A stretch of 64,000 bases of DNA from Rhizobiales bacterium Y(2018) (GTDB lineage: Bacteria > Pseudomonadota > Alphaproteobacteria > Rhizobiales > Aestuariivirgaceae), in assembly GCA_005502925.1 (NCBI GenBank), contig SCPD01000005.1:1-64000 (forward strand), written 5' to 3'. The notes under the pieces are model-generated. The model searched no databases. It saw only the letters and a list, made by a program, of their open reading frames with translations, and was not told the DNA's origin. Shown here one piece after another: positions 1 to 64,000 of the stretch (positions within the stretch are counted from its first letter, which is position 1; every line of letters begins with the position of its first letter). Both the position numbers and the translations under genes were made by a program.

Positions 1-105
1 GCCCAGAAGCCCCGCATCGTCGAACCGATACGCCCGCCCGACGATCCGGGCCTGCCCGAGGACGATCCGGAACAATCGACGCGCCGGGTCTCTGCCGACG
101 GTTGA
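1..105 (+). CDS. C-terminal end of an unidentified protein (partial)
   Basis: Frame 1 is open from the first base to a TGA at 103-105 and gives a 34-residue tail rich in Pro, Asp, Glu and Arg. The tail looks disordered and shows no recognisable domain. The rest of the gene lies upstream of the window, so no function can be given. The tRNA gene that follows starts 43 bases downstream on the same strand. Confidence 0.5.
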   Translation, partial: AQKPRIVEPIRPPDDPGLPEDDPEQSTRRVSADG

Positions 106-148
106 AAAGCGGAAGCGAACACTGTATCAGTCCGCCCATTCCAGGCGG

Positions 149-224
149 GCCGCCTTAGCTCAGTCGGTAGAGCGGCGCATTCGTAATGCGTAGGTCAGGT
201 GTTCGAGTCACCTAGGCGGCACCA
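149..224 (+). tRNA. tRNA-Thr (anticodon CGU)
   Basis: A full cloverleaf can be drawn. The acceptor arms GCCGCCT (149-155) and AGGCGGC (214-220) pair perfectly, followed by discriminator A and an encoded CCA (222-224). The D arm carries the usual AGCTCAGTCGGTAGAGC. The anticodon loop TTCGTAA gives CGU, which reads ACG (Thr). The T arm contains GTTCGAGTC. All parts are of normal length. Confidence 0.95.
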
Positions 225-313
225 CTTCTTCAAATAATTCAGACTGTTATCGTACACCAGACAGGCCTCCGGCCGCCGTCATGAGATAGCAGGCGATGAG
301 AAGGAGGATCGAC

Positions 314-595
314 ATGGGTATCCGACATCTGCTTGTTGGCGCAGTACTGGGAAGCTTCGTTTTCACCATCTCGCCCGTCACGCCGCAGCAGGCCGAGGCG
401 GCGCAGAGCACCGTGAAAAAGAAAACGAAGAAGCCGGCAAACCAGAACAAGAAGAAGCAGCAGTACCCGCACGGAAAGAAGAAATACCCGTGGGGCGAGC
501 CGAATGCCGGTTGGGACGACCGCTGCATTTTCTACTTCGATACCTATGACGGCTGGATACCGCCAATGTGCCGGCCTTATGGCCGCAGGTTCTGA
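314..595 (+). CDS. small secreted basic protein, function unknown
   Basis: The protein has 93 residues. It starts with a probable signal peptide (Met-Gly-Ile-Arg-His, then a hydrophobic stretch ending near Ala-Glu-Ala-Ala). A Lys-rich low-complexity segment follows, then a C-terminal part with two Cys and many aromatic residues (YPWGEPNAGWDDRC). The start at 314 is preferred over the in-frame ATG at 296 because AGGAGG lies six bases before 314. It is monocistronic, downstream of the tRNA. The Lys-rich linker suggests an envelope- or wall-associated protein, but no family is recognised. Confidence 0.6.
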   Translation: MGIRHLLVGAVLGSFVFTISPVTPQQAEAAQSTVKKKTKKPANQNKKKQQYPHGKKKYPWGEPNAGWDDRCIFYFDTYDGWIPPMCRPYGRRF

Positions 596-768
596 TCGTT
601 AGACCGCGGCTCGCGAACCATTGCTAGTCAAGTTCCTGGTTGAGTTCTGAAGGTCGGCTGGAGCTTGAGGCGATGGCGAATGCACCGCACGTGCCGCCCC
701 TTGGAAATTCGGCTATTTTGACCAATGATCGAAAAAGGGGATGGCATCACGCCTGGAGTTGAAGACTG

Positions 769-1203
769 ATGTTCCGTTGGCTCCGGCTGGCAGGCACGGC
801 GCTTTTCGCCATGGCGGTCTATGGCTCTTCGGCCTTAGCGGCCGGATCCGCGACGATCGGCTTCCGGCCGGGTGGCGACGTCTACACCTACATCACCCAG
901 GCCCTCGACATGCTGCGCGGCGGCAAGAGCTACCGCGTGATCGGCGATCAGTTCTCGGCCGCCGCCTTGCAGGTGATCTATCTGGAGAACCAGATGCCCG
1001 GCCGCATCTGCGCCACGCCCAAGGCAAAACTCCATTTCCATCTCGGCTTCGACAAGGAGACCGGCCGGCCGATGAAGAAACCTGACGTCGTCTGGGTCAC
1101 GCTCATCGGACCTAAGAACCTCAGGCGCCTCGGCAAGCTTCCCGAATATGGCACGGGCTTCAAGACGGTGAAGGCGAGCGATTATCTGGGCCTGTGCAAG
1201 TAG
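769..1203 (+). CDS. exported protein of unknown function, intact copy
   Basis: The protein has 144 residues. An N-terminal signal peptide (hydrophobic residues about 6-22, Ala-rich cleavage site near residue 25) precedes a mature domain that begins SATIGFRPGGDVYTYITQ and ends DYLGLCK. No catalytic motif is recognised; two Cys in the mature part could form a disulphide. GGAG lies nine bases before the ATG. A close but broken relative of the mature domain lies at 5391-5761, so this region has been duplicated. This copy is intact while the SDR gene downstream of it (2892) is truncated. Confidence 0.7.
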   Translation: MFRWLRLAGTALFAMAVYGSSALAAGSATIGFRPGGDVYTYITQALDMLRGGKSYRVIGDQFSAAALQVIYLENQMPGRICATPKAKLHFHLGFDKETGRPMKKPDVVWVTLIGPKNLRRLGKLPEYGTGFKTVKASDYLGLCK

Positions 1204-1264
1204 CCAGCACCCGGCACGACCTGCTATCTCGCCTCGATAAGTGCGGAAGGAAAAGGAAATCCCA

Positions 1265-2875
1265 TTGAGCCGCTTGAACGACATGCTGTCCTTCCTGGCC
1301 AGGCGCCAGGTTTGGCCGGTCGATCTGCCGAAAGTCTGGGACGCCGGACGCCCATCGATCTTCGAGTTTCTGCAGGCGCGGCCGGCGGCGGCTGGTTCCG
1401 ACGACGCGATCCACAATCTTCCCGACGATGACATATTCCATGGTGGCGCCGGCGAGGTCCGCTGGGCTGCGGGCGCTCGCGACGGGGTCGGCAGCCATCA
1501 CGCGGGCCAGACCGGCAAGGCGGAGAAAGCCGTGCTGTCGGCTCTCGCGGCGGCAAGCAAAGCGCCGTCCACACGCCATCTCAAGACGCTCTATTCTCTC
1601 CTTCTCCAAGAGGGAACGCTTGACTTCATCGATCCGGTTCTCTCGGCGATCCGCAGCGATCCGCCGCCTTATCTCGACGGGACCTACAAGATCGCCATGT
1701 GGCTGGCAACGCAGAGTCCGGATCGCGAGCCGGTGAAGTTCGGCATCGCACTGCTCGGTATTTTCAATGAGGTGCCGAGTGATCTTCTGCTGGCATTGGG
1801 CCGTCACGATGAATTCACGCTGTATGCAGCGGTGGCACTCGCCAACAACTCATCGGGCGAAATGCGCGACATGGTCCTGTGGCGGCTGGCCAAGCAGGTG
1901 AATGGCTGGGGCCGTATCCATTGTGTCGAGAGGCTGGCCGCGACGACGCATCCGGATATCAAGGCCTGGCTGCTGCGTGAGGGCTACCGCAATTCGATCA
2001 TGTACGAATATCTGGCCTGTGCGTGTGCGACGGGCGGCGATCTCGCCGGAGCGTTGCGCGAGAAGAAGCCTGATGCGCAATTGCTCAAGGGCGCGGGTGA
2101 CATTCTCGTCAACTTGATCGGCCGCGGTCCCGCCGAGGATTTTTCCAGCTACGCCGAGGGTGCGGAGGCAACCCGACTTTACGTCGATCATATGACACGG
2201 GAAGCCGTGGTCGATCTCGTTCATTTTCTGAATCTCTCCCGCCTCAAGGATTTCGTGGACGACGCGGATCATGATTGGACTGAGCTTGAACCTCTCGGCT
2301 GGAGCCAGGAAACGCGCCAGTCCATATCGGACATGACGGCCGAAATAATCGGGCGGCCGGATTGGACGGCCCTGGTCGATCGCGGTCTTGAGGCTTCTGG
2401 TTCCGATCAATTCTGGACCGCCGCCGAAGCGGCGCGCCATCTGGGCCGCGACATATGGGAAATACGTTTCGCGCGACAGGAAACGGGACTGGACATTCAA
2501 TGGTATTTCCTCCTTGAGACGGAGGATCGCGCACGCGCCACACGCGTCGTGGACTTGGCTTTGCGGCACATGGATCCGACCAGGGCCGGAGCCGAGCTCG
2601 GCATCGGGCCGGATAATATGAATCGCGCCGGCCTCGATTGGATTCTGCAGAGTTTAGGAAGTTTTCCCGGGCTTGGATGGCCGCTGATCGAGGCGGGCTT
2701 GCGGAGTTCCGAGGAGCGCAATCGTTTCACTGCCGTGCGGGCACTCGGCGAATGGGGATATGAGGCCTTATCACCGGAGATGATCGCCACCTTGCGCGAG
2801 GCTTCGGCGCAGGAGGCCGATGAGGAGCTACGGGACATGATCCGTCAGGTACTGGCGGCCGAACCAATTGAATGA
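1265..2875 (+). CDS. HEAT-like alpha-helical repeat protein, function unknown
   Basis: This is a helical repeat protein of about 536 residues with no signal peptide. It resembles, from memory, a HEAT-repeat family often annotated vaguely in bacteria; recurring motifs include LLKGAGDILVNLI and, near the C terminus, RFTAVRALGEWG, a HEAT-like helix pair. No enzymatic motif is seen. The TTG at 1265 is chosen because AAGGAAAAGGAAA precedes it and because it sits where the ATG of the SDR gene sits in the second copy; GTG 1241 and ATG 1283 are in frame. The gene lies between the exported-protein gene and the SDR fragment, where the second copy has nothing, so it was gained here or lost there. Confidence 0.6.
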   Translation: MSRLNDMLSFLARRQVWPVDLPKVWDAGRPSIFEFLQARPAAAGSDDAIHNLPDDDIFHGGAGEVRWAAGARDGVGSHHAGQTGKAEKAVLSALAAASKAPSTRHLKTLYSLLLQEGTLDFIDPVLSAIRSDPPPYLDGTYKIAMWLATQSPDREPVKFGIALLGIFNEVPSDLLLALGRHDEFTLYAAVALANNSSGEMRDMVLWRLAKQVNGWGRIHCVERLAATTHPDIKAWLLREGYRNSIMYEYLACACATGGDLAGALREKKPDAQLLKGAGDILVNLIGRGPAEDFSSYAEGAEATRLYVDHMTREAVVDLVHFLNLSRLKDFVDDADHDWTELEPLGWSQETRQSISDMTAEIIGRPDWTALVDRGLEASGSDQFWTAAEAARHLGRDIWEIRFARQETGLDIQWYFLLETEDRARATRVVDLALRHMDPTRAGAELGIGPDNMNRAGLDWILQSLGSFPGLGWPLIEAGLRSSEERNRFTAVRALGEWGYEALSPEMIATLREASAQEADEELRDMIRQVLAAEPIE

Positions 2876-2891
2876 CCGAAAGGACGCCATC

Positions 2892-3110
2892 ATGATCGAT
2901 CTCAAGGGCAAAACCGTCCTGGTGACGGGCGCATCGCGCGGCATCGGCGCGGCGATCGCGCGGGCCGCCGCGGCGGCGGGCGCATTCGTGCTGCTCCATT
3001 ATGCCAGGAGCCGCGACTCCGCAGAGAAATTGCAGGCCGAGATCGGGCCTGCCTCCTGCCGGCTCATCGCCGCCGACCTCGCTGCGCCCGATGCGGCGAG
3101 CGCTTTGTAG
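2892..3110 (+). pseudogene. truncated short-chain dehydrogenase (N-terminal fragment)
   Basis: The fragment encodes about 72 residues covering the first Rossmann unit of an SDR (MIDLKGKTVLVTGASRGIG, then LLHYARSRDSAEK). It is nearly identical to the start of the complete SDR at 5839. Similarity stops at about 3102, the frame ends at TAG 3110, and the NNAG, catalytic Tyr and Lys segments are absent. A plausible ribosome site (GAAAGGACG) remains. It cannot make an active enzyme and marks the left edge of the foreign-looking segment. Confidence 0.85.
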
Positions 3111-3179
3111 CATGTACCCGTGTAATTCTCGGAGATGGGCCGCGATTGCTCAGTGATCGGACGCATCATATGGCGCCGC

Positions 3180-4595
3180 TTAGGCCGGGATAACACGACA
3201 TTCGATCAACCGTCTCCGTGCTTCGCGCAAGGCTACCACCACCGCGTCATTGGCGAAACGAGGGCTATCTTCCGCACTTTCACCCACGGCCACGTCCTCA
3301 AGCGAGGTGGGCACGACACGACCATTCCAGTCGACGATCGACAGCGAATCTTTTGGCCACACAATACCCCGCGATGAAACATAGCGCGCATACAAGTTTG
3401 GGAAGCATTCGATCAAGTTAGGGGGTGCATAAAGCTTCTTCTTCGCGCCCTCTGCGACGAGTCTTCCTAATCTTTCTATCGCCGAAATGTGCACCGACTC
3501 ACCAATAACGAAATGGCTTCTGTCGTGGCTTACTACCTTTTCTCGCCATCGGACGACAGGTACCAGATTTCCGATTGATCGAACGGCGCGGGCCCGCAGC
3601 TTGAATTTCAATGTCCGTGAGTCGTGCTGAACACTGAGCTCGCTCTTTGGCAGAAAGCTGTTGAAGGCATCATTCGAAACCGGAAAATCCGGGAAGTACT
3701 GCCTCAGCCGTTTGACCATCCAGTCGAGGCTGATGTCATCGATGCCCCTGACAACCAATCTGTTGCGATCGTGCTCGTTGTAATAACCACCGCCGATGTC
3801 CGAGTGTACGCCGGGAAACCAGACCTGCTCCACGATTGCGTTGACGGACTTATATTTATTGCGCCGCCAAACACCCGCTGGAAACTCGGCACGGCACTCG
3901 TCGATGGCCAACGCGTGAAGATTCAGGTCTACAATGGGCGACAACTCAATATCGTGAAACTCGTATCGCGCGCGATTGACCAGATTGAGTAGTGTAAGCG
4001 GAACACCCAGCGCGCCCACCGTGTCGAAAATCGCGAGACACGACACCCGAGTCTTGTTTCGAGAATGAATGTATCTGTCGAGAAAAATTCGATCCCCCGA
4101 AAGGCGATCATTTGGGCGCTGTCGGTAGAAACGCCACGCTTTCTCTTCATACTCCGCTGTGCAGTATTCCTCTTTAAGGAGTCCTGAAGAGCCTATCAAG
4201 CCGACCAATGATCTCGCAGTAAATGCACCTCTGGAGAATCCATAGATAAATATCTCGTCACCTTCTCGATATTTTGCACAGAGGAAACGATATGCACGAC
4301 GAATATTTAGTTCCAACCCTCTCCCTGTCAAACCTCCCAACACCCGATCTATCGCCGGCCCAGTGCCGACCCCGCGTTCGTAGAAAATTACGTATTCATA
4401 ATCTGTCGACCGAATAGCACCGAACTCAGTTTGCTTGTCGTTTAACTCTCTAACCAATTCAATTGTGTCAGGATACTTTGGTCTGGCTATGCTTTTGCTC
4501 ACGATATCTCGTAGGCGCACGACATTCGAGTCACGATCCACGCGAAAGGGGTCGTTCCAGGTACCATCAAGGAAAACGAAGAGGCGGCGTCTCAC
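3180..4595 (-). CDS. DUF2235 alpha/beta-hydrolase, Tle1-like phospholipase domain
   Basis: The protein has 471 residues. The family start motif FLDGTWND lies at residues 8-15, the nucleophile elbow GFSRGA at 119-124 (Ser121), and FDTVGALG at 190-197. PGVHSDIGGGY (from 261) supplies His264 and Asp266, typical of the DUF2235/T6SS Tle1-like catalytic domain that cleaves phospholipids. No signal peptide or VgrG/PAAR part is fused. Base use is visibly AT-richer than in the flanking genes. It is the last gene of a three-gene minus-strand operon behind two small exported proteins, a layout like an effector with immunity proteins. The lipase role rests on motifs; the secretion route is unknown. Confidence 0.8.
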   Translation of the reverse strand: MRRRLFVFLDGTWNDPFRVDRDSNVVRLRDIVSKSIARPKYPDTIELVRELNDKQTEFGAIRSTDYEYVIFYERGVGTGPAIDRVLGGLTGRGLELNIRRAYRFLCAKYREGDEIFIYGFSRGAFTARSLVGLIGSSGLLKEEYCTAEYEEKAWRFYRQRPNDRLSGDRIFLDRYIHSRNKTRVSCLAIFDTVGALGVPLTLLNLVNRARYEFHDIELSPIVDLNLHALAIDECRAEFPAGVWRRNKYKSVNAIVEQVWFPGVHSDIGGGYYNEHDRNRLVVRGIDDISLDWMVKRLRQYFPDFPVSNDAFNSFLPKSELSVQHDSRTLKFKLRARAVRSIGNLVPVVRWREKVVSHDRSHFVIGESVHISAIERLGRLVAEGAKKKLYAPPNLIECFPNLYARYVSSRGIVWPKDSLSIVDWNGRVVPTSLEDVAVGESAEDSPRFANDAVVVALREARRRLIECRVIPA

Positions 4596-4602
4596 CCTAC
4601 TC

Positions 4603-4974
4603 TCATTGAACGGATACTTTAATATTGCTTCCGCTTTTGTAGATGGTGATATTATTGTTACCGCAGATATCCGATATAAACCCTTCGTAGGATTTCTGAT
4701 TGCTCATCTTAAAAACCGCCTTAAATTCGCCGCCTGCATTTAAGGTTATAACTCGACTATCTTGGGGATTCATTGCGCCACCAGCGCCGGCAAGTAGGTC
4801 ATCGCTGAAAGACAGGTCGTTTGTATCTTCAAGGTGAAATTCAAGTATCGCTAGATTTGTGAAGTTTTTCAAAAAGTATTGCTGCTGGCCGCAGGCAAGA
4901 ACTGGAACGTTCAAAGAAAAAAGATACGAAAGCATGAAAAAGAGGACCAATTTGCATTTGGTCGACCGTTTCAT
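4603..4974 (-). CDS. small exported protein or lipoprotein, candidate immunity protein
   Basis: The protein has 123 residues. A Lys-rich n-region and hydrophobic core are followed by VPVLACG, which fits a type II (lipoprotein) signal with Cys as the first mature residue; type I cleavage is also possible. The mature part is mostly polar with predicted beta character. The ATG at 4974 overlaps the stop of the upstream gene by one base (TAATG), which implies translational coupling, and seven bases separate its stop from the DUF2235 start. Known Tle1 immunity proteins are periplasmic and encoded beside the effector, so an immunity role is inferred. No family is recognised. Confidence 0.6.
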   Translation of the reverse strand: MKRSTKCKLVLFFMLSYLFSLNVPVLACGQQQYFLKNFTNLAILEFHLEDTNDLSFSDDLLAGAGGAMNPQDSRVITLNAGGEFKAVFKMSNQKSYEGFISDICGNNNITIYKSGSNIKVSVQ

Positions 4975-5210
4975 TAGTTGTCACTCTGCAGCTTGCGCCG
5001 GCACTCCGCAAGCGCCCGCTTTGACTCCTCGCGACCGCTCTGGACACCACGAAAATAGGCCTCTTCCAACGCTGCATCGGCGATTTTGTCCCCGGTCAAC
5101 AAGCCTTGTAGAGCCTGCTCGACTTGCGACGACACCGATTGTGCGCTCACATTGAAAAGCGCTGTAGCAATGAAAAGCGACAGCACGCTAAGTTGAATTA
5201 ACTGCTTCAT
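4974..5210 (-). CDS. small exported protein, first gene of the DUF2235 cassette
   Basis: The protein has 78 residues. A signal peptide (MKQLIQLSVLSLFIATALFN, then Val-Ser-Ala cleavage) precedes a short helical, charged domain of about 55 residues with one Cys (LAECRRKLQ). It opens the operon and its stop overlaps the ATG of the next gene. Its AT-richness and position match the two following genes, so it probably arrived with them. It may be a second immunity factor or an accessory protein; no homology is recognised. Confidence 0.55.
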   Translation of the reverse strand: MKQLIQLSVLSLFIATALFNVSAQSVSSQVEQALQGLLTGDKIADAALEEAYFRGVQSGREESKRALAECRRKLQSDN

Positions 5211-5390
5211 TTTCCAGCCTCAATTCAACACAAGATCGGCGTTCCTACCGTAGCGTAAGTTTCAGTATTGCACGGAATATGACTTCCTTCAAGTGGTCAA
5301 AGCAAGTCAATCTGGCAATATCATCACCCCAATGGTCCGCGCTCGAGGAGGCATGCGCCGAAGGTTCGAAGGCAAAAGTGGATCGGCGTT
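5211..5390. other. upstream region of the DUF2235 cassette and right junction
   Basis: This non-coding stretch must hold the minus-strand promoter of the cassette, but no convincing -35/-10 pair stands out. Its right part (about 5350-5390) is the remnant 5' end of the second exported-protein copy. That remnant reads as a different signal-peptide-like stretch from the one in the intact copy and lacks a good ATG in frame. No repeat, tRNA end or integrase site was found at the junction. Confidence 0.4.
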
Positions 5391-5761
5391 TTGCTCGTCG
5401 CCATGGACGGGCTGAGCGTACAGCGCGCTGAAGCCGCCTCCGTGACGATCGGCTTCCGGCCAAGTGGCGACGTCTACACCTACATCACCCAGGCCCTCGA
5501 CATGCTGCGCGGCGGCAAGAGCTATCGTGTGATCGGCGACCAGTTCTCGGGCGGCGGCCTTGCAGGTGGTCTATCTGGAGAAACAAAACTGCATTTCCAT
5601 CTTGGCTTCGACAAAGAGACCGGCCGGCCAATGAAGAAGCCGGATGTCGTCTGGGTCACACTCATCGGCCCTAAGAACCTCAAGCGCCTCGGCAAGCTCC
5701 CCGAATATGGCACGGCTTCAAGACGGTAAGGGCGAGCGACTATCTCGGCCTGTGCAAATAG
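5391..5761 (+). pseudogene. broken second copy of the exported protein at 769
   Basis: The segment translates to the same mature domain as the gene at 769 (TIGFRPSGDVYTYITQ, LHFHLGFDKETGRPMKK). Three lesions are visible. An extra G after GTTCTCGG shifts the frame, a deletion of about 35 bases then restores it while removing the segment equivalent to ENQMPGRICATPKA, and one G is missing in GGCACGGCTTC near the end so the frame runs out early. The original stop is at 5759-5761. Its signal peptide region differs from the intact copy and has no clear start. Confidence 0.85.
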
Positions 5762-5838
5762 GCCAGATCGCTAGCTGGCCAGCCGCATGACGACCTGCTA
5801 TCCCGCCCGCAACACAGGCTAAAGAGAAGGCACTTCCC

Positions 5839-6597
5839 ATGATCGATCTCAAGGGCAAGACCGTCCTGGTGACGGGCGCCTCGCGTGGCATCGGCGCGGC
5901 CATCGCGCGGGCGGCCGCGACGGCGGGCGCATTCGTGCTGCTTCATTATGCCAGGAGCCGGGAGGCGGCGGAGAAAGTGCAGGCCGAGATCGGGCCGGCC
6001 TCCTGCCAGCTCATCGCAGCCGATCTTGGTTTACCCGATGCGGCGAGCGATCTGTGGCGCGCCGCAGAAGCGGCAATTCCGCGCATCGACGTGCTCGTCA
6101 ACAATGCCGGCATCTTCGCCCCCGCCCCGATCGCGTCGCCCATGGCCGACTGGCAGAAGAGCTTCGCCCAGGTGATGCAGGTCAACCTCACCGCCCCGGC
6201 GGAATTGTGCAAGCTGGCGGTGGCGCATTTCCGCAAGCAGGGCGGCGGCAAGATCATCAATATCGCGAGCCGCGCCGCCCATCGCGGCGACGCGCCCGAT
6301 CAATGGCCCTATGCCGCCTCGAAAGGCGCGTTGGTGGCGCTGACGAAAACCATTGCGCGTGGTTATGCGGCGGAGAACATTCTGGCCTTTGCGGTGGCGC
6401 CGGGCTTCACCGAGACCGAGATGGCCTATGTCGGCATGACGGATGCGGACATCACGCGTATCGTCTCCGAAATCCCGCTCGGCAGCATGGCGAGTGCCGA
6501 GGAAGTGGGCGCTCTTGTCGCCTTCCTGTGCACCGACCAAGTGCGCCATATGACCGGCGCCACCTTTGACATCAATGGCGCGAGCTATGTCCGCTGA
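5839..6597 (+). CDS. SDR-family oxidoreductase (FabG-like), intact copy
   Basis: This classical short-chain dehydrogenase has 252 residues and is cytoplasmic. TGASRGIG (12-19) binds NAD(P)H, NNAG lies at 88-91, and the catalytic residues are Ser144, Tyr158 and Lys162 (YAASK). The C terminus carries the usual PGFTETEM lid and a glycine-rich end. The substrate is unknown. Its 3' end overlaps the following FAD dehydrogenase gene by 11 bases, so the two are co-translated and may act on related hydroxy/oxo acids (inference). The truncated gene at 2892 is its duplicate. Confidence 0.85.
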   Translation: MIDLKGKTVLVTGASRGIGAAIARAAATAGAFVLLHYARSREAAEKVQAEIGPASCQLIAADLGLPDAASDLWRAAEAAIPRIDVLVNNAGIFAPAPIASPMADWQKSFAQVMQVNLTAPAELCKLAVAHFRKQGGGKIINIASRAAHRGDAPDQWPYAASKGALVALTKTIARGYAAENILAFAVAPGFTETEMAYVGMTDADITRIVSEIPLGSMASAEEVGALVAFLCTDQVRHMTGATFDINGASYVR

Positions 6598-7966
6598 CAC
6601 AACAGGCCTCATCGACGAATTGAAACGCGCGCTCGGCGACGATGCCGTGCTGACCGGCGGCGATATCGGCGAGCGCACCAAGAGCGATGCGAGCCAGACT
6701 GGCCACCACTTGCCCAAGGCGGTGCTGCGCCCGGCAAGCAGCGAAGCCGTGGCGGCCGCCTTGCGCATCTGCAATGCCCATAAGCAAAGCGTCGTGCCGC
6801 AGGGCGGGCTCACCGGCCTTGCCGGCGGCGCCAGCCCGCAAGCGGGCGATTTCGCCTTGTCGCTCGAGCGCCTCAGCGGCATCGAGGAGATCGACGAGGC
6901 GGCCCAGACCATGACGGTCAAGGCCGGCACGCCGCTCGAGGTGGCGCAAAAAGCGGCCGAGGCGGCGGGCCTCCTGCTCGCCATCGATCTCGGCGCCCGC
7001 GGCAGCTGCCAGATCGGCGGCAATCTCTCGACCAATGCCGGCGGCATCCGCGTGATCCGCCATGGCGTCACCCGCGACAATGTGCTGGGCCTCGAAGTGG
7101 CGCTCGCCGACGGCACCGTGCTGACCATGCTGAACAAGATGGTCAAGAACAACACCGGCTATGATCTGCGCCAGCTTTTCATCGGCGCCGAAGGCACGCT
7201 CGGCATCATCACCCGCGCGGTGCTGCGCCTCAAGCCGCTGCCGGAAGGCCGCGCCACGGCAATCCTGGCGCTCGCAAGCTACGACGACGTGGTGCAGCTC
7301 CTGAAACGGGCGCAACGCGAGCTCACCGGACTCTCTGCCTTCGAAGCCATGTGGCGGAGCTATTTCAGCGTCACCGCCAAGGCCGAGAACATCCCGCTGT
7401 TTGCCGAGGAGCCCAATTTCGCCGTCATCATCGAGACGGAAGGCGCCGATCAGGCGGCACCGCTTGAAGCTTTCCTCGAAGGCGCCCTCACCGACGGGCT
7501 GATCGGCGATGCGCTCATCGCGCAATCGGAGAAGGAACGACGCGCCTTCTGGATCGTGCGTGAGGGCCTGGTGATGGATCGCCTGCCATCGATCGTCAAT
7601 CTCGATGTGAGCCTCGCCATCGGCGACCTGGGACGATTTGCCGAAGCTTGCGATGCGGCGCTGAAAGCGCGCTTCCCCGCAGCCTACGTGTCCTTCTACG
7701 GCCATATCGGCGACAGCAACATGCATATCGCCGTCTCCGTCGCGGGGGCGAGCGAGGCCGATCTGCATGAGATCGACGAGATCGTCTACAGGATCGTCGC
7801 TCAATATCACGGCTCCATCTCGGCCGAGCATGGCATCGGCACGCTCAAACGTGATTATCTGTGTTATTCGCGCAGGCCCGAGGAACTGGACGTCATGCAC
7901 CGGATCAAATCGGCGCTCGACCCGAACGGCATTCTCAATCCGGGCAAGGTGCTGCCCATCCGGTAG
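6587..7966 (+). CDS. FAD-linked D-2-hydroxyacid dehydrogenase (GlcD/D2HGDH type)
   Basis: The protein has 459 residues. An N-terminal PCMH-type FAD domain carries PQGGLTGLAGGA, GNLSTNAGGIR and GTLGIITRAVLRLKP. The C-terminal substrate domain carries the metal-binding HIGDSNMH and SAEHGIGTLKRDYL near the end, both typical of D-lactate and D-2-hydroxyglutarate dehydrogenases. It should oxidise a D-2-hydroxyacid to the 2-oxoacid and pass electrons to an acceptor. ATG 6587 is chosen inside the end of the SDR gene (11-base overlap); TTG 6566 is also in frame. Which hydroxyacid is used cannot be told. Confidence 0.85.
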   Translation: MSADTTGLIDELKRALGDDAVLTGGDIGERTKSDASQTGHHLPKAVLRPASSEAVAAALRICNAHKQSVVPQGGLTGLAGGASPQAGDFALSLERLSGIEEIDEAAQTMTVKAGTPLEVAQKAAEAAGLLLAIDLGARGSCQIGGNLSTNAGGIRVIRHGVTRDNVLGLEVALADGTVLTMLNKMVKNNTGYDLRQLFIGAEGTLGIITRAVLRLKPLPEGRATAILALASYDDVVQLLKRAQRELTGLSAFEAMWRSYFSVTAKAENIPLFAEEPNFAVIIETEGADQAAPLEAFLEGALTDGLIGDALIAQSEKERRAFWIVREGLVMDRLPSIVNLDVSLAIGDLGRFAEACDAALKARFPAAYVSFYGHIGDSNMHIAVSVAGASEADLHEIDEIVYRIVAQYHGSISAEHGIGTLKRDYLCYSRRPEELDVMHRIKSALDPNGILNPGKVLPIR

Positions 7967-7973
7967 CTCAGCC

Positions 7974-8177
7974 TCAATTCAGCTGCCTGTCCGTCTCATG
8001 CGGTGAAATATACCCCATCGCGACGCACCAGTCTTCGAAGGCGGCGCGCAATGCCGCGGCGCGCGGTTTGCCGTCGGTCTCCTCGTCGATATAGCGATCG
8101 AGCGCACGCAAAAGCTGCGGCGTCAGCAGAACCACCACAAAGTCACTGTCGGCGGGCAGCTGGGTGTATTTTTTCAC
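7974..8177 (-). CDS. small helical protein, function unknown
   Basis: The protein has 67 residues and starts at GTG 8177 after GAGGG with seven-base spacing. The sequence contains VVLLTPQLLRALDRYIDEE and RAAALRAAFEDWCVAMGYI, which could be a ribbon-helix-helix-like or other small helical fold. It lies 16 bases downstream of the 85-residue gene on the same strand, so the two form a pair. It converges on the FAD dehydrogenase gene with only 7 bases between. No named family is recognised. Confidence 0.6.
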   Translation of the reverse strand: MKKYTQLPADSDFVVVLLTPQLLRALDRYIDEETDGKPRAAALRAAFEDWCVAMGYISPHETDRQLN

Positions 8178-8193
8178 GATGGAGCCCTCGGCG

Positions 8194-8451
8194 TCATGAC
8201 GAGGACTTGAGTATCGGCACCATGAGCTGTTCCGGCTTGATCTCGATGATCTGTCCGATGCCGGGACTGCCAACCGGAGGCGGGATGTAGATCGTGGTCG
8301 AAACCCGCCGATAGACAGGTTCCATGAAGTCTCCGATCGACTCCTCCTCAGTCGTGATCTCGTAATCGCCGGCAGCACAAATCTCGTTCATGCCGGTCAG
8401 CTGAAACGGGGTCGGGAAAGTATAGATGAAGCGCTTGACTCGATTGAACAT
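8194..8451 (-). CDS. conserved small protein of unknown function
   Basis: The protein has 85 residues and starts at ATG 8451. The pattern FPTPFQLTGMNEICAAGDYE, then ITTEEE and VYRRVSTTIYIPP, resembles from memory a small rhizobial family of unknown function with consensus F..PF.L.G....PAG.Y...T.EE....Y.R. It looks like a small beta protein without signal peptide. It is the first gene of a two-gene unit with the 67-residue protein at 7974. Confidence 0.55.
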   Translation of the reverse strand: MFNRVKRFIYTFPTPFQLTGMNEICAAGDYEITTEEESIGDFMEPVYRRVSTTIYIPPPVGSPGIGQIIEIKPEQLMVPILKSSS

Positions 8452-8478
8452 GGATGGCTCCGGAACAGGGCCGAGCAA

Positions 8479-8674
8479 CTATTGTCAATATGAGGCGCTT
8501 TGCGCGTCAAACAAGCAGAATAGGGCTCACCTGAGATAATTCTTGACGGAATCCGAATTCACTAGGTGTTTCACCGGGAAAAGCGCATAGATATTGCATT
8601 GTCGGCTTCGACCTCTCGGCATGCCGACGACAGAGAGATAGCTGCTCCCGTCCGTTTGGAATTGGAGGCTATTC
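8479..8674. other. intergenic region, promoters not resolved
   Basis: This divergent spacer should contain the promoter of the minus-strand pair and one for the plus-strand genes. TTGACG near 8544 resembles a -35 hexamer for the plus strand, but no matching -10 is convincing. No hairpin or repeat is seen. Confidence 0.3.
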
Positions 8675-8863
8675 ATGAAATTCTCCGCTCTTCGTATGTT
8701 GCTCGCGGCCCGCTATGAGCGCCTCTTCACGAGACGGTTCCGGCTGGAGAACGAATGCAACACCGACGCGCATGAAAATGACGGCTCGAAGCGATCCCGG
8801 CGGTTCAGTGTCGCGGGGGCCATCTTTCCAACCGAGTCCGTACTTCCTCGTTATCAGTACTGA
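8675..8863 (+). CDS. possible small basic protein
   Basis: This is a 62-residue frame starting MKFSALRMLLAARYERLF, with GGAGG six bases upstream of the ATG, a good ribosome site. The product is Arg-rich with no clear domain or membrane segment. The ribosome site is the main reason to keep it; composition is less gene-like after residue 30, so it may be a chance frame. Confidence 0.35.
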   Translation: MKFSALRMLLAARYERLFTRRFRLENECNTDAHENDGSKRSRRFSVAGAIFPTESVLPRYQY

Positions 8864-8969
8864 CTGAAACTGCCTGTAACTCATTCGGCACGCCGCGCAT
8901 CTCGGCACGGCGGCAGGCGAATGCTGCCCGGCCTCTGCCGAGAGCCAATTTCATGAAAGGCGTTCAGCT

Positions 8970-9332
8970 ATGAACACTCCTAAAGTTCCCTCATCACTTA
9001 TGCCCGCTCTGTGGGGCGCGGCCGGCGGGGCGGTCCTTTTGGCCATTCTCGGCTTCACCTGGGGCGGCTGGATGACCGCCGGCACTGCCGAGCGTACGGC
9101 GGATCAGCGGGCCTCGAGCGCCGTCGTCGCCGCGTTGGCGCCGATCTGTGTCAGTCAATTCCAGCTCTCGGCCGATGCCATGGCCAAGCAGGAAGAATTG
9201 AAGAAGGTCGGCCTCTACGATCGCAATACATTCGTCGAAAAAGCCGGCTGGGCCACCATGCCTGGAAGCAACGCGCCCGACACGAAAGTCGCCAAGGCGT
9301 GCGCCGACTTGATCTTCAACTTGAAGCTCTAG
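8970..9332 (+). CDS. single-pass membrane-anchored protein, function unknown
   Basis: The protein has 120 residues. A short N-terminal tail is followed by one hydrophobic helix (about residues 13-36, glycine- and alanine-rich, ending GGWMTAG). The remaining 85 residues form a soluble domain with two Cys (APICVSQF, AKACADL), probably periplasmic. GAAAGG lies upstream of the start. It resembles small conserved alphaproteobacterial proteins without known role. A two-hairpin repeat begins at its stop codon. Confidence 0.65.
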   Translation: MNTPKVPSSLMPALWGAAGGAVLLAILGFTWGGWMTAGTAERTADQRASSAVVAALAPICVSQFQLSADAMAKQEELKKVGLYDRNTFVEKAGWATMPGSNAPDTKVAKACADLIFNLKL

Positions 9333-9445
9333 ATCACGATGAGTTTGGATTGAGTCAATCCAAACTCATAAACGTGATCGCTTCTTTAAGTTTAGCGCGG
9401 GATTCCAGCGAAAAACCGGAGGCCACTTTTTCGCATCCCGCGCTA
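9331..9445 (+). repeat. two-hairpin intergenic repeat, copy A
   Basis: Hairpin 1 has outer arms GATCACG (9332-9338) and CGTGATC (9373-9379). Inside are perfect 14-base arms (9340-9353 and 9355-9368) around a single base, then an unpaired TAAA (9369-9372). Hairpin 2 pairs AGCGCGGGAT (9394-9403) with ATCCCGCGCT (9435-9444). The same plan recurs at 19251, 31727 and 45207 with different but still complementary stems. The position just after a stop suggests a transcript-end or mobile palindromic element. Confidence 0.75.
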
Positions 9446-9566
9446 GGGCCCTTCTCGACACCAGCTTCGGACCGGCGATCCGGTTCGCAGGACGCGCAAA
9501 TTTTCAGGCGCGCCACAATCCGTAGTTCATTTTGTCTGCGGCAATATATTTGAAAAGGATAAACCC

Positions 9567-9686
9567 ATGGCGAATCCCCGGATGGCTGAAGCCACCGCCC
9601 CCACCGTTGTTCCCGCCCCGAAGGACGAGACCAAGCAGGACAACAAGCCGGCGGTTACGCCCGATTCTGCGGAAACTAAGAAATAG
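9567..9686 (+). CDS. possible 39-residue Pro/Lys-rich peptide
   Basis: A short frame encodes a peptide beginning MANPRMAEATAPTVV and ending SAETKK. AAAAGGA sits six bases before the ATG, a good ribosome site. The composition (Ala, Pro, Thr, Lys, Asp, Glu) indicates a disordered peptide with no signal or membrane part. A GC-rich inverted repeat follows 25 bases after the stop, consistent with a short independent transcript. No family is known. Confidence 0.4.
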   Translation: MANPRMAEATAPTVVPAPKDETKQDNKPAVTPDSAETKK

Positions 9687-9710
9687 ATCGCGCTAGCTTT
9701 CAGTGCGAGT

Positions 9711-9739
9711 GAGGCTGGTACGGAATAGGCGCCAGCCTC
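9711..9739 (+). terminator. hairpin after the 39-residue gene
   Basis: GAGGCTGG (9711-9718) pairs with CCAGCCTC (9732-9739) around a 13-base loop. A T-poor ATTTAGT follows, so termination would be weak. It lies between convergent units (the short gene and the IclR gene) and may serve either strand. Confidence 0.4.
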
Positions 9740-9756
9740 ATTTAGTACCTGACTCT

Positions 9757-10593
9757 TTAGCGCGCGCGTACTCCGCCGCGCGCCAAACGTTTGACAGCTT
9801 GCGCCGTGAGCGGGCCGGCGAGATGGGTGAGCTTCGCCTCGATCTCGCGCGCTTCCTCGAACATCCAGGTGACGATATTGGCGCAGCGTTCCGGCGTCAT
9901 GCGGCTGGTGATGGCGCCGACGCCGATTGCCGCCACCGCGTCGCCGTTGGCGCCGCGTATCGGCACGCCGAGCGCCGTCATGCCGGGCGCCACGCGGCCG
10001 GGATTGAGCGCGAAGCCCTTGCGCCGCGTCTCCTCGACGAATTCGAAGAGCTCGCTCGAACCGAAGCCCCAATTCGCCTTGACCGCCGCCGCATTGACGG
10101 CGATGGCGCGGCTCACAAATTCGTCGCTCTGGAAAGCGAGCAGCACCAGACTGCCGGCGCCGACGCCCAGCGGCCGGCGATCACCGACATCGAGAGTCAG
10201 CGTCTTGATCGGATAGTCGCCCTCGAAACGTTCGATGCAGATCGATTCATAGTCGCGCCGGATCGACATATAGATCGTGTCGGCGGTGCGTTCGGTCAGT
10301 CTCGCGAGTGAGGCATAGGCGACATCGCGCAAGCCGAAGCGATTGGCGGCGATGGCGCCGAAATGCGCGAGCTCCATGCCGAGGAAATAAGTAGCCGAGC
10401 TTTCATCCTGCTCGAGGAGACCGACCTGCACGAGGGCGCCCAGAAAGCGGTGCGCGGTGGACCGGCTCAAGCCGGTGGCTTCCGCCACATCGGCGAGTTT
10501 GGCGCCGGAGGGCCCCTTGGCGGCGACGACGCGCAAGGTCATCGTCGCTCTTTCGAGGCTCTGCATGCCTTGCAAGCTTTCCTTCTGGCGCAT
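9757..10593 (-). CDS. IclR-family transcriptional regulator
   Basis: The protein has about 278 residues. The N-terminal winged helix-turn-helix (LADVAEATGLSRSTAHRFLG) is followed by the IclR effector domain (ALGVPIRGANGDAVAAIGVG). It is the last gene of the long minus-strand catabolic operon, 58 bases after the E2 gene, and probably senses its substrate or an intermediate (inference). GTG 10602 and ATG 10566 are alternative starts. A paired repeat with a TCCCAT-TTA-ATGGGA palindrome in front of the operon (17731-17767) is the best candidate operator. Confidence 0.8.
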   Translation of the reverse strand: MRQKESLQGMQSLERATMTLRVVAAKGPSGAKLADVAEATGLSRSTAHRFLGALVQVGLLEQDESSATYFLGMELAHFGAIAANRFGLRDVAYASLARLTERTADTIYMSIRRDYESICIERFEGDYPIKTLTLDVGDRRPLGVGAGSLVLLAFQSDEFVSRAIAVNAAAVKANWGFGSSELFEFVEETRRKGFALNPGRVAPGMTALGVPIRGANGDAVAAIGVGAITSRMTPERCANIVTWMFEEAREIEAKLTHLAGPLTAQAVKRLARGGVRAR

Positions 10594-10651
10594 CGTCCTC
10601 ACGTTTTATCTCAACAACCGGTATCGACTATCGATGGCCGGGACTCTACAG

Positions 10652-11389
10652 TCAAGCACACCATGGCTCGGGCTTTCGCAAAAGCTCCGCCAGATGCGCC
10701 ATGAACTCCGATGCCGGCAGGCCGCTGATCACCCGGTGATCGAAAGTGAGGCTCGCCCCCATCACCTGGCCGACCACGATCTCCCCCTCACGCACAACCG
10801 CCGCCGCGCGCGCACGCCCCAAGGCCAGCGTGCCGCTCTGCGGTGGGTTGATGAGCGGCGTCTGCCACAAGGTGCCGGGTACGCTGCCGACATTGGACAG
10901 AGTGAAGGTGCCGCCGCGTACATCATCCAACCCAAGCCTGCCCTTGAGCGCAATCTGGGCGAGCTCGTTCGAGCATTGGGCGATCTCGGCCACACTCAGA
11001 TGGTCGACATTGCGGATCACCGGCACGATCAGATTGCCGTCGGCGAGCGCCACCGCCACGCCGATATTGATCTCGTCCAGTACGAGGATCTCTGCATCGC
11101 TCAGCGTTGCGTTGAGGAGCGGATAGACCTTCAACGCCTCGGCGACCGCCTTCAGCAGGATATGGGTGAGCGTCACCTTCTGTGGCATATCGGCGAAGCG
11201 TGTCTTGCGCAGCGCCAGCACCTGGTCGACATCGAGATCGGTGAAGACCGAAACGGCGGGCACCTGCTGATGGCTAGCCAGCAGATGATCACCGATCATC
11301 TTCTTCATGGCGACGAAGGGGATCACCTGGCGTACAGCGACGCCCTGCTTCGATCTCCGGATCGTCTCGGCGCCCAAGCTCATGCTCAC
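10652..11389 (-). CDS. stand-alone E2 acyltransferase catalytic domain of a 2-oxoacid dehydrogenase complex
   Basis: The protein has 245 residues and consists only of the E2 core; lipoyl and peripheral subunit-binding domains are absent. IPFVAMKKMIGDHLLAS, GTFTLSNVGSVPGT and FDHRVISG identify the fold. The family motif HxxxDG reads HRVISG here: the catalytic His is kept but Asp is replaced by Ser. GTG 11389 overlaps the aminotransferase stop (GTGA); ATG 11383 is an alternative. It should move an acyl group from the separate lipoyl protein (14682) to CoA, a split arrangement that is unusual for this enzyme. Confidence 0.8.
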   Translation of the reverse strand: MSMSLGAETIRRSKQGVAVRQVIPFVAMKKMIGDHLLASHQQVPAVSVFTDLDVDQVLALRKTRFADMPQKVTLTHILLKAVAEALKVYPLLNATLSDAEILVLDEINIGVAVALADGNLIVPVIRNVDHLSVAEIAQCSNELAQIALKGRLGLDDVRGGTFTLSNVGSVPGTLWQTPLINPPQSGTLALGRARAAAVVREGEIVVGQVMGASLTFDHRVISGLPASEFMAHLAELLRKPEPWCA

Positions 11390-12723
11390 ACCGTCAGCGC
11401 CTGCCGCACGTCGAGGATCGACTTGCGCATGATCGCGATGATCTCGTCGAGATCCTCCTCGCTCGAGATGAAGGGCGGCGCCAGATTGACATGATCACCA
11501 CTGACGCCGTCGATGCCGCCTTTGCCAGCCCCGACGATGAGCCCGTTGGTGAAGCAGGCATCACCGATCCGGCCCGCCACATTGAGGCCGGCCGGGAAGG
11601 GTTGGCGTGTCTTCTTGTCGGCGACGAATTCGATCCCCATGAAGAAGCCTTTGCCGCGGATGTCGCCGACCATGTCGAGCTCATAGAGCTCTTGCGCCTT
11701 CTCGAAGAAATAATGACCGAGCTGCGCCACCCGCTCCACCAACCGGTTGTCCTCGATATATTTGAGCACAGCGCTGCCGACGGCGCAGGACAATGGATTG
11801 CCGCCGAACGTATAGCCATGCGAGAAGCCGCGCCCGGTGCGGAACGGCGCGAATACTTCCTCCTTCACGATCACGGCGCCTAAGGGCGAGTAGCCGCTGG
11901 ACAGACCCTTGCCGGTGCAGATGATGTCGGGCACCACGCCCCAATGGCTGATGCCGAAATTCTTGCCCGTGCGGCCGAAGCCGGTGATCACCTCATCGAC
12001 GATCATCAAGATGTCGTAACGGTCACAGATCTCGCGGATGATCTTGAAATATTCGGGCGGTGCGGTGAGCGCCCCGCCCGCCGCCCCGACGATCGGCTCG
12101 GCGATGAAGGCGGCAATATTCTCCGGTCCCTCGCGCAGGATCATCGCCTCGAGATCAGTGGCGCAAGGGAGCCCGCATTCGGGATAGCTGCGGTCGAAGG
12201 GGCAATGATAGCAATTGCAGGCGGCGATATGCGGCATGTCCTTGAGCAGCGGCGCGAAGAGCTCACGCCTGGAGCGCATGCCGGTCATCGACAGTGAGCC
12301 CAGCGTATTGCCGTGGAAGCTGCTCCAGCGTGACACGACCTTGTATTTGGACGGCTTGCCGCGCTCGACATGATATTGGCGCACGAGCTTGAGCGCCGTC
12401 TCGGTCGCTTCCGAGCCACCCGAGCACATGAAGATCTTGGTCATGCCGGGCGGCGCGAAACGCGCAATGCGCTCGGTCAGCTCCATATGCGGCTGGTTCT
12501 TCCAGTGGAACGGATGAGCGAAACTCACCTTTTCCATCTGCCGCACCGCCGCCTCTCGGATCTCCGGCACATTGTGGCCGATGCTGACCACGCCGACCCC
12601 GCCCATGCCGTCGATGTAACGCTTACCCGAAATGTCGTAGCAGTAGATGCCGTCGGCGCGGTCGATGACCGGATTGACCGATCCGGCGCTACGGAAAAAG
12701 ATATGCTCGTCGGTGAGGCTCAT
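11386..12723 (-). CDS. class III pyridoxal-phosphate aminotransferase
   Basis: The protein has 445 residues. The fold-type I class III signature is complete: SGGSEATETALKL (101-113), IVDEVITGFGRTG with Asp243, and the PLP Lys272 in CTGKGLSSGYSPLG. A Cys-rich loop (CNCYHCPF to ECGLPC) is typical of one branch of this class. It converts a primary amine or amino acid to an aldehyde or oxoacid using a common acceptor. The start overlaps the E1 beta stop by one base (TGATG). In this operon it probably delivers the substrate of the dehydrogenase complex (inference); the amine is unknown. Confidence 0.85.
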   Translation of the reverse strand: MSLTDEHIFFRSAGSVNPVIDRADGIYCYDISGKRYIDGMGGVGVVSIGHNVPEIREAAVRQMEKVSFAHPFHWKNQPHMELTERIARFAPPGMTKIFMCSGGSEATETALKLVRQYHVERGKPSKYKVVSRWSSFHGNTLGSLSMTGMRSRRELFAPLLKDMPHIAACNCYHCPFDRSYPECGLPCATDLEAMILREGPENIAAFIAEPIVGAAGGALTAPPEYFKIIREICDRYDILMIVDEVITGFGRTGKNFGISHWGVVPDIICTGKGLSSGYSPLGAVIVKEEVFAPFRTGRGFSHGYTFGGNPLSCAVGSAVLKYIEDNRLVERVAQLGHYFFEKAQELYELDMVGDIRGKGFFMGIEFVADKKTRQPFPAGLNVAGRIGDACFTNGLIVGAGKGGIDGVSGDHVNLAPPFISSEEDLDEIIAIMRKSILDVRQALTV

Positions 12724-13703
12724 CAGCTTGACTCCGTAATGCGGCGAACCGCCTCCGTGATCGTCTGGACATTGGGCATCGCCGCGCGTGCCAGCGGCAT
12801 GGCAAAAGGTCTCGGCGTGTTCTGCAGGCCGACGCGGGCGATCTTGAGCGGCGCGTTGCCGGCAAGATCTTCGGCAATGGAGGCGGTCAGATCGGACAGC
12901 GGATCGCCTGTCTTCCAGCTTTCCGAAACGACGACGAGACGCCGCGTCTTGGCGACCGAGCGGCGCACCGTCTCGATATCCATCGGCACGATCGAGCGTG
13001 GGTCGACGACTTCGGCGGAAATGCCTTCACCGCGCAGTTGCTCGGCCGCCTTCAGCGCCTGCTGCGCCATCAAAGCAGTGGCGACGATGGTGACGTCGCT
13101 GCCCTCGCTCTTGATCTCGGCCTCTCCAAGCGGCACCACATAGTCCTCTTCCGGCACCTCCTGGCGGGCACCATGATAGAGCGCCATATGCTCGAAGAAG
13201 ACGACCGGATTGTTGTCACGCAACGCGGCTTTCATCAGTCCTTTGGCGTCACGTGGGCAGGACGGCATGGCGACCTTGATGCCCGGCACACTCGCCACCC
13301 AGGCCTGATAATCCTCGGAATGGCCACGATGCGGTCCGGCGCCATAAAGGACGCGGATGACCAGCGGCACCGAGACCGTGCCGTCTGATTTGTACCACAT
13401 GGCCGCCGCATCGCAGGCGAGCGGCGTGAGGCCCAGCCCTAAAAATTCGGCGAACATCAATTGCACGATCGGCCGCCGGCCAGCGAGCGCGGCGCCGATG
13501 CCGGCGCCGACCATGGCGCTTTCGCTGATCGGCGTCTGGATGATGCGGCGCGGCCCGAATTTCGCGCCAAGCCCCTTTGCCGAATGCATGGCGCCGTTAT
13601 AGATCGGGCCGATATCCTGGCCGAGATGGAAGATGCGCTCGTCGCGCTCCATCTCTTCGCTGATCCCCTGGATCACCGCTTCCTGAAAAGTGAGCTGGCT
13701 CAT
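12723..13703 (-). CDS. 2-oxoacid dehydrogenase E1 component, beta subunit
   Basis: The protein has 326 residues, a normal length for PdhB/AcoB/BkdAB. It carries the transketolase pyrimidine-binding domain (QTPISESAMVGAGIGAAL, VQLMFAEFLGLGL) and the C-terminal transketolase domain (VVDPRSIVPMDIETV). It pairs with the alpha subunit encoded directly upstream, whose stop overlaps this ATG by four bases. Together they decarboxylate a 2-oxoacid (or cleave acetoin) and load the acyl group on lipoate. Confidence 0.88.
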   Translation of the reverse strand: MSQLTFQEAVIQGISEEMERDERIFHLGQDIGPIYNGAMHSAKGLGAKFGPRRIIQTPISESAMVGAGIGAALAGRRPIVQLMFAEFLGLGLTPLACDAAAMWYKSDGTVSVPLVIRVLYGAGPHRGHSEDYQAWVASVPGIKVAMPSCPRDAKGLMKAALRDNNPVVFFEHMALYHGARQEVPEEDYVVPLGEAEIKSEGSDVTIVATALMAQQALKAAEQLRGEGISAEVVDPRSIVPMDIETVRRSVAKTRRLVVVSESWKTGDPLSDLTASIAEDLAGNAPLKIARVGLQNTPRPFAMPLARAAMPNVQTITEAVRRITESS

Positions 13704-14668
13704 GCCACACGCTCCAAAACCGGCGAATAGAGATCATCAGGCCCCAGCACCTCGAGCCCCGGATCAGGGTCGGCCTGAGCCTCAGCGATCGCCTGTGTGA
13801 TCTCGGCCTCAGCTGCCTTCTCGATTTCGTTGAGTTGGGCCTCGGTCATGACGCCCTGCGCCTGGAGACGTGCCTTCAGCAAGAGAAGCGGATCCTTCTT
13901 GAGCCAGGAAGCGCGCTCATCCTTCGGCTGATAGTCGTTGGGATCGGCACTGTAATGGCCACTGATGCGATAGGTCACCGCATCGATGAGCGTCGGGCCC
14001 TCGCCTGCCCGCGCCCGCGCCACCGCGCTCTGCACCGCCTGATGCATGGCGACGACGTCATTGCCTTCGACCCTGATCCCCGGCATGCCGTAGCCTTGAG
14101 CACGATCGGCAACGCTGGCGCATTTGAGCGCGTAGTCGGTGCGCGTCGACATCGCATAGCCGTTGTTCTGGCAGATATAGACGATGGGCAGCGCCAGGCA
14201 GGCGGCGAGATTGAGGCTTTCATGGAAGGCGCCGAGATTGCTGGTACCCTCGCCGAAACTCGTCACCACGACACCTTGCTTCCCGTCGAGCGACGCGGCG
14301 AGCGCGATGCCGGTCGAGATATTGAGCGGATTGCCGAGCACGCCTGAAAACATGCCGAGCGTATTAAACTGCAGCGGCAGACAGATGTCGCCGCGCACGC
14401 GCCCCCTGGAATAGGACGTGACCTTGCCGAGCACGCCGGCGATGAGGCGGCGCAGATCGGCGCCGCGCATATGGGCGGCGAGCAAGGCGCCGCGATAGTG
14501 CGGCGCGATATAGTCGCTGTCCTTGAGGCCGAAGAACGCGCCGACCACCACGCCTTCCTCACCGACGCCCGGATGGAAGCCCGGCAACTTGCCGAGCAGG
14601 CTTTCCAGCACCCGGCCCTTGGCGACGAGATGGTAGAGCGAGGTCAATAGATTGGCATCGGGCGTCAT
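13700..14668 (-). CDS. 2-oxoacid dehydrogenase E1 component, alpha subunit (TPP-binding)
   Basis: The protein has 322 residues. The thiamine-diphosphate motif is GEGTSN at 139-144 followed by QNNGYAMS at 167-174, the GDG-X26-NN pattern with Glu in place of the middle Asp. Further family segments are PHYRGALLAAHMRG and AVTYRISGHYSADPND. ATG 14668 is chosen because GAGGAGG precedes it; upstream codons overlap the lipoyl gene in another frame. The subunit is somewhat short, as in acetoin-type E1. The four-base overlap with E1 beta implies coupled translation. Confidence 0.88.
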   Translation of the reverse strand: MTPDANLLTSLYHLVAKGRVLESLLGKLPGFHPGVGEEGVVVGAFFGLKDSDYIAPHYRGALLAAHMRGADLRRLIAGVLGKVTSYSRGRVRGDICLPLQFNTLGMFSGVLGNPLNISTGIALAASLDGKQGVVVTSFGEGTSNLGAFHESLNLAACLALPIVYICQNNGYAMSTRTDYALKCASVADRAQGYGMPGIRVEGNDVVAMHQAVQSAVARARAGEGPTLIDAVTYRISGHYSADPNDYQPKDERASWLKKDPLLLLKARLQAQGVMTEAQLNEIEKAAEAEITQAIAEAQADPDPGLEVLGPDDLYSPVLERVA

Positions 14669-14681
14669 GGGCCTGGCCTCC

Positions 14682-14927
14682 TCACGCGCCGGTCTTTTCG
14701 AAGCGGGCCAGGATCGCGCCCGGCTCCACTTCCGCATCGGCCTGATGCAGGATCTCGACGAGCTTGCCGTCGATGCCGCTTTCGACCTCGACATTGACCT
14801 TCTCGCTCATCACTTCGAGCAGCACGTCCTTGGCAGACACTTGATCGCCGACCTTCTTGTGCCAGGCGATGATGGTTGCCTTGGGCACTTCCTTCCCCAG
14901 TTCCGGCAGTGGAAAGTCAACAATCAT
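14682..14927 (-). CDS. stand-alone lipoyl-carrier protein
   Basis: The 81-residue protein is exactly one lipoyl domain: FPLPELGKEVPKATIIAWH at the start, the attachment lysine Lys43 in VMSEKVNVEV, and the second half-turn repeat EILHQADAEVEPGAILARF. It lacks the E3/E1-binding domain and the acyltransferase core that normally follow; the core is a separate gene at 10652. It should be lipoylated and shuttle acyl groups between E1 and E2. It sits directly before E1 alpha with a 13-base gap. Confidence 0.85.
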   Translation of the reverse strand: MIVDFPLPELGKEVPKATIIAWHKKVGDQVSAKDVLLEVMSEKVNVEVESGIDGKLVEILHQADAEVEPGAILARFEKTGA

Positions 14928-14958
14928 CGGTCAGTCCTTCTTCTTGTCGTCATTCGTC

Positions 14959-15795
14959 TCATGAGGCGCGCGCCAGCACGGCGCTGTCGGGCAATGTCTC
15001 GCCGGTCAGCTTCTCGAAGCGCGCCAGGAGATCCGGCACACCCATCCCTGCTTTTTCCTTTTCGCTAAGATCCATGGCGATGCGGCCGCGATGCATCAGG
15101 ATCAAACGGTCGGAATGTTTTAGCGCATGGCCCATGTCATGTGTCACCATCAGCGTCGCGATGGAGCGCTGGCGTACGATCGCCTCGGTCTGCTCCATCA
15201 CCACCCGTGCCCTGGTGGGATCGAGCGCCGAGACATGTTCGTCGAGGAGGAGGAGTGCTGGATTGCGCGACGTCGCCATCGCCACCGACACGGCCTGGCG
15301 CTGGCCGCCCGACAGCGTGCCGGCCAACTGATCAAGACGGTCCTCGAGGCCCATCGAAAATTGTGCGAGCGTGTCGCGCGCCAGGTCACGCACCCGTTGG
15401 CCCGCGGCGCGTTTGAGATTGAAGCGGCGCGCCTGGCCCGCCTCGGCCAGCGCGAAATTCTCGACGATGGTGAGGGCCGAGAACACATTATGCTCGGGGT
15501 TCTGACGCACCAGCGCCACCTTGCCGGTGCGCTGCCAGGAGGGCTGCTCGGTGACGTCTTCGCCGGCGACGATGATGCGGCCGCTATCAGGCAGCTGGCT
15601 GCCGGCGATCATCGACATCAGCGTCGACTTGCCGGACCCGTTCGAGCCGACCAGCGCCACGATGGTGCCGGAGGTGATGGCGAGATTGATGCTGTCGGCG
15701 GCGATGACGAATTCGTTGCGCCCGAAACCCTTGAAGCGCTTCACGCAGTCCCTGACCTCGAGAGCCGTCTCAGGTGATGTTGACGACACGATCAT
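14959..15795 (-). CDS. ABC transporter ATP-binding protein (PF04392-associated system)
   Basis: The protein has 278 residues. Walker A is VGSNGSGKST, the signature LSGGQRQAVSV and Walker B LLLLDEHVSALDP, where His replaces the usual Pro after DE, a feature I associate from memory with the COG1101 group. A D-loop and switch His (VTHDMGH) are present. ATG 15795 overlaps the end of the permease gene by 26 bases. It energises import through the permease and binding protein encoded upstream. Confidence 0.82.
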   Translation of the reverse strand: MIVSSTSPETALEVRDCVKRFKGFGRNEFVIAADSINLAITSGTIVALVGSNGSGKSTLMSMIAGSQLPDSGRIIVAGEDVTEQPSWQRTGKVALVRQNPEHNVFSALTIVENFALAEAGQARRFNLKRAAGQRVRDLARDTLAQFSMGLEDRLDQLAGTLSGGQRQAVSVAMATSRNPALLLLDEHVSALDPTRARVVMEQTEAIVRQRSIATLMVTHDMGHALKHSDRLILMHRGRIAMDLSEKEKAGMGVPDLLARFEKLTGETLPDSAVLARAS

Positions 15796-16714
15796 TCTCC
15801 AGATATTCGAGGCGCTCACGCGCATTCTTCTTCGCCGCCTTCGTGCCCGGAATGGCGATGAGGCCCAGCCCATTGGCGCGCACAGCGATGATGCCGAATA
15901 CGACAAGCGCCGTGACCAGCTTGACGAAATAAGGCGGCAGCCCGAGCTTGAGCGCGATCGTCACCACGACGCGATAGACCAGGATGCCGAGCAGCACGCC
16001 CAGGATGGATGGGATGATCTTCGGGGTCTTGAACACGCTCATGCCGATCATCAGGGCGGCGAGCCCGACGACGATGACGCCGGTCTGGATCGATACGTCC
16101 ATGAAGCCTTGGCTCTGCACCACGAGCGCGCCCGAGGCGGCGGCGAGGCCATTGGCGATGATGAGGCCGACGATCTGGCGCGCTTCGGTACGGATGCCGA
16201 AGCTGCGCGCCGTCTGGATATTGAGACCCGAGGCGCGCATCGACAGGCCGTAATTGGTGTGCAGGAACCAGATGAGCACGAGGGCGACGAGGCCCGACGC
16301 CAGGGCGCCGACGATAATCGCCGCCCATTGGCCGGAGAAGCCCAAACCTTCGACCCAGGTGAAGATGGTTGCCTGGCTGAGCAAGGAGATATTGCCGGCG
16401 CCCATGATGGCGAGCGAGATCGACCAGGCGGCCGTCGTCATCAGGATGCCGGCGAGCAGGACATTCATGCGCAGATAGACATGGAGCAGCCCGGTGATGA
16501 GCCCGGCGATCGCACCGCCGAGAATGCCGAGCAGCAGCGCCGTCGCCGGATCGAGTCCGGCGACGAGCGCTACCGCGGTGGAGGCGCCGCCGATCCCGAA
16601 CGAGCCTTCGAGCGTCAGATCCGGAAGGCTCAGAATATTCAGGGCGAAGTAGATGCCAAGCGCCAGGGGGCCGTAGATCAGCCCGACCTGGGCGCCGATC
16701 AGCAGGATGCTCAC
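15770..16714 (-). CDS. ABC transporter permease (PF04392-associated system)
   Basis: This integral membrane protein has 314 residues and about eight to nine hydrophobic helices. It resembles the BPD-transporter type 2 fold of the COG4120 group (SILLIGAQVGLIYGPLALGI at the start, AARSFGIRTEARQIVGL-like cytoplasmic loop in the middle). The start is GTG 16714, with GAGAGG six bases upstream, 10 bases after the binding-protein gene. It forms the channel for the substrate of the catabolic operon. Confidence 0.82.
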   Translation of the reverse strand: MSILLIGAQVGLIYGPLALGIYFALNILSLPDLTLEGSFGIGGASTAVALVAGLDPATALLLGILGGAIAGLITGLLHVYLRMNVLLAGILMTTAAWSISLAIMGAGNISLLSQATIFTWVEGLGFSGQWAAIIVGALASGLVALVLIWFLHTNYGLSMRASGLNIQTARSFGIRTEARQIVGLIIANGLAAASGALVVQSQGFMDVSIQTGVIVVGLAALMIGMSVFKTPKIIPSILGVLLGILVYRVVVTIALKLGLPPYFVKLVTALVVFGIIAVRANGLGLIAIPGTKAAKKNARERLEYLENDRVVNIT

Positions 16715-16724
16715 GTGTTGCCTC

Positions 16725-17693
16725 TCAATAGGTCTTGGTGGCTTTGTCCAGCAGCTCTTGCGGGATGGTGAGGCCGAGCGACTTGGCCTGAGTCATATTG
16801 ATCTCGAAGCCGGCGGCCTTCGGCACGACGACCGGCATGGTTGCCGGGTTGCCGCCGGCCAGCACCTTCTCTACCACGTCGGCGGCGAGATTGCCGACTT
16901 CGATGTAGCTGTAGGAGCCGGAAAGAAGCCCGCCCTGGCTCACCCCTTCGGAGAGATTGCCGAAGGCCGGGATCTTGGCGTCGTTGGTGACCTTGATGAT
17001 GCCGGCGATGCCGCTCATCGTCGTCGAATCGCCCGGCATCTGGATCGCCTCGACCTTGCCGATAAGCGACTGTGCCGCTTGCGTCGTCTCACCCGCATTG
17101 GCGATCGCCGCTACGATATGATTGAGGCCGCGTTCTTTGAGATGCGCGACGGCGCGCGCCGCGAGGAAGTCGCCGGCCGGGTCACCGGCCTTGTAGATGA
17201 GGCCGACGGTCTTCATGTTCGGCAGCACCTTCATCATCGCGTCGATATCGGCTTCGACCGGGGCCGGATCGGCGACGCCGGTGAAATTCGTGCCGGGCGC
17301 CTCGAAGGAATTGATGAGGCCCGCTTCGACCGGCGTCGAAGAGCCGACGAAGACCACCGGGATCGTTGTGGTGAGCTTGCGGAAGACCTGCGCGCCGGGC
17401 GTGGCGATGGCGACGATGACGTCGCAGCCGTCGCTGACGAAGCCTTGCGCGAGGGTCAACTGGGTCGCGGCATCACCTTCTGGATTCTGCACGACCATGG
17501 CTTCGGTCGAGATGCCTTTTTTCGCCAGGCTGTCTTTGAAGCCATTCAGGATGTCGTCGATGACCGTCGCGGTCGCATATTGATTGACGCAGATTTTGGG
17601 CGCCGCGGCCTGCGCCGACGCCGTCAGAGCGGCCGAGGCCAGGAGAGCGAGGGCAAAGGCCCGGCGCGACAGGTGTGGAATGGACAGCTTCAC
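16725..17693 (-). CDS. ABC transporter substrate-binding protein, PF04392 type
   Basis: The protein has 322 residues with a Sec signal peptide (KLSIPHLSRRAFALALLASA, cleavage after AQA). The mature two-lobed binding protein shows PF04392 hallmarks: an early QYATATVIDDILNGFKDSLA, IVAIATPGAQ, IPVVFVGSSTPVEAGLI and VGLIYKAGDPAG. Members bind tryptophan or other small ligands, but most are uncharacterised. It is the first gene of the catabolic operon. GTG 17693 is chosen because AGGAGG lies six bases upstream. Confidence 0.85.
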   Translation of the reverse strand: MKLSIPHLSRRAFALALLASAALTASAQAAAPKICVNQYATATVIDDILNGFKDSLAKKGISTEAMVVQNPEGDAATQLTLAQGFVSDGCDVIVAIATPGAQVFRKLTTTIPVVFVGSSTPVEAGLINSFEAPGTNFTGVADPAPVEADIDAMMKVLPNMKTVGLIYKAGDPAGDFLAARAVAHLKERGLNHIVAAIANAGETTQAAQSLIGKVEAIQMPGDSTTMSGIAGIIKVTNDAKIPAFGNLSEGVSQGGLLSGSYSYIEVGNLAADVVEKVLAGGNPATMPVVVPKAAGFEINMTQAKSLGLTIPQELLDKATKTY

Positions 17694-17730
17694 GATTTCC
17701 TCCTCATTTATTGCGCCTTATTGACGCTTC

Positions 17731-17767
17731 GTCCCATTTAATGGGATACAAATCTATTTAATGGGAC
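17731..17767 (-). promoter_or_regulatory. paired operator-like repeat upstream of the catabolic operon
   Basis: TCCCAT-TTA-ATGGGA (17732-17746) is a perfect 15-base palindrome. Twenty bases on, ATTTAATGGGA recurs (17756-17766; the first copy starts at 17736), so the shared half lies on the same helix face. The pair lies 38 to 73 bases before the GTG of the binding-protein gene, where an operator would overlap the promoter. The IclR protein encoded at the far end of the operon is the natural candidate to bind it. Confidence 0.55.
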
Positions 17768-17876
17768 AACATGAAATAGTCAACGAGGATTCAGCCGGGA
17801 AGACGGTCTGGGCGCCTCCTCCTTTGGGACAATATCTGGAAATGTTACGGAACCGAATCGGGGTGAATGTCGCGGC

Positions 17877-18887
17877 TCAAGCCGACTTCGGATCGTCCGT
17901 GATGACCACGAAGCCCTTTTCCATGTGTGTGACGCTGCCCGCCGGCTCGTCCGTCAGAACGAGAGCGAAGCCCGGATGCATCCGGGCTTTCATCGCCGCG
18001 AGCAGCGTCGCGTCCGCGCGGATACGCTTGATGACGTCGAGCGATGGGTCAGGGGCGGCGCCGGGCGTCTGCGGGTGATACCCGATCGCTTGCCAGACCA
18101 GCCCCTTTGAGCCGTCCTGGGCACCGACCAGCTGGAAGACATGCGAGCCGAGAGGCTTGCTCGGATCGGTGATGAGGACGCTGCCTTGCGCCACCAGCAC
18201 GCCGTTCTCATAGAGATAGCCTTGTTTGTCGGCAGAACTCACGACGACCGCCAGCGGCAGAACCTGCGGGTCTTCCGGCGTCGTCGCCGGCAGCGGTGTC
18301 GTCTTGAGACGGTCACTGGTCTCGCCAAGCTCCGTTTCAGCATAATCGCTCAGCACCATGCCGGGATGGACAACGTCCTGGGGCTGTGTCGCGGCATTGG
18401 CGATGATCACCGCGGTGCCGACATGGGTGATGCCGAACAGGAGCTGAGAGAAAGCTAGCGGCAGGCGGATGCAGCCGTGGCTGGCCGGATAGCCAGGGAG
18501 ATTCCCGGCATGGAGCGCGATGCCCGACCAGGTGAGCCGGTTCATATTCGGCATCGGCGCTTCATTATATGTTGCGGAATGGTGGTTCTTGTCCTTCTGC
18601 AGGATATGGAAGACGCCGGTCGGCGTCGAATGGCCGGGCTTGCCGGTCGAGCAGGTCGAGCTCGCGACACGGATGCCATTGCGATAGACGAAGACGAGCT
18701 GCTCGGGCAGCGAGACGATGATGGACAAAAGACCTGTCGCGGCACGCTCCGGATGCCAGGTATATTCGCCGGGGTTCAACGCATAAGGATCCTTGTCCAC
18801 CAGCTGACCGCGCACCGGCAGACCTCCGGCCATCAGCGCACAGAAGGCGAGCGCGCCGCGCCGCGATATTTTCATAACCTTGGACAT
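17877..18887 (-). CDS. L,D-transpeptidase (YkuD domain), exported
   Basis: The protein has 336 residues with a twin-arginine-like signal start (KISRRGALAFCALMAGG). The YkuD catalytic motif HAGNLPGYPASHGCIRLP ends with nucleophile Cys139 and His137. A second segment (about 215-330) has no identified domain. The enzyme makes 3-3 cross-links in peptidoglycan or attaches proteins to it in the periplasm. GGGAG precedes ATG 18887; Met at 18875 is another start. It lies upstream of the catabolic operon on the same strand but is probably separate from it. Confidence 0.82.
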   Translation of the reverse strand: MSKVMKISRRGALAFCALMAGGLPVRGQLVDKDPYALNPGEYTWHPERAATGLLSIIVSLPEQLVFVYRNGIRVASSTCSTGKPGHSTPTGVFHILQKDKNHHSATYNEAPMPNMNRLTWSGIALHAGNLPGYPASHGCIRLPLAFSQLLFGITHVGTAVIIANAATQPQDVVHPGMVLSDYAETELGETSDRLKTTPLPATTPEDPQVLPLAVVVSSADKQGYLYENGVLVAQGSVLITDPSKPLGSHVFQLVGAQDGSKGLVWQAIGYHPQTPGAAPDPSLDVIKRIRADATLLAAMKARMHPGFALVLTDEPAGSVTHMEKGFVVITDDPKSA

Positions 18888-18951
18888 GCCACTCCCACAT
18901 CAGCCGGCACCATGCCGGATCGCTATGAAATAGCACGGGAGCCAAAATGAG

Positions 18952-19215
18952 CTAGCCGGAAGGAAGAATGGGTTCGCCGCCTTTGGCCGGCATCGGTAGC
19001 TTTTCCTTGGCGAGCGCGTCGTAGCAGGCGAGCCGTCCTTGCGACTCTGCGATCGCCAGACACTCGGCGAATTCGGATCTGGGCGCCAGCCGCGTATCCT
19101 TGACGGCGACCGGCGCCAGCGTGGCGATAAGGACGATCAATACCGGCGCCAAAGCGAGCCCGACCGCCACCGGCGGCAGACGTGCTCCCGTGATGCCCGA
19201 ACGAACTCTGAACAT
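18952..19215 (-). CDS. small membrane-anchored protein
   Basis: The protein has 87 residues with one hydrophobic helix (about 14-38, VAVGLALAPVLIVLIATLAP). The following periplasmic tail contains ECLAIAESQGRLACYDALA. The CxxIxxxxxRLxCYDxLA pattern is seen in many small exported proteobacterial proteins, where the two Cys may bond. Function is unknown. It is followed by the L,D-transpeptidase gene on the same strand 64 bases on, so an envelope role is possible. Confidence 0.55.
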   Translation of the reverse strand: MFRVRSGITGARLPPVAVGLALAPVLIVLIATLAPVAVKDTRLAPRSEFAECLAIAESQGRLACYDALAKEKLPMPAKGGEPILPSG

Positions 19216-19250
19216 GGCGATGCCCTCGCAATCTTATCGAGCAAAATCCG

Positions 19251-19361
19251 CGCGTGATCAGGAAAAGTGGACACCGGTTTTCCGTCCGATCACGCGCTAA
19301 CTTAAGATTCCGATCACGTTTATCAGTTCAGGTCGAACCGATCTGAACTGATCGTGATCTA
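19251..19361 (-). repeat. two-hairpin intergenic repeat, copy B (inverted)
   Basis: The copy has the plan of 9331 and 31727 but lies in reverse. Hairpin 2 pairs GCGCGTGATC (19251-19260) with GATCACGCGC (19289-19298). Hairpin 1 has outer GATCACG (19313-19319) and CGTGATC (19354-19360) and inner arms with two mismatches. The loop of hairpin 2 contains AAGTGGACACCGGTTTTCC, nearly the same as in copy C. Confidence 0.75.
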
Positions 19362-19432
19362 GGCATCCCGCCATTGGAAAACGATGCGGATTCCGATGGC
19401 TCGGCATAAAGCCGGCATAAGAAGTGTGAGAC

Positions 19433-20008
19433 TCAGGCCGGCGGCGGCATCAGCATGAACAGCGCCTGCGCCGGCAGACTCTCCGACGCATTGCGGAATG
19501 TATGCGGCTGACGTGGATCGAAGGTCATGGCGTCACCTTCTGCGAGCCGTGTCTCCTCCTCATCGACCGTGACGATGAGATCGCCCGCCAGAACGAAGAC
19601 GAATTCCTCTTCGCAATTGAGGCTGTAGAGCGCCTCGCCGCCGCTGCCGCCCGGTGAGATATTGGAGAAGATCACCTTGGCTTTGACGGCACTCGTCGGC
19701 GAGAGGAGGAAATCATTGATCCGGGCGCCGCCGAATTTGATCGGCACCCGCTCTGCCTTGCGCACCACGGCCGAGCCCACCGTCGAAAACAGGCTGCCGA
19801 CTGGCAGTGACAGCACATCGCACAGCCTGACCAGCAGAGCGACCGAAGGCGATGCCTTGTCGCGCTCGACCTCGCTCAGAAAGCCCTTGGTGATGGCGGC
19901 GGCTTCCGCCACCTGCTCCAGCGTCATGTCCAGGTGCCGGCGCCTGAGCCGCAGCATGGCGCCGATACGCGGTGAATTCCGGACCGTGACCGGGGTTTCA
20001 GATGTCAT
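19433..20008 (-). CDS. XRE-family regulator with C-terminal cupin domain
   Basis: The protein has 191 residues. A helix-turn-helix (MTLEQVAEAAAITKGFLSEVERDKASPS, about 28-55) precedes a cupin effector domain with EEFVFVLAGDLIVTVD and a GDAMTFDPRQPHTF tail, the layout of PuuR-type regulators of polyamine or amino acid genes. It is divergent from the agmatinase-family gene at 20092, separated by 83 bases, and probably controls it (inference). Confidence 0.85.
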   Translation of the reverse strand: MTSETPVTVRNSPRIGAMLRLRRRHLDMTLEQVAEAAAITKGFLSEVERDKASPSVALLVRLCDVLSLPVGSLFSTVGSAVVRKAERVPIKFGGARINDFLLSPTSAVKAKVIFSNISPGGSGGEALYSLNCEEEFVFVLAGDLIVTVDEEETRLAEGDAMTFDPRQPHTFRNASESLPAQALFMLMPPPA

Positions 20009-20091
20009 GAGAGAAGTTTAGCATTAACGAACTTTGTTGACCAATACAGAACTAGACTTTAGTCTCAGCTTTTTCAGCTGCGGAGGCACAT
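20009..20091. promoter_or_regulatory. divergent control region, cupin regulator / agmatinase
   Basis: The 83 bases must hold both promoters. AGACT-TT-AGTCT (about 20063-20074) is a short inverted repeat and could be an operator half-pair. GCGGAGG lies before the agmatinase ATG. No clear -35/-10 pair is evident on either strand. Confidence 0.35.
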
Positions 20092-21096
20092 ATGTCGGAT
20101 GAATCTTTGGCGGCCGCCAGGGCCAGTTCGCAATCCTGGTACTGGTGGGGCATTCCGACTTTCTTCCGCTGCCCCTGGAACGAGGACCCGGCGGCCTGCG
20201 ACATCGCTCTGGTCGGCGTCCCGCACAGCTCCGGCAACGGGTCGACCGAGCGTGACCAGCATCTGGGTCCCCGCGCCGTGCGCCATGTCTCCGGCTTCTA
20301 TCGCCGCGCCCATGGCGTCCATGATTTCTCGCCCTTCGATACCGCGCGCATCAACGACCTGGGCGACGTGCCCTTGCCCGAGGCGATGAACAACGAGGCC
20401 TGTGTGCGCGATATCGAGGCCTACTATGCGCGGCTCGATCAATCCGGCACGCGGCCCGTCTCGATCGGCGGTGATCATTCGATCACCGGTCCGATCCTCA
20501 AGGCGCTGGCGGGACCGGGGCGCAACCTGTCCAAGGGCCGGCCGGCGGCGCTCATTCACTTCGACGCCCATACCGATTCCTACGAGAATATCCCGCATTG
20601 GCTGGGCGCCCGCCGCTCGGCGGCGCATTGGGCCGCTTATACGGCGCGCGAAGAAGCCGTCGATCCCGCCCGCAGCCTGCAGATCGGGATGCGTGGCCAC
20701 CCGTCCGCCGCCATCCATCAGGGCAAGGTCGGCTCCTCCAGCGAGGAACTCGGCTACCGGGTGGTGAAGATGGCGGAATTCGAGGAGCTCGGCGTCGCCA
20801 AGACGGTCGAGATGATCCGCTCCCGCGTCGGCGACGGGCCCGCCTACATTACCTTCGATCTCGACTGTCTCGATCCGAGCGTGGCGCCGGGCGTGTCCAA
20901 TCTGGAACCCGGTTTCGGCGGCTTCAGCATTCGCGAGGCGACGAGGCTGCTCCAGGGCCTGAAAGGACTCGACATTATCGGCGCCGATGTCGTCTGCCTG
21001 ATGCCGACCAAGGACAGCCCGAACCAGATCACCGCGCAGGTCGCCATGGTGATGATGTTCGAGCTCCTGTCGCTGATTGCCTGGCGGCGCAAATAG
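20092..21096 (+). CDS. speB: agmatinase/ureohydrolase-family enzyme
   Basis: The protein has 334 residues and all binuclear manganese motifs: GGDHS, DAHTDS and DLDCLDPS. The enzyme should hydrolyse a guanidino compound (agmatine, guanidinobutyrate or similar) to urea and an amine. The N-terminal WYWWGIPTFFRCPW is a variant substrate-side segment, so the exact substrate is uncertain and the symbol is provisional. GCGGAGG lies before ATG 20092. Regulation by the divergent XRE-cupin protein is likely. Confidence 0.8.
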   Translation: MSDESLAAARASSQSWYWWGIPTFFRCPWNEDPAACDIALVGVPHSSGNGSTERDQHLGPRAVRHVSGFYRRAHGVHDFSPFDTARINDLGDVPLPEAMNNEACVRDIEAYYARLDQSGTRPVSIGGDHSITGPILKALAGPGRNLSKGRPAALIHFDAHTDSYENIPHWLGARRSAAHWAAYTAREEAVDPARSLQIGMRGHPSAAIHQGKVGSSSEELGYRVVKMAEFEELGVAKTVEMIRSRVGDGPAYITFDLDCLDPSVAPGVSNLEPGFGGFSIREATRLLQGLKGLDIIGADVVCLMPTKDSPNQITAQVAMVMMFELLSLIAWRRK

Positions 21097-21169
21097 GCCG
21101 GGAATAGATCATGGACGAGGCCGTGCAAATGATTAGAATGCCGGCAGTCCTGGCTCAGGGGAGAGGTCG

Positions 21170-21748
21170 ATGCGTTTGAGGCTGGTTGTTGCGGCGGTCA
21201 TGCTTCTGGGCATGCTCGGGGCTGGGAATGCCTTCGCCGCCCAATTGCTCATCTCGATCAACAAGTCGAGCCAGAAGATGACGGTCTCGATCGACGGCGA
21301 GAAGACCTATGTGTGGCCTGTTTCCACCGGGGCGCCCGGGTACTCGACACCGAGTGGCGACTTCCGCCCCTTCCGCATGGAGCGCGATCACTTCTCCAAG
21401 GAATGGGACGATGCGCCCATGCCGCATTCGATTTTCTTCACCATGCAGGGCCACGCCATCCACGGCAGCCCCCATACCAAGCGCCTCGGCACCCGCGCCT
21501 CGCATGGCTGCGTGCGCCTTGCCCCGCCGAATGCGGCAAAACTCTTCGCGCTGGTGCAGAAGAACGGCATGAAGAACACCCGCGTCGTCGTCAAAGGTGG
21601 CTTCGGCTTTGACTTCGATTTCTTCTCGTCGCGCTCGACGCGTCCATCGCGCTCCGGCATATCCGCCTATGATTATAATGAATACGCCCCGCGCAAGAAC
21701 AAGAAGAAACGCAATCCGCTGGACGATCTCGGCAGCATCTTCGATTGA
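21170..21748 (+). CDS. L,D-transpeptidase (YkuD domain)
   Basis: The protein has 192 residues with a Sec signal peptide (residues 1-24, ending AFA). The catalytic core runs from LLISINKSSQKMTVS to HAIHGSPHTKRLGTRASHGCVRLAPPNA, with Cys114 as nucleophile. The C-terminal tail is Ser/Arg- and Lys-rich (RKNKKKRNP), perhaps for contact with the wall. GAGAGG lies before the ATG. It is a second, shorter L,D-transpeptidase beside the one at 17877. Confidence 0.85.
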   Translation: MRLRLVVAAVMLLGMLGAGNAFAAQLLISINKSSQKMTVSIDGEKTYVWPVSTGAPGYSTPSGDFRPFRMERDHFSKEWDDAPMPHSIFFTMQGHAIHGSPHTKRLGTRASHGCVRLAPPNAAKLFALVQKNGMKNTRVVVKGGFGFDFDFFSSRSTRPSRSGISAYDYNEYAPRKNKKKRNPLDDLGSIFD

Positions 21749-22273
21749 CCCCGCGGCCGGAGCCACTGGCCATCCGTTTCAAGACTGCAAAACCGGCATC
21801 GCTGGCCGACAAGAAGGAGAATTGTCGCGCGACAATCGCGGTCGTGCGACGAATGTCCTATTGTAACCGGCGCGGACGGCAACCGCTCATGCGCCAATCG
21901 CCTGCTTCATTCGAGCGGTGCACCGGCTCGTTCGGCTGCAAGTGTTGCTCAATGCGGAATCTGATTCCGACAAGCGCAATCAACTTTTCGCCGCAGCACT
22001 GGCGAGCCGGAAAGGTATCACCTATGTTCCCAATATGTCTGAAGACGCATGCATCGTCCGTGCGCGATCACGCAGCCGGACAGGTCGGTTCATGACAAGT
22101 TCTCTATGGGCGACTACATTATGCACTGCAGGCCGCGAAAAACGGCCGGGACCATCGCATAAAGCGATGGCAACAATCACTGTTTGCGATGCCGTAGCAA
22201 GCTTATATTTCTACATGTGTCGAGTGGCCCGAGCATCATGTGCGCTGATCGCCGGCGGGCGAGTGAATAGACA
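21749..22273. other. gene-poor region with a 16-base palindrome and a possible gene remnant
   Basis: ATTGTCGCGCGACAAT (21821-21836) is a perfect palindrome, followed at 21841-21850 by a related GTCGTGCGAC. From 21918 a frame reads LQVLLNAESDSDKRNQLFAAA and SEDACIVRARSR, then a shifted frame reads DKFSMGDYIMHC near 22100. This looks like a decayed or frameshifted gene rather than a functional one. A small hairpin lies at 22152-22170. Confidence 0.35.
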
Positions 22274-22720
22274 ATGGCCTGGTTGATCGCTGCAATCGTT
22301 TTTGTTGTGCCGCTGGTGTTTTTCCCGCGCGTGACGGGTTATATTCTTCTGGCTGCTCTGGCGCTGCTCGGTGGTTGGGCTTTATATGATTCGTTCCAGA
22401 ACAGCCGGAATCTGGCGGAAGAGGAAAAGGTTAAGATTGCCGCCTCTTACGACCCAGTAGCCTGCGCGCTACAGACGCCCGTTCTTGCAAATGTGGTGAA
22501 CGGCAGCAGTCGCGAAGTCGCCTCGGTCCGTTTCGACATTGCGGTTAAAAGACGCGGATATGGCAATGAAATCGGCCGTTTGTCGCGACTTCTCGACGAT
22601 CGGCCGATGCCGCCGGGCGGGCAGTCTCATTACTGCTACGCCTTGCCTGTACTCATCCCTGCTGTGGCGCCGGAGGAGCTCGAATTCTTGATTCCTCTCC
22701 AATTTGTCACTTTTAAATGA
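22274..22720 (+). CDS. membrane protein of unknown function
   Basis: The protein has 148 residues. Two closely spaced hydrophobic helices (about 2-19 and 22-38) anchor a soluble domain with two Cys (DPVACALQ, SHYCYALP) and a beta-rich look (EVASVRFDIAVKRR). The second part resembles domains that describe an exported protein's interaction face, but no family is recognised. The start lacks a strong ribosome site. It is followed after 66 bases by a HTH protein on the same strand. Confidence 0.5.
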   Translation: MAWLIAAIVFVVPLVFFPRVTGYILLAALALLGGWALYDSFQNSRNLAEEEKVKIAASYDPVACALQTPVLANVVNGSSREVASVRFDIAVKRRGYGNEIGRLSRLLDDRPMPPGGQSHYCYALPVLIPAVAPEELEFLIPLQFVTFK

Positions 22721-22786
22721 AATCCCCCATGGGTATGAAACCTCTACACGCACATTGCGTATCAACGGGGGCGGCTATGGTGGAAA

Positions 22787-23164
22787 ATGCTGAGTTCTCC
22801 AAAATCTAAAAAATCCGTTTCTTCTGCAAACAAGAAACGTCCGGCGTCCCGTGTGTGGTCGCCCGTAACTTTCGGCTGGGCTTCGGTCGCCGCTGAGTTG
22901 CGCGCGGCCCGTCTGGCCCGGCACTTCACGATTCGCGATCTGGCCCGCGAGGTCGATTGCGATCACACGGTCATCTTCCGGCTCGAACGCGCCACGCCTG
23001 TTGCAGTGGAGCATTTGTTGTCTCTACTTCTGTGGCTGGGTCGCGAGCCGTTCGCGTTCACCTCCGTCGACAAGCGTTACAAGGCCAAGCTCTCGCCTGG
23101 CATGTCGAAGAAGGTTTCTGGATCGAGCGCCCCGCGCAAGGCGGCGAAGAAAGCCAAGCGTTAA
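22787..23164 (+). CDS. small XRE-type helix-turn-helix protein
   Basis: The protein has 125 residues. The basic N-terminal tail is followed by an XRE-like HTH (ELRAARLARHFTIRDLAREV, then DCDHTVIFRLERATPV) and a strongly basic C-terminal tail (APRKAAKKAKR). It likely binds DNA; the domain is divergent, with HTVIFRLE in place of the usual xSxIsrlE. The target is unknown. A repeat element begins at its stop codon. Confidence 0.65.
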   Translation: MLSSPKSKKSVSSANKKRPASRVWSPVTFGWASVAAELRAARLARHFTIRDLAREVDCDHTVIFRLERATPVAVEHLLSLLLWLGREPFAFTSVDKRYKAKLSPGMSKKVSGSSAPRKAAKKAKR

Positions 23165-23255
23165 GGCATCGGCCTCAGGGCTGTGCACGGTTTTCAAGCC
23201 GATGCACAGAACTTCATCACTTCAGGCCTCGTTGGGCCTGAAGTGATCGTGATTC
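23165..23255 (-). repeat. mosaic intergenic repeat, copy E
   Basis: GCATCGGC (23166-23173) pairs with GCCGATGC (23198-23205), the stem type also seen at 31676. It is followed by an inverted, shortened hairpin 1 of the GATCACG family (ATCACTTCAGGCC and GGCCTGAAGTGAT around 23217-23246). The element thus combines two repeat modules in the order opposite to 31676-31840. Confidence 0.6.
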
Positions 23256-23350
23256 CGGCACGCAGAATCACGAGAGCTGGGCGGCCTATCCCAAGGTCAT
23301 CCCGTCGGCTATAGTGCCTTGGTCAGCATGCGTTGGCCGAGGGTTGTGGC

Positions 23351-23539
23351 GTGGCAAAACAGATCACCGAAGGTCCTCCGGCACCGGGCACCGCGCCCTG
23401 GGCGCCCCAGATCGTTTACGCGCCCTTGCCGCGCTGGCCCGTCATCATTCCCTTGAGCCTCCTGGCCGCCCTAGGTGCGGCCATATGGCTGCTGATGGAG
23501 CGCGGGCTTCTCACCCCTCTCGCTCACTTCACCGGATAA
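23351..23539 (+). CDS. small membrane protein
   Basis: The protein has 62 residues, with a Pro-rich cytoplasmic start (GPPAPGTAPWAPQIVYAPLP) and one hydrophobic helix (about 34-53, VIIPLSLLAALGAAIWLLM). GTG 23351 is preferred, with GAGGG seven bases upstream; TTG 23333 is also in frame. No family is recognised. A 10-bp hairpin follows 34 bases after the stop. Confidence 0.45.
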   Translation: MAKQITEGPPAPGTAPWAPQIVYAPLPRWPVIIPLSLLAALGAAIWLLMERGLLTPLAHFTG

Positions 23540-23573
23540 CCATAAGTAAGATTTAAACGCCCATGAACATGAA

Positions 23574-23597
23574 AGCCCTCGCCGTAAGGCGAGGGCT
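23574..23597 (+). terminator. hairpin downstream of the small membrane gene
   Basis: AGCCCTCGCC (23574-23583) and GGCGAGGGCT (23588-23597) form a perfect 10-bp stem with a GTAA tetraloop. No T-run follows, so it is either a weak terminator or an RNA-stabilising 3' hairpin. Confidence 0.5.
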
Positions 23598-23780
23598 CTC
23601 GCGGGGTGCGGATCCGGGGGCAATGTCACCGTCCCCGTGAAGACTATACGCCCATGAGTAACAGATTGTAACGTGAATAAATTTGGCCCTAAAAAAGGCG
23701 AGCGCATCCGAATTCACAATTACAGGTTGACGTACAGGGTGACGATAGCGCCCAGGGGTGACGATCTGCTATCGGGTCTT

Positions 23781-24710
23781 ATGGACATCCGCCAGCTTTC
23801 CTATCTGTCGGCTCTCGCCCGCGAGAAGCACTTCACCCGCGCCGCTCAGGCCTGCAACATCTCGCAGCCGACGCTCTCCGGACGCATCCGCCAGCTCGAG
23901 CAGGAACTCGGCGTGCCGATCGTCGAGCGCGGCCAGCGCTTCCATGGCCTGACGCCGGAAGGCGAGCGGGTGTTGAAATGGGCTCACACCATCCTCGACA
24001 ACTGGCAGGCGATGCAGCAGGAGCTCGCCTCGATCAAGGGCCGCAAGGAGCAGTTGACCGGCCGGCTGATGATCGGCGCGGTGCCCTCGGCCCTGCCTAT
24101 GGCGCCGCTTCTCACCCAGACCATGCAGGCTCAGCATCCGGGCGTCGACTTCACCGTGCTCTCCTACTCGACCGCCGAAATCCTGCGCGGCCTCAATGAT
24201 TTCTCCCTCGATGTCGGCATTGCCTATCTGGACAATGAGCCGATCGACGGCCTCGTCGCCTCGCCGCTCTATCGCGAGCGCTACTGCCTGTTCGTCGCCG
24301 ACAGCCACCCCCTCGCCAAGCGCGAGACCGTGTCGTGGTTCGAGGCGGCGCAGGAACCTTTGTGTCTATTGACCCCTAATATGCAGAACCGGCGCATCAT
24401 CGACCGCGCCTTCCGCTCCGCCAATTGCCAGCCACAGCCCAGGCTTGAGACCAATTCGGTCATCAATCTCTGGTCCAATGTGCGTTTCACCGGCCTTGCC
24501 AGCATCATGCCGGAATATTTCCTCGATGCGTTGGGGCCAATGGCCGGTGTATCCGCCGTTCCCCTGGCGGAACCTCATATCGAGCACGCGGTCGGGCTGC
24601 TGGTGGTCGATCGCGAGCCTCTGGCGCCAATCATTGCTGCACTGCAGCACGTCGCCCTTGGCTTCGATCCCGCCGCTTTGCGCAGGCTTCCGCCGCTTCA
24701 TCGGGAGTAG
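23781..24710 (+). CDS. LysR-type regulator of the formate dehydrogenase operon (FdsR-like)
   Basis: The protein has 309 residues. The N-terminal winged HTH (FTRAAQACNISQPTLSGRIRQLEQELG) is followed by a periplasmic-binding-like effector domain (GRLMIGAVPSALPMAPLLTQ). It sits directly upstream of and in the same direction as fdsG, as fdsR does in Cupriavidus, so it probably activates the fds operon in response to formate. ATG 23781 fits the family start; the frame remains open upstream without a ribosome site. A T-N11-A box lies 12 bases after its stop. Confidence 0.82.
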   Translation: MDIRQLSYLSALAREKHFTRAAQACNISQPTLSGRIRQLEQELGVPIVERGQRFHGLTPEGERVLKWAHTILDNWQAMQQELASIKGRKEQLTGRLMIGAVPSALPMAPLLTQTMQAQHPGVDFTVLSYSTAEILRGLNDFSLDVGIAYLDNEPIDGLVASPLYRERYCLFVADSHPLAKRETVSWFEAAQEPLCLLTPNMQNRRIIDRAFRSANCQPQPRLETNSVINLWSNVRFTGLASIMPEYFLDALGPMAGVSAVPLAEPHIEHAVGLLVVDREPLAPIIAALQHVALGFDPAALRRLPPLHRE

Positions 24711-24720
24711 CAATCAACCG

Positions 24721-24735
24721 ATCGGAACTACCGAT
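24721..24735 (+). promoter_or_regulatory. LysR-type box (T-N11-A) upstream of fdsG
   Basis: ATCGG-AACTA-CCGAT is a perfect inverted repeat that satisfies the T-N11-A rule for LysR proteins (T24722, A24734). A CCGAT half also precedes it. It lies between the LysR gene and a TATAAT at 24775-24780, about 40 bases away, a good activator position for the fds operon. Confidence 0.55.
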
Positions 24736-24774
24736 TTGCCGGGGCCTGCCTGTTCCGGCAAACGAGAATGATTA

Positions 24775-24780
24775 TATAAT
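24775..24780 (+). promoter_or_regulatory. possible -10 element of the fds operon
   Basis: TATAAT matches the consensus exactly and lies 44 bases before fdsG. The -35 region (about 24752) is a poor match, as expected for an activator-dependent promoter. A GC-rich hairpin TTTGCCGG/CCGGCAAA (24735-24762) overlaps the spacer. Confidence 0.4.
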
Positions 24781-24823
24781 GTTGGTACCCGGCGCCGGTC
24801 TTCCGGCCAGGAAGGTTGGGTTC

Positions 24824-25315
24824 ATGTTGACGAAGCCCGAAATGTCACCCGACGGCGAGCGTGCGCGTGACGTCTGTAATCGCCACGGCAATCGCCCGGA
24901 TGAATTGATCGAGATCCTGCATGAAGTGCAGGAGGAGCTGGGCTTTGTGCCGGAAGCCGTCATTCCGGTGATTGCGAAGGCGATCAACCTATCCCGCGCC
25001 GAGGTCCATGGCGTCGTCACTTTCTATCATGATTTCCGCCGCGAGCCGGCCGGCCGCCATGTGGTGAAGATCTGCCGCGCCGAATCTTGCCAGTCGATGA
25101 ATGGCGAGGCTTTGTGCAGCCACGCCAAGGCCAGCCTCAAGGCCGGCTTCGGCGAAACGACCGCTGATGGCCAGGTGACGCTCGAAGCCGTCTATTGTCT
25201 TGGCAATTGCGCGCTGTCGCCGGCGATGATGGTCGACGGCCAGTTGCATGGCCGCGTCGATGCCCGGCGCTTCGACGAGATCATGGGCGAAACGCTGAGC
25301 GAGGCAGCCCAATGA
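24824..25315 (+). CDS. fdsG: NAD-dependent formate dehydrogenase gamma subunit (NuoE-like)
   Basis: The protein has 163 residues. It has the thioredoxin-like [2Fe-2S] domain of NuoE/HoxE: ligands in CRAESCQSM and in AVYCLGNCALSPA, four Cys in all. It forms an electron relay with FdsB in the cytoplasmic FdsABG complex, passing electrons from formate to NAD+. ATG 24824 has AGGAAGG eight bases upstream. The stop overlaps fdsB by four bases. Confidence 0.92.
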   Translation: MLTKPEMSPDGERARDVCNRHGNRPDELIEILHEVQEELGFVPEAVIPVIAKAINLSRAEVHGVVTFYHDFRREPAGRHVVKICRAESCQSMNGEALCSHAKASLKAGFGETTADGQVTLEAVYCLGNCALSPAMMVDGQLHGRVDARRFDEIMGETLSEAAQ

Positions 25316-26865
25316 CCCGCATCTTCGTTCCCGATGACGCGGCCGCCCTGTCAATGGGCGCCGACAAGGTCGCTTCCGCCATCAAGGCCGAGGCCCAAAA
25401 GCGCAATATCGCAGTCGAGATCGTCCGCAACGGCTCGCGCGGCATGCTTTATCTGGAGCCGCTGGTCGAAGTCGAGACGCCTCGGGGCCGTGTCGCTTAT
25501 GGACCAGTCGCGGCCAAGGATGTCGCCTCCCTCTTCGACGCAGGCTTCCTCACCGGCGGCAAGCACGCCTTGAGCCATGGCCTCACCGAGGAGATCGATT
25601 ACTTCAAGAAGCAGGAGCGCCTCACTTTCGCGCGCTGCGGCGTCATCACTCCGGTGTCGATCGAAGACTATACCGCTCATGGCGGCTATGCGGGTCTCAA
25701 GGCGGCGCTGCAGAAATCCGGCGCCGACATCGTCAAGGACGTCACCGACTCCGGCCTGCGCGGCCGCGGCGGCGCCGGCTTCCCGACCGGCATCAAATGG
25801 AAGACCGTCCACGACGCCAAGGCCGATCAGAAATATGTCTGCTGCAATGCCGATGAAGGCGACAGCGGCACCTTCGCCGACCGCATGCTGATGGAAGGCG
25901 ACCCCCTGACGCTCATCGAAGGCATGACCATTGCCGGCATAGCGACGGGCGCCACCAAGGGCCTCATTTATATACGCTCCGAATATCCCCATGCCATCGC
26001 CAAGATGAAACAGGCGATCGCCAATGCGGTCGCGGCACGTTTCCTCGGCGACAACATCCAGGGCTCGGGCAAATCCTTCACGCTGGCCGTGCGCACCGGC
26101 GCGGGCGCCTATATTTGCGGCGAAGAGACCTCGATGCTCGAAAGCCTCGAAGGCAAGCGCGGCATGGTGCGTCCGAAGCCGCCGATCCCGGCGCTCGAGG
26201 GCCTGTTCGGCAAGCCCACCGTCATCAACAACGTGCTGAGCTTCGCGGCGGTGCCGGATATCCTGGCCAAGGGGGCGGAGTTCTACAAGAATTACGGCAT
26301 GGGCCGCTCGCGCGGCACGCTGCCCTTCCAGCTCGCCGGCAATCTGAAGCGCGGCGGCCTTGTCGAGAAGGCCTTCGGCATCACCTTGCGCCAGCTCGTC
26401 GAGGATTTCGGCGGCGGCACCTATTCAGGCCGGCCGGCGCGGGCCATTCAAGTCGGCGGACCTTTGGGCTCTTATGTTCCGGCATCGCAATTCGACCTGC
26501 CGATGGACTATGAGACTTTCGCCGCCAATGGCGCGATGGTCGGCCATGGCGGCCTCGTGGTGTTCGACGACACGGTCGACATGGCGCGTCAGGCGCGTTT
26601 CGCCATGGAGTTCTGCGCCATCGAATCCTGCGGCAAGTGCACGCCCTGCCGCATTGGTGCCGTGCGCGGCGTCGAGGTGATCGATCGCATCATCGCCGGC
26701 ATCGAGCGCGACAAGAATCTGATCGTCCTCGACGATCTCTGCCAGACCATGACCGACGGATCGCTGTGCGCCATGGGCGGGCTGACGCCCATGCCGGTGC
26801 AAAGCGCGGTTAAGCATTTTCCCGAGGACTTCGACCGGCCTCCCGTGGCCAAGGCCGCAGAATAG
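25312..26865 (+). CDS. fdsB: NAD-dependent formate dehydrogenase beta subunit (NuoF-like)
   Basis: The protein has 517 residues. An N-terminal thioredoxin-like part is followed by the NuoF core: RGRGGAGFPTGIKW for FMN/NADH, CNADEGDSGTF, and GAYICGEETS. [4Fe-4S] ligands lie in ESCGKCTPCRIG plus a Cys about 40 residues on in DLCQTMTDGSLC. It binds FMN and reduces NAD+. It is coupled to fdsG by a four-base ATGA overlap and followed by fdsA after 11 bases. Confidence 0.94.
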   Translation: MTRIFVPDDAAALSMGADKVASAIKAEAQKRNIAVEIVRNGSRGMLYLEPLVEVETPRGRVAYGPVAAKDVASLFDAGFLTGGKHALSHGLTEEIDYFKKQERLTFARCGVITPVSIEDYTAHGGYAGLKAALQKSGADIVKDVTDSGLRGRGGAGFPTGIKWKTVHDAKADQKYVCCNADEGDSGTFADRMLMEGDPLTLIEGMTIAGIATGATKGLIYIRSEYPHAIAKMKQAIANAVAARFLGDNIQGSGKSFTLAVRTGAGAYICGEETSMLESLEGKRGMVRPKPPIPALEGLFGKPTVINNVLSFAAVPDILAKGAEFYKNYGMGRSRGTLPFQLAGNLKRGGLVEKAFGITLRQLVEDFGGGTYSGRPARAIQVGGPLGSYVPASQFDLPMDYETFAANGAMVGHGGLVVFDDTVDMARQARFAMEFCAIESCGKCTPCRIGAVRGVEVIDRIIAGIERDKNLIVLDDLCQTMTDGSLCAMGGLTPMPVQSAVKHFPEDFDRPPVAKAAE

Positions 26866-26876
26866 GAGAGAGCGAC

Positions 26877-29762
26877 ATGCATACGCTCATCAAGGAAATC
26901 GATTACGGCACGCCCAAATCCGAGAGCGCCAAGTTGGTGACGCTCGAGATCGACGGGCAGTCGGTCACCGTGCCGGAAGGCACCTCCATCATGCGTGCCG
27001 CGATGGAGCTCGGCACCCAGATCCCGAAACTCTGCGCCACCGATTCGATGAAGAGCTTCGGCTCCTGCCGCCTGTGCCTGGTCGAGATCGAAGGACGTAA
27101 AGGCACGCCCGCTTCCTGCACCACGCCAGTGGCGGCCGGCATCAAGGTCAAGACCCAGACCGATCACCTGGCCGATCTGCGCCGGGGCGTCATGGAACTC
27201 TATATCTCCGACCACCCGCTCGACTGCCTTACCTGTGCCGCCAATGGCGACTGCGAATTGCAGGACATGGCGGGCGCCGTGGGCCTGCGCGAAGTGCGTT
27301 ATGGCTATGAGGGCGACAATCACGTCTTCGCCAAGAACAACGGCTCGGAGAATTTCCGCTACAAGCCGAAGGACGAAAGCAATCCCTATTTCACCTTCGA
27401 TCCGGCCAAATGCATCGTCTGCTCGCGCTGCGTGCGCGCCTGCGAGGAAGTGCAAGGCACTTTCGCGCTGACCATCGACGGGCGCGGCTTCGCCTCGCAT
27501 GTCTCGGCCGGCATGGATGAGGATTTCCTCGCCTCCGAATGCGTTTCCTGCGGCGCCTGCGTGCAGGCCTGCCCGACCGCCACGCTGACCGACAAGTCGA
27601 TCATCGATAAGGGCCAGCCGGATCATTCGGTGGTGACGACCTGTGCCTATTGCGGCGTCGGCTGCTCCTTCAAGGCCGAGATGAAGGGCGATGAGGTCGT
27701 TCGCATGATGCCTTACAAGGATGGCGGCGCCAATGAAGGCCATTCCTGCGTGAAGGGCCGCTTCGCCTGGGGCTATGCGACGCATCAGGACCGCATGATG
27801 AAGCCGATGCTGCGCGAGCAGATCACCGATCCCTGGCGCGAAGTCTCCTGGGACGAGGCGATCGATTTCACCGCCCGGCGCTTCCGGGAGATCCAGGCGA
27901 AACACGGCATCGGATCGATCGGCGGCATCACCTCGTCGCGCTGCACCAATGAGGAAGTCTACGTGGTGCAGAAGATGATCCGCGCCGCCTTCCACAACAA
28001 CAATGTCGACACCTGCGCGCGCGTCTGCCATTCGCCCACCGGCTACGGGCTGCGGCAGACCTTCGGCACCTCCGCCGGCACCCAGGATTTCAAGTCGGTC
28101 GACAAGTCCGACGTGATCCTGATCATCGGCGCCAACCCGACCGATGGTCACCCCGTTTTCGCCTCGCGCATGAAGAAGCGCCTGCGCGAAGGCGCCAAGC
28201 TCATCGTCATCGATCCGCGCCGCACCGATATCGTGCGCTCGCCCCATGTCGAGGCCCAATATCATCTGCCGCTGCTGCCTGGCACCAATGTCGCGATCTT
28301 CAACGCCTTCGCCCATGTCGTGGTGACCGAGGGCCTGGTGAAGCGCGATTTCGTGGCCGAACGCTGCGAGCCTGAGGATTTCGCGCGCTGGGAGAAGTTC
28401 ATCGCCGACCCGAAGAACTCGCCGGAAGTGCTCGAGAGCATCACCGGCGTCCTGGCCGCCGATGTGCGCGCCGCCGCGCGCCTCTATGCGACGGGCGGCA
28501 ACGGCGCCATCTATTACGGCTTGGGCGTCACCGAGCACAGCCAGGGGTCGACCATGGTCATGGCCATGGCCAATCTCGCCATGGCGACCGGCAATATCGG
28601 GCGCGATGGCGTGGGCGTAAATCCCCTGCGCGGCCAGAACAATGTCCAGGGTTCCTGCGACATGGGTTCTTTCCCGCATGAATTCACCGGCTACCGCCAC
28701 ATCTCCGACAACACGGTGCGCGATCTGTTCGAGAAGGTGTGGAATGCCGAGCTCGACCCGGAGCCCGGTCTGCGTATCCCGAACATGTTCACGGCCGCCG
28801 TCGAAGGCAGCTTCAAGGGCCTCTTCGTCCAGGGCGAGGACATCGCCCAATCCGATCCCAACACCAAACACGTGAATTTGGCGCTCGAGTCGCTCGAATG
28901 CCTGGTGGTGCAGGATCTCTTCCTCAATGAGACGGCGGCCTTCGCCCATGTCTTCCTGCCCGGCACCTCCTTCCTCGAAAAGGACGGCACTTTCACCAAT
29001 GCCGAGCGCCGCATCAATCGCGTGCGTCCGGTGATGGCGCCGAAGCAGGGCATGCAGGAATGGGAGGTCATCGCGCGCATCTCGACCGCCATGGGCTATC
29101 CGATGAGCTATGCCTCGGGCGCCGAGATCATGGACGAGATCGCCCGGGTGACGCCGACCTTCTCAGGCGTCAGCTTCGAGAAGCTCGACCGGCTTGGCTC
29201 GGTGCAGTGGCCGTGCAACGACGCCGCCCCCGAAGGCACGCCGATCATGCATGTTGACAAATTCGTGCGCGGCAAGGGCCGCTTCATGGTCACCGAATTC
29301 GTGCCGACGGATGAGCGCACCAACCGCTTCTTCCCGCTGATCCTCACCACGGGCCGCATCCTCAGCCAGTACAATGTCGGCGCCCAGACGCGGCGGACCG
29401 CCAATGTCGCCTGGCACCCGGAAGACGTGCTGGAGATCCATCCGCATGATGCCGAAGTGCGCGGCATCAAGGAGGGCGCCATGGTGTCGTTGACCAGCCG
29501 CGTCGGCGCCATCACGCTGCGCGCGGTGATCGCCGATCGCATGCCGCAAGGCGTCGTCTACACCACCTTCCACCATCCGGTGACCGGCGCCAATGTGATC
29601 ACCACCGAGAATTCCGACTGGGCCACCAATTGCCCGGAATACAAGGTGACTGCCGTGCAGGTGACCCCATCCAACCAGCCGTCCGACTGGAAAGCGGAAT
29701 GGGAGCAGCGCGAGAACGAGCACAAGCGCGTGGCGATACAGCCGCTTGTCGCGGCGGAGTAA
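26877..29762 (+). CDS. fdsA: NAD-dependent formate dehydrogenase alpha subunit, molybdenum catalytic
   Basis: The protein has 961 residues and oxidises formate to CO2 at a Mo-bis-MGD centre. The N-terminal [2Fe-2S] ligands are Cys53, 64, 67 and 81. A His113-Cys117-Cys120-Cys126 cluster follows, then two ferredoxin-type [4Fe-4S] motifs (CIVCSRCVRAC, CVSCGACVQAC) and CAYCGVGC of the catalytic domain. The Mo ligand is a cysteine (Cys384 in ARVCHSPTGYG), not selenocysteine. The molydopterin-dinucleotide domain closes the protein. AGGAGAG lies before the ATG. A long antisense open frame here is a composition artefact. Confidence 0.95.
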   Translation: MHTLIKEIDYGTPKSESAKLVTLEIDGQSVTVPEGTSIMRAAMELGTQIPKLCATDSMKSFGSCRLCLVEIEGRKGTPASCTTPVAAGIKVKTQTDHLADLRRGVMELYISDHPLDCLTCAANGDCELQDMAGAVGLREVRYGYEGDNHVFAKNNGSENFRYKPKDESNPYFTFDPAKCIVCSRCVRACEEVQGTFALTIDGRGFASHVSAGMDEDFLASECVSCGACVQACPTATLTDKSIIDKGQPDHSVVTTCAYCGVGCSFKAEMKGDEVVRMMPYKDGGANEGHSCVKGRFAWGYATHQDRMMKPMLREQITDPWREVSWDEAIDFTARRFREIQAKHGIGSIGGITSSRCTNEEVYVVQKMIRAAFHNNNVDTCARVCHSPTGYGLRQTFGTSAGTQDFKSVDKSDVILIIGANPTDGHPVFASRMKKRLREGAKLIVIDPRRTDIVRSPHVEAQYHLPLLPGTNVAIFNAFAHVVVTEGLVKRDFVAERCEPEDFARWEKFIADPKNSPEVLESITGVLAADVRAAARLYATGGNGAIYYGLGVTEHSQGSTMVMAMANLAMATGNIGRDGVGVNPLRGQNNVQGSCDMGSFPHEFTGYRHISDNTVRDLFEKVWNAELDPEPGLRIPNMFTAAVEGSFKGLFVQGEDIAQSDPNTKHVNLALESLECLVVQDLFLNETAAFAHVFLPGTSFLEKDGTFTNAERRINRVRPVMAPKQGMQEWEVIARISTAMGYPMSYASGAEIMDEIARVTPTFSGVSFEKLDRLGSVQWPCNDAAPEGTPIMHVDKFVRGKGRFMVTEFVPTDERTNRFFPLILTTGRILSQYNVGAQTRRTANVAWHPEDVLEIHPHDAEVRGIKEGAMVSLTSRVGAITLRAVIADRMPQGVVYTTFHHPVTGANVITTENSDWATNCPEYKVTAVQVTPSNQPSDWKAEWEQRENEHKRVAIQPLVAAE

Positions 29763-29766
29763 TGTC

Positions 29767-30570
29767 GTGACCGCCAGGCCAGACCCGTCCTGGGCAGCCG
29801 AGCCGGCGACCTCACGGCCGGCCGAGGGCCGGCACTATCGCGCCGACGGCACGAGTTCGAGCCTCGTCTGGCAGTTGCCGGAGGAAGTTCCGGTGGCGAT
29901 CATGCATAATTCGGTGTCGACCGCGGTGATGATGGCGACGCCAGCCGATCTCGAGGATTTCGGTGTCGGCTTCTCGCTGTCGGAAGGCTTCGTCACCGAT
30001 CAAGCGGCCATCCGTAATGTCGTGGCTTTCCGCGTCGACAATGGCTTCGTCGCCGATATCGCCGTCGACGAAGTGGCGCTGAAGCCACGCTCGCTGCGCG
30101 CACTCGAGGGCCGCAGCGGCTGCGGCCTGTGCGGTGTCGAGGACATCGCCGATGTCGTCAAGCCGACAGCGCCGGTGACGCCCCGCTTTGCTCTCGACCC
30201 GGCTGCGGTGCTTAAGGCCTTCGCCGAGTTCCCGTCGCATCAGCCGATGAACCGGCTCAATCACTCCGTCCATGCCGCCGCCTGGGTGGCGCCCAACGGC
30301 CGTATCCTGTTGGCACGCGAGGATATCGGCCGCCACAACGCGCTCGACAAGCTTCTGGGCGCCATCGTCCGCCAGGGCTTCGACAAGCAAGCGGGGTTCG
30401 TCGCCATGACCAGCCGCTGCAGTTTCGAGCTGGTGCAGAAATGCGCCCAGATGGGCATCGCTCATCTGGTGACGATCTCGGCGCCGACCAGCCTGGCGCT
30501 GCATCTGGCGCAGCAGGCAGGCATCACGCTGGCGAGCCGCGCCCCCGACGGCATCGTGTGTTTTCATTGA
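29767..30570 (+). CDS. fdhD: formate dehydrogenase accessory sulfurtransferase FdhD (FdsC)
   Basis: The protein has 267 residues. It carries the CxxC motif Cys119-Cys122 (SGCGLCGVED) that transfers sulfur to the Mo cofactor before insertion into FdsA, and the family segments NRLNHSVHAAAW, DIGRHNALDKLLG and ISAPTSLAL. GTG 29767 follows the fdsA stop by four bases; there is no good ATG near. Position matches fdsC in the fdsGBACD order. Confidence 0.92.
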   Translation: MTARPDPSWAAEPATSRPAEGRHYRADGTSSSLVWQLPEEVPVAIMHNSVSTAVMMATPADLEDFGVGFSLSEGFVTDQAAIRNVVAFRVDNGFVADIAVDEVALKPRSLRALEGRSGCGLCGVEDIADVVKPTAPVTPRFALDPAAVLKAFAEFPSHQPMNRLNHSVHAAAWVAPNGRILLAREDIGRHNALDKLLGAIVRQGFDKQAGFVAMTSRCSFELVQKCAQMGIAHLVTISAPTSLALHLAQQAGITLASRAPDGIVCFH

Positions 30571-30587
30571 TCAGGCAGACCCACCCC

Positions 30588-30803
30588 ATGGACCAATTCA
30601 GCGACATCAAGCGCATGGCCAACCAGATCGCCACGGCCTTCGCCGCCTATCCGGAAGAGCAAGCGGTCAAGGAGACGGCCAACCACATCAAATCCTACTG
30701 GGATCCGCGCATGCGCAAGCAATTGGCGGAAGTGATGACCAAGGAGGCGAGCGCCTTGAATCCGGTGGCCTTCGCCGCCGGCAAGCGGCTGGGGCTGGGC
30801 TGA
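30588..30803 (+). CDS. fdsD: formate dehydrogenase delta subunit
   Basis: The 71-residue protein carries the FdsD hallmarks: an N-terminal DIKRMANQIATAFAAYP, HIKSYWDPRMRKQL in the centre and ASALNPVAFAA near the end. FdsD is a small cytoplasmic factor needed for activity of FdsABG, probably in assembly. It lies 17 bases after fdhD and closes the operon. Confidence 0.9.
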   Translation: MDQFSDIKRMANQIATAFAAYPEEQAVKETANHIKSYWDPRMRKQLAEVMTKEASALNPVAFAAGKRLGLG

Positions 30804-30870
30804 ATCCTCGCCCAAAACGGCGTATACTGACCATCTTTTCTCCGCCCCAATTGCCGTATAGACAGGGGCA

Positions 30871-31674
30871 ATGGACACCAAATCCCCGTTTCCGACGGTT
30901 TTGATCACCGGCGCCTCGAGCGGCATCGGCGAGGCTTTTGCGCATGTCGCGGCGGGCGAAGGCCACCCTCTCATTCTGGTGGCGCGCACCGAGGCCGAAT
31001 TGCATCGGGTGCGCGGCGTCGTCATCGCGCGCTACGCCGTACCGGTTTCCATCATCGTGCATGATCTGAGCGCGCCCGGCGCCGGCGATGCGCTCGCCAA
31101 TGAGCTCGAGGCACGCAAGCTCGACGTCGGCATCATCATCAACAATGCCGGCTTCGGGCTGATCGGCAAGGCGGCTGAGCTTTCGCGCCAGGACCAGCTC
31201 AAGATGATCGACCTCAATGTCCGCAGCCTCACCGACATCACCTTGCGCTTCCTGCCGCAGATGATCGCCAAGGGTCGTGGCGGCGTCATCAATGTCGCCT
31301 CGACCGCCGCCTTCATGCCCGGCCCCAACATGGCGGTCTATTTCGCCTCCAAGGCTTTCGTTCTTTCCTTCACCGATGCGCTCCATGAAGAGACCAAGGG
31401 GACGAGCGTGACCTTCACCACCTTGAGCCCCGGCCCGGTCGAGACCGGCTTCCAGCGCCGCGCCGGCATGAAACAGGCCCGCGCCCTGAGCCGGATCATT
31501 CCCAAAAGCGCCATGGCGGTGGCTCAGGCCGGCTGGGCCGGTTTCAAGGAAGGCGAAAGGCTGGTGGTGCCCGGCACGATGAACAAGATCACCGCTTATG
31601 CGCTCAGGGGTGCGCCGCGCCGCATGATCCTGCCGGTGATCAGGCGTGCAATGGGCGCAGCGAAAGCCAAGTAG
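30871..31674 (+). CDS. SDR-family oxidoreductase (DltE-like)
   Basis: The protein has 267 residues. TGASSGIG lies near residue 13, NNAGFG at about 91 and the catalytic YFASK (Tyr, Lys) at about 151-155. The C-terminal SPGPVETGF is typical of the COG0300 (DltE) group of uncharacterised dehydrogenases. The C terminus is basic (RRAMGAAKAK). It starts 67 bases after fdsD on the same strand and may be transcribed separately. The substrate is unknown. Confidence 0.8.
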   Translation: MDTKSPFPTVLITGASSGIGEAFAHVAAGEGHPLILVARTEAELHRVRGVVIARYAVPVSIIVHDLSAPGAGDALANELEARKLDVGIIINNAGFGLIGKAAELSRQDQLKMIDLNVRSLTDITLRFLPQMIAKGRGGVINVASTAAFMPGPNMAVYFASKAFVLSFTDALHEETKGTSVTFTTLSPGPVETGFQRRAGMKQARALSRIIPKSAMAVAQAGWAGFKEGERLVVPGTMNKITAYALRGAPRRMILPVIRRAMGAAKAK

Positions 31675-31675
31675 A

Positions 31676-31720
31676 CGCATCGGCCCGGAAAGTTGCAGAC
31701 TTTTGGGATAAGCCGATGCG
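31676..31720 (+). repeat. GCATCGGC-type hairpin repeat
   Basis: CGCATCGGC (31676-31684) pairs with GCCGATGCG (31712-31720); the loop includes AAAGTTGCAGACTTTTGGG. It matches the general form of a common rhizobial palindromic module and recurs in altered form at 23165. It abuts the next repeat with an eight-base gap. Confidence 0.65.
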
Positions 31721-31726
31721 CCACCT

Positions 31727-31840
31727 AGATCACGATCACTTTAGGTCGTTACGACCTAAAGTGATAAACGTGATCGGAATTTTATATTTGGCGCGTGATC
31801 GGACGGAAAACCGGTATCCACTTTTCCTGATCACGCGCTA
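31727..31840 (+). repeat. two-hairpin intergenic repeat, copy C
   Basis: Hairpin 1: outer GATCACG (31728-31734) and CGTGATC (31769-31775), perfect 14-base inner arms (31736-31749 and 31751-31764) around one base, then TAAA. Hairpin 2: GCGCGTGATC (31791-31800) pairs with GATCACGCGC (31829-31838). Compared with 9331, nearly every inner-stem base differs but pairing is kept. Confidence 0.8.
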
Positions 31841-31868
31841 GGACCCTCTCGACGGCAGACCGTTTCCT

Positions 31869-32606
31869 ATGTCACCTTTGCGAATCATGCCCGCCGGCAA
31901 AATCCTGATCATTCTGCACTCCGAAACCTCGTCCCCGGGACGGGTCGGCCATATGCTCAAGGAGAAGGGCTATACACTCGATATCCGCCGCCCCTGTCTG
32001 GGCGACCGCTTGCCGAAAACTTTGGCAGAACATGCGGGAGCCGCCATATTCGGCGGACCGATGAGCGCCAATGATTGCGACGCCTTCATCCGCGACGAAA
32101 CCGACTGGATCGCCGTGCCGCTGAAGGAGCAGAAACCCTTTCTCGGCATCTGCCTCGGCGCCCAGATGCTGTCGCGCCAGCTGGGCGGCACCGTCGGCCC
32201 GCATGCCGACGGCTTTGTCGAGATCGGCTATTACCCTCTGAAGGCTACCGATGCCGGCCGCAAGCTTGGCGGCGACTGGCCGGGCCAGGTCTATCACTGG
32301 CATCGCGAGGGCTTCACCCTCACGGAAGGCTGCGAGCTCCTGGCGACCGGCGAGACCTTCGCCAACCAGGCTTTCCGCTATGGCGCCTCCGCCTTCGGGC
32401 TGCAATTCCACCCGGAAGTGACGCGGCTCATGATGCATCGCTGGTCGGTGACCGGCGCCCATCGCTTCGTGCTGAAGGGTGCCCAGAACGGCGCCGAGCA
32501 GCTTGCCGGCCAGATCCTCCATGACGCGCCGGTGCGCGACTGGCTATCGGGCTTCCTCGATTTCTGGCTGAAGCCCGAAGCCCGGACGGCCGCCCAGGCC
32601 GCTTGA
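31869..32606 (+). CDS. class I glutamine amidotransferase-like protein
   Basis: The protein has 245 residues. The triad is visible: nucleophile Cys95 in FLGICLGAQM and His-Glu in LQFHPEVT near residue 184. It resembles stand-alone GATase1 proteins (GuaA-like) that lack a synthase partner; the true acceptor is not known. An in-frame ATG at 31887 (MPAGKILIILH) is an equally good start. It is flanked by repeat C upstream and a terminator-ended region downstream. Confidence 0.8.
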   Translation: MSPLRIMPAGKILIILHSETSSPGRVGHMLKEKGYTLDIRRPCLGDRLPKTLAEHAGAAIFGGPMSANDCDAFIRDETDWIAVPLKEQKPFLGICLGAQMLSRQLGGTVGPHADGFVEIGYYPLKATDAGRKLGGDWPGQVYHWHREGFTLTEGCELLATGETFANQAFRYGASAFGLQFHPEVTRLMMHRWSVTGAHRFVLKGAQNGAEQLAGQILHDAPVRDWLSGFLDFWLKPEARTAAQAA

Positions 32607-32639
32607 CTCCCACCGGCCGGCAAAGGCTAAATTCACACA

Positions 32640-32808
32640 CTATTAACCAACTGAAAAAGTTCAATTTTTAGGTATTTGGAAACTTCGTTGAGCCATCATC
32701 CTGATCAAGGCTCTCGAGGGTGAAGTGCGGGGCCGCGGCTGGGATCAAGTACTGCGTACCCGGCGGAATTCTGAGAACGGGGAGTGCCGGTGGGCCTCCC
32801 CGTTTTTC
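32640..32808 (+). ncRNA. candidate small RNA ending in a strong terminator
   Basis: No convincing reading frame lies here. The stretch can fold into GAGCC/GGCTC (about 32690-32714), a GCCGCGGCTGGG/CCCGGCGG hairpin (about 32731-32766) and a perfect 9-bp terminator stem with T-run. AT-rich sequence at 32641-32680 could hold a promoter, but hexamers are weak. It could equally be the 3' end of the amidotransferase transcript. Confidence 0.35.
32776..32808 (+). terminator. intrinsic terminator
   Basis: AACGGGGAG (32776-32784) pairs with CTCCCCGTT (32796-32804), loop of 11 bases, followed by TTTTTCTT-type T-run on the plus strand. There is no T-run on the minus strand, so it ends plus-strand transcription from the amidotransferase or the candidate RNA. 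Confidence 0.8.
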
Positions 32809-32825
32809 TTAGCCTTCAGAATAGG

Positions 32826-33035
32826 TCAGTTTTTAGAGCGCAGCGTCTCGACATCGGTGTCGCCGACATACCAATCGCGCGCCGCGACTTCCTCGAACAC
32901 GACCCAGACGTCATTTTTACTGAGGCCGGTGGCCTTGATGATTGCCGCCGTGACCGCCTGGCTGATCTCGGCCTTTTTCCCCTTGGGATCGGCGGCGATG
33001 ACTTCCTTGACGATGCGGATATTGACGAAAGGCAT
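32826..33035 (-). CDS. 4-oxalocrotonate tautomerase-family protein
   Basis: The protein has 69 residues and belongs to the small tautomerase family, which uses the N-terminal proline (Pro2, exposed after Met removal) as catalytic base; the start MPFVNIRIVKEVI is diagnostic. It isomerises enols or 2-oxo intermediates. It is the last gene of the minus-strand sugar/amine operon, ten bases after the lactonase gene, and may act on an enol produced in the pathway (inference). Confidence 0.82.
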   Translation of the reverse strand: MPFVNIRIVKEVIAADPKGKKAEISQAVTAAIIKATGLSKNDVWVVFEEVAARDWYVGDTDVETLRSKN

Positions 33036-33044
33036 GTGCGCTCC

Positions 33045-33962
33045 TCAGCAGAGTTTGACACCATTGACCATCAGGCGGACCGCATAGAGCGACGTCGTCC
33101 CGCAGATATAGAGGATGTTACGCTTGGGACCGCCCCAGGCGACATTGGCGGTGACCTCGGGTACCTTAACCTTGCCGATCAGCGTGCCGTCCGGATCGTA
33201 GCAATGGACACCGTCGGCGGCGCTGGTCCAGATGCGCCCATCCGTGTCGAGGCGAAAACCGTCGAAGAGGCCGGCGGTGCAATCGGCGAACACCTTGCCG
33301 CCCGAGACCTTGCCTTTGTCGCCGACCTTGAACACCCGCATATGCGCCGGGTTCTGCGGCCCATGGGTGCGTCCCGTATCGACGACATAAAGCAGCTTCT
33401 CGTCGGGCGAGAAGGCGATGCCGTTCGGACGCACCATGTCGGTGATCACCGCTTCCACCGCGCCGCTCTTAGGATCGATGCGATAGACATGGCAGGCGCC
33501 GATCTCGCTCTCGGCCTTGTTGCCTTCATAGTCGCTGTCGATGCCGTAAGCGGGATCGGTGAACCAGATCGATCCGTCCGATTTCACCACCACATCATTC
33601 GGTGAATTGAAGCGTTTGCCTTTCCATTTGTCAGCCAGCGTGGTGACCGATCCGTCGAATTCAGTGCGGCTGACGCGCCGCCCGCCATGCTCGCAGGTGA
33701 TGAGCCGGCCCTGCCAATCGGTGGTGTTGCCGTTGCTGTTGCCGCAAGGCTGGCGGAAGACACTCACCGAGCCATCGGTCTCGTCATAACGCAGCATGCG
33801 ATCATTGGGGATGTCGGACCAGACGAGATAACGTCCGGCCGGGAAATAGACGGGCCCTTCCGCCCAGCGGCAACCGGTGTACAGCTTGTCGACATGGCCG
33901 TTGCCGTTGAACAGCCGCGCAAAACGTGTGTCGAACACCTCATAATAATCGGAAGTAGCCAT
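33045..33962 (-). CDS. SMP-30/gluconolactonase-family lactonase
   Basis: The protein has 305 residues with a six-bladed beta-propeller pattern: EGPVYFPAGRYLVWSDIPN (metal Glu), NSPNDVVVKSDGSIWFTDP, RPNGIAFSPDEKLLYVVDTG and GLFDGFRLDTDGRIWTS. These provide Glu, Asn and Asp ligands for a divalent metal. The enzyme should open a sugar lactone. ATG 33962 is chosen from typical family starts; ATG 33992 and 33974 are in frame. It fits a pathway in which a sugar acid or lactone is made. Confidence 0.8.
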   Translation of the reverse strand: MATSDYYEVFDTRFARLFNGNGHVDKLYTGCRWAEGPVYFPAGRYLVWSDIPNDRMLRYDETDGSVSVFRQPCGNSNGNTTDWQGRLITCEHGGRRVSRTEFDGSVTTLADKWKGKRFNSPNDVVVKSDGSIWFTDPAYGIDSDYEGNKAESEIGACHVYRIDPKSGAVEAVITDMVRPNGIAFSPDEKLLYVVDTGRTHGPQNPAHMRVFKVGDKGKVSGGKVFADCTAGLFDGFRLDTDGRIWTSAADGVHCYDPDGTLIGKVKVPEVTANVAWGGPKRNILYICGTTSLYAVRLMVNGVKLC

Positions 33963-34045
33963 CGCTCCACCCATCTCCTTTTTGTATGACATATCGAGCC
34001 TGACATTTGCGCAGATTGCAAGCCCCGGCGATGGCGGGCAAGGCT

Positions 34046-35176
34046 TCAGCGCGTGATGGCATCATCTGCCGCCACCGTCCGGCCGGTGAGCGACGTGCGG
34101 TCCCGCGCCAGCAAGGGGTGCGCTTGCTTGCCATCGGCGACCAGCGGCCCGAGCGCCGGCCCGAATTTGAAGGCATGTCCCGAGCAACCGCAGGCGAGCA
34201 CGATCGGTCCGGCGCGATCGACGATGAAATCACCGTCGGGCGTCATCGTCCAGGGATGGCGTTGCGTGAGCCGCACCTGGCGCGGAAATTCCGGCATGCG
34301 CCGGTCGAGCCAGGCGAAGAGCCGCGCCTGTTCTTGCGGATCGGCCTGCCACTCAGCGACGTCGGGCGACCAGCCTTTCTGGCCGGTGCTGAAGGCGATT
34401 TTGTAGCCGATGCCGGGAACGGGATGGCCATAGACGCCGCCCAGGCCTTCACCATCACCGCCCCATTCGCCGATACCCGGCTGATCGACGAGCTCGGGTG
34501 CTGCGATGAAGGTGACCTGCGCGATCGACGGCGCCAGCGGCACGACGATGCCGAGCTGATCGAGAAGCGCACCGGACCAGGGGCCGGCGGCGATCACCAC
34601 CGTCTCGGCATGAATCCGGCGCTTCTCCGTCACCACGAGCGTGGGATCGCCGGGCTCGATCGCGACGACGCGCTCCGGCTCGAACAAGGCGACATCTTGC
34701 GCAAGCACCTTCGCCTTGAGCGCCGCCATGCCCGTGTCGGACAGCACCGTGCCCGCTTGCGCATGGAACAGGCCTTTGTCTTCGGGCGCGCTCAGCAGGT
34801 GGGGCAACTTCCGGCTGAGGCCCGCCGCATCGAGCTCGTCGATGACGCCCCCCGCCTCGCGCACGGCTGCAGCAATAGCGGCGAGCTTGCTGTCGAGGCC
34901 GAAATCGACCTGGCCGGTCAGATGCAGGATCTGTTCTCCGCTCGCGTCCTCAAGCGCGCGCCAGCGGCGGATCGCATCCATGGCGAGCGTCACATAGAAA
35001 GGATGATCATAAGCGATACGGATGCCACGCGAGCGGCCGGTGGAGGATGTCGCCGGATGGCCGCTGCCGAAGCGATCGACGATGGCGACGCGTTTCCCGC
35101 GCTCTGCCAGCTCGGCCGCAGTGGCGAGGCCGAATATTCCGGCGCCGACGACGGCGACATCAAACGCACTGTGCAT
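34046..35176 (-). CDS. FAD-dependent amine oxidoreductase (MSOX/SolA/amadoriase type)
   Basis: The protein has 376 residues. The FAD motif GAGIFGLATAAELAERG lies at about 11-27; GRSRGIRIAYDHPFYV and CGCSGHAFKFGPALG match the sarcosine oxidase/amadoriase group. The cysteine that binds FAD covalently in that group (before the YTMTPDxxF element) reads His-Pro-Trp here, so flavin is probably held non-covalently. It lies directly after the PfkB kinase gene (TGA abuts ATG). Next to FrlB/FrlD-like genes, a fructosyl-amine or released amino acid is a likely substrate (inference). Confidence 0.78.
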   Translation of the reverse strand: MHSAFDVAVVGAGIFGLATAAELAERGKRVAIVDRFGSGHPATSSTGRSRGIRIAYDHPFYVTLAMDAIRRWRALEDASGEQILHLTGQVDFGLDSKLAAIAAAVREAGGVIDELDAAGLSRKLPHLLSAPEDKGLFHAQAGTVLSDTGMAALKAKVLAQDVALFEPERVVAIEPGDPTLVVTEKRRIHAETVVIAAGPWSGALLDQLGIVVPLAPSIAQVTFIAAPELVDQPGIGEWGGDGEGLGGVYGHPVPGIGYKIAFSTGQKGWSPDVAEWQADPQEQARLFAWLDRRMPEFPRQVRLTQRHPWTMTPDGDFIVDRAGPIVLACGCSGHAFKFGPALGPLVADGKQAHPLLARDRTSLTGRTVAADDAITR

Positions 35177-35983
35177 TCATGTTTCTCCTTGCGCAAAACC
35201 GCCGAGGACCTGACAGGTTTGCGCGGCTTCCGAATGTCCCTGGGCGAGGCACTGGGCAATGGGCCGGCCTTCGAGATGTGCTGAGAGAAAGCCGGCGATG
35301 AAACTGTCACCAGCGCCGGTCGTGTCACGCACCGTGATCGGCAGGGCCTCACCTGTGAAGACATCGCCTCCGTGCAGCGCGAGCGATCCGCGGGCGCCGC
35401 GCATGATGACGGCGAGGCGGGCGCCTTGTGCCGAGACGGCCCGCGCGAGATCGTGCGCCTGCGTGTCATCGCCGTCGCAAGACATAAAGGCGATGTCGAG
35501 ATCGGCGGGCGAGATATTGCGCGGCTCGGCATTGACCGAGAGATCCTGCGAGACGCTGATTCCGGCTTGAATAAGCGCCCGCTTGGTTGTGCCTTCATCA
35601 TCGAGCCAGCCGATATGGACATGCCGCATCGTCTTGAGCCGCGACAGATCGGCAGTATCCGGACGATAGAAGCGGCAGACGCCAAAGTCTTCGGAGACGA
35701 AATGCCGGTCGCCATCGGCACCGGTCGCAATGACGGTGAGTGACGTGCGGCCTGCCGCGCTGGTTTTCAGAGAGGCCAGATCGACGCCGAGCTGCGCCAG
35801 CACGGTGCGGACTCGCCTGCCTTCCGCATCATCGCCGACAGCGCCGAAATAGGCGGCCTGATATCCGAGCCGTTGCAGATTGACTGCGACATTGACGGCG
35901 TTGCCGCCGACGAGCTCGCGATCCATCGGCGGCAGATAGCGGTCGATGCAATTGTCACCGACCGTGGCGATGCCGGACCCCAC
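35177..35983 (-). CDS. PfkB-family kinase, fructoselysine 6-kinase-like (FrlD)
   Basis: The protein has 268 residues. The start TVGDNCIDRYLPP and GGNAVNVAVNLQRLG closely match FrlD, which phosphorylates fructoselysine at C6. The C-terminal DTTGAGDSFIAGFLSA holds the catalytic Asp and anion hole of the PfkB fold. GTG 35983 has AGGA seven bases upstream. It lies 9 bases after the FrlB-like deglycase gene, the pairing seen in frl operons, which supports an Amadori-compound role. Confidence 0.82.
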   Translation of the reverse strand: MGSGIATVGDNCIDRYLPPMDRELVGGNAVNVAVNLQRLGYQAAYFGAVGDDAEGRRVRTVLAQLGVDLASLKTSAAGRTSLTVIATGADGDRHFVSEDFGVCRFYRPDTADLSRLKTMRHVHIGWLDDEGTTKRALIQAGISVSQDLSVNAEPRNISPADLDIAFMSCDGDDTQAHDLARAVSAQGARLAVIMRGARGSLALHGGDVFTGEALPITVRDTTGAGDSFIAGFLSAHLEGRPIAQCLAQGHSEAAQTCQVLGGFAQGET

Positions 35984-35992
35984 GCGCTGATC

Positions 35993-37006
35993 CTAATAGG
36001 CGACGCGTTTGTAGTAACGCCGGGTCGTCAGCGGGTGATTGCGCAGATGCTCGAGATGGGCGGAGAGACGCTCGAGCTGCGTGGCGAGGATGGCGGGCGA
36101 CAGAAGCGCCCGCAGCGCCGGCGGGATGCCGGGCAGGTCGGCGTCGCGCGGATCGAGAATGGTGAGCTTGTCGGTATATTGCCGGGCGAAGCTCGCCACC
36201 CGCTCGCCGAGTGGACGGAACTCATCCTCGGTCTGGAACAGAATGAGGCTCACACCCTTCTCCACCACTTCGAGCGTGCCATGGAAGAAGTCCGAGGCAT
36301 GCACGGGCCGGGTGCGGATCCATTGCATCTCTTCGAGGATGCACATGCCGTAATAGAAAGCCTGCGGCCAGGCCGAACCGGCGCCGGTGATGATGTGGTA
36401 AGGCTCGTCCTTGAACTGGGCGGCAAGCGTCGCGGCGCGTGCCTCGAAACCGGACTTGGCCTTGAGCAGTGCTGAGGGCAGATGCGCCAGCGCCGGCACC
36501 GCTTCCGTATGCAGGCTCGATTCACCGCGATGCTGCAGAAGCGACAATGTGATCAGCAGGCTTTGCACATAGAAGGATTCCGACGACGTGTCGTCCTGCG
36601 CGTAATTGACGAAGCTGTGGTCAGCCGCCTTGCCGAGCGGCGAGTCGGCATGGCCGACCAGGGTGATGATGCGGGCGCCCCGGGCACGGCAGAAGTCGAG
36701 CGCCGCGATGCTTTCCTTGGTGGTGCCGGACAAGGACGGGATGATCGCCAGCGCGCGGGGCCCCAAGGCCTGATGATCGGTGAGGATGAGCTCGGCTGAT
36801 TTGTCGATAAAGACCTGGAGGCGCGAGCGCCGGGCGAGCAGGGCTGCCGCTGGATACATCAGGATCGCCGCTCCGCCGGTGCCGAGGAAGAACACGCTGT
36901 CGAGGCCTTGGGCCACGTAGCGCCCGAGCACCTCGTGGATCTGGCTATGGAGGGCGGCGGCACCCGCTTGGATTTTGAGATAACGGTCGACGTCGAAATT
37001 GAACAT
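35993..37006 (-). CDS. SIS-domain protein, fructosamine-6-phosphate deglycase-like (FrlB)
   Basis: The protein has 337 residues and two SIS (sugar isomerase) domains. The first shows FFLGTGGAAILMYPAAAL and IIPSLSGTTKES, the second HIITGAGSAWPQAFYYG. It ends RYYKRVAY, as FrlB-type proteins do. It should cleave a phosphorylated fructosamine to glucose 6-phosphate and the amine. It opens the operon; ATG 37006 has GGAGAG seven bases upstream. No transporter or regulator of this operon lies in the window. Confidence 0.82.
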   Translation of the reverse strand: MFNFDVDRYLKIQAGAAALHSQIHEVLGRYVAQGLDSVFFLGTGGAAILMYPAAALLARRSRLQVFIDKSAELILTDHQALGPRALAIIPSLSGTTKESIAALDFCRARGARIITLVGHADSPLGKAADHSFVNYAQDDTSSESFYVQSLLITLSLLQHRGESSLHTEAVPALAHLPSALLKAKSGFEARAATLAAQFKDEPYHIITGAGSAWPQAFYYGMCILEEMQWIRTRPVHASDFFHGTLEVVEKGVSLILFQTEDEFRPLGERVASFARQYTDKLTILDPRDADLPGIPPALRALLSPAILATQLERLSAHLEHLRNHPLTTRRYYKRVAY

Positions 37007-37247
37007 GTGATTTTCTCTCCGAGCACTCATGTAACCACGCCACCCAACTTCGCGCCATCGCCAAGACGGCTGACCGGGAGGAGGAGAATGAGGGTTTCTC
37101 AAGCACCACAACTACGTTGAGTGACACGGACACATGTTGACGCATAGTAAGGAGAATGCCAGGATGACGGCCAGAGGGCGGCCTTACTTACATAGCATCG
37201 TACCGACACAATGAGGGCAGTGTTGAGACGCGCAAAAAGTTCCGGGC
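37007..37247. other. divergent intergenic region
   Basis: The region lies between the FrlB-like operon (minus) and the small exported protein at 37248 (plus) and must hold both promoters. GTAAGGAGAATG (about 37149) resembles a ribosome site followed by ATG, but the frame is short. No inverted repeat strong enough to name an operator was found. Confidence 0.3.
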
Positions 37248-37661
37248 ATGAAGATCTTGCGCAGCCTCGTCCTTGCCGTCGTTTTTGCGTCCGCTGCGCC
37301 AGCAGCCCGAGCTGAGGTGATCATAAGGAATGATTGGGGCGGAGCGGTCCGGATATACTACCAGCGTGTTCTCGAGCTGAATCAACGAGGCGAAAGCGTG
37401 AGGATCGGCGGGACCTGTGGCTCCGCATGCACGCTTTATCTCGCTGTTCAGCGCTATTGTGTGGAAGCCGACGCGCGGCTGCGTTTTCATGCCGTGCATC
37501 TCAAGGGCAATGACAAGATGGCGCGGCTGTTTACGCGCTGGTTGTTCAGCAAATATCCGCCGGGGGTCCAGGGCTGGATCAAGGGCCAGGGAGGATTGAC
37601 CTCGCGGGCACTCATCCTTCGGGGCGAGGCATTGCGAAAAACCGTGCGGATTTGCCCTTAG
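37248..37661 (+). CDS. exported protein, possible ClpP-like periplasmic fold
   Basis: The protein has 137 residues with a signal peptide (MKILRSLVLAVVFASAAPAA, cleavage near ARA). The mature part contains RIGGTCGSACTLYLAVQRYC and RLRFHAVHLKG, which resembles exported proteins with a crotonase/ClpP-like fold where G-x-CxSACT...RLxFH surrounds a Ser/His pair. A peptidase-like role is only a suggestion. It stands alone upstream of a tRNA on the other strand. Confidence 0.6.
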   Translation: MKILRSLVLAVVFASAAPAARAEVIIRNDWGGAVRIYYQRVLELNQRGESVRIGGTCGSACTLYLAVQRYCVEADARLRFHAVHLKGNDKMARLFTRWLFSKYPPGVQGWIKGQGGLTSRALILRGEALRKTVRICP

Positions 37662-37795
37662 GATCACGATCGTATCAGGCCCGTACCTGCCCGGCCTTCC
37701 GCAACGACTTCTGCGATACAAGCGCGCCGCACCGCACTCTGGCAAATATACCGCAACTAGTTGAAATTACGGGGCTTTTTGTATGTGACAGATTT
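37662..37795. other. intergenic region, nothing recognised
   Basis: Between the exported-protein gene and the tRNA-Ala gene. It contains no convincing frame, hairpin or repeat. Confidence 0.4.
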
Positions 37796-37871
37796 TGGTG
37801 GAGCAGAGGGGGATCGAACCCCTGACCTCGGCATTGCGAACGCCGCGCTCTCCCAACTGAGCTACTGCCCC
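37796..37871 (-). tRNA. tRNA-Ala (anticodon CGC)
   Basis: On the minus strand the acceptor arm GGGGCAG pairs with CTGCTCC (one G-T pair), with encoded CCA at 37796-37798. The D arm GCTCAGTTGGGAGAGC, anticodon loop TTCGCAA (CGC, reads GCG) and T arm GGGGTTCGATCCCC are all standard. Confidence 0.95.
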
Positions 37872-37985
37872 TTCCACAGGACGGGGCTGTGTAAGGTCCG
37901 CCAGACGGCCTGTCAAGCTTTCGCCGCCTTGCGCCCGCCGCCCCGGGTCTCTAAATCTCAGGGCTAATTCCCGACAGAGGCGCGC

Positions 37986-38276
37986 ATGATTTCCATCCTC
38001 AACCTGATCGATCTCATTCTGAATATCTACACTTGGATCATCATCGCGGTGGTGGTCATGAGCTGGTTGATCGGCTTCAACATCATCAACGGGCATAACA
38101 ACATCGTCCGCCAGATCCGCTACGCCCTCTACCGGCTGACCGAGCCGGTGCTCGGCCCCATCCGCCGGATTCTGCCGGATCTGGGCGGCATCGACCTCTC
38201 CCCTATCGTGGCACTCGTCGCCATCTGGTTCGTCCGCAGCCTGATGTGGGAATATGGGCCCAGGCTCCTGATGTGA
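37986..38276 (+). CDS. yggT: YggT-family membrane protein
   Basis: The protein has 96 residues with two hydrophobic segments (about 7-31 and 73-90). It carries the YggT signatures SWLIGFNIINGHN, YRLTEPVLGPIRRILPDLGGIDLSPI. Members are inner-membrane proteins linked to osmotic or division-related functions (mechanism unclear). Its stop overlaps the DUF167 start by four bases, and yggT-DUF167-folD is a conserved alphaproteobacterial order. Confidence 0.92.
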   Translation: MISILNLIDLILNIYTWIIIAVVVMSWLIGFNIINGHNNIVRQIRYALYRLTEPVLGPIRRILPDLGGIDLSPIVALVAIWFVRSLMWEYGPRLLM

Positions 38277-38599
38277 CGGCGCTTCCCTTCCGGCCGGACG
38301 CAACCGGCGGTTCGCTCTATCTCCGCGTGACGCCTAAGTCGGCTCGCCCCGGGATTGCCGGGCTTTTCCAGGGCGCGGACGGCAAAGTGTCGCTTCAGGT
38401 TAAAGTCACGGCGCAACCGGAAAAGGGTAAAGCCAACGAAGCCGTTATCGACTTCCTGGCCGAAACGCTGAGGCTTCCCCGCAAAGCCTTCACCCTCACC
38501 GCCGGCGAGACGAGCCGTCTGAAGACGGTCCATATCGCCGGAAATCCCACCGCCATCGAGCAGACGCTCAGCCACCTCATTCAGGATCAGACATCATGA
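38273..38599 (+). CDS. yggU: DUF167 (YggU) family protein
   Basis: The protein has 108 residues. [14 protein letters not shown] near the start and [21 protein letters not shown] in the middle define DUF167, a small alpha/beta fold of unknown role. GTG 38273 overlaps the yggT stop (GTGA); the frame stays open to ATG 38246. Its stop overlaps the folD start by four bases. Confidence 0.88.
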
Positions 38600-39477
38600 C
38601 CGCCAAAGTGATCGACGGAAAAGCCTATGCCGAGGGACTGCGCGTCCGTATCGCCAAAGCCGTGAAGGAGCTCGAAAACAAGCACGGGCTGAAGCCCGGC
38701 CTCGCGGTGGTGCTGGTCGGCGAGGATCCGGCGAGCAAGGTCTATGTCGCCAACAAGGCCAAGCAGACGGTCGAGGTCGGCATGAACTCCTGGGAGCACC
38801 GGCTGGACGCGTCAACCTCGGAGAAGGATCTCCTGGCGCTGGTCGACAAGCTCAACAACGACCCGGCGGTGCATGGCATCCTGGTGCAGCTGCCGCTGCC
38901 CAAGCAGATCGACTCCACCAAGGTGCTGAACACCATCAACCCGGCCAAGGATGTCGACGGCTTCCATGTGGTGAATGCCGGCAAGCTCGCAACCGGCCAG
39001 GACTCGCTCGTCGCCTGCACGCCGGTCGGCTCGGTCATGCTGGCCAAGGATACGCTGGGCAAGCTCGAAGGCCTCCATGCCGTCGTCATCGGCCGCTCCA
39101 ACATCGTCGGCAAGCCGGTGGCCCAGCTTCTCCTGCAGGAGAACTGCACCGTCACCATCGCCCATTCGAAGACGAAGGATCTTCCCAGCGTGGTGCGCAA
39201 CGCCGATCTCGTCATTGCCGCGGTCGGCCGGCCCGAAATGGTGAAGGGTGACTGGATCAAGCCGGGCGCCTGCGTCATCGATGTCGGCATCAATCGCATC
39301 GAGCGCGACGGCAAGGGCAAGCTTGTCGGCGATTGTGATTATGCGTCCTGTTCGGCTGTGGCAGGCTCGATCACCCCGGTGCCGGGCGGCGTCGGCCCGA
39401 TGACCATCGCCTGCCTCCTGCACAATACGGTGCGCGCCGCTTGCGCGCAGAAGCAGATAGCCGTTCCTGAGATGTGA
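38596..39477 (+). CDS. folD: bifunctional methylenetetrahydrofolate dehydrogenase/cyclohydrolase
   Basis: The protein has 293 residues. It interconverts methylene-, methenyl- and formyl-tetrahydrofolate with NADP+. Catalytic Tyr50 and Lys54 lie in [10 protein letters not shown] (family YxxxK), PLPKQID binds folate, and [17 protein letters not shown] plus [17 protein letters not shown] close the NADP site. It ends the yggT-DUF167-folD operon. One-carbon flow links it functionally with the formate dehydrogenase operon, though the two are not co-transcribed. Confidence 0.95.
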
Positions 39478-39484
39478 GTTGGGG

Positions 39485-39916
39485 TTACCGCGCGATGCGG
39501 GTCGAGAGGATGATCGAGGACAAAGTGCGCTCGACTCCTTCCGTCTCGCCGATGCGGTCGATCAGCCGGTCGAGATCGGCGATCGAGGGCGCGGCGATGA
39601 TGGCGATCAGGTCATAGGGCCCGTTGACCGAATAAAGCTGCGTCACCTCGTGGATCGCATTGAGCTCGGCCGTCACTGTCGAGAGTGATTTCGGCGCGAT
39701 GGTGATCAGCACATGGGCGCGGATGAGATCGCTCAAATAGGCATCCGACAATCTCACCCCATAGCCGGAAATGACGCCGTGCTGCTCCAGCCGCTCGATC
39801 CTGGCCTGGACGGTGGTGCGCGACAGGCCGAGCTTGCGGGCCAGTGTGGCGACCGGCATGCGGGCATCCTCGCCCAACAGCGCCAGCAATTTCCGATCTT
39901 TGTCCGTGATCTGCAT
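39485..39916 (-). CDS. Lrp/AsnC-family transcriptional regulator
   Basis: The protein has 143 residues. The HTH (MPVATLARKLGLSRTTVQARIERLE, about 18-42) is followed by an AsnC ligand-binding domain (AHVLITIAPKSLSTVT, LIAIIAAPSIADLDRLID). It converges on folD with seven bases between and diverges from the saccharopine-dehydrogenase-like gene at 40037, its likely target. A TGGC-GAATT-GCCA palindrome lies between them. Confidence 0.88.
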   Translation of the reverse strand: MQITDKDRKLLALLGEDARMPVATLARKLGLSRTTVQARIERLEQHGVISGYGVRLSDAYLSDLIRAHVLITIAPKSLSTVTAELNAIHEVTQLYSVNGPYDLIAIIAAPSIADLDRLIDRIGETEGVERTLSSIILSTRIAR

Positions 39917-39931
39917 TTTGTCAGATATCTA

Positions 39932-39944
39932 TGGCGAATTGCCA
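39932..39944. promoter_or_regulatory. palindrome between Lrp and the dehydrogenase gene
   Basis: TGGC-GAATT-GCCA is a perfect inverted repeat with an AT core, 16 bases before the Lrp start and 93 before the divergent gene. Lrp-type proteins bind such sites, so autoregulation and control of the divergent gene are both likely. Confidence 0.45.
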
Positions 39945-40036
39945 AATCTTATACCGCAATCTGGATAAATCGCCACTAGGAATCGAAAGATACGGCCAGC
40001 ATCCTGCTGTCAGTGAACAGTTCAGGAGGTCACGCC

Positions 40037-41140
40037 ATGAAAGACATCGTGGTCATGGGCGCCGGCAAGATCGGCGGCGCCATCGCCCGGATGCTGGCGG
40101 CGAGCGGCAGCTATCGTATCACCGTCGCCGACCGCAGCGACGCGCAATTGGCCGCCCTCACGCCGCACCGGGCCATATCGACGGCCAGCGTCGACATCAC
40201 CGACAGCAGCGCGCTGGCGATGCTGCTCGCCGGCCGTTACGCGGTCCTCTCCGCCGCCCCGTTCCATCTCACCGGCCGGATCGCCGAGGTCGCCGCCAAG
40301 GCCGAGGTTCACTATCTCGACCTGACCGAGGATGTCGCCACCACCCGCAAGGTCGAAGCGATGGCCGCGAGTGCTGCGACCGCGCTCATCCCGCAATGCG
40401 GCCTGGCGCCGGGCTTCATCTCGATCGTCGCCCATGATCTCACCCGCCATTTCGACACGCTCGACAGCGTGCGCATGCGCGTCGGCGCTTTGCCGCAATA
40501 TCCCTCGAACGCGCTCAACTACAATCTGACCTGGAGCACCGACGGGCTCATCAACGAATATATCGAGCCCTGCGAGGCGATCGTCGAAGGCAAGCTGGTG
40601 ACGATGCCCGCCATGGAGGAGCGCGAGGAATTTTCGCTCGACGGCATCACCTATGAGGCCTTCAACACATCGGGCGGTCTCGGCACGCTGGCCAAGACGC
40701 TGGAAGGCCGGGTGCGCACCATGAACTACCGCACCATTCGTTATCCCGGCCATCAGGCGATCATGAAGGCGCTGCTGAACGACCTCAATCTCAAGAACCG
40801 CCGCGACGTGCTGAAGGATATCTTCGAGAACGCGCTGCCCGCCACGATGCAGGATGTCGTCGTCATCTTCGTCACCGTCTGCGGCTGGAAGGATGGACGT
40901 TATCTCCAGGAAACCTATGCCAGGAAGGTCTATGCCGGCACCGTCGCCGGTGAAGAGATGAGCGCCATCCAGATCACCACAGCCGCCGGCATCTGCACCG
41001 TGCTCGACCTCCTCGCCCATGGCAAATTGCGCCGGCAAGGTTTCGTGCGGCAGGAGGAAGTGGCGCTCGCCGACTTCCTCGCCGACCGCTTCGGACATGT
41101 CTATGACGCCGAGCCGGTGCGGCTGGCAAAAGCGGGATAA
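40037..41140 (+). CDS. saccharopine dehydrogenase-family protein
   Basis: The protein has 367 residues. An N-terminal NAD(P)-binding Rossmann motif (IVVMGAGKIGGAIARMLA) and the domain-closing PYLDLTED-like segment VHYLDLTEDVATT are followed by the catalytic half (CGLAPGFISIVAHDLT). Members act on lysine or related amino acids, reducing or oxidising an imine. TTCAGGAGG precedes ATG 40037. Control by the divergent Lrp regulator suggests an amino acid substrate, possibly lysine-like (inference). Confidence 0.82.
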   Translation: MKDIVVMGAGKIGGAIARMLAASGSYRITVADRSDAQLAALTPHRAISTASVDITDSSALAMLLAGRYAVLSAAPFHLTGRIAEVAAKAEVHYLDLTEDVATTRKVEAMAASAATALIPQCGLAPGFISIVAHDLTRHFDTLDSVRMRVGALPQYPSNALNYNLTWSTDGLINEYIEPCEAIVEGKLVTMPAMEEREEFSLDGITYEAFNTSGGLGTLAKTLEGRVRTMNYRTIRYPGHQAIMKALLNDLNLKNRRDVLKDIFENALPATMQDVVVIFVTVCGWKDGRYLQETYARKVYAGTVAGEEMSAIQITTAAGICTVLDLLAHGKLRRQGFVRQEEVALADFLADRFGHVYDAEPVRLAKAG

Positions 41141-41163
41141 CGGCGGCCCGTCCTGAAATGTGA

Positions 41164-42138
41164 TCAGGCGGCCTGGCGGACGAGAACGCCGAGCGCCGTC
41201 GTGATCAGGCGGGCGAAAGTGAGCGCGCCGATGCCATCGACATCGCGCTCCGGCATGAATTCGACGAAGTCCATGGCGCAGATGCGTCCCCGCTGGGCCG
41301 CGCCCTTGATGAGATCGGCCGCCTGATAGTAGCTAAGCCCTCCCGGCGCCCGGCCGATGACGCCCGGCACCAGCGCCGGGTCGAGCGCATCGGCATCGAT
41401 GCAGACGATGATGCTGCTGCCTTCCGGAATGAGGTCGAGGACGGCGCCGACGCCCTGCCGGTGAAGGTCATGCGCCGTCACGAATTTGACGCCCCAGGCG
41501 AGGGCGTCGTCATAGTCGCTGGTCGCGGCCGAGCCGATCCCGCGCGCGCCGACCTGGATGATCCGCTCGACATGCGCCATTTCCGAGGCCCGGCGCATGG
41601 TGGAGGAGAGGCCCAGGCGCTCGCCCATATGGATGTCGCGCCAGTCGATATGGGCGTCGATCTGCAGGATCGTGAATTTCTGCCCGTTGGCGGAGGCGCC
41701 GATCGCCTCCAGCATCGCGATCGGAATGGAATCATCGCCGCCGATGAGCACCGGCACCGCGCCGCGCTTCACCACCTTGGTCACAGCCTCGGCGATGCGG
41801 CGGCGGTTGCCGGCGGCATCGGCTTCATCGAAGGGCAGGTCACCGCAATCGACCGGACGCAGATGCGGCGCCGGAAAGACCGGCCCGCCATGGTCGAAAT
41901 CGTGACGGTCGACATTGGCGGTCAGCGCGCCGGTGGCGCGGCGCAGCGCCTGCGGCGCATTGCGGCAATAGGCGCCGACGGAAGCATAGGGCGTGGCGCA
42001 AGGCGCCCCGATGAGGGCGACGGGCGCCGCCAGCGTCTCGAGATCGACGCAGGCATCGAGGCCGAGAAAGGTAGAAGTTTCGGGGGCGGCGCCGAACAGG
42101 GCGCCGAGATCGGGTTTCGCGTTCAAGATGTTCTCCAT
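41164..42138 (-). CDS. arginase/agmatinase-family ureohydrolase
   Basis: The protein has 324 residues. Metal motifs are GGDDS (139-143 region; His of the usual GGDHS is Asp here), DAHIDWR and DADALDPAL. The change at the first metal ligand is unusual and may alter metal preference. The enzyme should split a guanidino compound to urea and an amine. It closes an operon with an amino acid ABC importer, 13 bases after the permease gene, so the importer probably brings in its substrate. Confidence 0.82.
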   Translation of the reverse strand: MENILNAKPDLGALFGAAPETSTFLGLDACVDLETLAAPVALIGAPCATPYASVGAYCRNAPQALRRATGALTANVDRHDFDHGGPVFPAPHLRPVDCGDLPFDEADAAGNRRRIAEAVTKVVKRGAVPVLIGGDDSIPIAMLEAIGASANGQKFTILQIDAHIDWRDIHMGERLGLSSTMRRASEMAHVERIIQVGARGIGSAATSDYDDALAWGVKFVTAHDLHRQGVGAVLDLIPEGSSIIVCIDADALDPALVPGVIGRAPGGLSYYQAADLIKGAAQRGRICAMDFVEFMPERDVDGIGALTFARLITTALGVLVRQAA

Positions 42139-42151
42139 GGCGCCGGCCCTG

Positions 42152-42844
42152 TCAGCCGATGCGGTTTTCGAGATATCCGGCCCAGCGCCACTGCACGAGC
42201 TGGAAGGCCGAGACCAGGACGAAGGTCATGGCGAGATAGATCGCTGCGGCGGTCACATAGGGTTCGAACTGGATGTAGTAATTGAGCGTGATCATGCGCG
42301 CGACGCCGGTCGTCTCGAGCAAGGTCACCGTGCTCGCCAGCGATGTGGCATGCAGCATCATGATCATCTCATTGCCATAGAGCGGCAGCGAGCGGGTCAG
42401 CATGGCGGGGATCAGGATGCGCCGCGCCTGGGCCAAGGCCGACATGCCGAAAGCCCGCGCCGCCTCGATCTCTCCGATGGGAATGTGGCGCAAGCCACCG
42501 GCGAAGATTTCCGTGCTGTAGGCGGTGCTGTTGAGGACGAAGGCGATGAGGACACAGACCAGGGGGCTCGAGAGCCATGGCCAGATCACGCTCGCGCGCA
42601 CCAGCTCGAACTGAGCGAGGCCGAAATAGATGAGGAACAGCTGCACCAAGAGCGGCGTGCCGCGGAACACCAGCGTGTAGCCGAGAACCGCGTGACGTAT
42701 GGCAGTGACCCTGCTGTTGCGCAGAAAGGCGAGCGGCACGGCGAGACAGAACGAGATCGCCAGCGACGCGAAAGCGAGAAGCAGCGTCAGCTTCGCCCCT
42801 TGCGCATAGAGCCCGAGATTCTCCGCGATGATCCCCCAGTTCAC
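42152..42844 (-). CDS. polar amino acid ABC transporter permease (HisM/OccM-like)
   Basis: The protein has 230 residues and five to six hydrophobic helices. The HisMQ signature is present: NSTAYSTEIFAGGLRHIPIGEIEAARAFGM (EAA loop). GTG 42844 overlaps the preceding permease stop (GTGA). It forms a heterodimeric channel with the permease at 42841. Confidence 0.88.
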   Translation of the reverse strand: MNWGIIAENLGLYAQGAKLTLLLAFASLAISFCLAVPLAFLRNSRVTAIRHAVLGYTLVFRGTPLLVQLFLIYFGLAQFELVRASVIWPWLSSPLVCVLIAFVLNSTAYSTEIFAGGLRHIPIGEIEAARAFGMSALAQARRILIPAMLTRSLPLYGNEMIMMLHATSLASTVTLLETTGVARMITLNYYIQFEPYVTAAAIYLAMTFVLVSAFQLVQWRWAGYLENRIG

Positions 42845-43539
42845 GGCGCCAGCTCCCGGAGACCCGTCTCGAAGCGGCGCGCGATGAGCGCCAGCACGGC
42901 AAGCGACAGGATGGTGATGGAGAGGTAGAATGCCGCGGCGATCAGGTAGAAGGTGAAGGGCATGCCGGTCGCCTCGGCCGCGCCCTTGGCGCGGAACATC
43001 ACATCCTGCAGGCCGATCAGCGAGACGAGCGCCGTCGCCTTGGCGAGAACGAGCCAGTTGTTGGTGAAACCGGGCAGAGCGAGACGGACGAGATGCGGCA
43101 GGATGATGCGCGTGAACATGCGCCGGCGCGTCAGCCCATAGGCGACGGCTGCTTCGATCTGACCCTTCGGAATGTTCTGCAAGGCCGTCTTGAAGGTCTC
43201 GGTCATATAGGCGCCGAAGATCAGACCCAAGGCCGCGATGCCGGCCACGATCGGCGAGAACTCGATGCGCATGTCCCATCCCAAGGCATCGATTGCTTGA
43301 TTGAGCAGCGCCGGGACGCTGTAATAGACCAGCAGCATCACAACGAGATCCGGAATCCCGCGAACGATAAAAGTATAGACAGCCGCGGCGCGGCGCAGCG
43401 CCCGGCTGCGCGACAGCTTGGCGAAAGCGGCCAGAAGGCCCAGCACCGTGGCGAGGAGCAATGAGGCGAGGCCCAGCAGCAGGGTGATGGCCCCTGCCGC
43501 CAGGATCGTCGTCGCGAACTCGGCGACGACTCCGGTCAT
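42841..43539 (-). CDS. polar amino acid ABC transporter permease (HisQ/OccQ-like)
   Basis: The protein has 232 residues, a membrane protein with the EAA loop AYMTETFKTALQNIPKGQIEAAVAYGL. FIVRGIPDLVVMLLVYYS is the usual helix after the first loop. ATG 43539 overlaps the binding-protein stop by four bases. The pair of permeases and the binding protein resemble opine and arginine importers (Occ, Noc, Art). Confidence 0.88.
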   Translation of the reverse strand: MTGVVAEFATTILAAGAITLLLGLASLLLATVLGLLAAFAKLSRSRALRRAAAVYTFIVRGIPDLVVMLLVYYSVPALLNQAIDALGWDMRIEFSPIVAGIAALGLIFGAYMTETFKTALQNIPKGQIEAAVAYGLTRRRMFTRIILPHLVRLALPGFTNNWLVLAKATALVSLIGLQDVMFRAKGAAEATGMPFTFYLIAAAFYLSITILSLAVLALIARRFETGLRELAP

Positions 43540-44300
43540 TCGCCGAAATATTTCGCGTTGAGGGCCTTGAGCTGGCCGTTGTCGCGGATGATGGCGAGGC
43601 CCTTGTTCACCTCTTCGACAAGTTTGGTGTTCTTCTTGTTGATGGCGATGGCCACTCCTTCACCGAACTCCTTGGCGTCCTTGCCGGTATATTCGGGCCC
43701 GACGAGCTCATAGTCCTTGCCCGCCTCGCTCTTGAGGAAGCTGTGGATGATCTGGGCCTGATAGCTCATATGCAGGTCGGCGCGGCCGGCGGTGAGCTCG
43801 AGGTAAGGCGCGCTGCCGGTGTCGTAGCGCTTGATGACGGCTTCCGGAATGTGGCTGGTGACATAGGCGTCCATCGGCGTGCCGGTCTGGACCGCGATGG
43901 TCTTGCCCTTGAGGCCCTCGGGCGTGAATTCGAAGGACGATCCTTTCTTGGCGACGAAGCGGAAGATCGGATGATCGTAGATATCGCTGAAGGCGATCAC
44001 CTGCCGGCGCTTCTCGGTGACGGTGAGCTGCGAGATCAACGCATCATACTTGCCGTCGATGAGGCCTGGAATCATGCCGTCCCAGGCGGCATTGAAGATG
44101 TTGCAATCGAGCTTGGCCGCCGCGCAGACGGCTTCCATCAGCTCGACGTCATAGCCGATGAGCTTGCCGTTGGAATCGATGGATTCGAAGGGCGGGAATG
44201 TCGCGTCGGTGGCGATGTCGATCTTGTCCGCCGCCTGGGCGGCGCCAAAGGTGGCGGCCAGGATCACGGCGGCGCACAGGGATTTCAGGCTGGTCTTCAT
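43536..44300 (-). CDS. polar amino acid ABC transporter substrate-binding protein
   Basis: The protein has 254 residues with a signal peptide (MKTSLKSLCAAVILAATFGAA, cleavage after QAA). The family 3 solute-binding pattern is clear: IATDATFPPFESIDSNGKLIGYDVEL, WDGMIPGLIDGKYDALI, VQTGTPMDAYV. The ligand-binding Asp and Arg positions fit basic or opine-like amino acids. The frame extends upstream to 44480, but ATG 44300 fits the signal peptide. Confidence 0.9.
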   Translation of the reverse strand: MKTSLKSLCAAVILAATFGAAQAADKIDIATDATFPPFESIDSNGKLIGYDVELMEAVCAAAKLDCNIFNAAWDGMIPGLIDGKYDALISQLTVTEKRRQVIAFSDIYDHPIFRFVAKKGSSFEFTPEGLKGKTIAVQTGTPMDAYVTSHIPEAVIKRYDTGSAPYLELTAGRADLHMSYQAQIIHSFLKSEAGKDYELVGPEYTGKDAKEFGEGVAIAINKKNTKLVEEVNKGLAIIRDNGQLKALNAKYFGE

Positions 44301-44331
44301 GGTTCGTCCTCCGGGGTTGATTTTCGTATGT

Positions 44332-45102
44332 TCAGTGCGTGAGCCGTCCAGCCAGGAACTGCTGCAGCCGCGCACTGGCCGGCCGGGCGAACAGCGCTTC
44401 CGGCTCGCCCTCTTCTTCGACGCGTCCCTGGTGAAGAAAGACGACGCGGCTCGAGGCATGGCGCGCGAAGGCCATTTCATGCGTCACCACCACCATCGTG
44501 CGCCCTTCCTCGGCGAGTGCTTGCATGACGCGCAGGACCTCGCTGACGAGCTCGGGATCGAGCGCCGAGGTCGGCTCGTCGAAGAGCATCACATCGGGAT
44601 TCATGCTGAGGGCGCGGGCGATCGCCACACGCTGCTGCTGGCCGCCTGACAGATGCGCGGGATATTTGCCGAGCACGTCGTTGGTGAGGCCGACTTTCGC
44701 CAGATTGGCCCTGGCGCGCTCGACCGCTTCCTTGCGGCTGAGGCCGAGCACACTGATCGGTGCCTCGGTGACATTCGACAGGACCGACATATGCGACCAC
44801 AGGCAGAAATTCTGGAACACCATCGCGAGCTTGCCGCGCAGGCGCCGCAACTGGTCGCGGTCGGCGGCCCTCAGCAGCCCGTCACGGTCCCGCACCGTCT
44901 TCAGCACCTCGCCAGCGATGGCCACTTCGCCACTGGCCGGACGCTCGAGGAAATTGATGCAGCGGAGCAAGGTGCTCTTGCCGGAGCCGCTCGCACCGAT
45001 GACACTGACGACGTCGCCCGCCTTCGCCTGGAGCGAAATGCCCTTCAGCACGTCCTGCGCGCCATAGGATTTGTGGATGTCCGTCACGCTGAGTTTCAGC
45101 AT
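44332..45102 (-). CDS. polar amino acid ABC transporter ATP-binding protein (HisP-like)
   Basis: The protein has 256 residues. Walker [10 protein letters not shown] (36-44), signature [15 protein letters not shown], Walker [16 protein letters not shown] and switch VTHEMAF are complete, typical of HisP/GlnQ. It is the first gene of the importer-ureohydrolase operon, downstream of the LysR gene at 45329 and a two-hairpin repeat. A LysR-controlled promoter probably lies at 45103-45206. Confidence 0.9.
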
Positions 45103-45206
45103 TGTCCCCTGCTTTGCTCAGCTTCTTATGGACAGGAGGCCGTCCGGTGCAAATGACGAATCATCACCCAACACATGACGAGAGATCATGTATCGCGCAC
45201 GTCTTT
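45103..45206. other. promoter region of the amino acid transporter operon
   Basis: The stretch lies between the HisP-like start and the repeat. It contains two ATGACGA direct repeats (about 45154 and 45176) and several AT steps but no clear consensus promoter or T-N11-A palindrome. Confidence 0.3.
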
Positions 45207-45331
45207 AGAGCCCTTCCCGTTTTGATCGAATCGTTCCGATTCGATCAAAACGGGTAAAAGGGCTCGAAAACATATAATCTGGAGCGCTTCCTTATCGCCA
45301 AAGTCGAGCAACTTTGGCGGGAAGCGCTCTA
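45207..45331 (+). repeat. two-hairpin intergenic repeat, copy D (divergent sequence)
   Basis: Hairpin 1: outer GAGCCC/GGGCTC (45208-45213, 45260-45265) and perfect 18-base inner arms (45216-45233 and 45237-45254), then TAAAA before the outer arm as in copies A and C. Hairpin 2: AGCGCTTCC/GGAAGCGCT (45283-45291, 45320-45328) with an inner CGCCAAAGT/ACTTTGGCG. The right end CTAG supplies the stop codon of the LysR gene. Confidence 0.7.
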
Positions 45332-46249
45332 GGGAAGCGTTTCCCACGCGGCGTTGCGGCCGAAGCGCGCCAGGAGCCAGCGCAGGAACAGGCGCGAGGC
45401 CGAGCGCGACAGGCTGGCCGGGTTGCAGACCACGTGCCAGCCGCCGAAGGCGTCGATGGCGAAGGGGAATGGCTTGATCAGAAGGCCGCGCTTCAGATCG
45501 GAGCCCGAGAGCGTGTCGCTCACCAGGGCGACGCCGGTTCCGTTGACCGCGAGATCGATCGCCATGCCGAGATCGCTGCAATAGAGATGGCGCATCTCCA
45601 GCTCGAGGCCGGGCGTGCCCGCCTCCAGGAACCATCGCCGCCATTCCGAACCGTCATCCCGGTGCAGCAGCATGGTGTGGCGAAGATCGGCGGGCTGAGT
45701 GATCGGTCCACCGATCCGCTCGAAGACGATGGGGCTGCAGACCGGCGTGACATTGACATGCGCCAGGAGCGCCGACCAGCGCTCGGGCCAGCCACCCGAT
45801 CCGAAGGAGATGCCGATGTCGATGTCGCTCAGCTGATGGACGCGCTCGTTTTCGACGAGACGCACATGGCATTCGACCGAGGGATGGTCGAGGCAGAATT
45901 CGTTGAGATTGCGGGCGAGCCATGTGCTGGCGAACATCGGCGGACAGGCGATGTCGAGCCGACCGCCGACCTGATCGGCCTCGGCGAGGCGCATGGCGGC
46001 GGCGAAAACATCTTGCAGGGCGGTCGAAACGACATTGGCGAAGGCGCGGCCGGCATCGGTCAGGACGACGCCTCTGCCGACCTTCATGAAAAGGTCGCAG
46101 CCGAGCGCCTCTTCGAGACGGCGGATCTGATGGCTGACGGCGCTGTCGGTCAGATTGAGCTCGACCGCGGCTTTCGCCAGGCTCTGATGCCGCGCCGCCG
46201 CCGCGAAGGTCCGCAAGGTCGGCAGCGGCAGGTTATGCAGATCGACCAC
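45329..46249 (-). CDS. LysR-type regulator (GcvA-like)
   Basis: The protein has 306 residues. The HTH (QSLAKAAVELNLTDSAVSHQIRRLEEALG) is of the GcvA/AmpR branch, followed by a substrate-binding-like effector domain. It lies on the same strand upstream of the amino acid importer operon and is its likely regulator. GTG 46249 is the best start available. The stop codon TAG falls inside the end of repeat D, so the C terminus was probably set by insertion of that repeat. Confidence 0.85.
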   Translation of the reverse strand: MVDLHNLPLPTLRTFAAAARHQSLAKAAVELNLTDSAVSHQIRRLEEALGCDLFMKVGRGVVLTDAGRAFANVVSTALQDVFAAAMRLAEADQVGGRLDIACPPMFASTWLARNLNEFCLDHPSVECHVRLVENERVHQLSDIDIGISFGSGGWPERWSALLAHVNVTPVCSPIVFERIGGPITQPADLRHTMLLHRDDGSEWRRWFLEAGTPGLELEMRHLYCSDLGMAIDLAVNGTGVALVSDTLSGSDLKRGLLIKPFPFAIDAFGGWHVVCNPASLSRSASRLFLRWLLARFGRNAAWETLP

Positions 46250-46276
46250 TGCCCCGCCCGCGCTCTGTCATCATGA

Positions 46277-46813
46277 CTATGCCTTGGCCACCTTCGCCCG
46301 CTCGATCGCCTCGACGATCATCTGCTCGGCGGCAGCCGCGTCGCCCCAGCCCTTGACCTTGACCCACTTGCCGGTCTCCAGGTCCTTATAGTGCTCGAAG
46401 AAATGCTGGATCTGCTGGAGGGTGATCTCGGGCAGGTCGGTGTAGTTATGCACATTCTCATAGCGCCTTGTGAGCCGGGGCACCGGCACGGCGATGATCT
46501 TCTCATCGCCCCCCGCCTCGTCCTGCATGAAGAGGACGCCGACCGGGCGCACGGAAACCAAGGCGCCCGGCACGATGCCGCGCTGATTGGCGATCAGCAC
46601 GTCGCACGGGTCGCCGTCGAGCGACAAAGTATGCGGGATGAAGCCGTAATTGCCGGGATACCGCATCGACGTATAGAGGAAACGGTCGACCACCAGCGTG
46701 CCCGCCGCCTTGTCCATCTCATATTTGATGGGTTCGCCGCCGACCGGCACCTCGACAATGACATTCACCTCCTTGGGTGGATTCTTGCCGATCGATATGG
46801 CATCTATACGCAT
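46277..46813 (-). CDS. ppa: inorganic pyrophosphatase
   Basis: The protein has 178 residues, a family I soluble pyrophosphatase. The signature DGDPCDVL (66-73) contains the catalytic Asp residues; [12 protein letters not shown] and KVKGWGD are conserved. It hydrolyses pyrophosphate to drive biosynthesis in the cytoplasm. Confidence 0.95.
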
Positions 46814-46855
46814 GGAGAGGCACCTCTAGAAAACGTCAGTTGAGGCCTTCTTTGC

Positions 46856-47461
46856 ATGAAAAGCCATCTCTTTCCAATAGCCCTGACGGTCTTCGCCTCT
46901 GCCGCGACGGCACAGGAAAATACCAGTATTTACAGCGACTTGAACCTCAAGAAGTGCGAGCAGCTGGCCTTGTTCGAGGATGAGGGCGAGGGCGGTGAAT
47001 GGCTGTGCAAGGGCATTAAGGACTTCGACGTCCGCGTCTGGGAGGGTGACCTCCGGAGCTTTGTCGGCTTCGGTAAAGAAGCGCCTGCGCAATGCGCCGC
47101 GATGCAGACTTTCGGCGCCTTCAATTCCCTGGGACCGCGGGTCGAATGGCGACTGAAGGACGGGCGGCCCTTCGCTACCATCCTGCGCTGGTTCACGGAA
47201 TCGAGTGCTGACGAGGGCGCGCCCGTCAAGCAGAACTGGCTTGTGGTGAGCAAGCTCGACGGCAAGACCGCCTGCCACATCGCCTATGTCGACACCAAAT
47301 ACACCGAGGCCAATGAAGTCGCCCGCCAGCGCGCCGATGAGCGTGCCGCCACTTTCGACTGCGCCAAGGACATGCCGGAGATTTTTTCCGCGCGCGGCGG
47401 CAGCGCCACCGACTATGCCAGCGGCATGCCCTGCCCCGGCGGGCCTTATCGGGAAGAATAA
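46856..47461 (+). CDS. exported protein of unknown function
   Basis: The protein has 201 residues with a signal peptide (MKSHLFPIALTVFASAATA). Six Cys in the mature part (KKCEQL, WLCKGI, AQCAAM, TACHIA, FDCAKD, MPCPGG) could form disulphides. WRLKDGRPFATILRWF looks like a beta-sheet domain. It resembles conserved hypothetical proteins of rhizobia. It is divergent from ppa with 42 bases between. Confidence 0.65.
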   Translation: MKSHLFPIALTVFASAATAQENTSIYSDLNLKKCEQLALFEDEGEGGEWLCKGIKDFDVRVWEGDLRSFVGFGKEAPAQCAAMQTFGAFNSLGPRVEWRLKDGRPFATILRWFTESSADEGAPVKQNWLVVSKLDGKTACHIAYVDTKYTEANEVARQRADERAATFDCAKDMPEIFSARGGSATDYASGMPCPGGPYREE

Positions 47462-47473
47462 CGCCACACGACC

Positions 47474-47574
47474 GTCATCCTGGCGCAAGCCGGGATCCAA
47501 TCAATAAGATCGATCTGGGCAGTGCTGCATATGCGGAAAGAATTTAATGGGTCCCGACTTTCGTCGGGATGACG
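47474..47574. repeat. inverted repeat of the GTCATCC type
   Basis: GTCATCC with CGGGATCC (47474-47498) faces GGTCCC and GGGATGAC (47550-47573). The right half alone folds as TCCCGAC-TTTC-GTCGGGA (47552-47569). The ends GTCATCC/GGATGAC are a common alphaproteobacterial palindromic element. It lies between convergent genes and may terminate either. Confidence 0.6.
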
Positions 47575-47589
47575 AATTGATTTAGGGCA

Positions 47590-47862
47590 TCAACTGCGCT
47601 TCGTGTGATGGATCGTCTCGCGTAGAGCCCGCCTCAGGCCATGGATCTGGTCGAGAAGATTGAGGATCACGTCGATGCCGTCGTCATTGACGCCCATATT
47701 CTGCTTCAGGTCGCAGATGAGATCGCAGCGCGCCTGATGCGCCTCCGACAGAGGCTCGCCGATCGCGTCCTCCTCGATTGAGATCCAGCCAGCCGCCACC
47801 CATTCGCGCAAAGTATCCTCGTCGTAACGGGCAGCGAAGACGATCGTGGTTTTCTGAGCCAT
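47590..47862 (-). CDS. cbpM: chaperone modulator CbpM
   Basis: The protein has 90 residues. TLREWVAAGWISIEE and HQARCDLICDLKQNMGVNDDGIDVILNLLDQIHGLRRAL match CbpM (MerR-like fold), which binds the J domain of CbpA and blocks its action with DnaK. It is encoded one base after the cbpA stop. Confidence 0.85.
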   Translation of the reverse strand: MAQKTTIVFAARYDEDTLREWVAAGWISIEEDAIGEPLSEAHQARCDLICDLKQNMGVNDDGIDVILNLLDQIHGLRRALRETIHHTKRS

Positions 47863-47863
47863 C

Positions 47864-48769
47864 TCACACCCCCATCGCCCGGCGCGGATCTTGAGCTTTG
47901 TCCTTGCTCCAGCGCGCGATGAATTCCTCGAGTTCGGGATCTGGTTTTTCCGGCAGCATCACTTTCAGCGTCACATACTGATCGCCCGTGCCGCCGCCGG
48001 CCTTGGCGACGCCCTTGCCCTTGAGGCGCAGCACCGTGCCGCTATTGGCGCCCTTCGGGATGTTCAGCATGACGTCGCCTGAAGGCGTCGGAGTCTTGAC
48101 CTTGCCGCCTAGCACCGCTTCGGCGAGCGAGACCGGCAGCTCGATGCGGATATCGTCATTGTCGCGGGTGAAGAACGGATGCGGGCGCACCTCGATCTCG
48201 ATCAAGGCGTCGCCGGACTCGCCGCCATTATAGCCGGGCCGGCCCTTGCCCTTGAGGCGCAGGATCTGCCCGTCGCGCGTGCCGGGCGGAATGGTGACGG
48301 TGATCTCGGACCCGTCGGGCAGCGCCAGCTGCGGCTTGGCGCCATTGACGGCGCTCAGAAAATCGACGGCCAGGTGATAACGCACGTCGCCGCCGCGCAT
48401 CTTCATCTTGGCGCCGCGCCGGCCGAAGATCTCCGACAGCACGTCTTCGTCGCCGAAATCGGCATAACCCTGCTCGAAGCCCTGCCCGCCGGCCTGGCCG
48501 CTTTCGGCGAAATCACGGTAATAACGCCGCTGCGGCTGTGGTTTCTCGGCCCCCGAGGCGTCGATCTCGCCGCGATCATAGCGGGCGCGCTTTTCGGCAT
48601 CGCCCAGGAGATCATAGGCAATGGACACATCCTTGAACTTGTCCTCGGCACTCTTGTCGCCGGGATTGAGATCGGGATGGTGTTTCTTGGCGAGGCGGCG
48701 ATAGGCCTTCTGGATATCATCCGCGGAGGCGTTCTTGCTGACGCCCAGGATTTCATAGGGGTCGGTCAT
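47864..48769 (-). CDS. cbpA: DnaJ-class co-chaperone CbpA
   Basis: The protein has 301 residues. The J domain (1-70) carries His31-Pro32-Asp33 in KKHHPDLNPGD; there is no Cys-rich zinc domain, as in CbpA. The C-terminal peptide-binding domains include PDGSEITVTIPPGTRDGQILRLKGKG and VMLNIPKGANSGTVLRLKGKG. It stimulates DnaK and is paired with cbpM. Confidence 0.9.
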   Translation of the reverse strand: MTDPYEILGVSKNASADDIQKAYRRLAKKHHPDLNPGDKSAEDKFKDVSIAYDLLGDAEKRARYDRGEIDASGAEKPQPQRRYYRDFAESGQAGGQGFEQGYADFGDEDVLSEIFGRRGAKMKMRGGDVRYHLAVDFLSAVNGAKPQLALPDGSEITVTIPPGTRDGQILRLKGKGRPGYNGGESGDALIEIEVRPHPFFTRDNDDIRIELPVSLAEAVLGGKVKTPTPSGDVMLNIPKGANSGTVLRLKGKGVAKAGGGTGDQYVTLKVMLPEKPDPELEEFIARWSKDKAQDPRRAMGV

Positions 48770-48816
48770 GCCGGAAATGTAGCGATGTTCCGGCAGATCG
48801 ACAACAATGGGTTAAG

Positions 48817-50649
48817 TTACGCCGCGCTCTCGGCTTCCTTGGCGCGGCTGGCACGCTTGCGCTCATGCGGGTCGAGCAGCGTCTTGCGCAGACGAATCGA
48901 CTGCGGCGTCACCTCGACGAGTTCATCCTCGCCGACATAGGCCAGCGCCTTTTCCAGCGTCATGCGGATCGGCGGGATGAGCAGCAAGGCATCATCCTTG
49001 CCGGAGGCGCGAACGTTGGTGAGCTTCTTGCCCTTGAGCACATTGAGCTCCAAGTCATTGCCGCGCGTGTGCTCGCCGATGATCATGCCGGCATAGACTT
49101 TCATACCCGGATCGATGAACATCGGGCCGCGGTCCTGCAGGTTGAAAATCGCATAGGCGACCGCCTCGCCATCGCCATTGGAGATGAGGGCGCCGGTATG
49201 GCGGCCCGGAATCTCACCGACATGCGGCGCGTAATCATGGAAGAGGCGATTCATGATCGCGGTGCCGCGCGTATCGGACAGAAGCTCCGACTGATAGCCG
49301 ATGAGGCCACGGGTCGGCGCATGGAACATGATGCGCTGGCGCCCGGCGCCTGACGGACGCATGTCCTTCATCTCGGCGCGGCGCTCGGAAAGTTTCTGCA
49401 CCACGATGCCGGTGAAATTCTCATCGACGTCGACGATCACTTCCTCGATCGGCTCGAGCCTCTGGCCGGTCTCTTCGTCGGTGCGGAACACCACGCGCGG
49501 CCGGCCGACGGTCAGTTCGAAGCCTTCACGCCGCATCGTCTCGATCAGGATGCCGAGCTGCAATTCGCCGCGGCCCGCAACCTCGAAAGCATCGGTTTCA
49601 TTGATCGACGCCGTCACGCGCAAGGCGACATTGCCCTCGGCCTCGCGGAACAGGCGATCGCGGATGACGCGGCTCTGCACCTTGTCGCCTTCCTTGCCGG
49701 CGAGCGGCCCGTCATTGATGCGGAAAGTCATGGTCAGGGTCGGCGGATCGATCGGTTGCGCCTTGATGGGTTCGCTCACCGCGACGTCGCAGATCGTGTC
49801 GGCCACCGTGGCCTGGGTCAGTCCGGCAATGGCGACGATGTCGCCGGCCTGGACTTCATCCACCGGCTGGCGTTCGAGCCCGCGGAAGGCCAGCACTTTC
49901 GAGATGCGGCCCTGCTCGACGAGCTTTCCATCACGCGCCAGCGCCTTGGCGGCCTGGTTCGACTTGACGGACCCTGAGCGGATACGCCCGGTGAGGACGC
50001 GGCCAAGGAACGGATTGGCCTCGATGGTCGTCACCAGCATGCGGAACGGGCCTTCTTCGACGACCGGCGGCGCCACATGGCGGACCACCAGGTCGAACAG
50101 AGGCGCCATCGAATCCTGCGGACCTTCCGGCTTATCGGCCATCCAGCCCTGCTTGGTGGACCCGTAGAGAATGGGGAAATCGAGCTGCTCGTCGCTTGCA
50201 TCGAGAGCCGCGAACAGATCGAACACCTCATTGACCACTTCCACGTGACGCTGGTCGGGACGGTCGATCTTGTTGATGGCGACGATCGGCTTGAGGCCGA
50301 TCTTGAGCGCTTTCTGCAGCACGAACTTGGTCTGCGGCATCGGGCCTTCGGCGGCATCGACGAGGAGGACGGCGCCGTCCACCATATTGAGGATGCGCTC
50401 GACCTCACCGCCGAAATCGGCGTGGCCTGGCGTATCGACGATGTTGATGCGGGTGTCCTTCCAGACGAGCGAGGTCACCTTGGCGAGGATGGTGATGCCG
50501 CGCTCTCTTTCGAGATCGTTCGAGTCCATGGCCCGCTCGGCGACCTTCTGATTGTCGCGGAAGGCGCCCGACTGGGCGAGGAGCCGGTCGATCATGGTGG
50601 TTTTGCCATGGTCGACATGGGCGATGATGGCGATATTGCGCAGTTTCAT
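48817..50649 (-). CDS. typA: ribosome-associated GTPase TypA/BipA
   Basis: The protein has 610 residues. G1 [15 protein letters not shown] (10-24), G3 [16 protein letters not shown] and G4 NKIDRPDQR are complete; domains II, V and a BipA-specific C-terminal domain follow ([23 protein letters not shown]). It binds the 70S ribosome and influences assembly at low temperature. The basic C terminus ([15 protein letters not shown]) is usual. Confidence 0.95.
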
Positions 50650-50855
50650 GGCGCGCTGACTTTCCAGAAAAAATCTGTCACAGCCACATTGACCTTAGGA
50701 GACCCCCAAAGCCCGAAACATGGCCAATTTCGATAGAGAAGAGCGGGATCTGCGCGAAAACCTGTCCGTTTCCGCCCTCCTGCCCTGGATTCGGGCCGGG
50801 GCTTAGCACGGTCCTGGCTTCAAAGCGAGCCCATTTTCGGGGCATTTTCGGGGCG
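50650..50855. other. intergenic region, typA upstream
   Basis: The region contains the probable typA promoter on the minus strand, with TTGACC-like bases near 50692, and a direct repeat ATTTTCGGGGC (50831 and 50842) near the permease stop. A 28-codon frame at 50720 has no ribosome site and is not called. Confidence 0.3.
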
Positions 50856-52082
50856 TTAATAGGCCATCAGGCCGAGGACCCATAACCAGATAACCGTGAC
50901 GGCGAGGCTCGCCAGCGTCATTGGGATGCCGGAACGCGCGAAATCCATGAAACTCAAGGAAGCGCCCTGGGCCTTGGCCCGCTCGGCGACGATGATATTG
51001 CACATCGATCCCGTCAGCAGCAGGTTGCCGGCAAAGGTCGAGAGCAGCGCCAGGCCCGTCAACGCGCCCTCGGGCAGCGCCGGCAGAAGCTTCAGGATCA
51101 GGATCACCGCCGGCACATTGCCGATCGTGTTCGAGGCGGCGAGCGTCACCGGCAGCATCACCGACAGTCGCTCAGGGACGATGCCGAGACTTGCTAGCCC
51201 GGCGAGCGCCTCCTGAGCGAGGCCGGTCTTGGCGAAGGCCTCGGTCACACCGAAGAGGCAGATGAAGAGCAAGAGAAGGTGCCAGTCGACGGCGCCGATC
51301 ATCTCGCGCGAGGAAAGCCTTCGCGACAGCAGGAGGCAGCCCGCGACCGCCAGCGCGCTCAATTCGCGCGGCAGCGGCGTGAGGAAGAGGACGATCAGGG
51401 CGACGATCGCGATGAGGCCCTTGGCGGTCTGGAACCGGTCGATCGTCACAGGTTCGGCCGGCACCGCCACGAGTGGTGCGGCGAGCGCCTGGCGCCAGGT
51501 GGCGAGCACCGCCCAATAGACGAAGATCAGCGAGGCGAGAACCGGCGGCAGGGCGATGAGGAGATAGCGCCAGAAATCGAGCCCGCCCGCCTGGCCGATC
51601 AGGATATTCTGCGGATTGCCGATGAGTGTCGCCGCCGATCCGGCATTGGCCGCCCCCGCCAGCGCCACGAGATAAGGCCGCGCATCGAGCTTCTGCGCGA
51701 GGAGCCCGACGCAGATGAGCGGCGTGAAGGCGAAGACGATGACGTCATTGGTGAGGATCGCCGACAGCAGGCCGGTGACGGCAATGAGGGCGGCGAGCAG
51801 GACTTTCGGATTCTGCGCCGCATGCGTCACGCGCGCCGCGACGAGGCCATAGAAGCCCGACTGCTCGAACTGCGCCGAGAGGATCATCAGCGCGAAGAGG
51901 AGCGCAATGGTCGGCATGTCGACGGCGCTGCCCGCTTCGGCAAGACTGAGATCGCCCGAAGCCAGGAGCACGATGAGCCCGAGCAGCGCCACGCCGGTGC
52001 GCTCGACGGCGAGCCCCGGCACCCGGCCGAGCGCCATGCCGATATAGACGAGAATGAAGACGGTGACGGCGAGGGAGGTCAA
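50856..52082 (-). CDS. anion permease of the ion transporter superfamily (ArsB/SLC13-like)
   Basis: This inner-membrane protein has 408 residues and about ten to eleven hydrophobic helices. Two half-repeats with LLSAILTNDVIVFAFTP and NAGSAATLIGNPQNILIGQ, and SNTIGNVPAVILILKLLP later, are typical of the IT superfamily (ArsB/NhaD/citrate carriers). The substrate cannot be told from sequence. It is monocistronic in appearance. Confidence 0.82.
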   Translation of the reverse strand: MTSLAVTVFILVYIGMALGRVPGLAVERTGVALLGLIVLLASGDLSLAEAGSAVDMPTIALLFALMILSAQFEQSGFYGLVAARVTHAAQNPKVLLAALIAVTGLLSAILTNDVIVFAFTPLICVGLLAQKLDARPYLVALAGAANAGSAATLIGNPQNILIGQAGGLDFWRYLLIALPPVLASLIFVYWAVLATWRQALAAPLVAVPAEPVTIDRFQTAKGLIAIVALIVLFLTPLPRELSALAVAGCLLLSRRLSSREMIGAVDWHLLLLFICLFGVTEAFAKTGLAQEALAGLASLGIVPERLSVMLPVTLAASNTIGNVPAVILILKLLPALPEGALTGLALLSTFAGNLLLTGSMCNIIVAERAKAQGASLSFMDFARSGIPMTLASLAVTVIWLWVLGLMAY

Positions 52083-52161
52083 CGATGGCTGCGATCAAAT
52101 AGAGAGGATGATCGGATGTATCATGCCTCTCCGGATCGCAAAAGCCAGCTTCCAGCTCCCG

Positions 52162-53736
52162 TCACCCCATCCGCTCCGGATCAAGCGTCACCTTGTAGAG
52201 TTCCTTGTCGTCGCGGTCCATGAGCCGGACCGTCATCTGCTCGGTCTTGTCGTCGATATCGACGATGCCGAAGAACTGGAGGCCCGCCGAAGGCGGCAGG
52301 TTCTGACCCTGCTCGGCCGTTGGTCCCTTCACGAATTTGAGCTCGGGGCCAAAGGTCATATCGAGATCATTGGGACCGAAAGTGCCGGCATGAAGGGGGC
52401 CAGACACGAATTCCCAGAAAGGTGCGAAATCCTGGAACTGCGCCTTGTCGGGATTGTAGTAATGCGCCGCGGTGTAATGCACATCCGCCGTGAGCCACAC
52501 GACATTCGGGATGCCGGCCACCTTGATGAATTTGAGGAGTTCCGCGATTTCGAGCTCGCGGCCCTTGGCAGGTCCCTGATCACCATTTGAGATCGCTTCG
52601 GCGCCTTTCTTCTCCTTGCCATTGTCCCAGACGATGACGCCGATCGGCATGTCGCAGGCGATCACTTTCCAGGTCGCTTGCGAAGCGGAGAGGCCGCGCT
52701 TCAGCCAGCGCATCTGCGTTTCGCCCAGGATACGCGACGCAGGCGTGAGCTCGGTCTCCAGCGACGGGCCATTGGGTCCGCGATAGCTGCGGAGATCGAC
52801 GAAGAAGATGTCGAGCATCGGGCCATAGGAAATCTTGCGATAGACGCGGCCCGGCTCTTCCGGGATGTAGCGGATCGGCGTCATCTCATGGAAGGCACGT
52901 CCGGCCCGGGCCGACAGCACGCCGATCGACTTCTCCTTGTAGCGGTCGTCCTTGCTCAGATCCTTGGACGCCGACCAGTTGTTGGTCACCTCGTGATCGT
53001 CCCACTGGAAGAAGGTCGGCACCTTCGCATTGAAGGCCTTGAGGTTTTCGTCATGCAGATTGTATTTCCAGCGGCCGCGATATTCATCGAGCGTCTCGGC
53101 GACCTTCTCGACGCCTTCCGCGACGATGTTCTTCCACACGCCGCCTGACGCGATCTCCGCTTCCGCCTTGATCGGGCCGTCGCAATAGACGGTGTCGCCC
53201 GAATGGATGAAGAAATCCGGATTGTGCTTGGCCATGGTGGCATAGGTCTTCATGCCGCCTTCGTCGGGATTGATGCCCCAGCCTTGGCCGGCGGTATCGC
53301 CCGACCATACGAAACGCAGCGCCCGCCGGCTCGCCGGTGCTGTACGGAACTGGCCGACGACCGGTTCGCTCACGCCATTCACATCGGCAAGATCGACAAA
53401 ATTCAAGCGATAGAAAATGGTCTGGTCAGGTGGCAGGTCGGAGAGGAGCCGCTTCACCGCAAAATCCGATTCCGGCAGAGCATCGAGGGGCGCGAGACGG
53501 ATCGCGTCGGTGAAGCTGTCGGTCGTCGCCACCTCGACCTGGAGTCGCGACGGCCGGTCGCTCCGCGCCCAGATCATGCCCGATGTCGCATCTACATCAC
53601 CCGACTGCACGCCATGGCTCACCACCGGACGCGCCGCCGCACGGCTCAGAGAGGGCATGGCGAGGCCGCCCGACAGAGCGAGCGCACCAAGCGCGGATGA
53701 TTTCATGAATTTGCGGCGGTTGACGGTCATGCGCAT
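52162..53736 (-). CDS. phoD: PhoD-type alkaline phosphatase/phosphodiesterase, copy 1
   Basis: The protein has 524 residues with a twin-arginine signal (NRRKFMKSSALGALALSGG). Conserved PhoD segments include VWSGDTAGQGW, FIHSGDTVYCDGPI, WDDHEVTNNW and WLTADVHYTAAHY, which provide Fe/Ca ligands. It hydrolyses phosphate esters in the periplasm. AGGAGG lies six bases before ATG 53736. It is paralogous to the following gene (53808) and separated from it by 71 bases; AGGAGGCCTG and the promoter suggest possible separate expression. Confidence 0.9.
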   Translation of the reverse strand: MRMTVNRRKFMKSSALGALALSGGLAMPSLSRAAARPVVSHGVQSGDVDATSGMIWARSDRPSRLQVEVATTDSFTDAIRLAPLDALPESDFAVKRLLSDLPPDQTIFYRLNFVDLADVNGVSEPVVGQFRTAPASRRALRFVWSGDTAGQGWGINPDEGGMKTYATMAKHNPDFFIHSGDTVYCDGPIKAEAEIASGGVWKNIVAEGVEKVAETLDEYRGRWKYNLHDENLKAFNAKVPTFFQWDDHEVTNNWSASKDLSKDDRYKEKSIGVLSARAGRAFHEMTPIRYIPEEPGRVYRKISYGPMLDIFFVDLRSYRGPNGPSLETELTPASRILGETQMRWLKRGLSASQATWKVIACDMPIGVIVWDNGKEKKGAEAISNGDQGPAKGRELEIAELLKFIKVAGIPNVVWLTADVHYTAAHYYNPDKAQFQDFAPFWEFVSGPLHAGTFGPNDLDMTFGPELKFVKGPTAEQGQNLPPSAGLQFFGIVDIDDKTEQMTVRLMDRDDKELYKVTLDPERMG

Positions 53737-53807
53737 GGCAGGCCTCCTGTCTTTCGGATGGGGAGGCCGAGACTCTCCGACTCATGTCACAAAGCGATGA
53801 CGAAAAC

Positions 53808-55367
53808 CTATCCCTTCCGCTCCGGATCGAGTATCACCTTGTAGAGTTCCTTGTCGTCGCGATCCATGAGGCGGACCGTCATCTGCTCCGTCTTGCCATC
53901 GATATCGACGAGACCGAAGAACTGCAGGCCGGCCGAGGGCGGCAGGTTGACGCCTTGCTCCTTGGTCGGCGCTTTCATGAATTTGACTTCCGGCCCGAAG
54001 GTTTTGTCGAGCTCATTGGGGCCGAAGGTCCCGGCATGCAGGGGGCCTGAGACGAATTCCCAGAAGGGCGCGAAATCCTGGAACTGCGCTTTGTCGGGAT
54101 TGTAGAAATGGGCGGCAGTGTAATGCACATCCGCCGTCAGCCAGACGACATTGTGGATCGCCGATCCTCTGATGAAACGGAGAAGCTCGGCGAATTCAAG
54201 CTCGCGGCCCAGAGGCTTGCCGTGATCGCCATTGGCCACCGCTTCGATGCCCTTCTTCTCCTTCCAGTCGTCCCAGATGATGAGCCCGATCGGCATGTCG
54301 CAGGCGATCACCTTCCACGTCGCCTTCGACGAGGCAAGTTCGCGCTTGAGCCACATCATCTGGGTCTCGCCGATGACGCGCGCTTCCGGTGTCAGCTCGG
54401 TTTCGAGCGAAGCACCGTTCGGCCCACGATAGCTCCTGAGATCGACGAAGAAGATGTCGAGCAGCGGACCATAGGAGATGCGGCGGTAGATGCGTCCCGG
54501 CTCTTCCGGAAAATAGCAGATGGGCGTCATCTCATGGAAAGCGCGCGCCGCTCGCTCGGCCAGCTTGGCGATCGACTTTTCCTTGTAGCGTTCGTCCGCC
54601 TTGAGATCCTTCCCCGGCGACCAGTTGTCGATGACGTCGTGATCGTCCCATTGGAAATAGGTCGGCACTTGCGTATTAAAGGCGCGCAGGTTTTCGTCGA
54701 GCAGATTGTATTTGAAGCGGCCGCGAAACTCCTCGATCGTTTCGGCGACCTTGCCGACCCCATCCTGGACGATGTTCTTCCACACGCCGCCGCCGGGAAG
54801 CTGCACTTCCGGCTTGATCGGCCCGTCGGCATAGATCGTGTCGCCAGAATGGATAAAGAAGTCCGGATCATGCCGCGCCATGGTGGCATAGGTCTTCATA
54901 CCGCCATCCTCGGTGTTGATGCCCCAACCCTGCCCGGCAGTGTCGCCCGACCAGACGAAGCGCACATTGCGACGGCTCGCCGGCGCGGTGCGGAAGCGGC
55001 CGATGAGCGCCTGGCTCTTGGTGCCCGTATAAGAGAGATTGGCGAAGCGCAGGCGATAGAAGATGGTCTGATCGGGCGGCAGGTCGACGAGCAGATGTTT
55101 CACGGTGAGATCACGCGCCGGCCGCGCATCGAGGCTCGCCACCCTGATCGCGTCCTTGAAGCTTTCAGTGGTGGCGACCTGGACGTGAAGCCTTGCCGGC
55201 CGGTCGCTGCGCGCCCAGATCATGCCCGATGTGGCATCGACATCGCCTGCTTGCATGCCGTGGCTGATCTCGGGGCGCGAGGCCGCGTGGCTGATCGCCG
55301 GCATAGCGAGGGCCAGTGATCCGGAAGCCGATGAAGTGAGGAACTTGCGGCGATTCAATCTAGGCAC
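53808..55367 (-). CDS. phoD: PhoD-type alkaline phosphatase/phosphodiesterase, copy 2
   Basis: The protein has 519 residues with a twin-arginine signal (LNRRKFLTSSASGSLALAM). It aligns with copy 1 over its full length and keeps all metal motifs (VWSGDTAGQGW, FIHSGDTIYADGPI, WDDHDVIDNW, WLTADVHYTAAH). The two copies therefore come from a tandem duplication. ATG 55367 overlaps the HIRAN/TerB-like gene by eight bases, implying coupled expression. Confidence 0.9.
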   Translation of the reverse strand: MPRLNRRKFLTSSASGSLALAMPAISHAASRPEISHGMQAGDVDATSGMIWARSDRPARLHVQVATTESFKDAIRVASLDARPARDLTVKHLLVDLPPDQTIFYRLRFANLSYTGTKSQALIGRFRTAPASRRNVRFVWSGDTAGQGWGINTEDGGMKTYATMARHDPDFFIHSGDTIYADGPIKPEVQLPGGGVWKNIVQDGVGKVAETIEEFRGRFKYNLLDENLRAFNTQVPTYFQWDDHDVIDNWSPGKDLKADERYKEKSIAKLAERAARAFHEMTPICYFPEEPGRIYRRISYGPLLDIFFVDLRSYRGPNGASLETELTPEARVIGETQMMWLKRELASSKATWKVIACDMPIGLIIWDDWKEKKGIEAVANGDHGKPLGRELEFAELLRFIRGSAIHNVVWLTADVHYTAAHFYNPDKAQFQDFAPFWEFVSGPLHAGTFGPNELDKTFGPEVKFMKAPTKEQGVNLPPSAGLQFFGLVDIDGKTEQMTVRLMDRDDKELYKVILDPERKG

Positions 55368-56055
55368 CGGCGCCGCCTCTTTTGGCTGCCGCCATGCCTT
55401 GCTCGAGCAGCGCCTGGAGCGTGATCATCGATTGCCGCTCCTCGGGCGCGATGCGGCCATCGACCTCGGCCACGACGGCGCAGGCCTCCTCGATGAGCGG
55501 CAGCGCGTCCGGGCGTTCCTTGGTCAGGCGGCGTATGATCCCCGCGACATCGAGCGTGTCGGGAAGATGCCGGCGCGCCCAGCGCACCGCATGGGCGATC
55601 TCTCCCTCATCCGGCACGAGATGGAGCTCAGCCGCGCGCGCCGCCGCGAACTCCTCGATCACGCCACGTTCGGCCGGGGCGAGCCGGCCATCCGCCGCGC
55701 CCACCATGGCGAGGATACGCAATTCATCGCCGATCTCGGAAATGACGGAGCGGATCGGCGGCCGTTCCGGCCGATCGGCACCTAAAATGGCAACCGCGAT
55801 TTCAACCTGGGCGAGCGCACCTTCGGCATCGGTGTCGAAGCCGGTGACCGTGACCTGATGGCTGTCGCCTTCGGCAAGCGAGCGGGCGACCCAACGGCGG
55901 CTTTCCGGTATATGCCCGATACAGGACTCGCCGTGAAAACAGGCGACGGCATCATGCACCCGCGCCGCCGGGACGAGAGTCAGCCGGTCACCTTCCCGCA
56001 CACGCTGGGCGGTGTCGGCACTGAGCCCAACGACAACGCAGGGATGCGATCGCAT
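55360..56055 (-). CDS. HIRAN-like plus TerB-like two-domain protein
   Basis: The protein has 231 residues. Residues about 1-90 resemble a HIRAN-type nucleic-acid-binding domain (VVGLSADTAQRVREGDRL, HGESCIGHIPES). The C-terminal part has two TerB-like repeats with acidic pattern (AMVGAADGRLAPAERGVIEEFA and VVAEVDGRIAPEERQSMI). TerB proteins bind metal and act in stress or tellurite phenotypes. Its overlap with copy 2 of phoD is odd because the products act in different compartments. Confidence 0.65.
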   Translation of the reverse strand: MRSHPCVVVGLSADTAQRVREGDRLTLVPAARVHDAVACFHGESCIGHIPESRRWVARSLAEGDSHQVTVTGFDTDAEGALAQVEIAVAILGADRPERPPIRSVISEIGDELRILAMVGAADGRLAPAERGVIEEFAAARAAELHLVPDEGEIAHAVRWARRHLPDTLDVAGIIRRLTKERPDALPLIEEACAVVAEVDGRIAPEERQSMITLQALLEQGMAAAKRGGAGA

Positions 56056-56125
56056 CGATCCTCTAATACCAAGACTTGCCCCTCGCCCCGATTCTGCACC
56101 GCGCCGGAAGATCGGTCAAATCCTG

Positions 56126-56152
56126 CAAAAAACGCCCGGCTTTCACCGGGCG
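56126..56152 (-). terminator. intrinsic terminator of the orphan binding-protein gene
   Basis: On the minus strand CGCCCGG and CCGGGCG (56133-56139 and 56146-56152) form the stem, followed by TTTTTTG (complement of 56127-56132). It lies 30 bases after the stop at 56182 and before the HIRAN/TerB-like gene. Confidence 0.8.
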
Positions 56153-56181
56153 CAAGTCGTCAGAGGAATGGAGAAAGATCG

Positions 56182-57345
56182 TCAGGCCGCCTGGAACTTG
56201 CCGGCATATTGCGTGCGCAGCTCGGCGAACCAGGAGGGCTCGGGCGGGCGGTGCCAGAGCTTCTTCAGGGCATCGCCCGGGAAAGCCTCCTGGAAATTGC
56301 GCTTGGCGACATCGGAGAGCAGCGCGTCGGCGCCGGTGACCACCGGATTGTAGCCCGAGCCTTCCGCCAGCTTGGCCGAGATTTCGGGCGTGTACAGGAA
56401 GTCGATGAAGGCATAGGCCTGCTCGCCATTCTTCGCCGCCTTGGTGATCGACAGGCCGTCGAGCCAGGTGATGGCGCCTTCCTTCGGCGCCTGGTAGTTC
56501 ACCGGCCTGCCGTCCTTCTTCAGGCTGAGCGCCGGGCCGTCCCAGGTGAGCCCGATCCACACGTCGTTTTCGAGCAGGCCCGATTTGGTGTTGTCGGCCG
56601 AATCCCAGAACTGCTTGATCCACGGCTTGTGCGCGATCGCCACTTTGAGGATCTCGTCATAGATCTTCTTGAAGGCATCCGGATCCTTATAGGCATCAAG
56701 CAGCCGGTTGCTCGGCAGCTTGCCATTGCCGTCGAGCCACAGGCCGATGCCAGCGAGGAGCGAATGCGGCCGGCCCTGGACATGGCCTTTGACCTCCTCG
56801 CCCCATAGATCGCCATAGCTCAGCGCCGCCGGATCGCCCTTCCACTGGTCGGTGCGCCAGGAGATCGCTTCCGTGCCCCACAGATGCGGCAGATGATAAA
56901 GGCCGCCATCCCAGGTCCAGATGCTCGAAGAGCTTTCGATGAAGGAGCCGAGCACATTGCCGATATTCTTCAGCTTCTTGGTGTCGAGCGGCGCCAGCAC
57001 GTCGAGATCCTTGAATTGCGGCGCGCGGTCACGCGTCGGCTGGACCAGGTCGAAGCCTTCACCCTGGGTCGCCTGCAATTTGTTGATCTGCTCCTCATTC
57101 TGCGAGAAGGGCGTCGAATTCACCTTGATGCCGGTCGCCTTCTCGAATTCCGGGATCACCGGATCGGGGAATTCATCCGACCAGTTGAGAAGGTTGAGTT
57201 CGCCCGAGGAGGAAAGCGCCGACCTGACATAGGCCGGTCCCGTAGCGATCAGGGCGCTGGCGGTGAGTGCCGCTTTGGTGAAGCTTCGCCGGTTGAATTT
57301 GCGGGCGGCCGCAAGGGTGAGAAGCGTCTCATTGTCTTTGGTCAT
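56182..57345 (-). CDS. polyamine-type ABC substrate-binding protein (PotD-like), orphan
   Basis: The protein has 387 residues with a twin-arginine-like signal (FNRRSFTKAALTASALIATGP). Binding-protein motifs include LNLLNWSDEFPDPVIPEFEK, QPTRDRAPQ and ITWLDGLSITKAAKNGEQAY. It is PotD/extracellular family 1 in type. ATG 57345 has GAGGA six bases upstream. It lies alone between a terminator and the SsuB gene and does not neighbour its own permeases; it might feed the Pot-like system at 60172-64000. Confidence 0.82.
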   Translation of the reverse strand: MTKDNETLLTLAAARKFNRRSFTKAALTASALIATGPAYVRSALSSSGELNLLNWSDEFPDPVIPEFEKATGIKVNSTPFSQNEEQINKLQATQGEGFDLVQPTRDRAPQFKDLDVLAPLDTKKLKNIGNVLGSFIESSSSIWTWDGGLYHLPHLWGTEAISWRTDQWKGDPAALSYGDLWGEEVKGHVQGRPHSLLAGIGLWLDGNGKLPSNRLLDAYKDPDAFKKIYDEILKVAIAHKPWIKQFWDSADNTKSGLLENDVWIGLTWDGPALSLKKDGRPVNYQAPKEGAITWLDGLSITKAAKNGEQAYAFIDFLYTPEISAKLAEGSGYNPVVTGADALLSDVAKRNFQEAFPGDALKKLWHRPPEPSWFAELRTQYAGKFQAA

Positions 57346-57439
57346 CGCACGTCCTCTTTGTTGAATGGGTGAAACATTCATGCAAAGAGCGGCGCGGACG
57401 ACAATTGAGTTTTATTTGACCAGGCCGGCAAGAGAACTG
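57346..57439. other. spacer between SsuB-like and PotD-like genes
   Basis: The 94-base region probably contains the promoter of the PotD-like gene and the end of the Ssu transcript. No stem-loop with a T-run was found. Confidence 0.3.
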
Positions 57440-58231
57440 TCAGACGTGACCGAGCACGATGTTCTGCAGCCGCGCGGCCTCGGCACCTGAGCGCCGATGG
57501 CGGGGCAGATCGATCTTCTGATCGAGCGCGACATTGCCAGCACGCAGCACGATGATGCGATCCGCCAAGGTGACGGCTTCAGCGACATCATGAGTGATGA
57601 GGATCGTGGTGAAGCGGTGCGCGCCCCAGATGCGGATGAGAAGCTCATGCATTTCGGCGCGCGTCAGCGCATCGAGCGCGCCGAAGGGTTCATCGAGAAG
57701 CAGCACACCCGGCCGGCTGACAAGCGCCCGCGCCAGCGCCACGCGCTGCTTCTGCCCTCCCGACAGCACCGCCGGCCAGTCCTGGGCGCGATCGGCGAGA
57801 CCGACATCCTGCAAGGCCTGTTTGGCCGTCTCGCGCCACCCGGTGTCGCGGGAAATGCCGACATTGTTCAGCACCCGCTGCCACATCAGAAGCCGGGCAT
57901 CCTGGAAGAGGAGGCGAACACGTCCCTGGAGACCACGCACCTCGTCGCCGGCAATGGCGAGATGCCCGTCCGAGACTGGATCGAGCCCAGTGATCAGCCG
58001 GAGCAAGGTGGTCTTGCCGCAGCCGGAGCGGCCGACGACGGCGACGAATTCGGACGCTTCGATGGACAGCGACAGCGCATCGAGGACGCTGCGTCCGCCG
58101 AAGCGTTTCGATACCTTGTCAAGCGTGACGGGAAGACCGAGCGCAGCCTCCCGCTCTTCGACCGTGGCGGCGAACTGTTCTTCGTCAGGCGGCTCGATCC
58201 GCTTCAGCTTGAGCTGGGCGACACTGTTCAT
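57440..58231 (-). CDS. ssuB: aliphatic sulfonate-type ABC transporter ATP-binding protein (SsuB-like)
   Basis: The protein has 263 residues. Walker A is VGRSGCGKTTLLRL, the signature LSGGQKQRVALARAL, Walker B VLLLDEPFGALDALT and the switch THDVAEAV; all match the nitrate/sulfonate/taurine family. A 35-residue N-terminal extension precedes the core. ATG 58231 overlaps the permease stop by four bases. Confidence 0.85.
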   Translation of the reverse strand: MNSVAQLKLKRIEPPDEEQFAATVEEREAALGLPVTLDKVSKRFGGRSVLDALSLSIEASEFVAVVGRSGCGKTTLLRLITGLDPVSDGHLAIAGDEVRGLQGRVRLLFQDARLLMWQRVLNNVGISRDTGWRETAKQALQDVGLADRAQDWPAVLSGGQKQRVALARALVSRPGVLLLDEPFGALDALTRAEMHELLIRIWGAHRFTTILITHDVAEAVTLADRIIVLRAGNVALDQKIDLPRHRRSGAEAARLQNIVLGHV

Positions 58232-59016
58232 ATCGCGGCTCCCGCATTTTCCTGATAGCTCGGATGCCAGGCGAGCGCGCGCTTTTCGATCCCGCGGGTC
58301 GCCACATCGGCGAGCTTGCCCAGAAGCGCATAGACGATGATGCCGAGCAGCACGATATCGGTCTGCATGAATTCGCGCGCATTCATCGTCATGTAGCCGA
58401 GCCCCGAGGACGCCGAGATCGTTTCCGCCACGATGAGGGTGAGCCACATGATGCCGAGCGCGTAACGAAGCCCCACCAGGATGGAGGGCAGCGCCCCCGG
58501 CAGGATGATGCGCCACAACAGCGCCGTGGGTTTGAGCCCATAGACGCGCCCCATCTCGATCAGGCCGCGATCAACGGTGCGCACGCCATGATAGGTGTTG
58601 AGATAGATCGGAAAGAGGACGCCGATCGTCACCAGGAAGATCTTCGCCGCCTCGTCGATCCCGAACCACAGGATGACCAGCGGGATGATCGCCAGATGCG
58701 GCACGTTGCGCAGCATCTGCATGCTCGAATCGAGAAGCTTCTCCGCCGGCGGCCACAGGCCGTTGAGCATACCGAGCAGGAAGCCGAGGATGCCGCCGAT
58801 GGCGAGGCCTTTCAGCGCCCGCTCGCCGCTGATCAGCGTATTGGCCCACAGCGAGCCGTCCCGCAGCGTGGCGATGAAGGCGAGCGCCACCGAGCTCGGC
58901 GCCGGCAGGAGCCTGGCGGCAAGAATGCCGCTGCGGGCGCTCACCTCCCACACGACCAGAATGGCCACCGGCAGGAGCCAGGTGAGCGCTTTGTCGAAGA
59001 TCTTGTTCAGCGTCAC
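58228..59016 (-). CDS. ssuC: aliphatic sulfonate-type ABC transporter permease (SsuC-like)
   Basis: The protein has 262 residues and about six helices, with the EAA loop RGLIEMGRVYGLKPTALLWRIILPGALP. WFGIDEAAKIFLV and AETISASSGLGYM are typical of SsuC/TauC. It follows the binding protein by six bases. Confidence 0.85.
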   Translation of the reverse strand: MTLNKIFDKALTWLLPVAILVVWEVSARSGILAARLLPAPSSVALAFIATLRDGSLWANTLISGERALKGLAIGGILGFLLGMLNGLWPPAEKLLDSSMQMLRNVPHLAIIPLVILWFGIDEAAKIFLVTIGVLFPIYLNTYHGVRTVDRGLIEMGRVYGLKPTALLWRIILPGALPSILVGLRYALGIMWLTLIVAETISASSGLGYMTMNAREFMQTDIVLLGIIVYALLGKLADVATRGIEKRALAWHPSYQENAGAAI

Positions 59017-59022
59017 GGGCGA

Positions 59023-59982
59023 TCAGGTGATTTTCGGCACCGCCTCGGCGATCGAGATCGCCTTGGGGATCAGGCCGAGTTTGTGGAACGCATCGGCGAT
59101 CTGCTGCTGCTGGGCGACGACCTCGGCGCTGATCGGCTTGACGCCGAAAGTCTGCCGTTCGAGCGCGATCTTGAGCACGGAGGCCGGGATGCCGACACTT
59201 GCCGCCAGCTGATCGGCAACTGCGTCCGTATTGCCATTGGCCCAGGCGTCGAGTTTGCCGATCTCGGCGATCACGACATCGAGCGCCTGCGCGTGCGCCG
59301 ACACGAAATCGCGCGTGCCGAGATAGAATTGGTGATTGGCGACGAGCCCTTCGCCATTGATGAGCGTACGCGCCCCGGTCGCCGCCTCGGCGGCGGCCTG
59401 GAACGGATCCCAGATCACCCAGGCATCGACCGAGCCCTGCTCGAAGGCGGCGCGCGCATCGGCGGGCGGCAGGAACTTGGTCTCGATGTCCTTATAAGCG
59501 ACACCGGCCTGCTCGAGCGCCTTGACCAGCAGATAATGGACATTCGAGCCCTTGTTCAGGGCGACCTTCTTGCCCTTTAAGTCGCTCACTGACTGGATCG
59601 GACTGTCCTTCGGCACCAGGATCGCTTCGCCACGCGGCGCCGGCGGCTCATGTGCCACATAGAAGAGGGGCGCTCCGGCAGCCTGCGCGAAGATCGGCGG
59701 CGCTTCGCCGGTCGACCCGAGGTCGATGGCGCCGACATTCAGCCCTTCGAGAAGCTGTGGGCCCGCCGGGAACTCGGTCCAGCTGACACTGTAGCCTAAA
59801 GGTTCGAGCGCCTTTTCGAGGGCACCCTTGCCTTTGAGCAGGATGAGCGTGCCGTATTTCTGGATGCCGATGCGGACCGTCTTGGCATCAGCCCGCACAG
59901 GCCCTGAGGCCGCGGCGAGCGCCAAACCGGCGGCGCCTAAACCGGCGGTCAGCACTCCGCGTCGTGAAAATCGCAGCGTCAT
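59023..59982 (-). CDS. ssuA: aliphatic sulfonate-type substrate-binding protein (SsuA-like)
   Basis: The protein has 319 residues with a twin-arginine-like signal (FSRRGVLTAGLGAAGLALA). SsuA features are VRIGIQKYGTLILLKGKGALEKAL, FPAGPQLLEGLNVGAIDLGSTGEAPP and AWVIWDPFQAAAEA. GGAG precedes ATG 59982. No SsuD or SsuE monooxygenase is in the window, so the sulfonate would be used by enzymes elsewhere. It starts an A-C-B operon. Confidence 0.85.
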   Translation of the reverse strand: MTLRFSRRGVLTAGLGAAGLALAAASGPVRADAKTVRIGIQKYGTLILLKGKGALEKALEPLGYSVSWTEFPAGPQLLEGLNVGAIDLGSTGEAPPIFAQAAGAPLFYVAHEPPAPRGEAILVPKDSPIQSVSDLKGKKVALNKGSNVHYLLVKALEQAGVAYKDIETKFLPPADARAAFEQGSVDAWVIWDPFQAAAEAATGARTLINGEGLVANHQFYLGTRDFVSAHAQALDVVIAEIGKLDAWANGNTDAVADQLAASVGIPASVLKIALERQTFGVKPISAEVVAQQQQIADAFHKLGLIPKAISIAEAVPKIT

Positions 59983-60171
59983 CGGTCGAGCTCCATGAAT
60001 ACTGGTTTCCTGGAGGTTACCCACGGAACCGGAGCGGAACGGAGTGAAATAACCTAAATTGTCCGGTTACATTTCCTGAGCACCGAACCGATGCTCAGAG
60101 CGCCCTTGCCTTTTGGCGGTGGCGGAATATCCTTTGGACTGCAAAGAAAAAGAACAAATGAGGGAGGGAGT
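59983..60171. other. divergent intergenic region, SsuA-like / PotA-like
   Basis: Both promoters must lie here. ATTGTCCGGTTAC and TAACCTAAAT around 60050 are AT-rich candidates, but no operator stands out. GGGAGGGAG lies just before the TTG of the ATPase gene. Confidence 0.3.
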
Positions 60172-61281
60172 TTGACCGCAAAGGCCACAAAGCCCGGCGA
60201 CACGATGGTTCGCTTCGTGGACGTCCAGAAGAGCTATGACGGCAAGACACTGGTCGTCAAAAATCTTAATCTGGATATCGCCAAGGGCGAATTCGTCACC
60301 ATGCTGGGCCCGTCGGGCTCCGGCAAGACGACGACGCTCCTGATGCTCGCCGGCTTCGAGGCGGCCACCAGCGGCGAGATCTATCTCAACGGTCAGCCGA
60401 TCAGCGGGATGCCGCCGCACCGGCGCGGCATCGGCATGGTCTTCCAGAATTATGCCCTCTTCCCGCATATGACGGTGAACGAGAACCTCGCTTTCCCGCT
60501 CCAGGTCCGCCGCATGGACAAGGCCGAGATCGAGCGCCGGGTGAAAACCGCCCTCGAAATGGTCGAGCTGCCGGGGTTCGGCACCCGCCGCCCGGCCCAG
60601 CTGTCGGGCGGCCAGCAACAGCGCGTGGCCGTAGCTCGGGCGCTGGTCTTCGATCCCGATCTGGTGCTGATGGACGAGCCTCTGGGCGCGCTCGACAAGC
60701 AGCTGCGCGAGCAGATGCAATATGAGATCCGCCATCTGCATGACCGGCTCGGCATCACCGTCGTCTATGTCACCCATGACCAGGGCGAAGCGCTCACCAT
60801 GTCGGACCGCATCGCCGTCTTCAATGACGGTGTCATCCAGCAGCTCTCGACCCCGGCCGAACTCTATGAGCGGCCGCAGAACTCCTTCGTCGCCAAGTTC
60901 ATCGGCGAAAACAACCGCTTGCGCGGTATCGTCGAGGAGATTGGCAGCGGCAATTCCTGCGCCGTACGGCTCTCGTCCGGCGAGCTTATCAATGCCTCCG
61001 CCGTGAAGGTGGCAAAAAAGGGCGATCGCACCTTGCTGTCGCTGCGCCCGGAGCGGGTGAAGATCAATCCGGCGGCAAACGGTGCCGCCAATGTCGTCGA
61101 TGGCAACATCGAAGAGATCATCTATCTCGGCGATCATGTCCGCACCCGGCTGAAGGTGGCCGATCAGTCCGATTTTATCGTGAAAATTCCCAACAACACC
61201 GACCGCCCCGCCCTCAAGGAAGGGATGAAGGTCAAGATCGGCTGGTCGGCGGAGGATTGCCGGGCGCTCGACGATATTTAA
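60172..61281 (+). CDS. potA: polyamine/Fe-type ABC transporter ATP-binding protein (PotA-like)
   Basis: The protein has 369 residues. Walker A is LGPSGSGKTTTLLM, the signature [15 protein letters not shown], Walker B LVLMDEPLGALDKQL and the switch VTHDQGEAL, followed by a TOBE domain (VVDGNIEEIIYLGDHVRT). TTG 60172 has GAGGGAGG upstream; ATG 60205 is alternative. It converges on the two permease genes of its presumed system, an unusual layout. Confidence 0.85.
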   Translation: MTAKATKPGDTMVRFVDVQKSYDGKTLVVKNLNLDIAKGEFVTMLGPSGSGKTTTLLMLAGFEAATSGEIYLNGQPISGMPPHRRGIGMVFQNYALFPHMTVNENLAFPLQVRRMDKAEIERRVKTALEMVELPGFGTRRPAQLSGGQQQRVAVARALVFDPDLVLMDEPLGALDKQLREQMQYEIRHLHDRLGITVVYVTHDQGEALTMSDRIAVFNDGVIQQLSTPAELYERPQNSFVAKFIGENNRLRGIVEEIGSGNSCAVRLSSGELINASAVKVAKKGDRTLLSLRPERVKINPAANGAANVVDGNIEEIIYLGDHVRTRLKVADQSDFIVKIPNNTDRPALKEGMKVKIGWSAEDCRALDDI

Positions 61282-61292
61282 ACCGACCCTCC

Positions 61293-61400
61293 CCCTGAGG
61301 CGCCCGGCGAAGCCGGGCCTCGAAGGGTGGCAAGCGGCATGATCTTTGTCCCTGGATCATGCTTCGAGGCTCGCTTTGCTCGCACCTCAGCATGAGGACC
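61293..61400. repeat. composite inverted repeat between potA and the permease gene
   Basis: GCCCGGC-GAA-GCCGGGC (61302-61318) is a perfect hairpin inside a CCTGAGG/CCTCGAAGG frame. From 61359, CATGCTTCGAGG faces CCTCAGCATG, flanking a GCTCGCTTTGCTCGC core. The second part matches a very common rhizobial palindromic element. Such repeats between convergent genes often act as terminators. Confidence 0.65.
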
Positions 61401-61404
61401 AAGG

Positions 61405-62232
61405 TCAGGTAATGCCTCTGAGCCTTTCCGACCGGCGCCGCAACAATTCGACGCCGATGAGGAGGCAGATCGACAGTATCACCTGAACCGTCGCCGCGGC
61501 GGTGATCGTCGGGCTGATCATCTCGCGGATGCCGCTGAACATCTGTTTCGGCAGCGTGCGTTGCTCGGCGCTCGACAGGAACAGCGCCACCACGACCTCG
61601 TCGAAGGACGTCACGAAGGCGAAGAGCGCGCCTGAGATAACGCCCGGCAGGATGAGCGGCAGGATCACCCGCCGGAACACTGTGACAGGCGCAGCACCCA
61701 GCCCCTGCGCGGCGCGCTGCAGGCTCCAGTCGAAATTGGTGAGCGTCGAGGTCACCGCGATCACCACGAAAGGTGTGGCGAGCGCCGTATGAGCGAGCGC
61801 CAGGCCGGTGAAGGTGCCGATCAGCCCGAAATAACCAAAGGACATGAAGACCGCGACCGCGACGACGATCACCGGCACGATCATCGGCAGCAGCAATATG
61901 CCGAGGATCACGCTGCGCGCCGGCAGATGCGCGCGCGACAGGCCGAGCGCCGCCATGGTGCCGAGCGCCGTCGACACGATGGTGACCGTGATGGCGAGCT
62001 TGATGCTCAGGAATAAAGCGCCGGTCCAGCGCTCATTGCCGAAGAAATCCTCATACCATCTGAGCGACAGGCCCGGCATCGGATAGGTGAAATAGGGCTC
62101 GGCATTGAAGGAAAGGGGCACGATGGCGAGGATCGGCGCGATCAGGAACAGGAGCACAAGGGCGGTGAAAATCCAGCCGCCATAGAACAGCGCCTTTTCG
62201 ATCGGCATGGCATAGGGGGCGGGTTTCAGCAT
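61405..62232 (-). CDS. potC: polyamine-type ABC transporter permease (PotC-like)
   Basis: The protein has 275 residues and six helices. The EAA loop is LQRAAQGLGAAPVTVFRRVILPLILPG. FVTSFDEVVVALFLSSAEQRTLP is typical of the PotC/YdcV branch. It is encoded four bases after the PotB-like gene. Confidence 0.87.
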   Translation of the reverse strand: MLKPAPYAMPIEKALFYGGWIFTALVLLFLIAPILAIVPLSFNAEPYFTYPMPGLSLRWYEDFFGNERWTGALFLSIKLAITVTIVSTALGTMAALGLSRAHLPARSVILGILLLPMIVPVIVVAVAVFMSFGYFGLIGTFTGLALAHTALATPFVVIAVTSTLTNFDWSLQRAAQGLGAAPVTVFRRVILPLILPGVISGALFAFVTSFDEVVVALFLSSAEQRTLPKQMFSGIREMISPTITAAATVQVILSICLLIGVELLRRRSERLRGIT

Positions 62233-62236
62233 GGAT

Positions 62237-63469
62237 TCAGCCGAGCTTCACTTTGTCGATGCCGACGATGCGATTGTAGACGAAGAACAGGACGAAGGTC
62301 GCGAAGAGCAGGATCAGACTGAGCGCGCTCGCTTTGCCCCAATTGTTCTCCTGGTTCATGGCCGAGGCGATGACGCCCGAGACCATCTGGTCCGACGCGC
62401 CGCCGACCAGCGCCGGGGTGATATAATAGCCGAGGCAGAGGATGAAGGTGAGCAGGCAGCCGGCGCCTATACCCGGCAGCGTCAGCGGCAGGTAGACGCG
62501 GAAGAAGGAATAGAGCGGCCCGCCGCCGAGCGAGCGCGCCGCGCGCATATAGGACGGCGATATGCCTTTCATCACGCCATAGATCGGCAGAAGCGTGAAG
62601 GGCAATTGGATATGCACCATCGCCGTCACCGTGCCGAAGCGGCTGAAGATCAGCTTGAACGGCCCGTCGGAGAGATGCAGGAACTGGATGAGATTGTTGA
62701 CTGGGCCATTGTCCTGGAGCAGCACGAACCACGCCGTGGTGCGCACCAATAGCGATGTCCAGAACGGCACCAGGATGAAGATGAGCAGGAGATTGGCGAG
62801 CCGCTCCGGCGCGTGGGCCAGCATGAAGGCGACGGGATAAGCGAGCGCCAGGGTGATCAGCGTCACCAGCGCGCTGATATAGAAGGTGCGCAGGAGGACA
62901 TTGATATAGACCGCCTGCGACTTGGCGACCGGCACGATGTTATTGTCGACATTACGCTCGAGATCGAGCGAGCGCAGCAGATAGAAATCGGTATAGGAGC
63001 GTCCCGCCTGCTTGATCTTGGCCCAGATCAGGCGGTCGCCCCACATCTTGTCGAGCGCGATGAGCTGATCCTTGTAGGGCGGCGCCGTCATCTCCGTGGC
63101 CTTGTTCGCCGCGGCGATGACCTTGCTGCGCACGCCGGAGATTTCGTAGTTCAGCCTTTTGCCGACGAGCGCGGCGCTGTTGGTTTCGGCGACTTTCTTG
63201 AAGTCCGCCACCAGCGCCGCATAGGTAGCCTCGTCGGGAAGATCCTTGCCGTCCCAATTCTGCAAGGCCTGCAAAGTCGTGGGAAGCGTCTGCGCCACAC
63301 TTGGATCATAGATGGCGCGCGACAGCAGATAGATGACGGGCGCGGCGAAGGTGACGACGACGAACAGCAGCAAGGGGAGGATGAGAACCGCCGCGCGCAA
63401 ATGGCCGCGCCGCTCGGCAGCAGCGAATTGCCACGGTAGCCTTGGCGCCGTCGCGACGGTCTCAGTCAT
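62237..63469 (-). CDS. potB: polyamine-type ABC transporter permease with large periplasmic insert (PotB-like)
   Basis: The protein has 410 residues. TM1 lies at about 27-52. About 135 mostly hydrophilic, helical residues (PSVAQTLPTTLQALQNWDGK to AGRSYTDFYLL) separate it from TM2 near residue 190, whereas ordinary PotB has a short loop. The EAA loop MRAARSLGGGPLYSFFRVYLPLTLPG is intact. The insert may form a periplasmic domain contacting the binding protein. Confidence 0.85.
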   Translation of the reverse strand: MTETVATAPRLPWQFAAAERRGHLRAAVLILPLLLFVVVTFAAPVIYLLSRAIYDPSVAQTLPTTLQALQNWDGKDLPDEATYAALVADFKKVAETNSAALVGKRLNYEISGVRSKVIAAANKATEMTAPPYKDQLIALDKMWGDRLIWAKIKQAGRSYTDFYLLRSLDLERNVDNNIVPVAKSQAVYINVLLRTFYISALVTLITLALAYPVAFMLAHAPERLANLLLIFILVPFWTSLLVRTTAWFVLLQDNGPVNNLIQFLHLSDGPFKLIFSRFGTVTAMVHIQLPFTLLPIYGVMKGISPSYMRAARSLGGGPLYSFFRVYLPLTLPGIGAGCLLTFILCLGYYITPALVGGASDQMVSGVIASAMNQENNWGKASALSLILLFATFVLFFVYNRIVGIDKVKLG

Positions 63470-63489
63470 TCTTCAGCCATTTCGAGATC

Positions 63490-63511
63490 GCGGGGGCTTT
63501 TCAGCCCCCGC
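63490..63511 (-). other. intercistronic hairpin between binding-protein and permease genes
   Basis: GCGGGGGCT (63490-63498) and AGCCCCCGC (63503-63511) form a perfect 9-bp stem with a four-base loop. It lies between the binding-protein stop and the permease start; such hairpins stabilise the binding-protein mRNA or cause partial termination, giving more binding protein than permease. No T-run follows on the minus strand. Confidence 0.6.
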
Positions 63512-63522
63512 TATCGTGACGT

Positions 63523-64000
63523 TTATTGCGCCACCCAGACATTGAAGCGCTCACGCAATGCGTCGAGATTGTCACCCCAGAATTTCGCATTGACGATGAA
63601 ACCGGTCTTCATGTTGTCCGGATTGGTGGGCAGATCAGGCGTGATCTTGGGATTGGTATCGGCGATCGCGTTCTTGTTGCCCGGGCCATAGGAGATGTAG
63701 TTCGTCTGGTCGGCCTGGCGGTCGGCGCGGCCGGCAAAGGCGATGAACTTGTAAGCCGTGTCGCGGTGCTTGGAGCCCTTCACGACATTCCAGCCCTGCC
63801 AGTCGAGCGCCTGGTGATCCCACAGCACGGCGAAAGGCTTCTTGTCCTCATGCACGGCCTTGTAGATACGGCCGTTCCACGCCGACGTGAGAACCACCTG
63901 GCCGTCGGCGAGGAGTTGCGGCGGCTGGGCGCCAGCTTCCCACCACACGACATCCTTCTTGATCGTGTCGAGCTTGGCGAAAGCGCGATCGACACCCTCG
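63523..64000 (-). CDS. polyamine-type ABC substrate-binding protein, C-terminal part (partial)
   Basis: About 159 C-terminal residues are in the window; the start lies beyond base 64000. The visible end resembles PotD (YDCS-like) proteins: VVWWEAGAQPPQLLADGQVV, LDWQGWNVVKGSKHRDTAYK and NAKFWGDNLDALRERFNVW. It is followed by the PotB- and PotC-like genes, so it is the true partner of this system. Confidence 0.85.
   Translation of the reverse strand, partial: EGVDRAFAKLDTIKKDVVWWEAGAQPPQLLADGQVVLTSAWNGRIYKAVHEDKKPFAVLWDHQALDWQGWNVVKGSKHRDTAYKFIAFAGRADRQADQTNYISYGPGNKNAIADTNPKITPDLPTNPDNMKTGFIVNAKFWGDNLDALRERFNVWVAQ

Follow-up and report, generated by a model that had tools for sequence, protein, structure and literature searches.

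In the textbook view, 2-oxoacid dehydrogenases are built on multi-domain E2 scaffolds. The operon described here, found in a 64 kb stretch of DNA (the window), shares with PDH and BCKDH an E1 alpha and an E1 beta subunit, a lipoyl domain, an E2 catalytic domain and the conserved E1 catalytic positions. It differs from them in having separate lipoyl and E2 core proteins, no peripheral subunit-binding domain (PSBD), no E3 gene and a serine in the E2 motif DHRxxxG. By analogy it also resembles the glycine cleavage system, where a small free lipoyl protein is served by a shared LpdA, as would be the case here; however, the operon carrier matches PF00364 and not PF01597 (E≤1), and its nine genes include neither a P- nor a T-protein. 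The AcoC-type lipoyl-hydrolase proteins (NF011457, which we take to denote a lipoyl domain plus alpha/beta hydrolase layout) occur at four other loci of the same genome (L123, L124, L135 and L136) and, like the operon, accompany accessory E1 alpha/beta subunits with no adjoining lpdA, in two cases (L135 and L136) also without a PSBD. Unlike the operon, they join the lipoyl domain to an alpha/beta hydrolase within one protein and carry no PF00198 core. For the transport genes, the closest described systems are the TrpX/CD0873-type aromatic amino-acid importers, with which the operon shares a PF04392 substrate-binding protein (SBP) related to the structures 3lkv, 3lft and 6hni. Two motif positions that these structures have in common, and one selectivity site, are different in the operon SBP, which scored below the NCBIfam TrpX (NF041285) cut-off (220 of 390 bits).

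Gene content and catalytic parts of the operon

All nine ORFs were located on the minus strand at 9757–17693 in one operon-like unit, and the Pfam scan of their proteins used a threshold of E≤1. The unit begins with an ABC importer, comprising the TrpX-like SBP (16725–17693; PF04392, 1.1e-55), a permease (15770–16714; PF02653, 1.3e-18) and an ATPase (14959–15789; PF00005, 2.4e-30), the last scanned from 15792 and assigned a GTG start at 15789 by eye. These are followed by a free lipoyl-carrier protein of 81 aa (14682–14927), the E1 alpha (322 aa; 13700–14668; PF00676, 3.8e-72) and E1 beta (326 aa; 12723–13703; PF02779 and PF02780) subunits, both also supported by alignment, a class III aminotransferase (445 aa; 11386–12723; PF00202, 2.6e-98), a standalone E2 catalytic core (245 aa; 10652–11389) and a regulator (9757–10602) placed in the IclR family by the presence of both PF09339 and PF01614. 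The ORF and Pfam evidence supports the initial annotation in joining the PF04392 importer, the class III aminotransferase and the IclR regulator in one unit. Its statement that the unit is fused by overlaps holds for four of the eight junctions (permease/ATPase, E1 alpha/E1 beta, E1 beta/aminotransferase and aminotransferase/E2) and not for the other four, which have gaps of 10 bp (SBP/permease), 31 bp (ATPase/lipoyl), 13 bp (lipoyl/E1 alpha) and 49 bp (E2/IclR).

The domains of the two E1 subunits, the lipoyl protein and the E2 core were near-complete. In an alignment of 13 E1s, including PDH and an acetoin-cluster E1, a histidine of the E1 alpha loop and a histidine and a glutamate of E1 beta were invariant. 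We take these positions to be the catalytic residues, and with the Pfam matches they identify the pair as a ThDP E1 alpha/beta. The 81-aa protein, a predicted lipoyl carrier, matched PF00364 over residues 4–75 (63.5 bits, 1.6e-17) and has the lipoyl-lysine turn MSEKV. The E2 protein matched PF00198 only (residues 21–242, 2.5e-65), covering positions 5–229 of the 232 in the model. Its motif, DHRVISG, retains the histidine but has serine in place of D/N, a position that is D or N in the other E2s listed except the ortholog in Aestuariivirga sp. YIM B02566 (locus L065; Ser) and L074 (Thr). The ORF and Pfam evidence agreed with the proposed separation of lipoyl and E2 core: the two genes lie approximately 3.3 kb apart and do not form a fused E2.

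Upstream of the operon, at 17734–17765 on the minus strand, is a tandem palindrome-like repeat, a candidate operator consisting of two copies of CCCATTAAATRG 20 bp apart. With up to three mismatches allowed, the tandem repeat matched once across the 7.1-Mb genome (reversed control, 0), none of 100 shuffles of the window reached the three single-copy matches, and the repeat is largely retained in L065. Presumably the IclR regulator and this repeat control the operon.

PSBD and E3 in the operon and the genome

Neither the lipoyl nor the E2 protein of the operon matched PF02817, the PSBD model, at E≤1, as the initial annotation had stated, and the same was true of the L065 lipoyl and E2 proteins in Pfam. 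The E2 domain has approximately 20 residues ahead of it and the lipoyl domain 6 behind it, which leaves too little room for the 36-position PSBD. The search itself can be considered effective since the same HMM recovered five PSBDs elsewhere in the genome, two of them in proteins without an E2 core. No LpdA was found in the whole 64 kb by tblastn (1e-4) with the genome's own C34 LpdA copy as query, in keeping with the proposed absence of a lipoamide dehydrogenase gene, and in the genome as a whole two LpdA genes scored above the curated cut-off.

The weight originally placed on the missing E3 and PSBD is, however, lessened by the remainder of the genome. When 9–14 kb around each of its eight other E1 loci was considered (three weak PF00676 matches of 24–32 bits were left out of this count), six were without an adjoining lpdA, among them the two PSBD-less lipoyl-hydrolase loci. 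An E1 locus without an E3 neighbour is ordinary in this genome.

Proposed mechanism and substrate

On the strength of gene content and domain assignments, we lean slightly towards the operon encoding an accessory 2-oxoacid dehydrogenase that is dismantled yet working and that would borrow the housekeeping LpdA. The ABC importer would bring in an amino acid, which the class III aminotransferase would convert to a 2-oxo acid. Judging from family membership and conserved residues, E1 alpha/beta would then carry out a ThDP decarboxylation and acylate the lipoyl group of the 81-aa carrier. The acyl-carrier may diffuse to the free E2 core, which would pass the acyl group to CoA, after which the carrier would go to the housekeeping LpdA encoded elsewhere and be re-oxidised with NAD. 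The logic of such a carrier would be analogous to that of the H-protein of glycine cleavage.

Docking could alternatively be provided in trans, with the E2 core or E1 of the operon binding to the cell's PSBD-bearing E2s, or to two lipoyl-PSBD-hydrolase proteins, and E3 joining the resulting mixed complex. The genome's five PSBD proteins, including the two without an E2 core, are in favour of this, as is the precedent of corynebacterial OdhA, which operates with a foreign E2; OdhA-type E1/E2 fusions were also among the PDB matches. Against it, a long branch (1.56) in the E2 tree separates the operon E2 core from the other E2s of the genome, making a mixed E2 trimer unlikely, and we consider a complex of this kind unlikely overall.

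The initial annotation proposed an amine as the substrate, and class III aminotransferases often use terminal amines. Transamination of a simple amine, however, gives an aldehyde and not the 2-oxo acid normal for E1. Together with the ligands of the SBP relatives this makes an amine doubtful: the three solved relatives bind Phe, Trp and Tyr, which are aromatic alpha-amino acids (PMC6816091). An ordinary aromatic amino acid is likewise not assured, since two positions common to the solved relatives differ in the operon SBP (the Asp of [ST]DP[VI] is Thr and the Asn of DN is Ser). No model among the 25 listed for the aminotransferase was over its cut-off, and the operon has no acyl-CoA-using gene that would point to the product. 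Overall, an alpha-amino acid is a better fit than an amine.

Instead of decarboxylating a 2-oxo acid, E1 might cleave an acyloin or, were the substrate an amine, use the aldehyde that the aminotransferase would produce, giving an acyl-CoA without loss of CO2. The frequent action of class III aminotransferases on terminal amines is consistent with this, and the acetoin-cluster E1 (L122) has the same catalytic positions, so that the sequence is compatible with such a reaction. We regard it as improbable, given that no acyloin-forming or diol gene was found among the operon's Pfam matches, that the operon E1 is apart from L122 in the tree and that the SBP relatives bind alpha-amino acids (PMC6816091). 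Membership of the acetoin dehydrogenases was rejected, as the E1 of L122 falls in a different part of the tree and the operon is without acetoin or diol genes.

Conservation and recurrence of the split arrangement

All nine genes are also present in Aestuariivirga sp. YIM B02566, with the same lengths, 93–100 % identity (100 % for the lipoyl protein) and no stops. Ka/Ks between the two copies ranged from 0 to 0.145 (E2 0.145, lipoyl 0.0, E1 alpha 0.053, E1 beta 0.079 and aminotransferase 0.058). The operon is under purifying selection, and the intact nine genes in a relative together with these values indicate that it is more than a chance assembly. Orthologs are rare, the E2 having them in 2 of 69 family genomes. 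A search with E2 at 1e-44 across 385 class genomes matched only its own genome, and the best non-own match among those listed for 199 order genomes had 42 % identity. The E1 beta search of 398 phylum genomes at 1e-80 returned its own and at least 31 genomes, with 43–47 % identity among the matches listed; the three of these 31 that were examined all had fused systems with E3. A scan of genome contigs returned L065 and six E1 beta relatives at 36–45 %. No operon orthologs beyond the genus were found in the E2 and E1 beta searches of the order, class and phylum genomes.

The split itself is more widespread. Among the loci examined, seven others resemble the operon in having a free lipoyl protein (75–103 aa) and a free PSBD-less E2 core beside E1, contrary to the uniqueness implied at first. 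These were in Shinella (L060; E2 core two genes further on), Paraburkholderia sprentiae (L063), Rhodococcus erythropolis pRLCBG43 (L073; with an lpdA on the opposite strand at a distance of approximately 4 kb), Mameliella (L129; possibly broken, as its E1 beta is in two reading frames), Diaphorobacter (L132), and genomes G072 (L075) and G110 (L078), the last with its own LpdA and, by eye, lipoate-ligase-like and LipA-like genes. The loci were chosen for examination because they looked split, and their number implies no frequency. Seven short-ORF E2 matches were examined among those listed in the order-genome search (G118 being left out), of which two were split (L075 and L078) and five were ended by contig ends.

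The split modules differ from the operon in their gene partners, and their E2s belong to more than one lineage, based on the five of seven included in the trees. The trees leave out L129, L132 and L133 as well as the genome's own E1s from L135–L137. A single clade for the split E2s was rejected (p-AU 1.75e-7), indicating several origins, and the trees led us to reject a common origin both for the whole set of split E2s and for that of the split E1s. In the E1 tree, the sister of the operon E1 was the Rhodococcus E1, also from a split locus. The split loci have very different gene neighbours, so the combination of free lipoyl protein and free E2 core is one that recurs. The dismantled dehydrogenase is an uncommon variant met in several bacteria and not a novel sort of system; no description of a split E1/free lipoyl/free E2 system was found by title and abstract start in the open-licence PMC literature.

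A recent gene fission in decay is highly improbable and, like a pseudogene, contradicted by the intact L065 copy and the Ka/Ks values: split genes can arise in this way, and Tritonibacter L072 keeps PSBD remnants on both pieces while the Mameliella E1 beta is in two frames, but the operon and L065 proteins have no PSBD trace, equal lengths and no stops, and the sister Rhodococcus E1 is split as well. The findings that the initial annotation named as arguing against its own interpretation, a PSBD or E3 gene in the operon or pseudogene remnants, did not appear.

With somewhat less confidence than for a working dismantled dehydrogenase, we propose that E1, the free carrier, the free E2 and the borrowed E3 may diffuse separately as an untethered 2-oxoacid dehydrogenase, a state that could have been reached several times from fused E2s. 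If this is true, swinging-arm channelling and PSBD docking would be dispensable for accessory catabolic versions of these enzymes. Natural versions that are fully split have evolved more than once, and the one described here is under purifying selection; they allow the importance of E3 docking, tethering and channelling to be tested directly. They also suggest a way in which these complexes get taken apart for new catabolic operons. The operon itself points to a further amino-acid catabolic route.

The nine-gene operon and its conservation

All nine genes proposed in the initial annotation were located where it placed them (9757–17693, minus strand), in the order importer binding protein (SBP), permease, ATPase, lipoyl protein, E1 alpha, E1 beta, class III aminotransferase, E2 core and IclR regulator. 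The described fusion by overlaps held for four of the eight junctions, the other four being gapped by 10–49 bp. The 245 aa E2 had PF00198 as its sole Pfam match (E≤1), and the profile for the peripheral subunit-binding domain (PSBD; PF02817), which identified five PSBDs elsewhere in the 7.1 Mb genome, matched neither this protein nor the 81 aa lipoyl protein at E≤1. Likewise, no LpdA (E3) gene was found within the 64 kb window, so the reported absences of PSBD and lipoamide dehydrogenase were both confirmed. Tandem CCCATTAAATRG repeats 20 bp apart at 17734–17765, upstream of the SBP gene, are a candidate operator, with one match in the genome when ≤3 mismatches were allowed.

Conservation of gene order was observed in Aestuariivirga sp. 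YIM B02566 (locus L065), where all nine genes occur in identical order at 93–100 % identity (tblastn) and the tandem repeat is mostly retained. All nine gene lengths were equal between the two loci, no stops were present and Ka/Ks was 0–0.145 (E2 0.145, lipoyl 0.0, E1 alpha 0.053, E1 beta 0.079, aminotransferase 0.058), which argues against a recent fission with pseudogenised ends. The operon is real and selected. It is also rare: matches to its E2 at 1e-42 were found in 2 of 69 family genomes, both from the window's genus (five genomes in the set), and a search of 385 class genomes at 1e-44 returned only its own genome.

Elsewhere in the window, 3180–4595 encodes a PF09994 (T6SS Tle1-like phospholipase domain) protein with GC3 of 0.56, below most neighbours. 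At 25312–29762, a NuoF-like FMN protein adjoins a large molybdopterin oxidoreductase whose iron-sulfur domains are of the NuoG type, a pair that appears to resemble NAD-dependent formate dehydrogenase.

E3 and PSBD across the genome

Searching the same genome with PF00676 gave eight strong E1 loci in addition to that of the window, nine in all; three weak matches of 24–32 bits were excluded. Two LpdA genes scored above the curated cut-off. A neighbouring lpdA was present at OGDH (L126) and PDH (L127) and was not found in the 9–14 kb around each of the other six, reducing the weight that can be placed on the missing E3. Among these six, L125 encodes a lipoyl-PSBD-E2 protein, while the E2 acyltransferase is replaced by a lipoyl-PSBD-hydrolase in L123 (6095–7726, two lipoyl domains) and L124 (6502–7737). 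In L135 (7924–9042) and L136 (3791–4918) it is replaced by a lipoyl-hydrolase with no PSBD match at E≤1, which similarly weakens the emphasis on the missing PSBD. L137 encodes E1 alpha and beta (5252–7230), with no lipoyl, E2 or lpdA genes found in 14 kb. Accessory E1 systems that lack an E3 of their own, and in some cases a PSBD, are thus common in this genome; the special feature of the window operon is its separate lipoyl and PF00198 gene pair.

Catalytic residues and substrate

The E1 alpha loop His and the E1 beta Glu and His, which we take to be catalytic, were invariant in an alignment of 13 E1s. The E2 motif retains DHR and Gly, with Ser where Asp or Asn is usual. Because E1 enzymes normally act on 2-oxo acids, the imported substrate is more likely to be an alpha-amino acid than the amine originally suggested. 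The operon has no downstream acyl-CoA gene that would name the product.

Three solved SBP relatives (VC_1101, SP1069 and CD0873) bind phenylalanine, tryptophan and tyrosine (PMC6816091). In our alignment, their selectivity-site residues are Ala, Ala and Glu, respectively, and the window SBP has Leu; at a second site they have Tyr, Gln and Tyr, and the window Tyr. The window SBP also has Thr for the Asp of [ST]DP[VI] and Ser for the Asn of DN. Given the differing selectivity-site and motif residues, its ligand is probably related to these amino acids rather than simply being one of them.

The split architecture in other loci and its origins

The split had been implied to be unusual. A free lipoyl protein and a free PSBD-less E2 core adjoining E1 were found in seven further loci, namely Shinella (L060), Paraburkholderia sprentiae (L063), Rhodococcus erythropolis pRLCBG43 (L073), Mameliella alba (L129), Diaphorobacter (L132) and two genomes of the same order as the window (L075 and L078), comparison loci being chosen for their split look, such that a frequency is not derivable. 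The split is less unusual than its appearance suggests. The L129 copy may be broken, since its E1 beta is missing from the gene table and has its halves in different frames. The split E2 on a Tritonibacter mobilis plasmid (L072) keeps incomplete PSBD matches in each of its two pieces, lipoyl protein and E2 core, one scoring above the Pfam cut-off and the other just below, and could represent an intermediate of fission. In Azospirillum (L128) and Streptomyces (L131), E1 alpha/beta is accompanied by a free lipoyl protein, and no E2 was found nearby; in Sphingobium (L133), a free E2 core accompanies E1, and no lipoyl gene was found nearby. E2 is annotated as full-length in L061, L062, L117–L119, L121, L122 and L130. 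The L128 and L131 genes adjoin ring-hydroxylating dioxygenase genes. In L078 (3440–9756), three genes come after the split cluster: one resembling a lipoate ligase, LpdA, and one resembling LipA, the ligase and LipA labels being by eye.

The E2 tree had 30 rows, and its eight split ones (window, L065, L060, L063, L072, L073, L075 and L078) required five changes, four forced by well-supported branches; 15 of 500 label shuffles required as few. A clade of window, L065 and L078 was not rejected (p 0.18) and one of window, L065, L060, L073 and L078 was doubtful (p 0.013). A single clade of all eight was rejected for E2 (p-AU 1.75e-7) and for E1 (AU test, p 3e-102), although in the 23-row E1 alpha+beta tree only two changes were forced by well-supported branches and 56 of 500 shuffles required as few. 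All these p-values are a guide, because groups were defined with split status already known. In the E1 tree, the window, L065 and Rhodococcus L073 formed a supported group (99/95.9). One origin for the E2s of this trio was counted against because L065 and L073 E2s share 32 % identity and lie on long unresolved branches, L073 joining another long branch. The trees thus indicate that a split of the window's kind arose more than once.

No description of a split 2-oxoacid dehydrogenase of this kind was found in titles and abstract openings of the open-licence papers that the literature searches returned. The window operon is real, selected and rare, and its split 2-oxoacid dehydrogenase belongs to a type with more than one origin.
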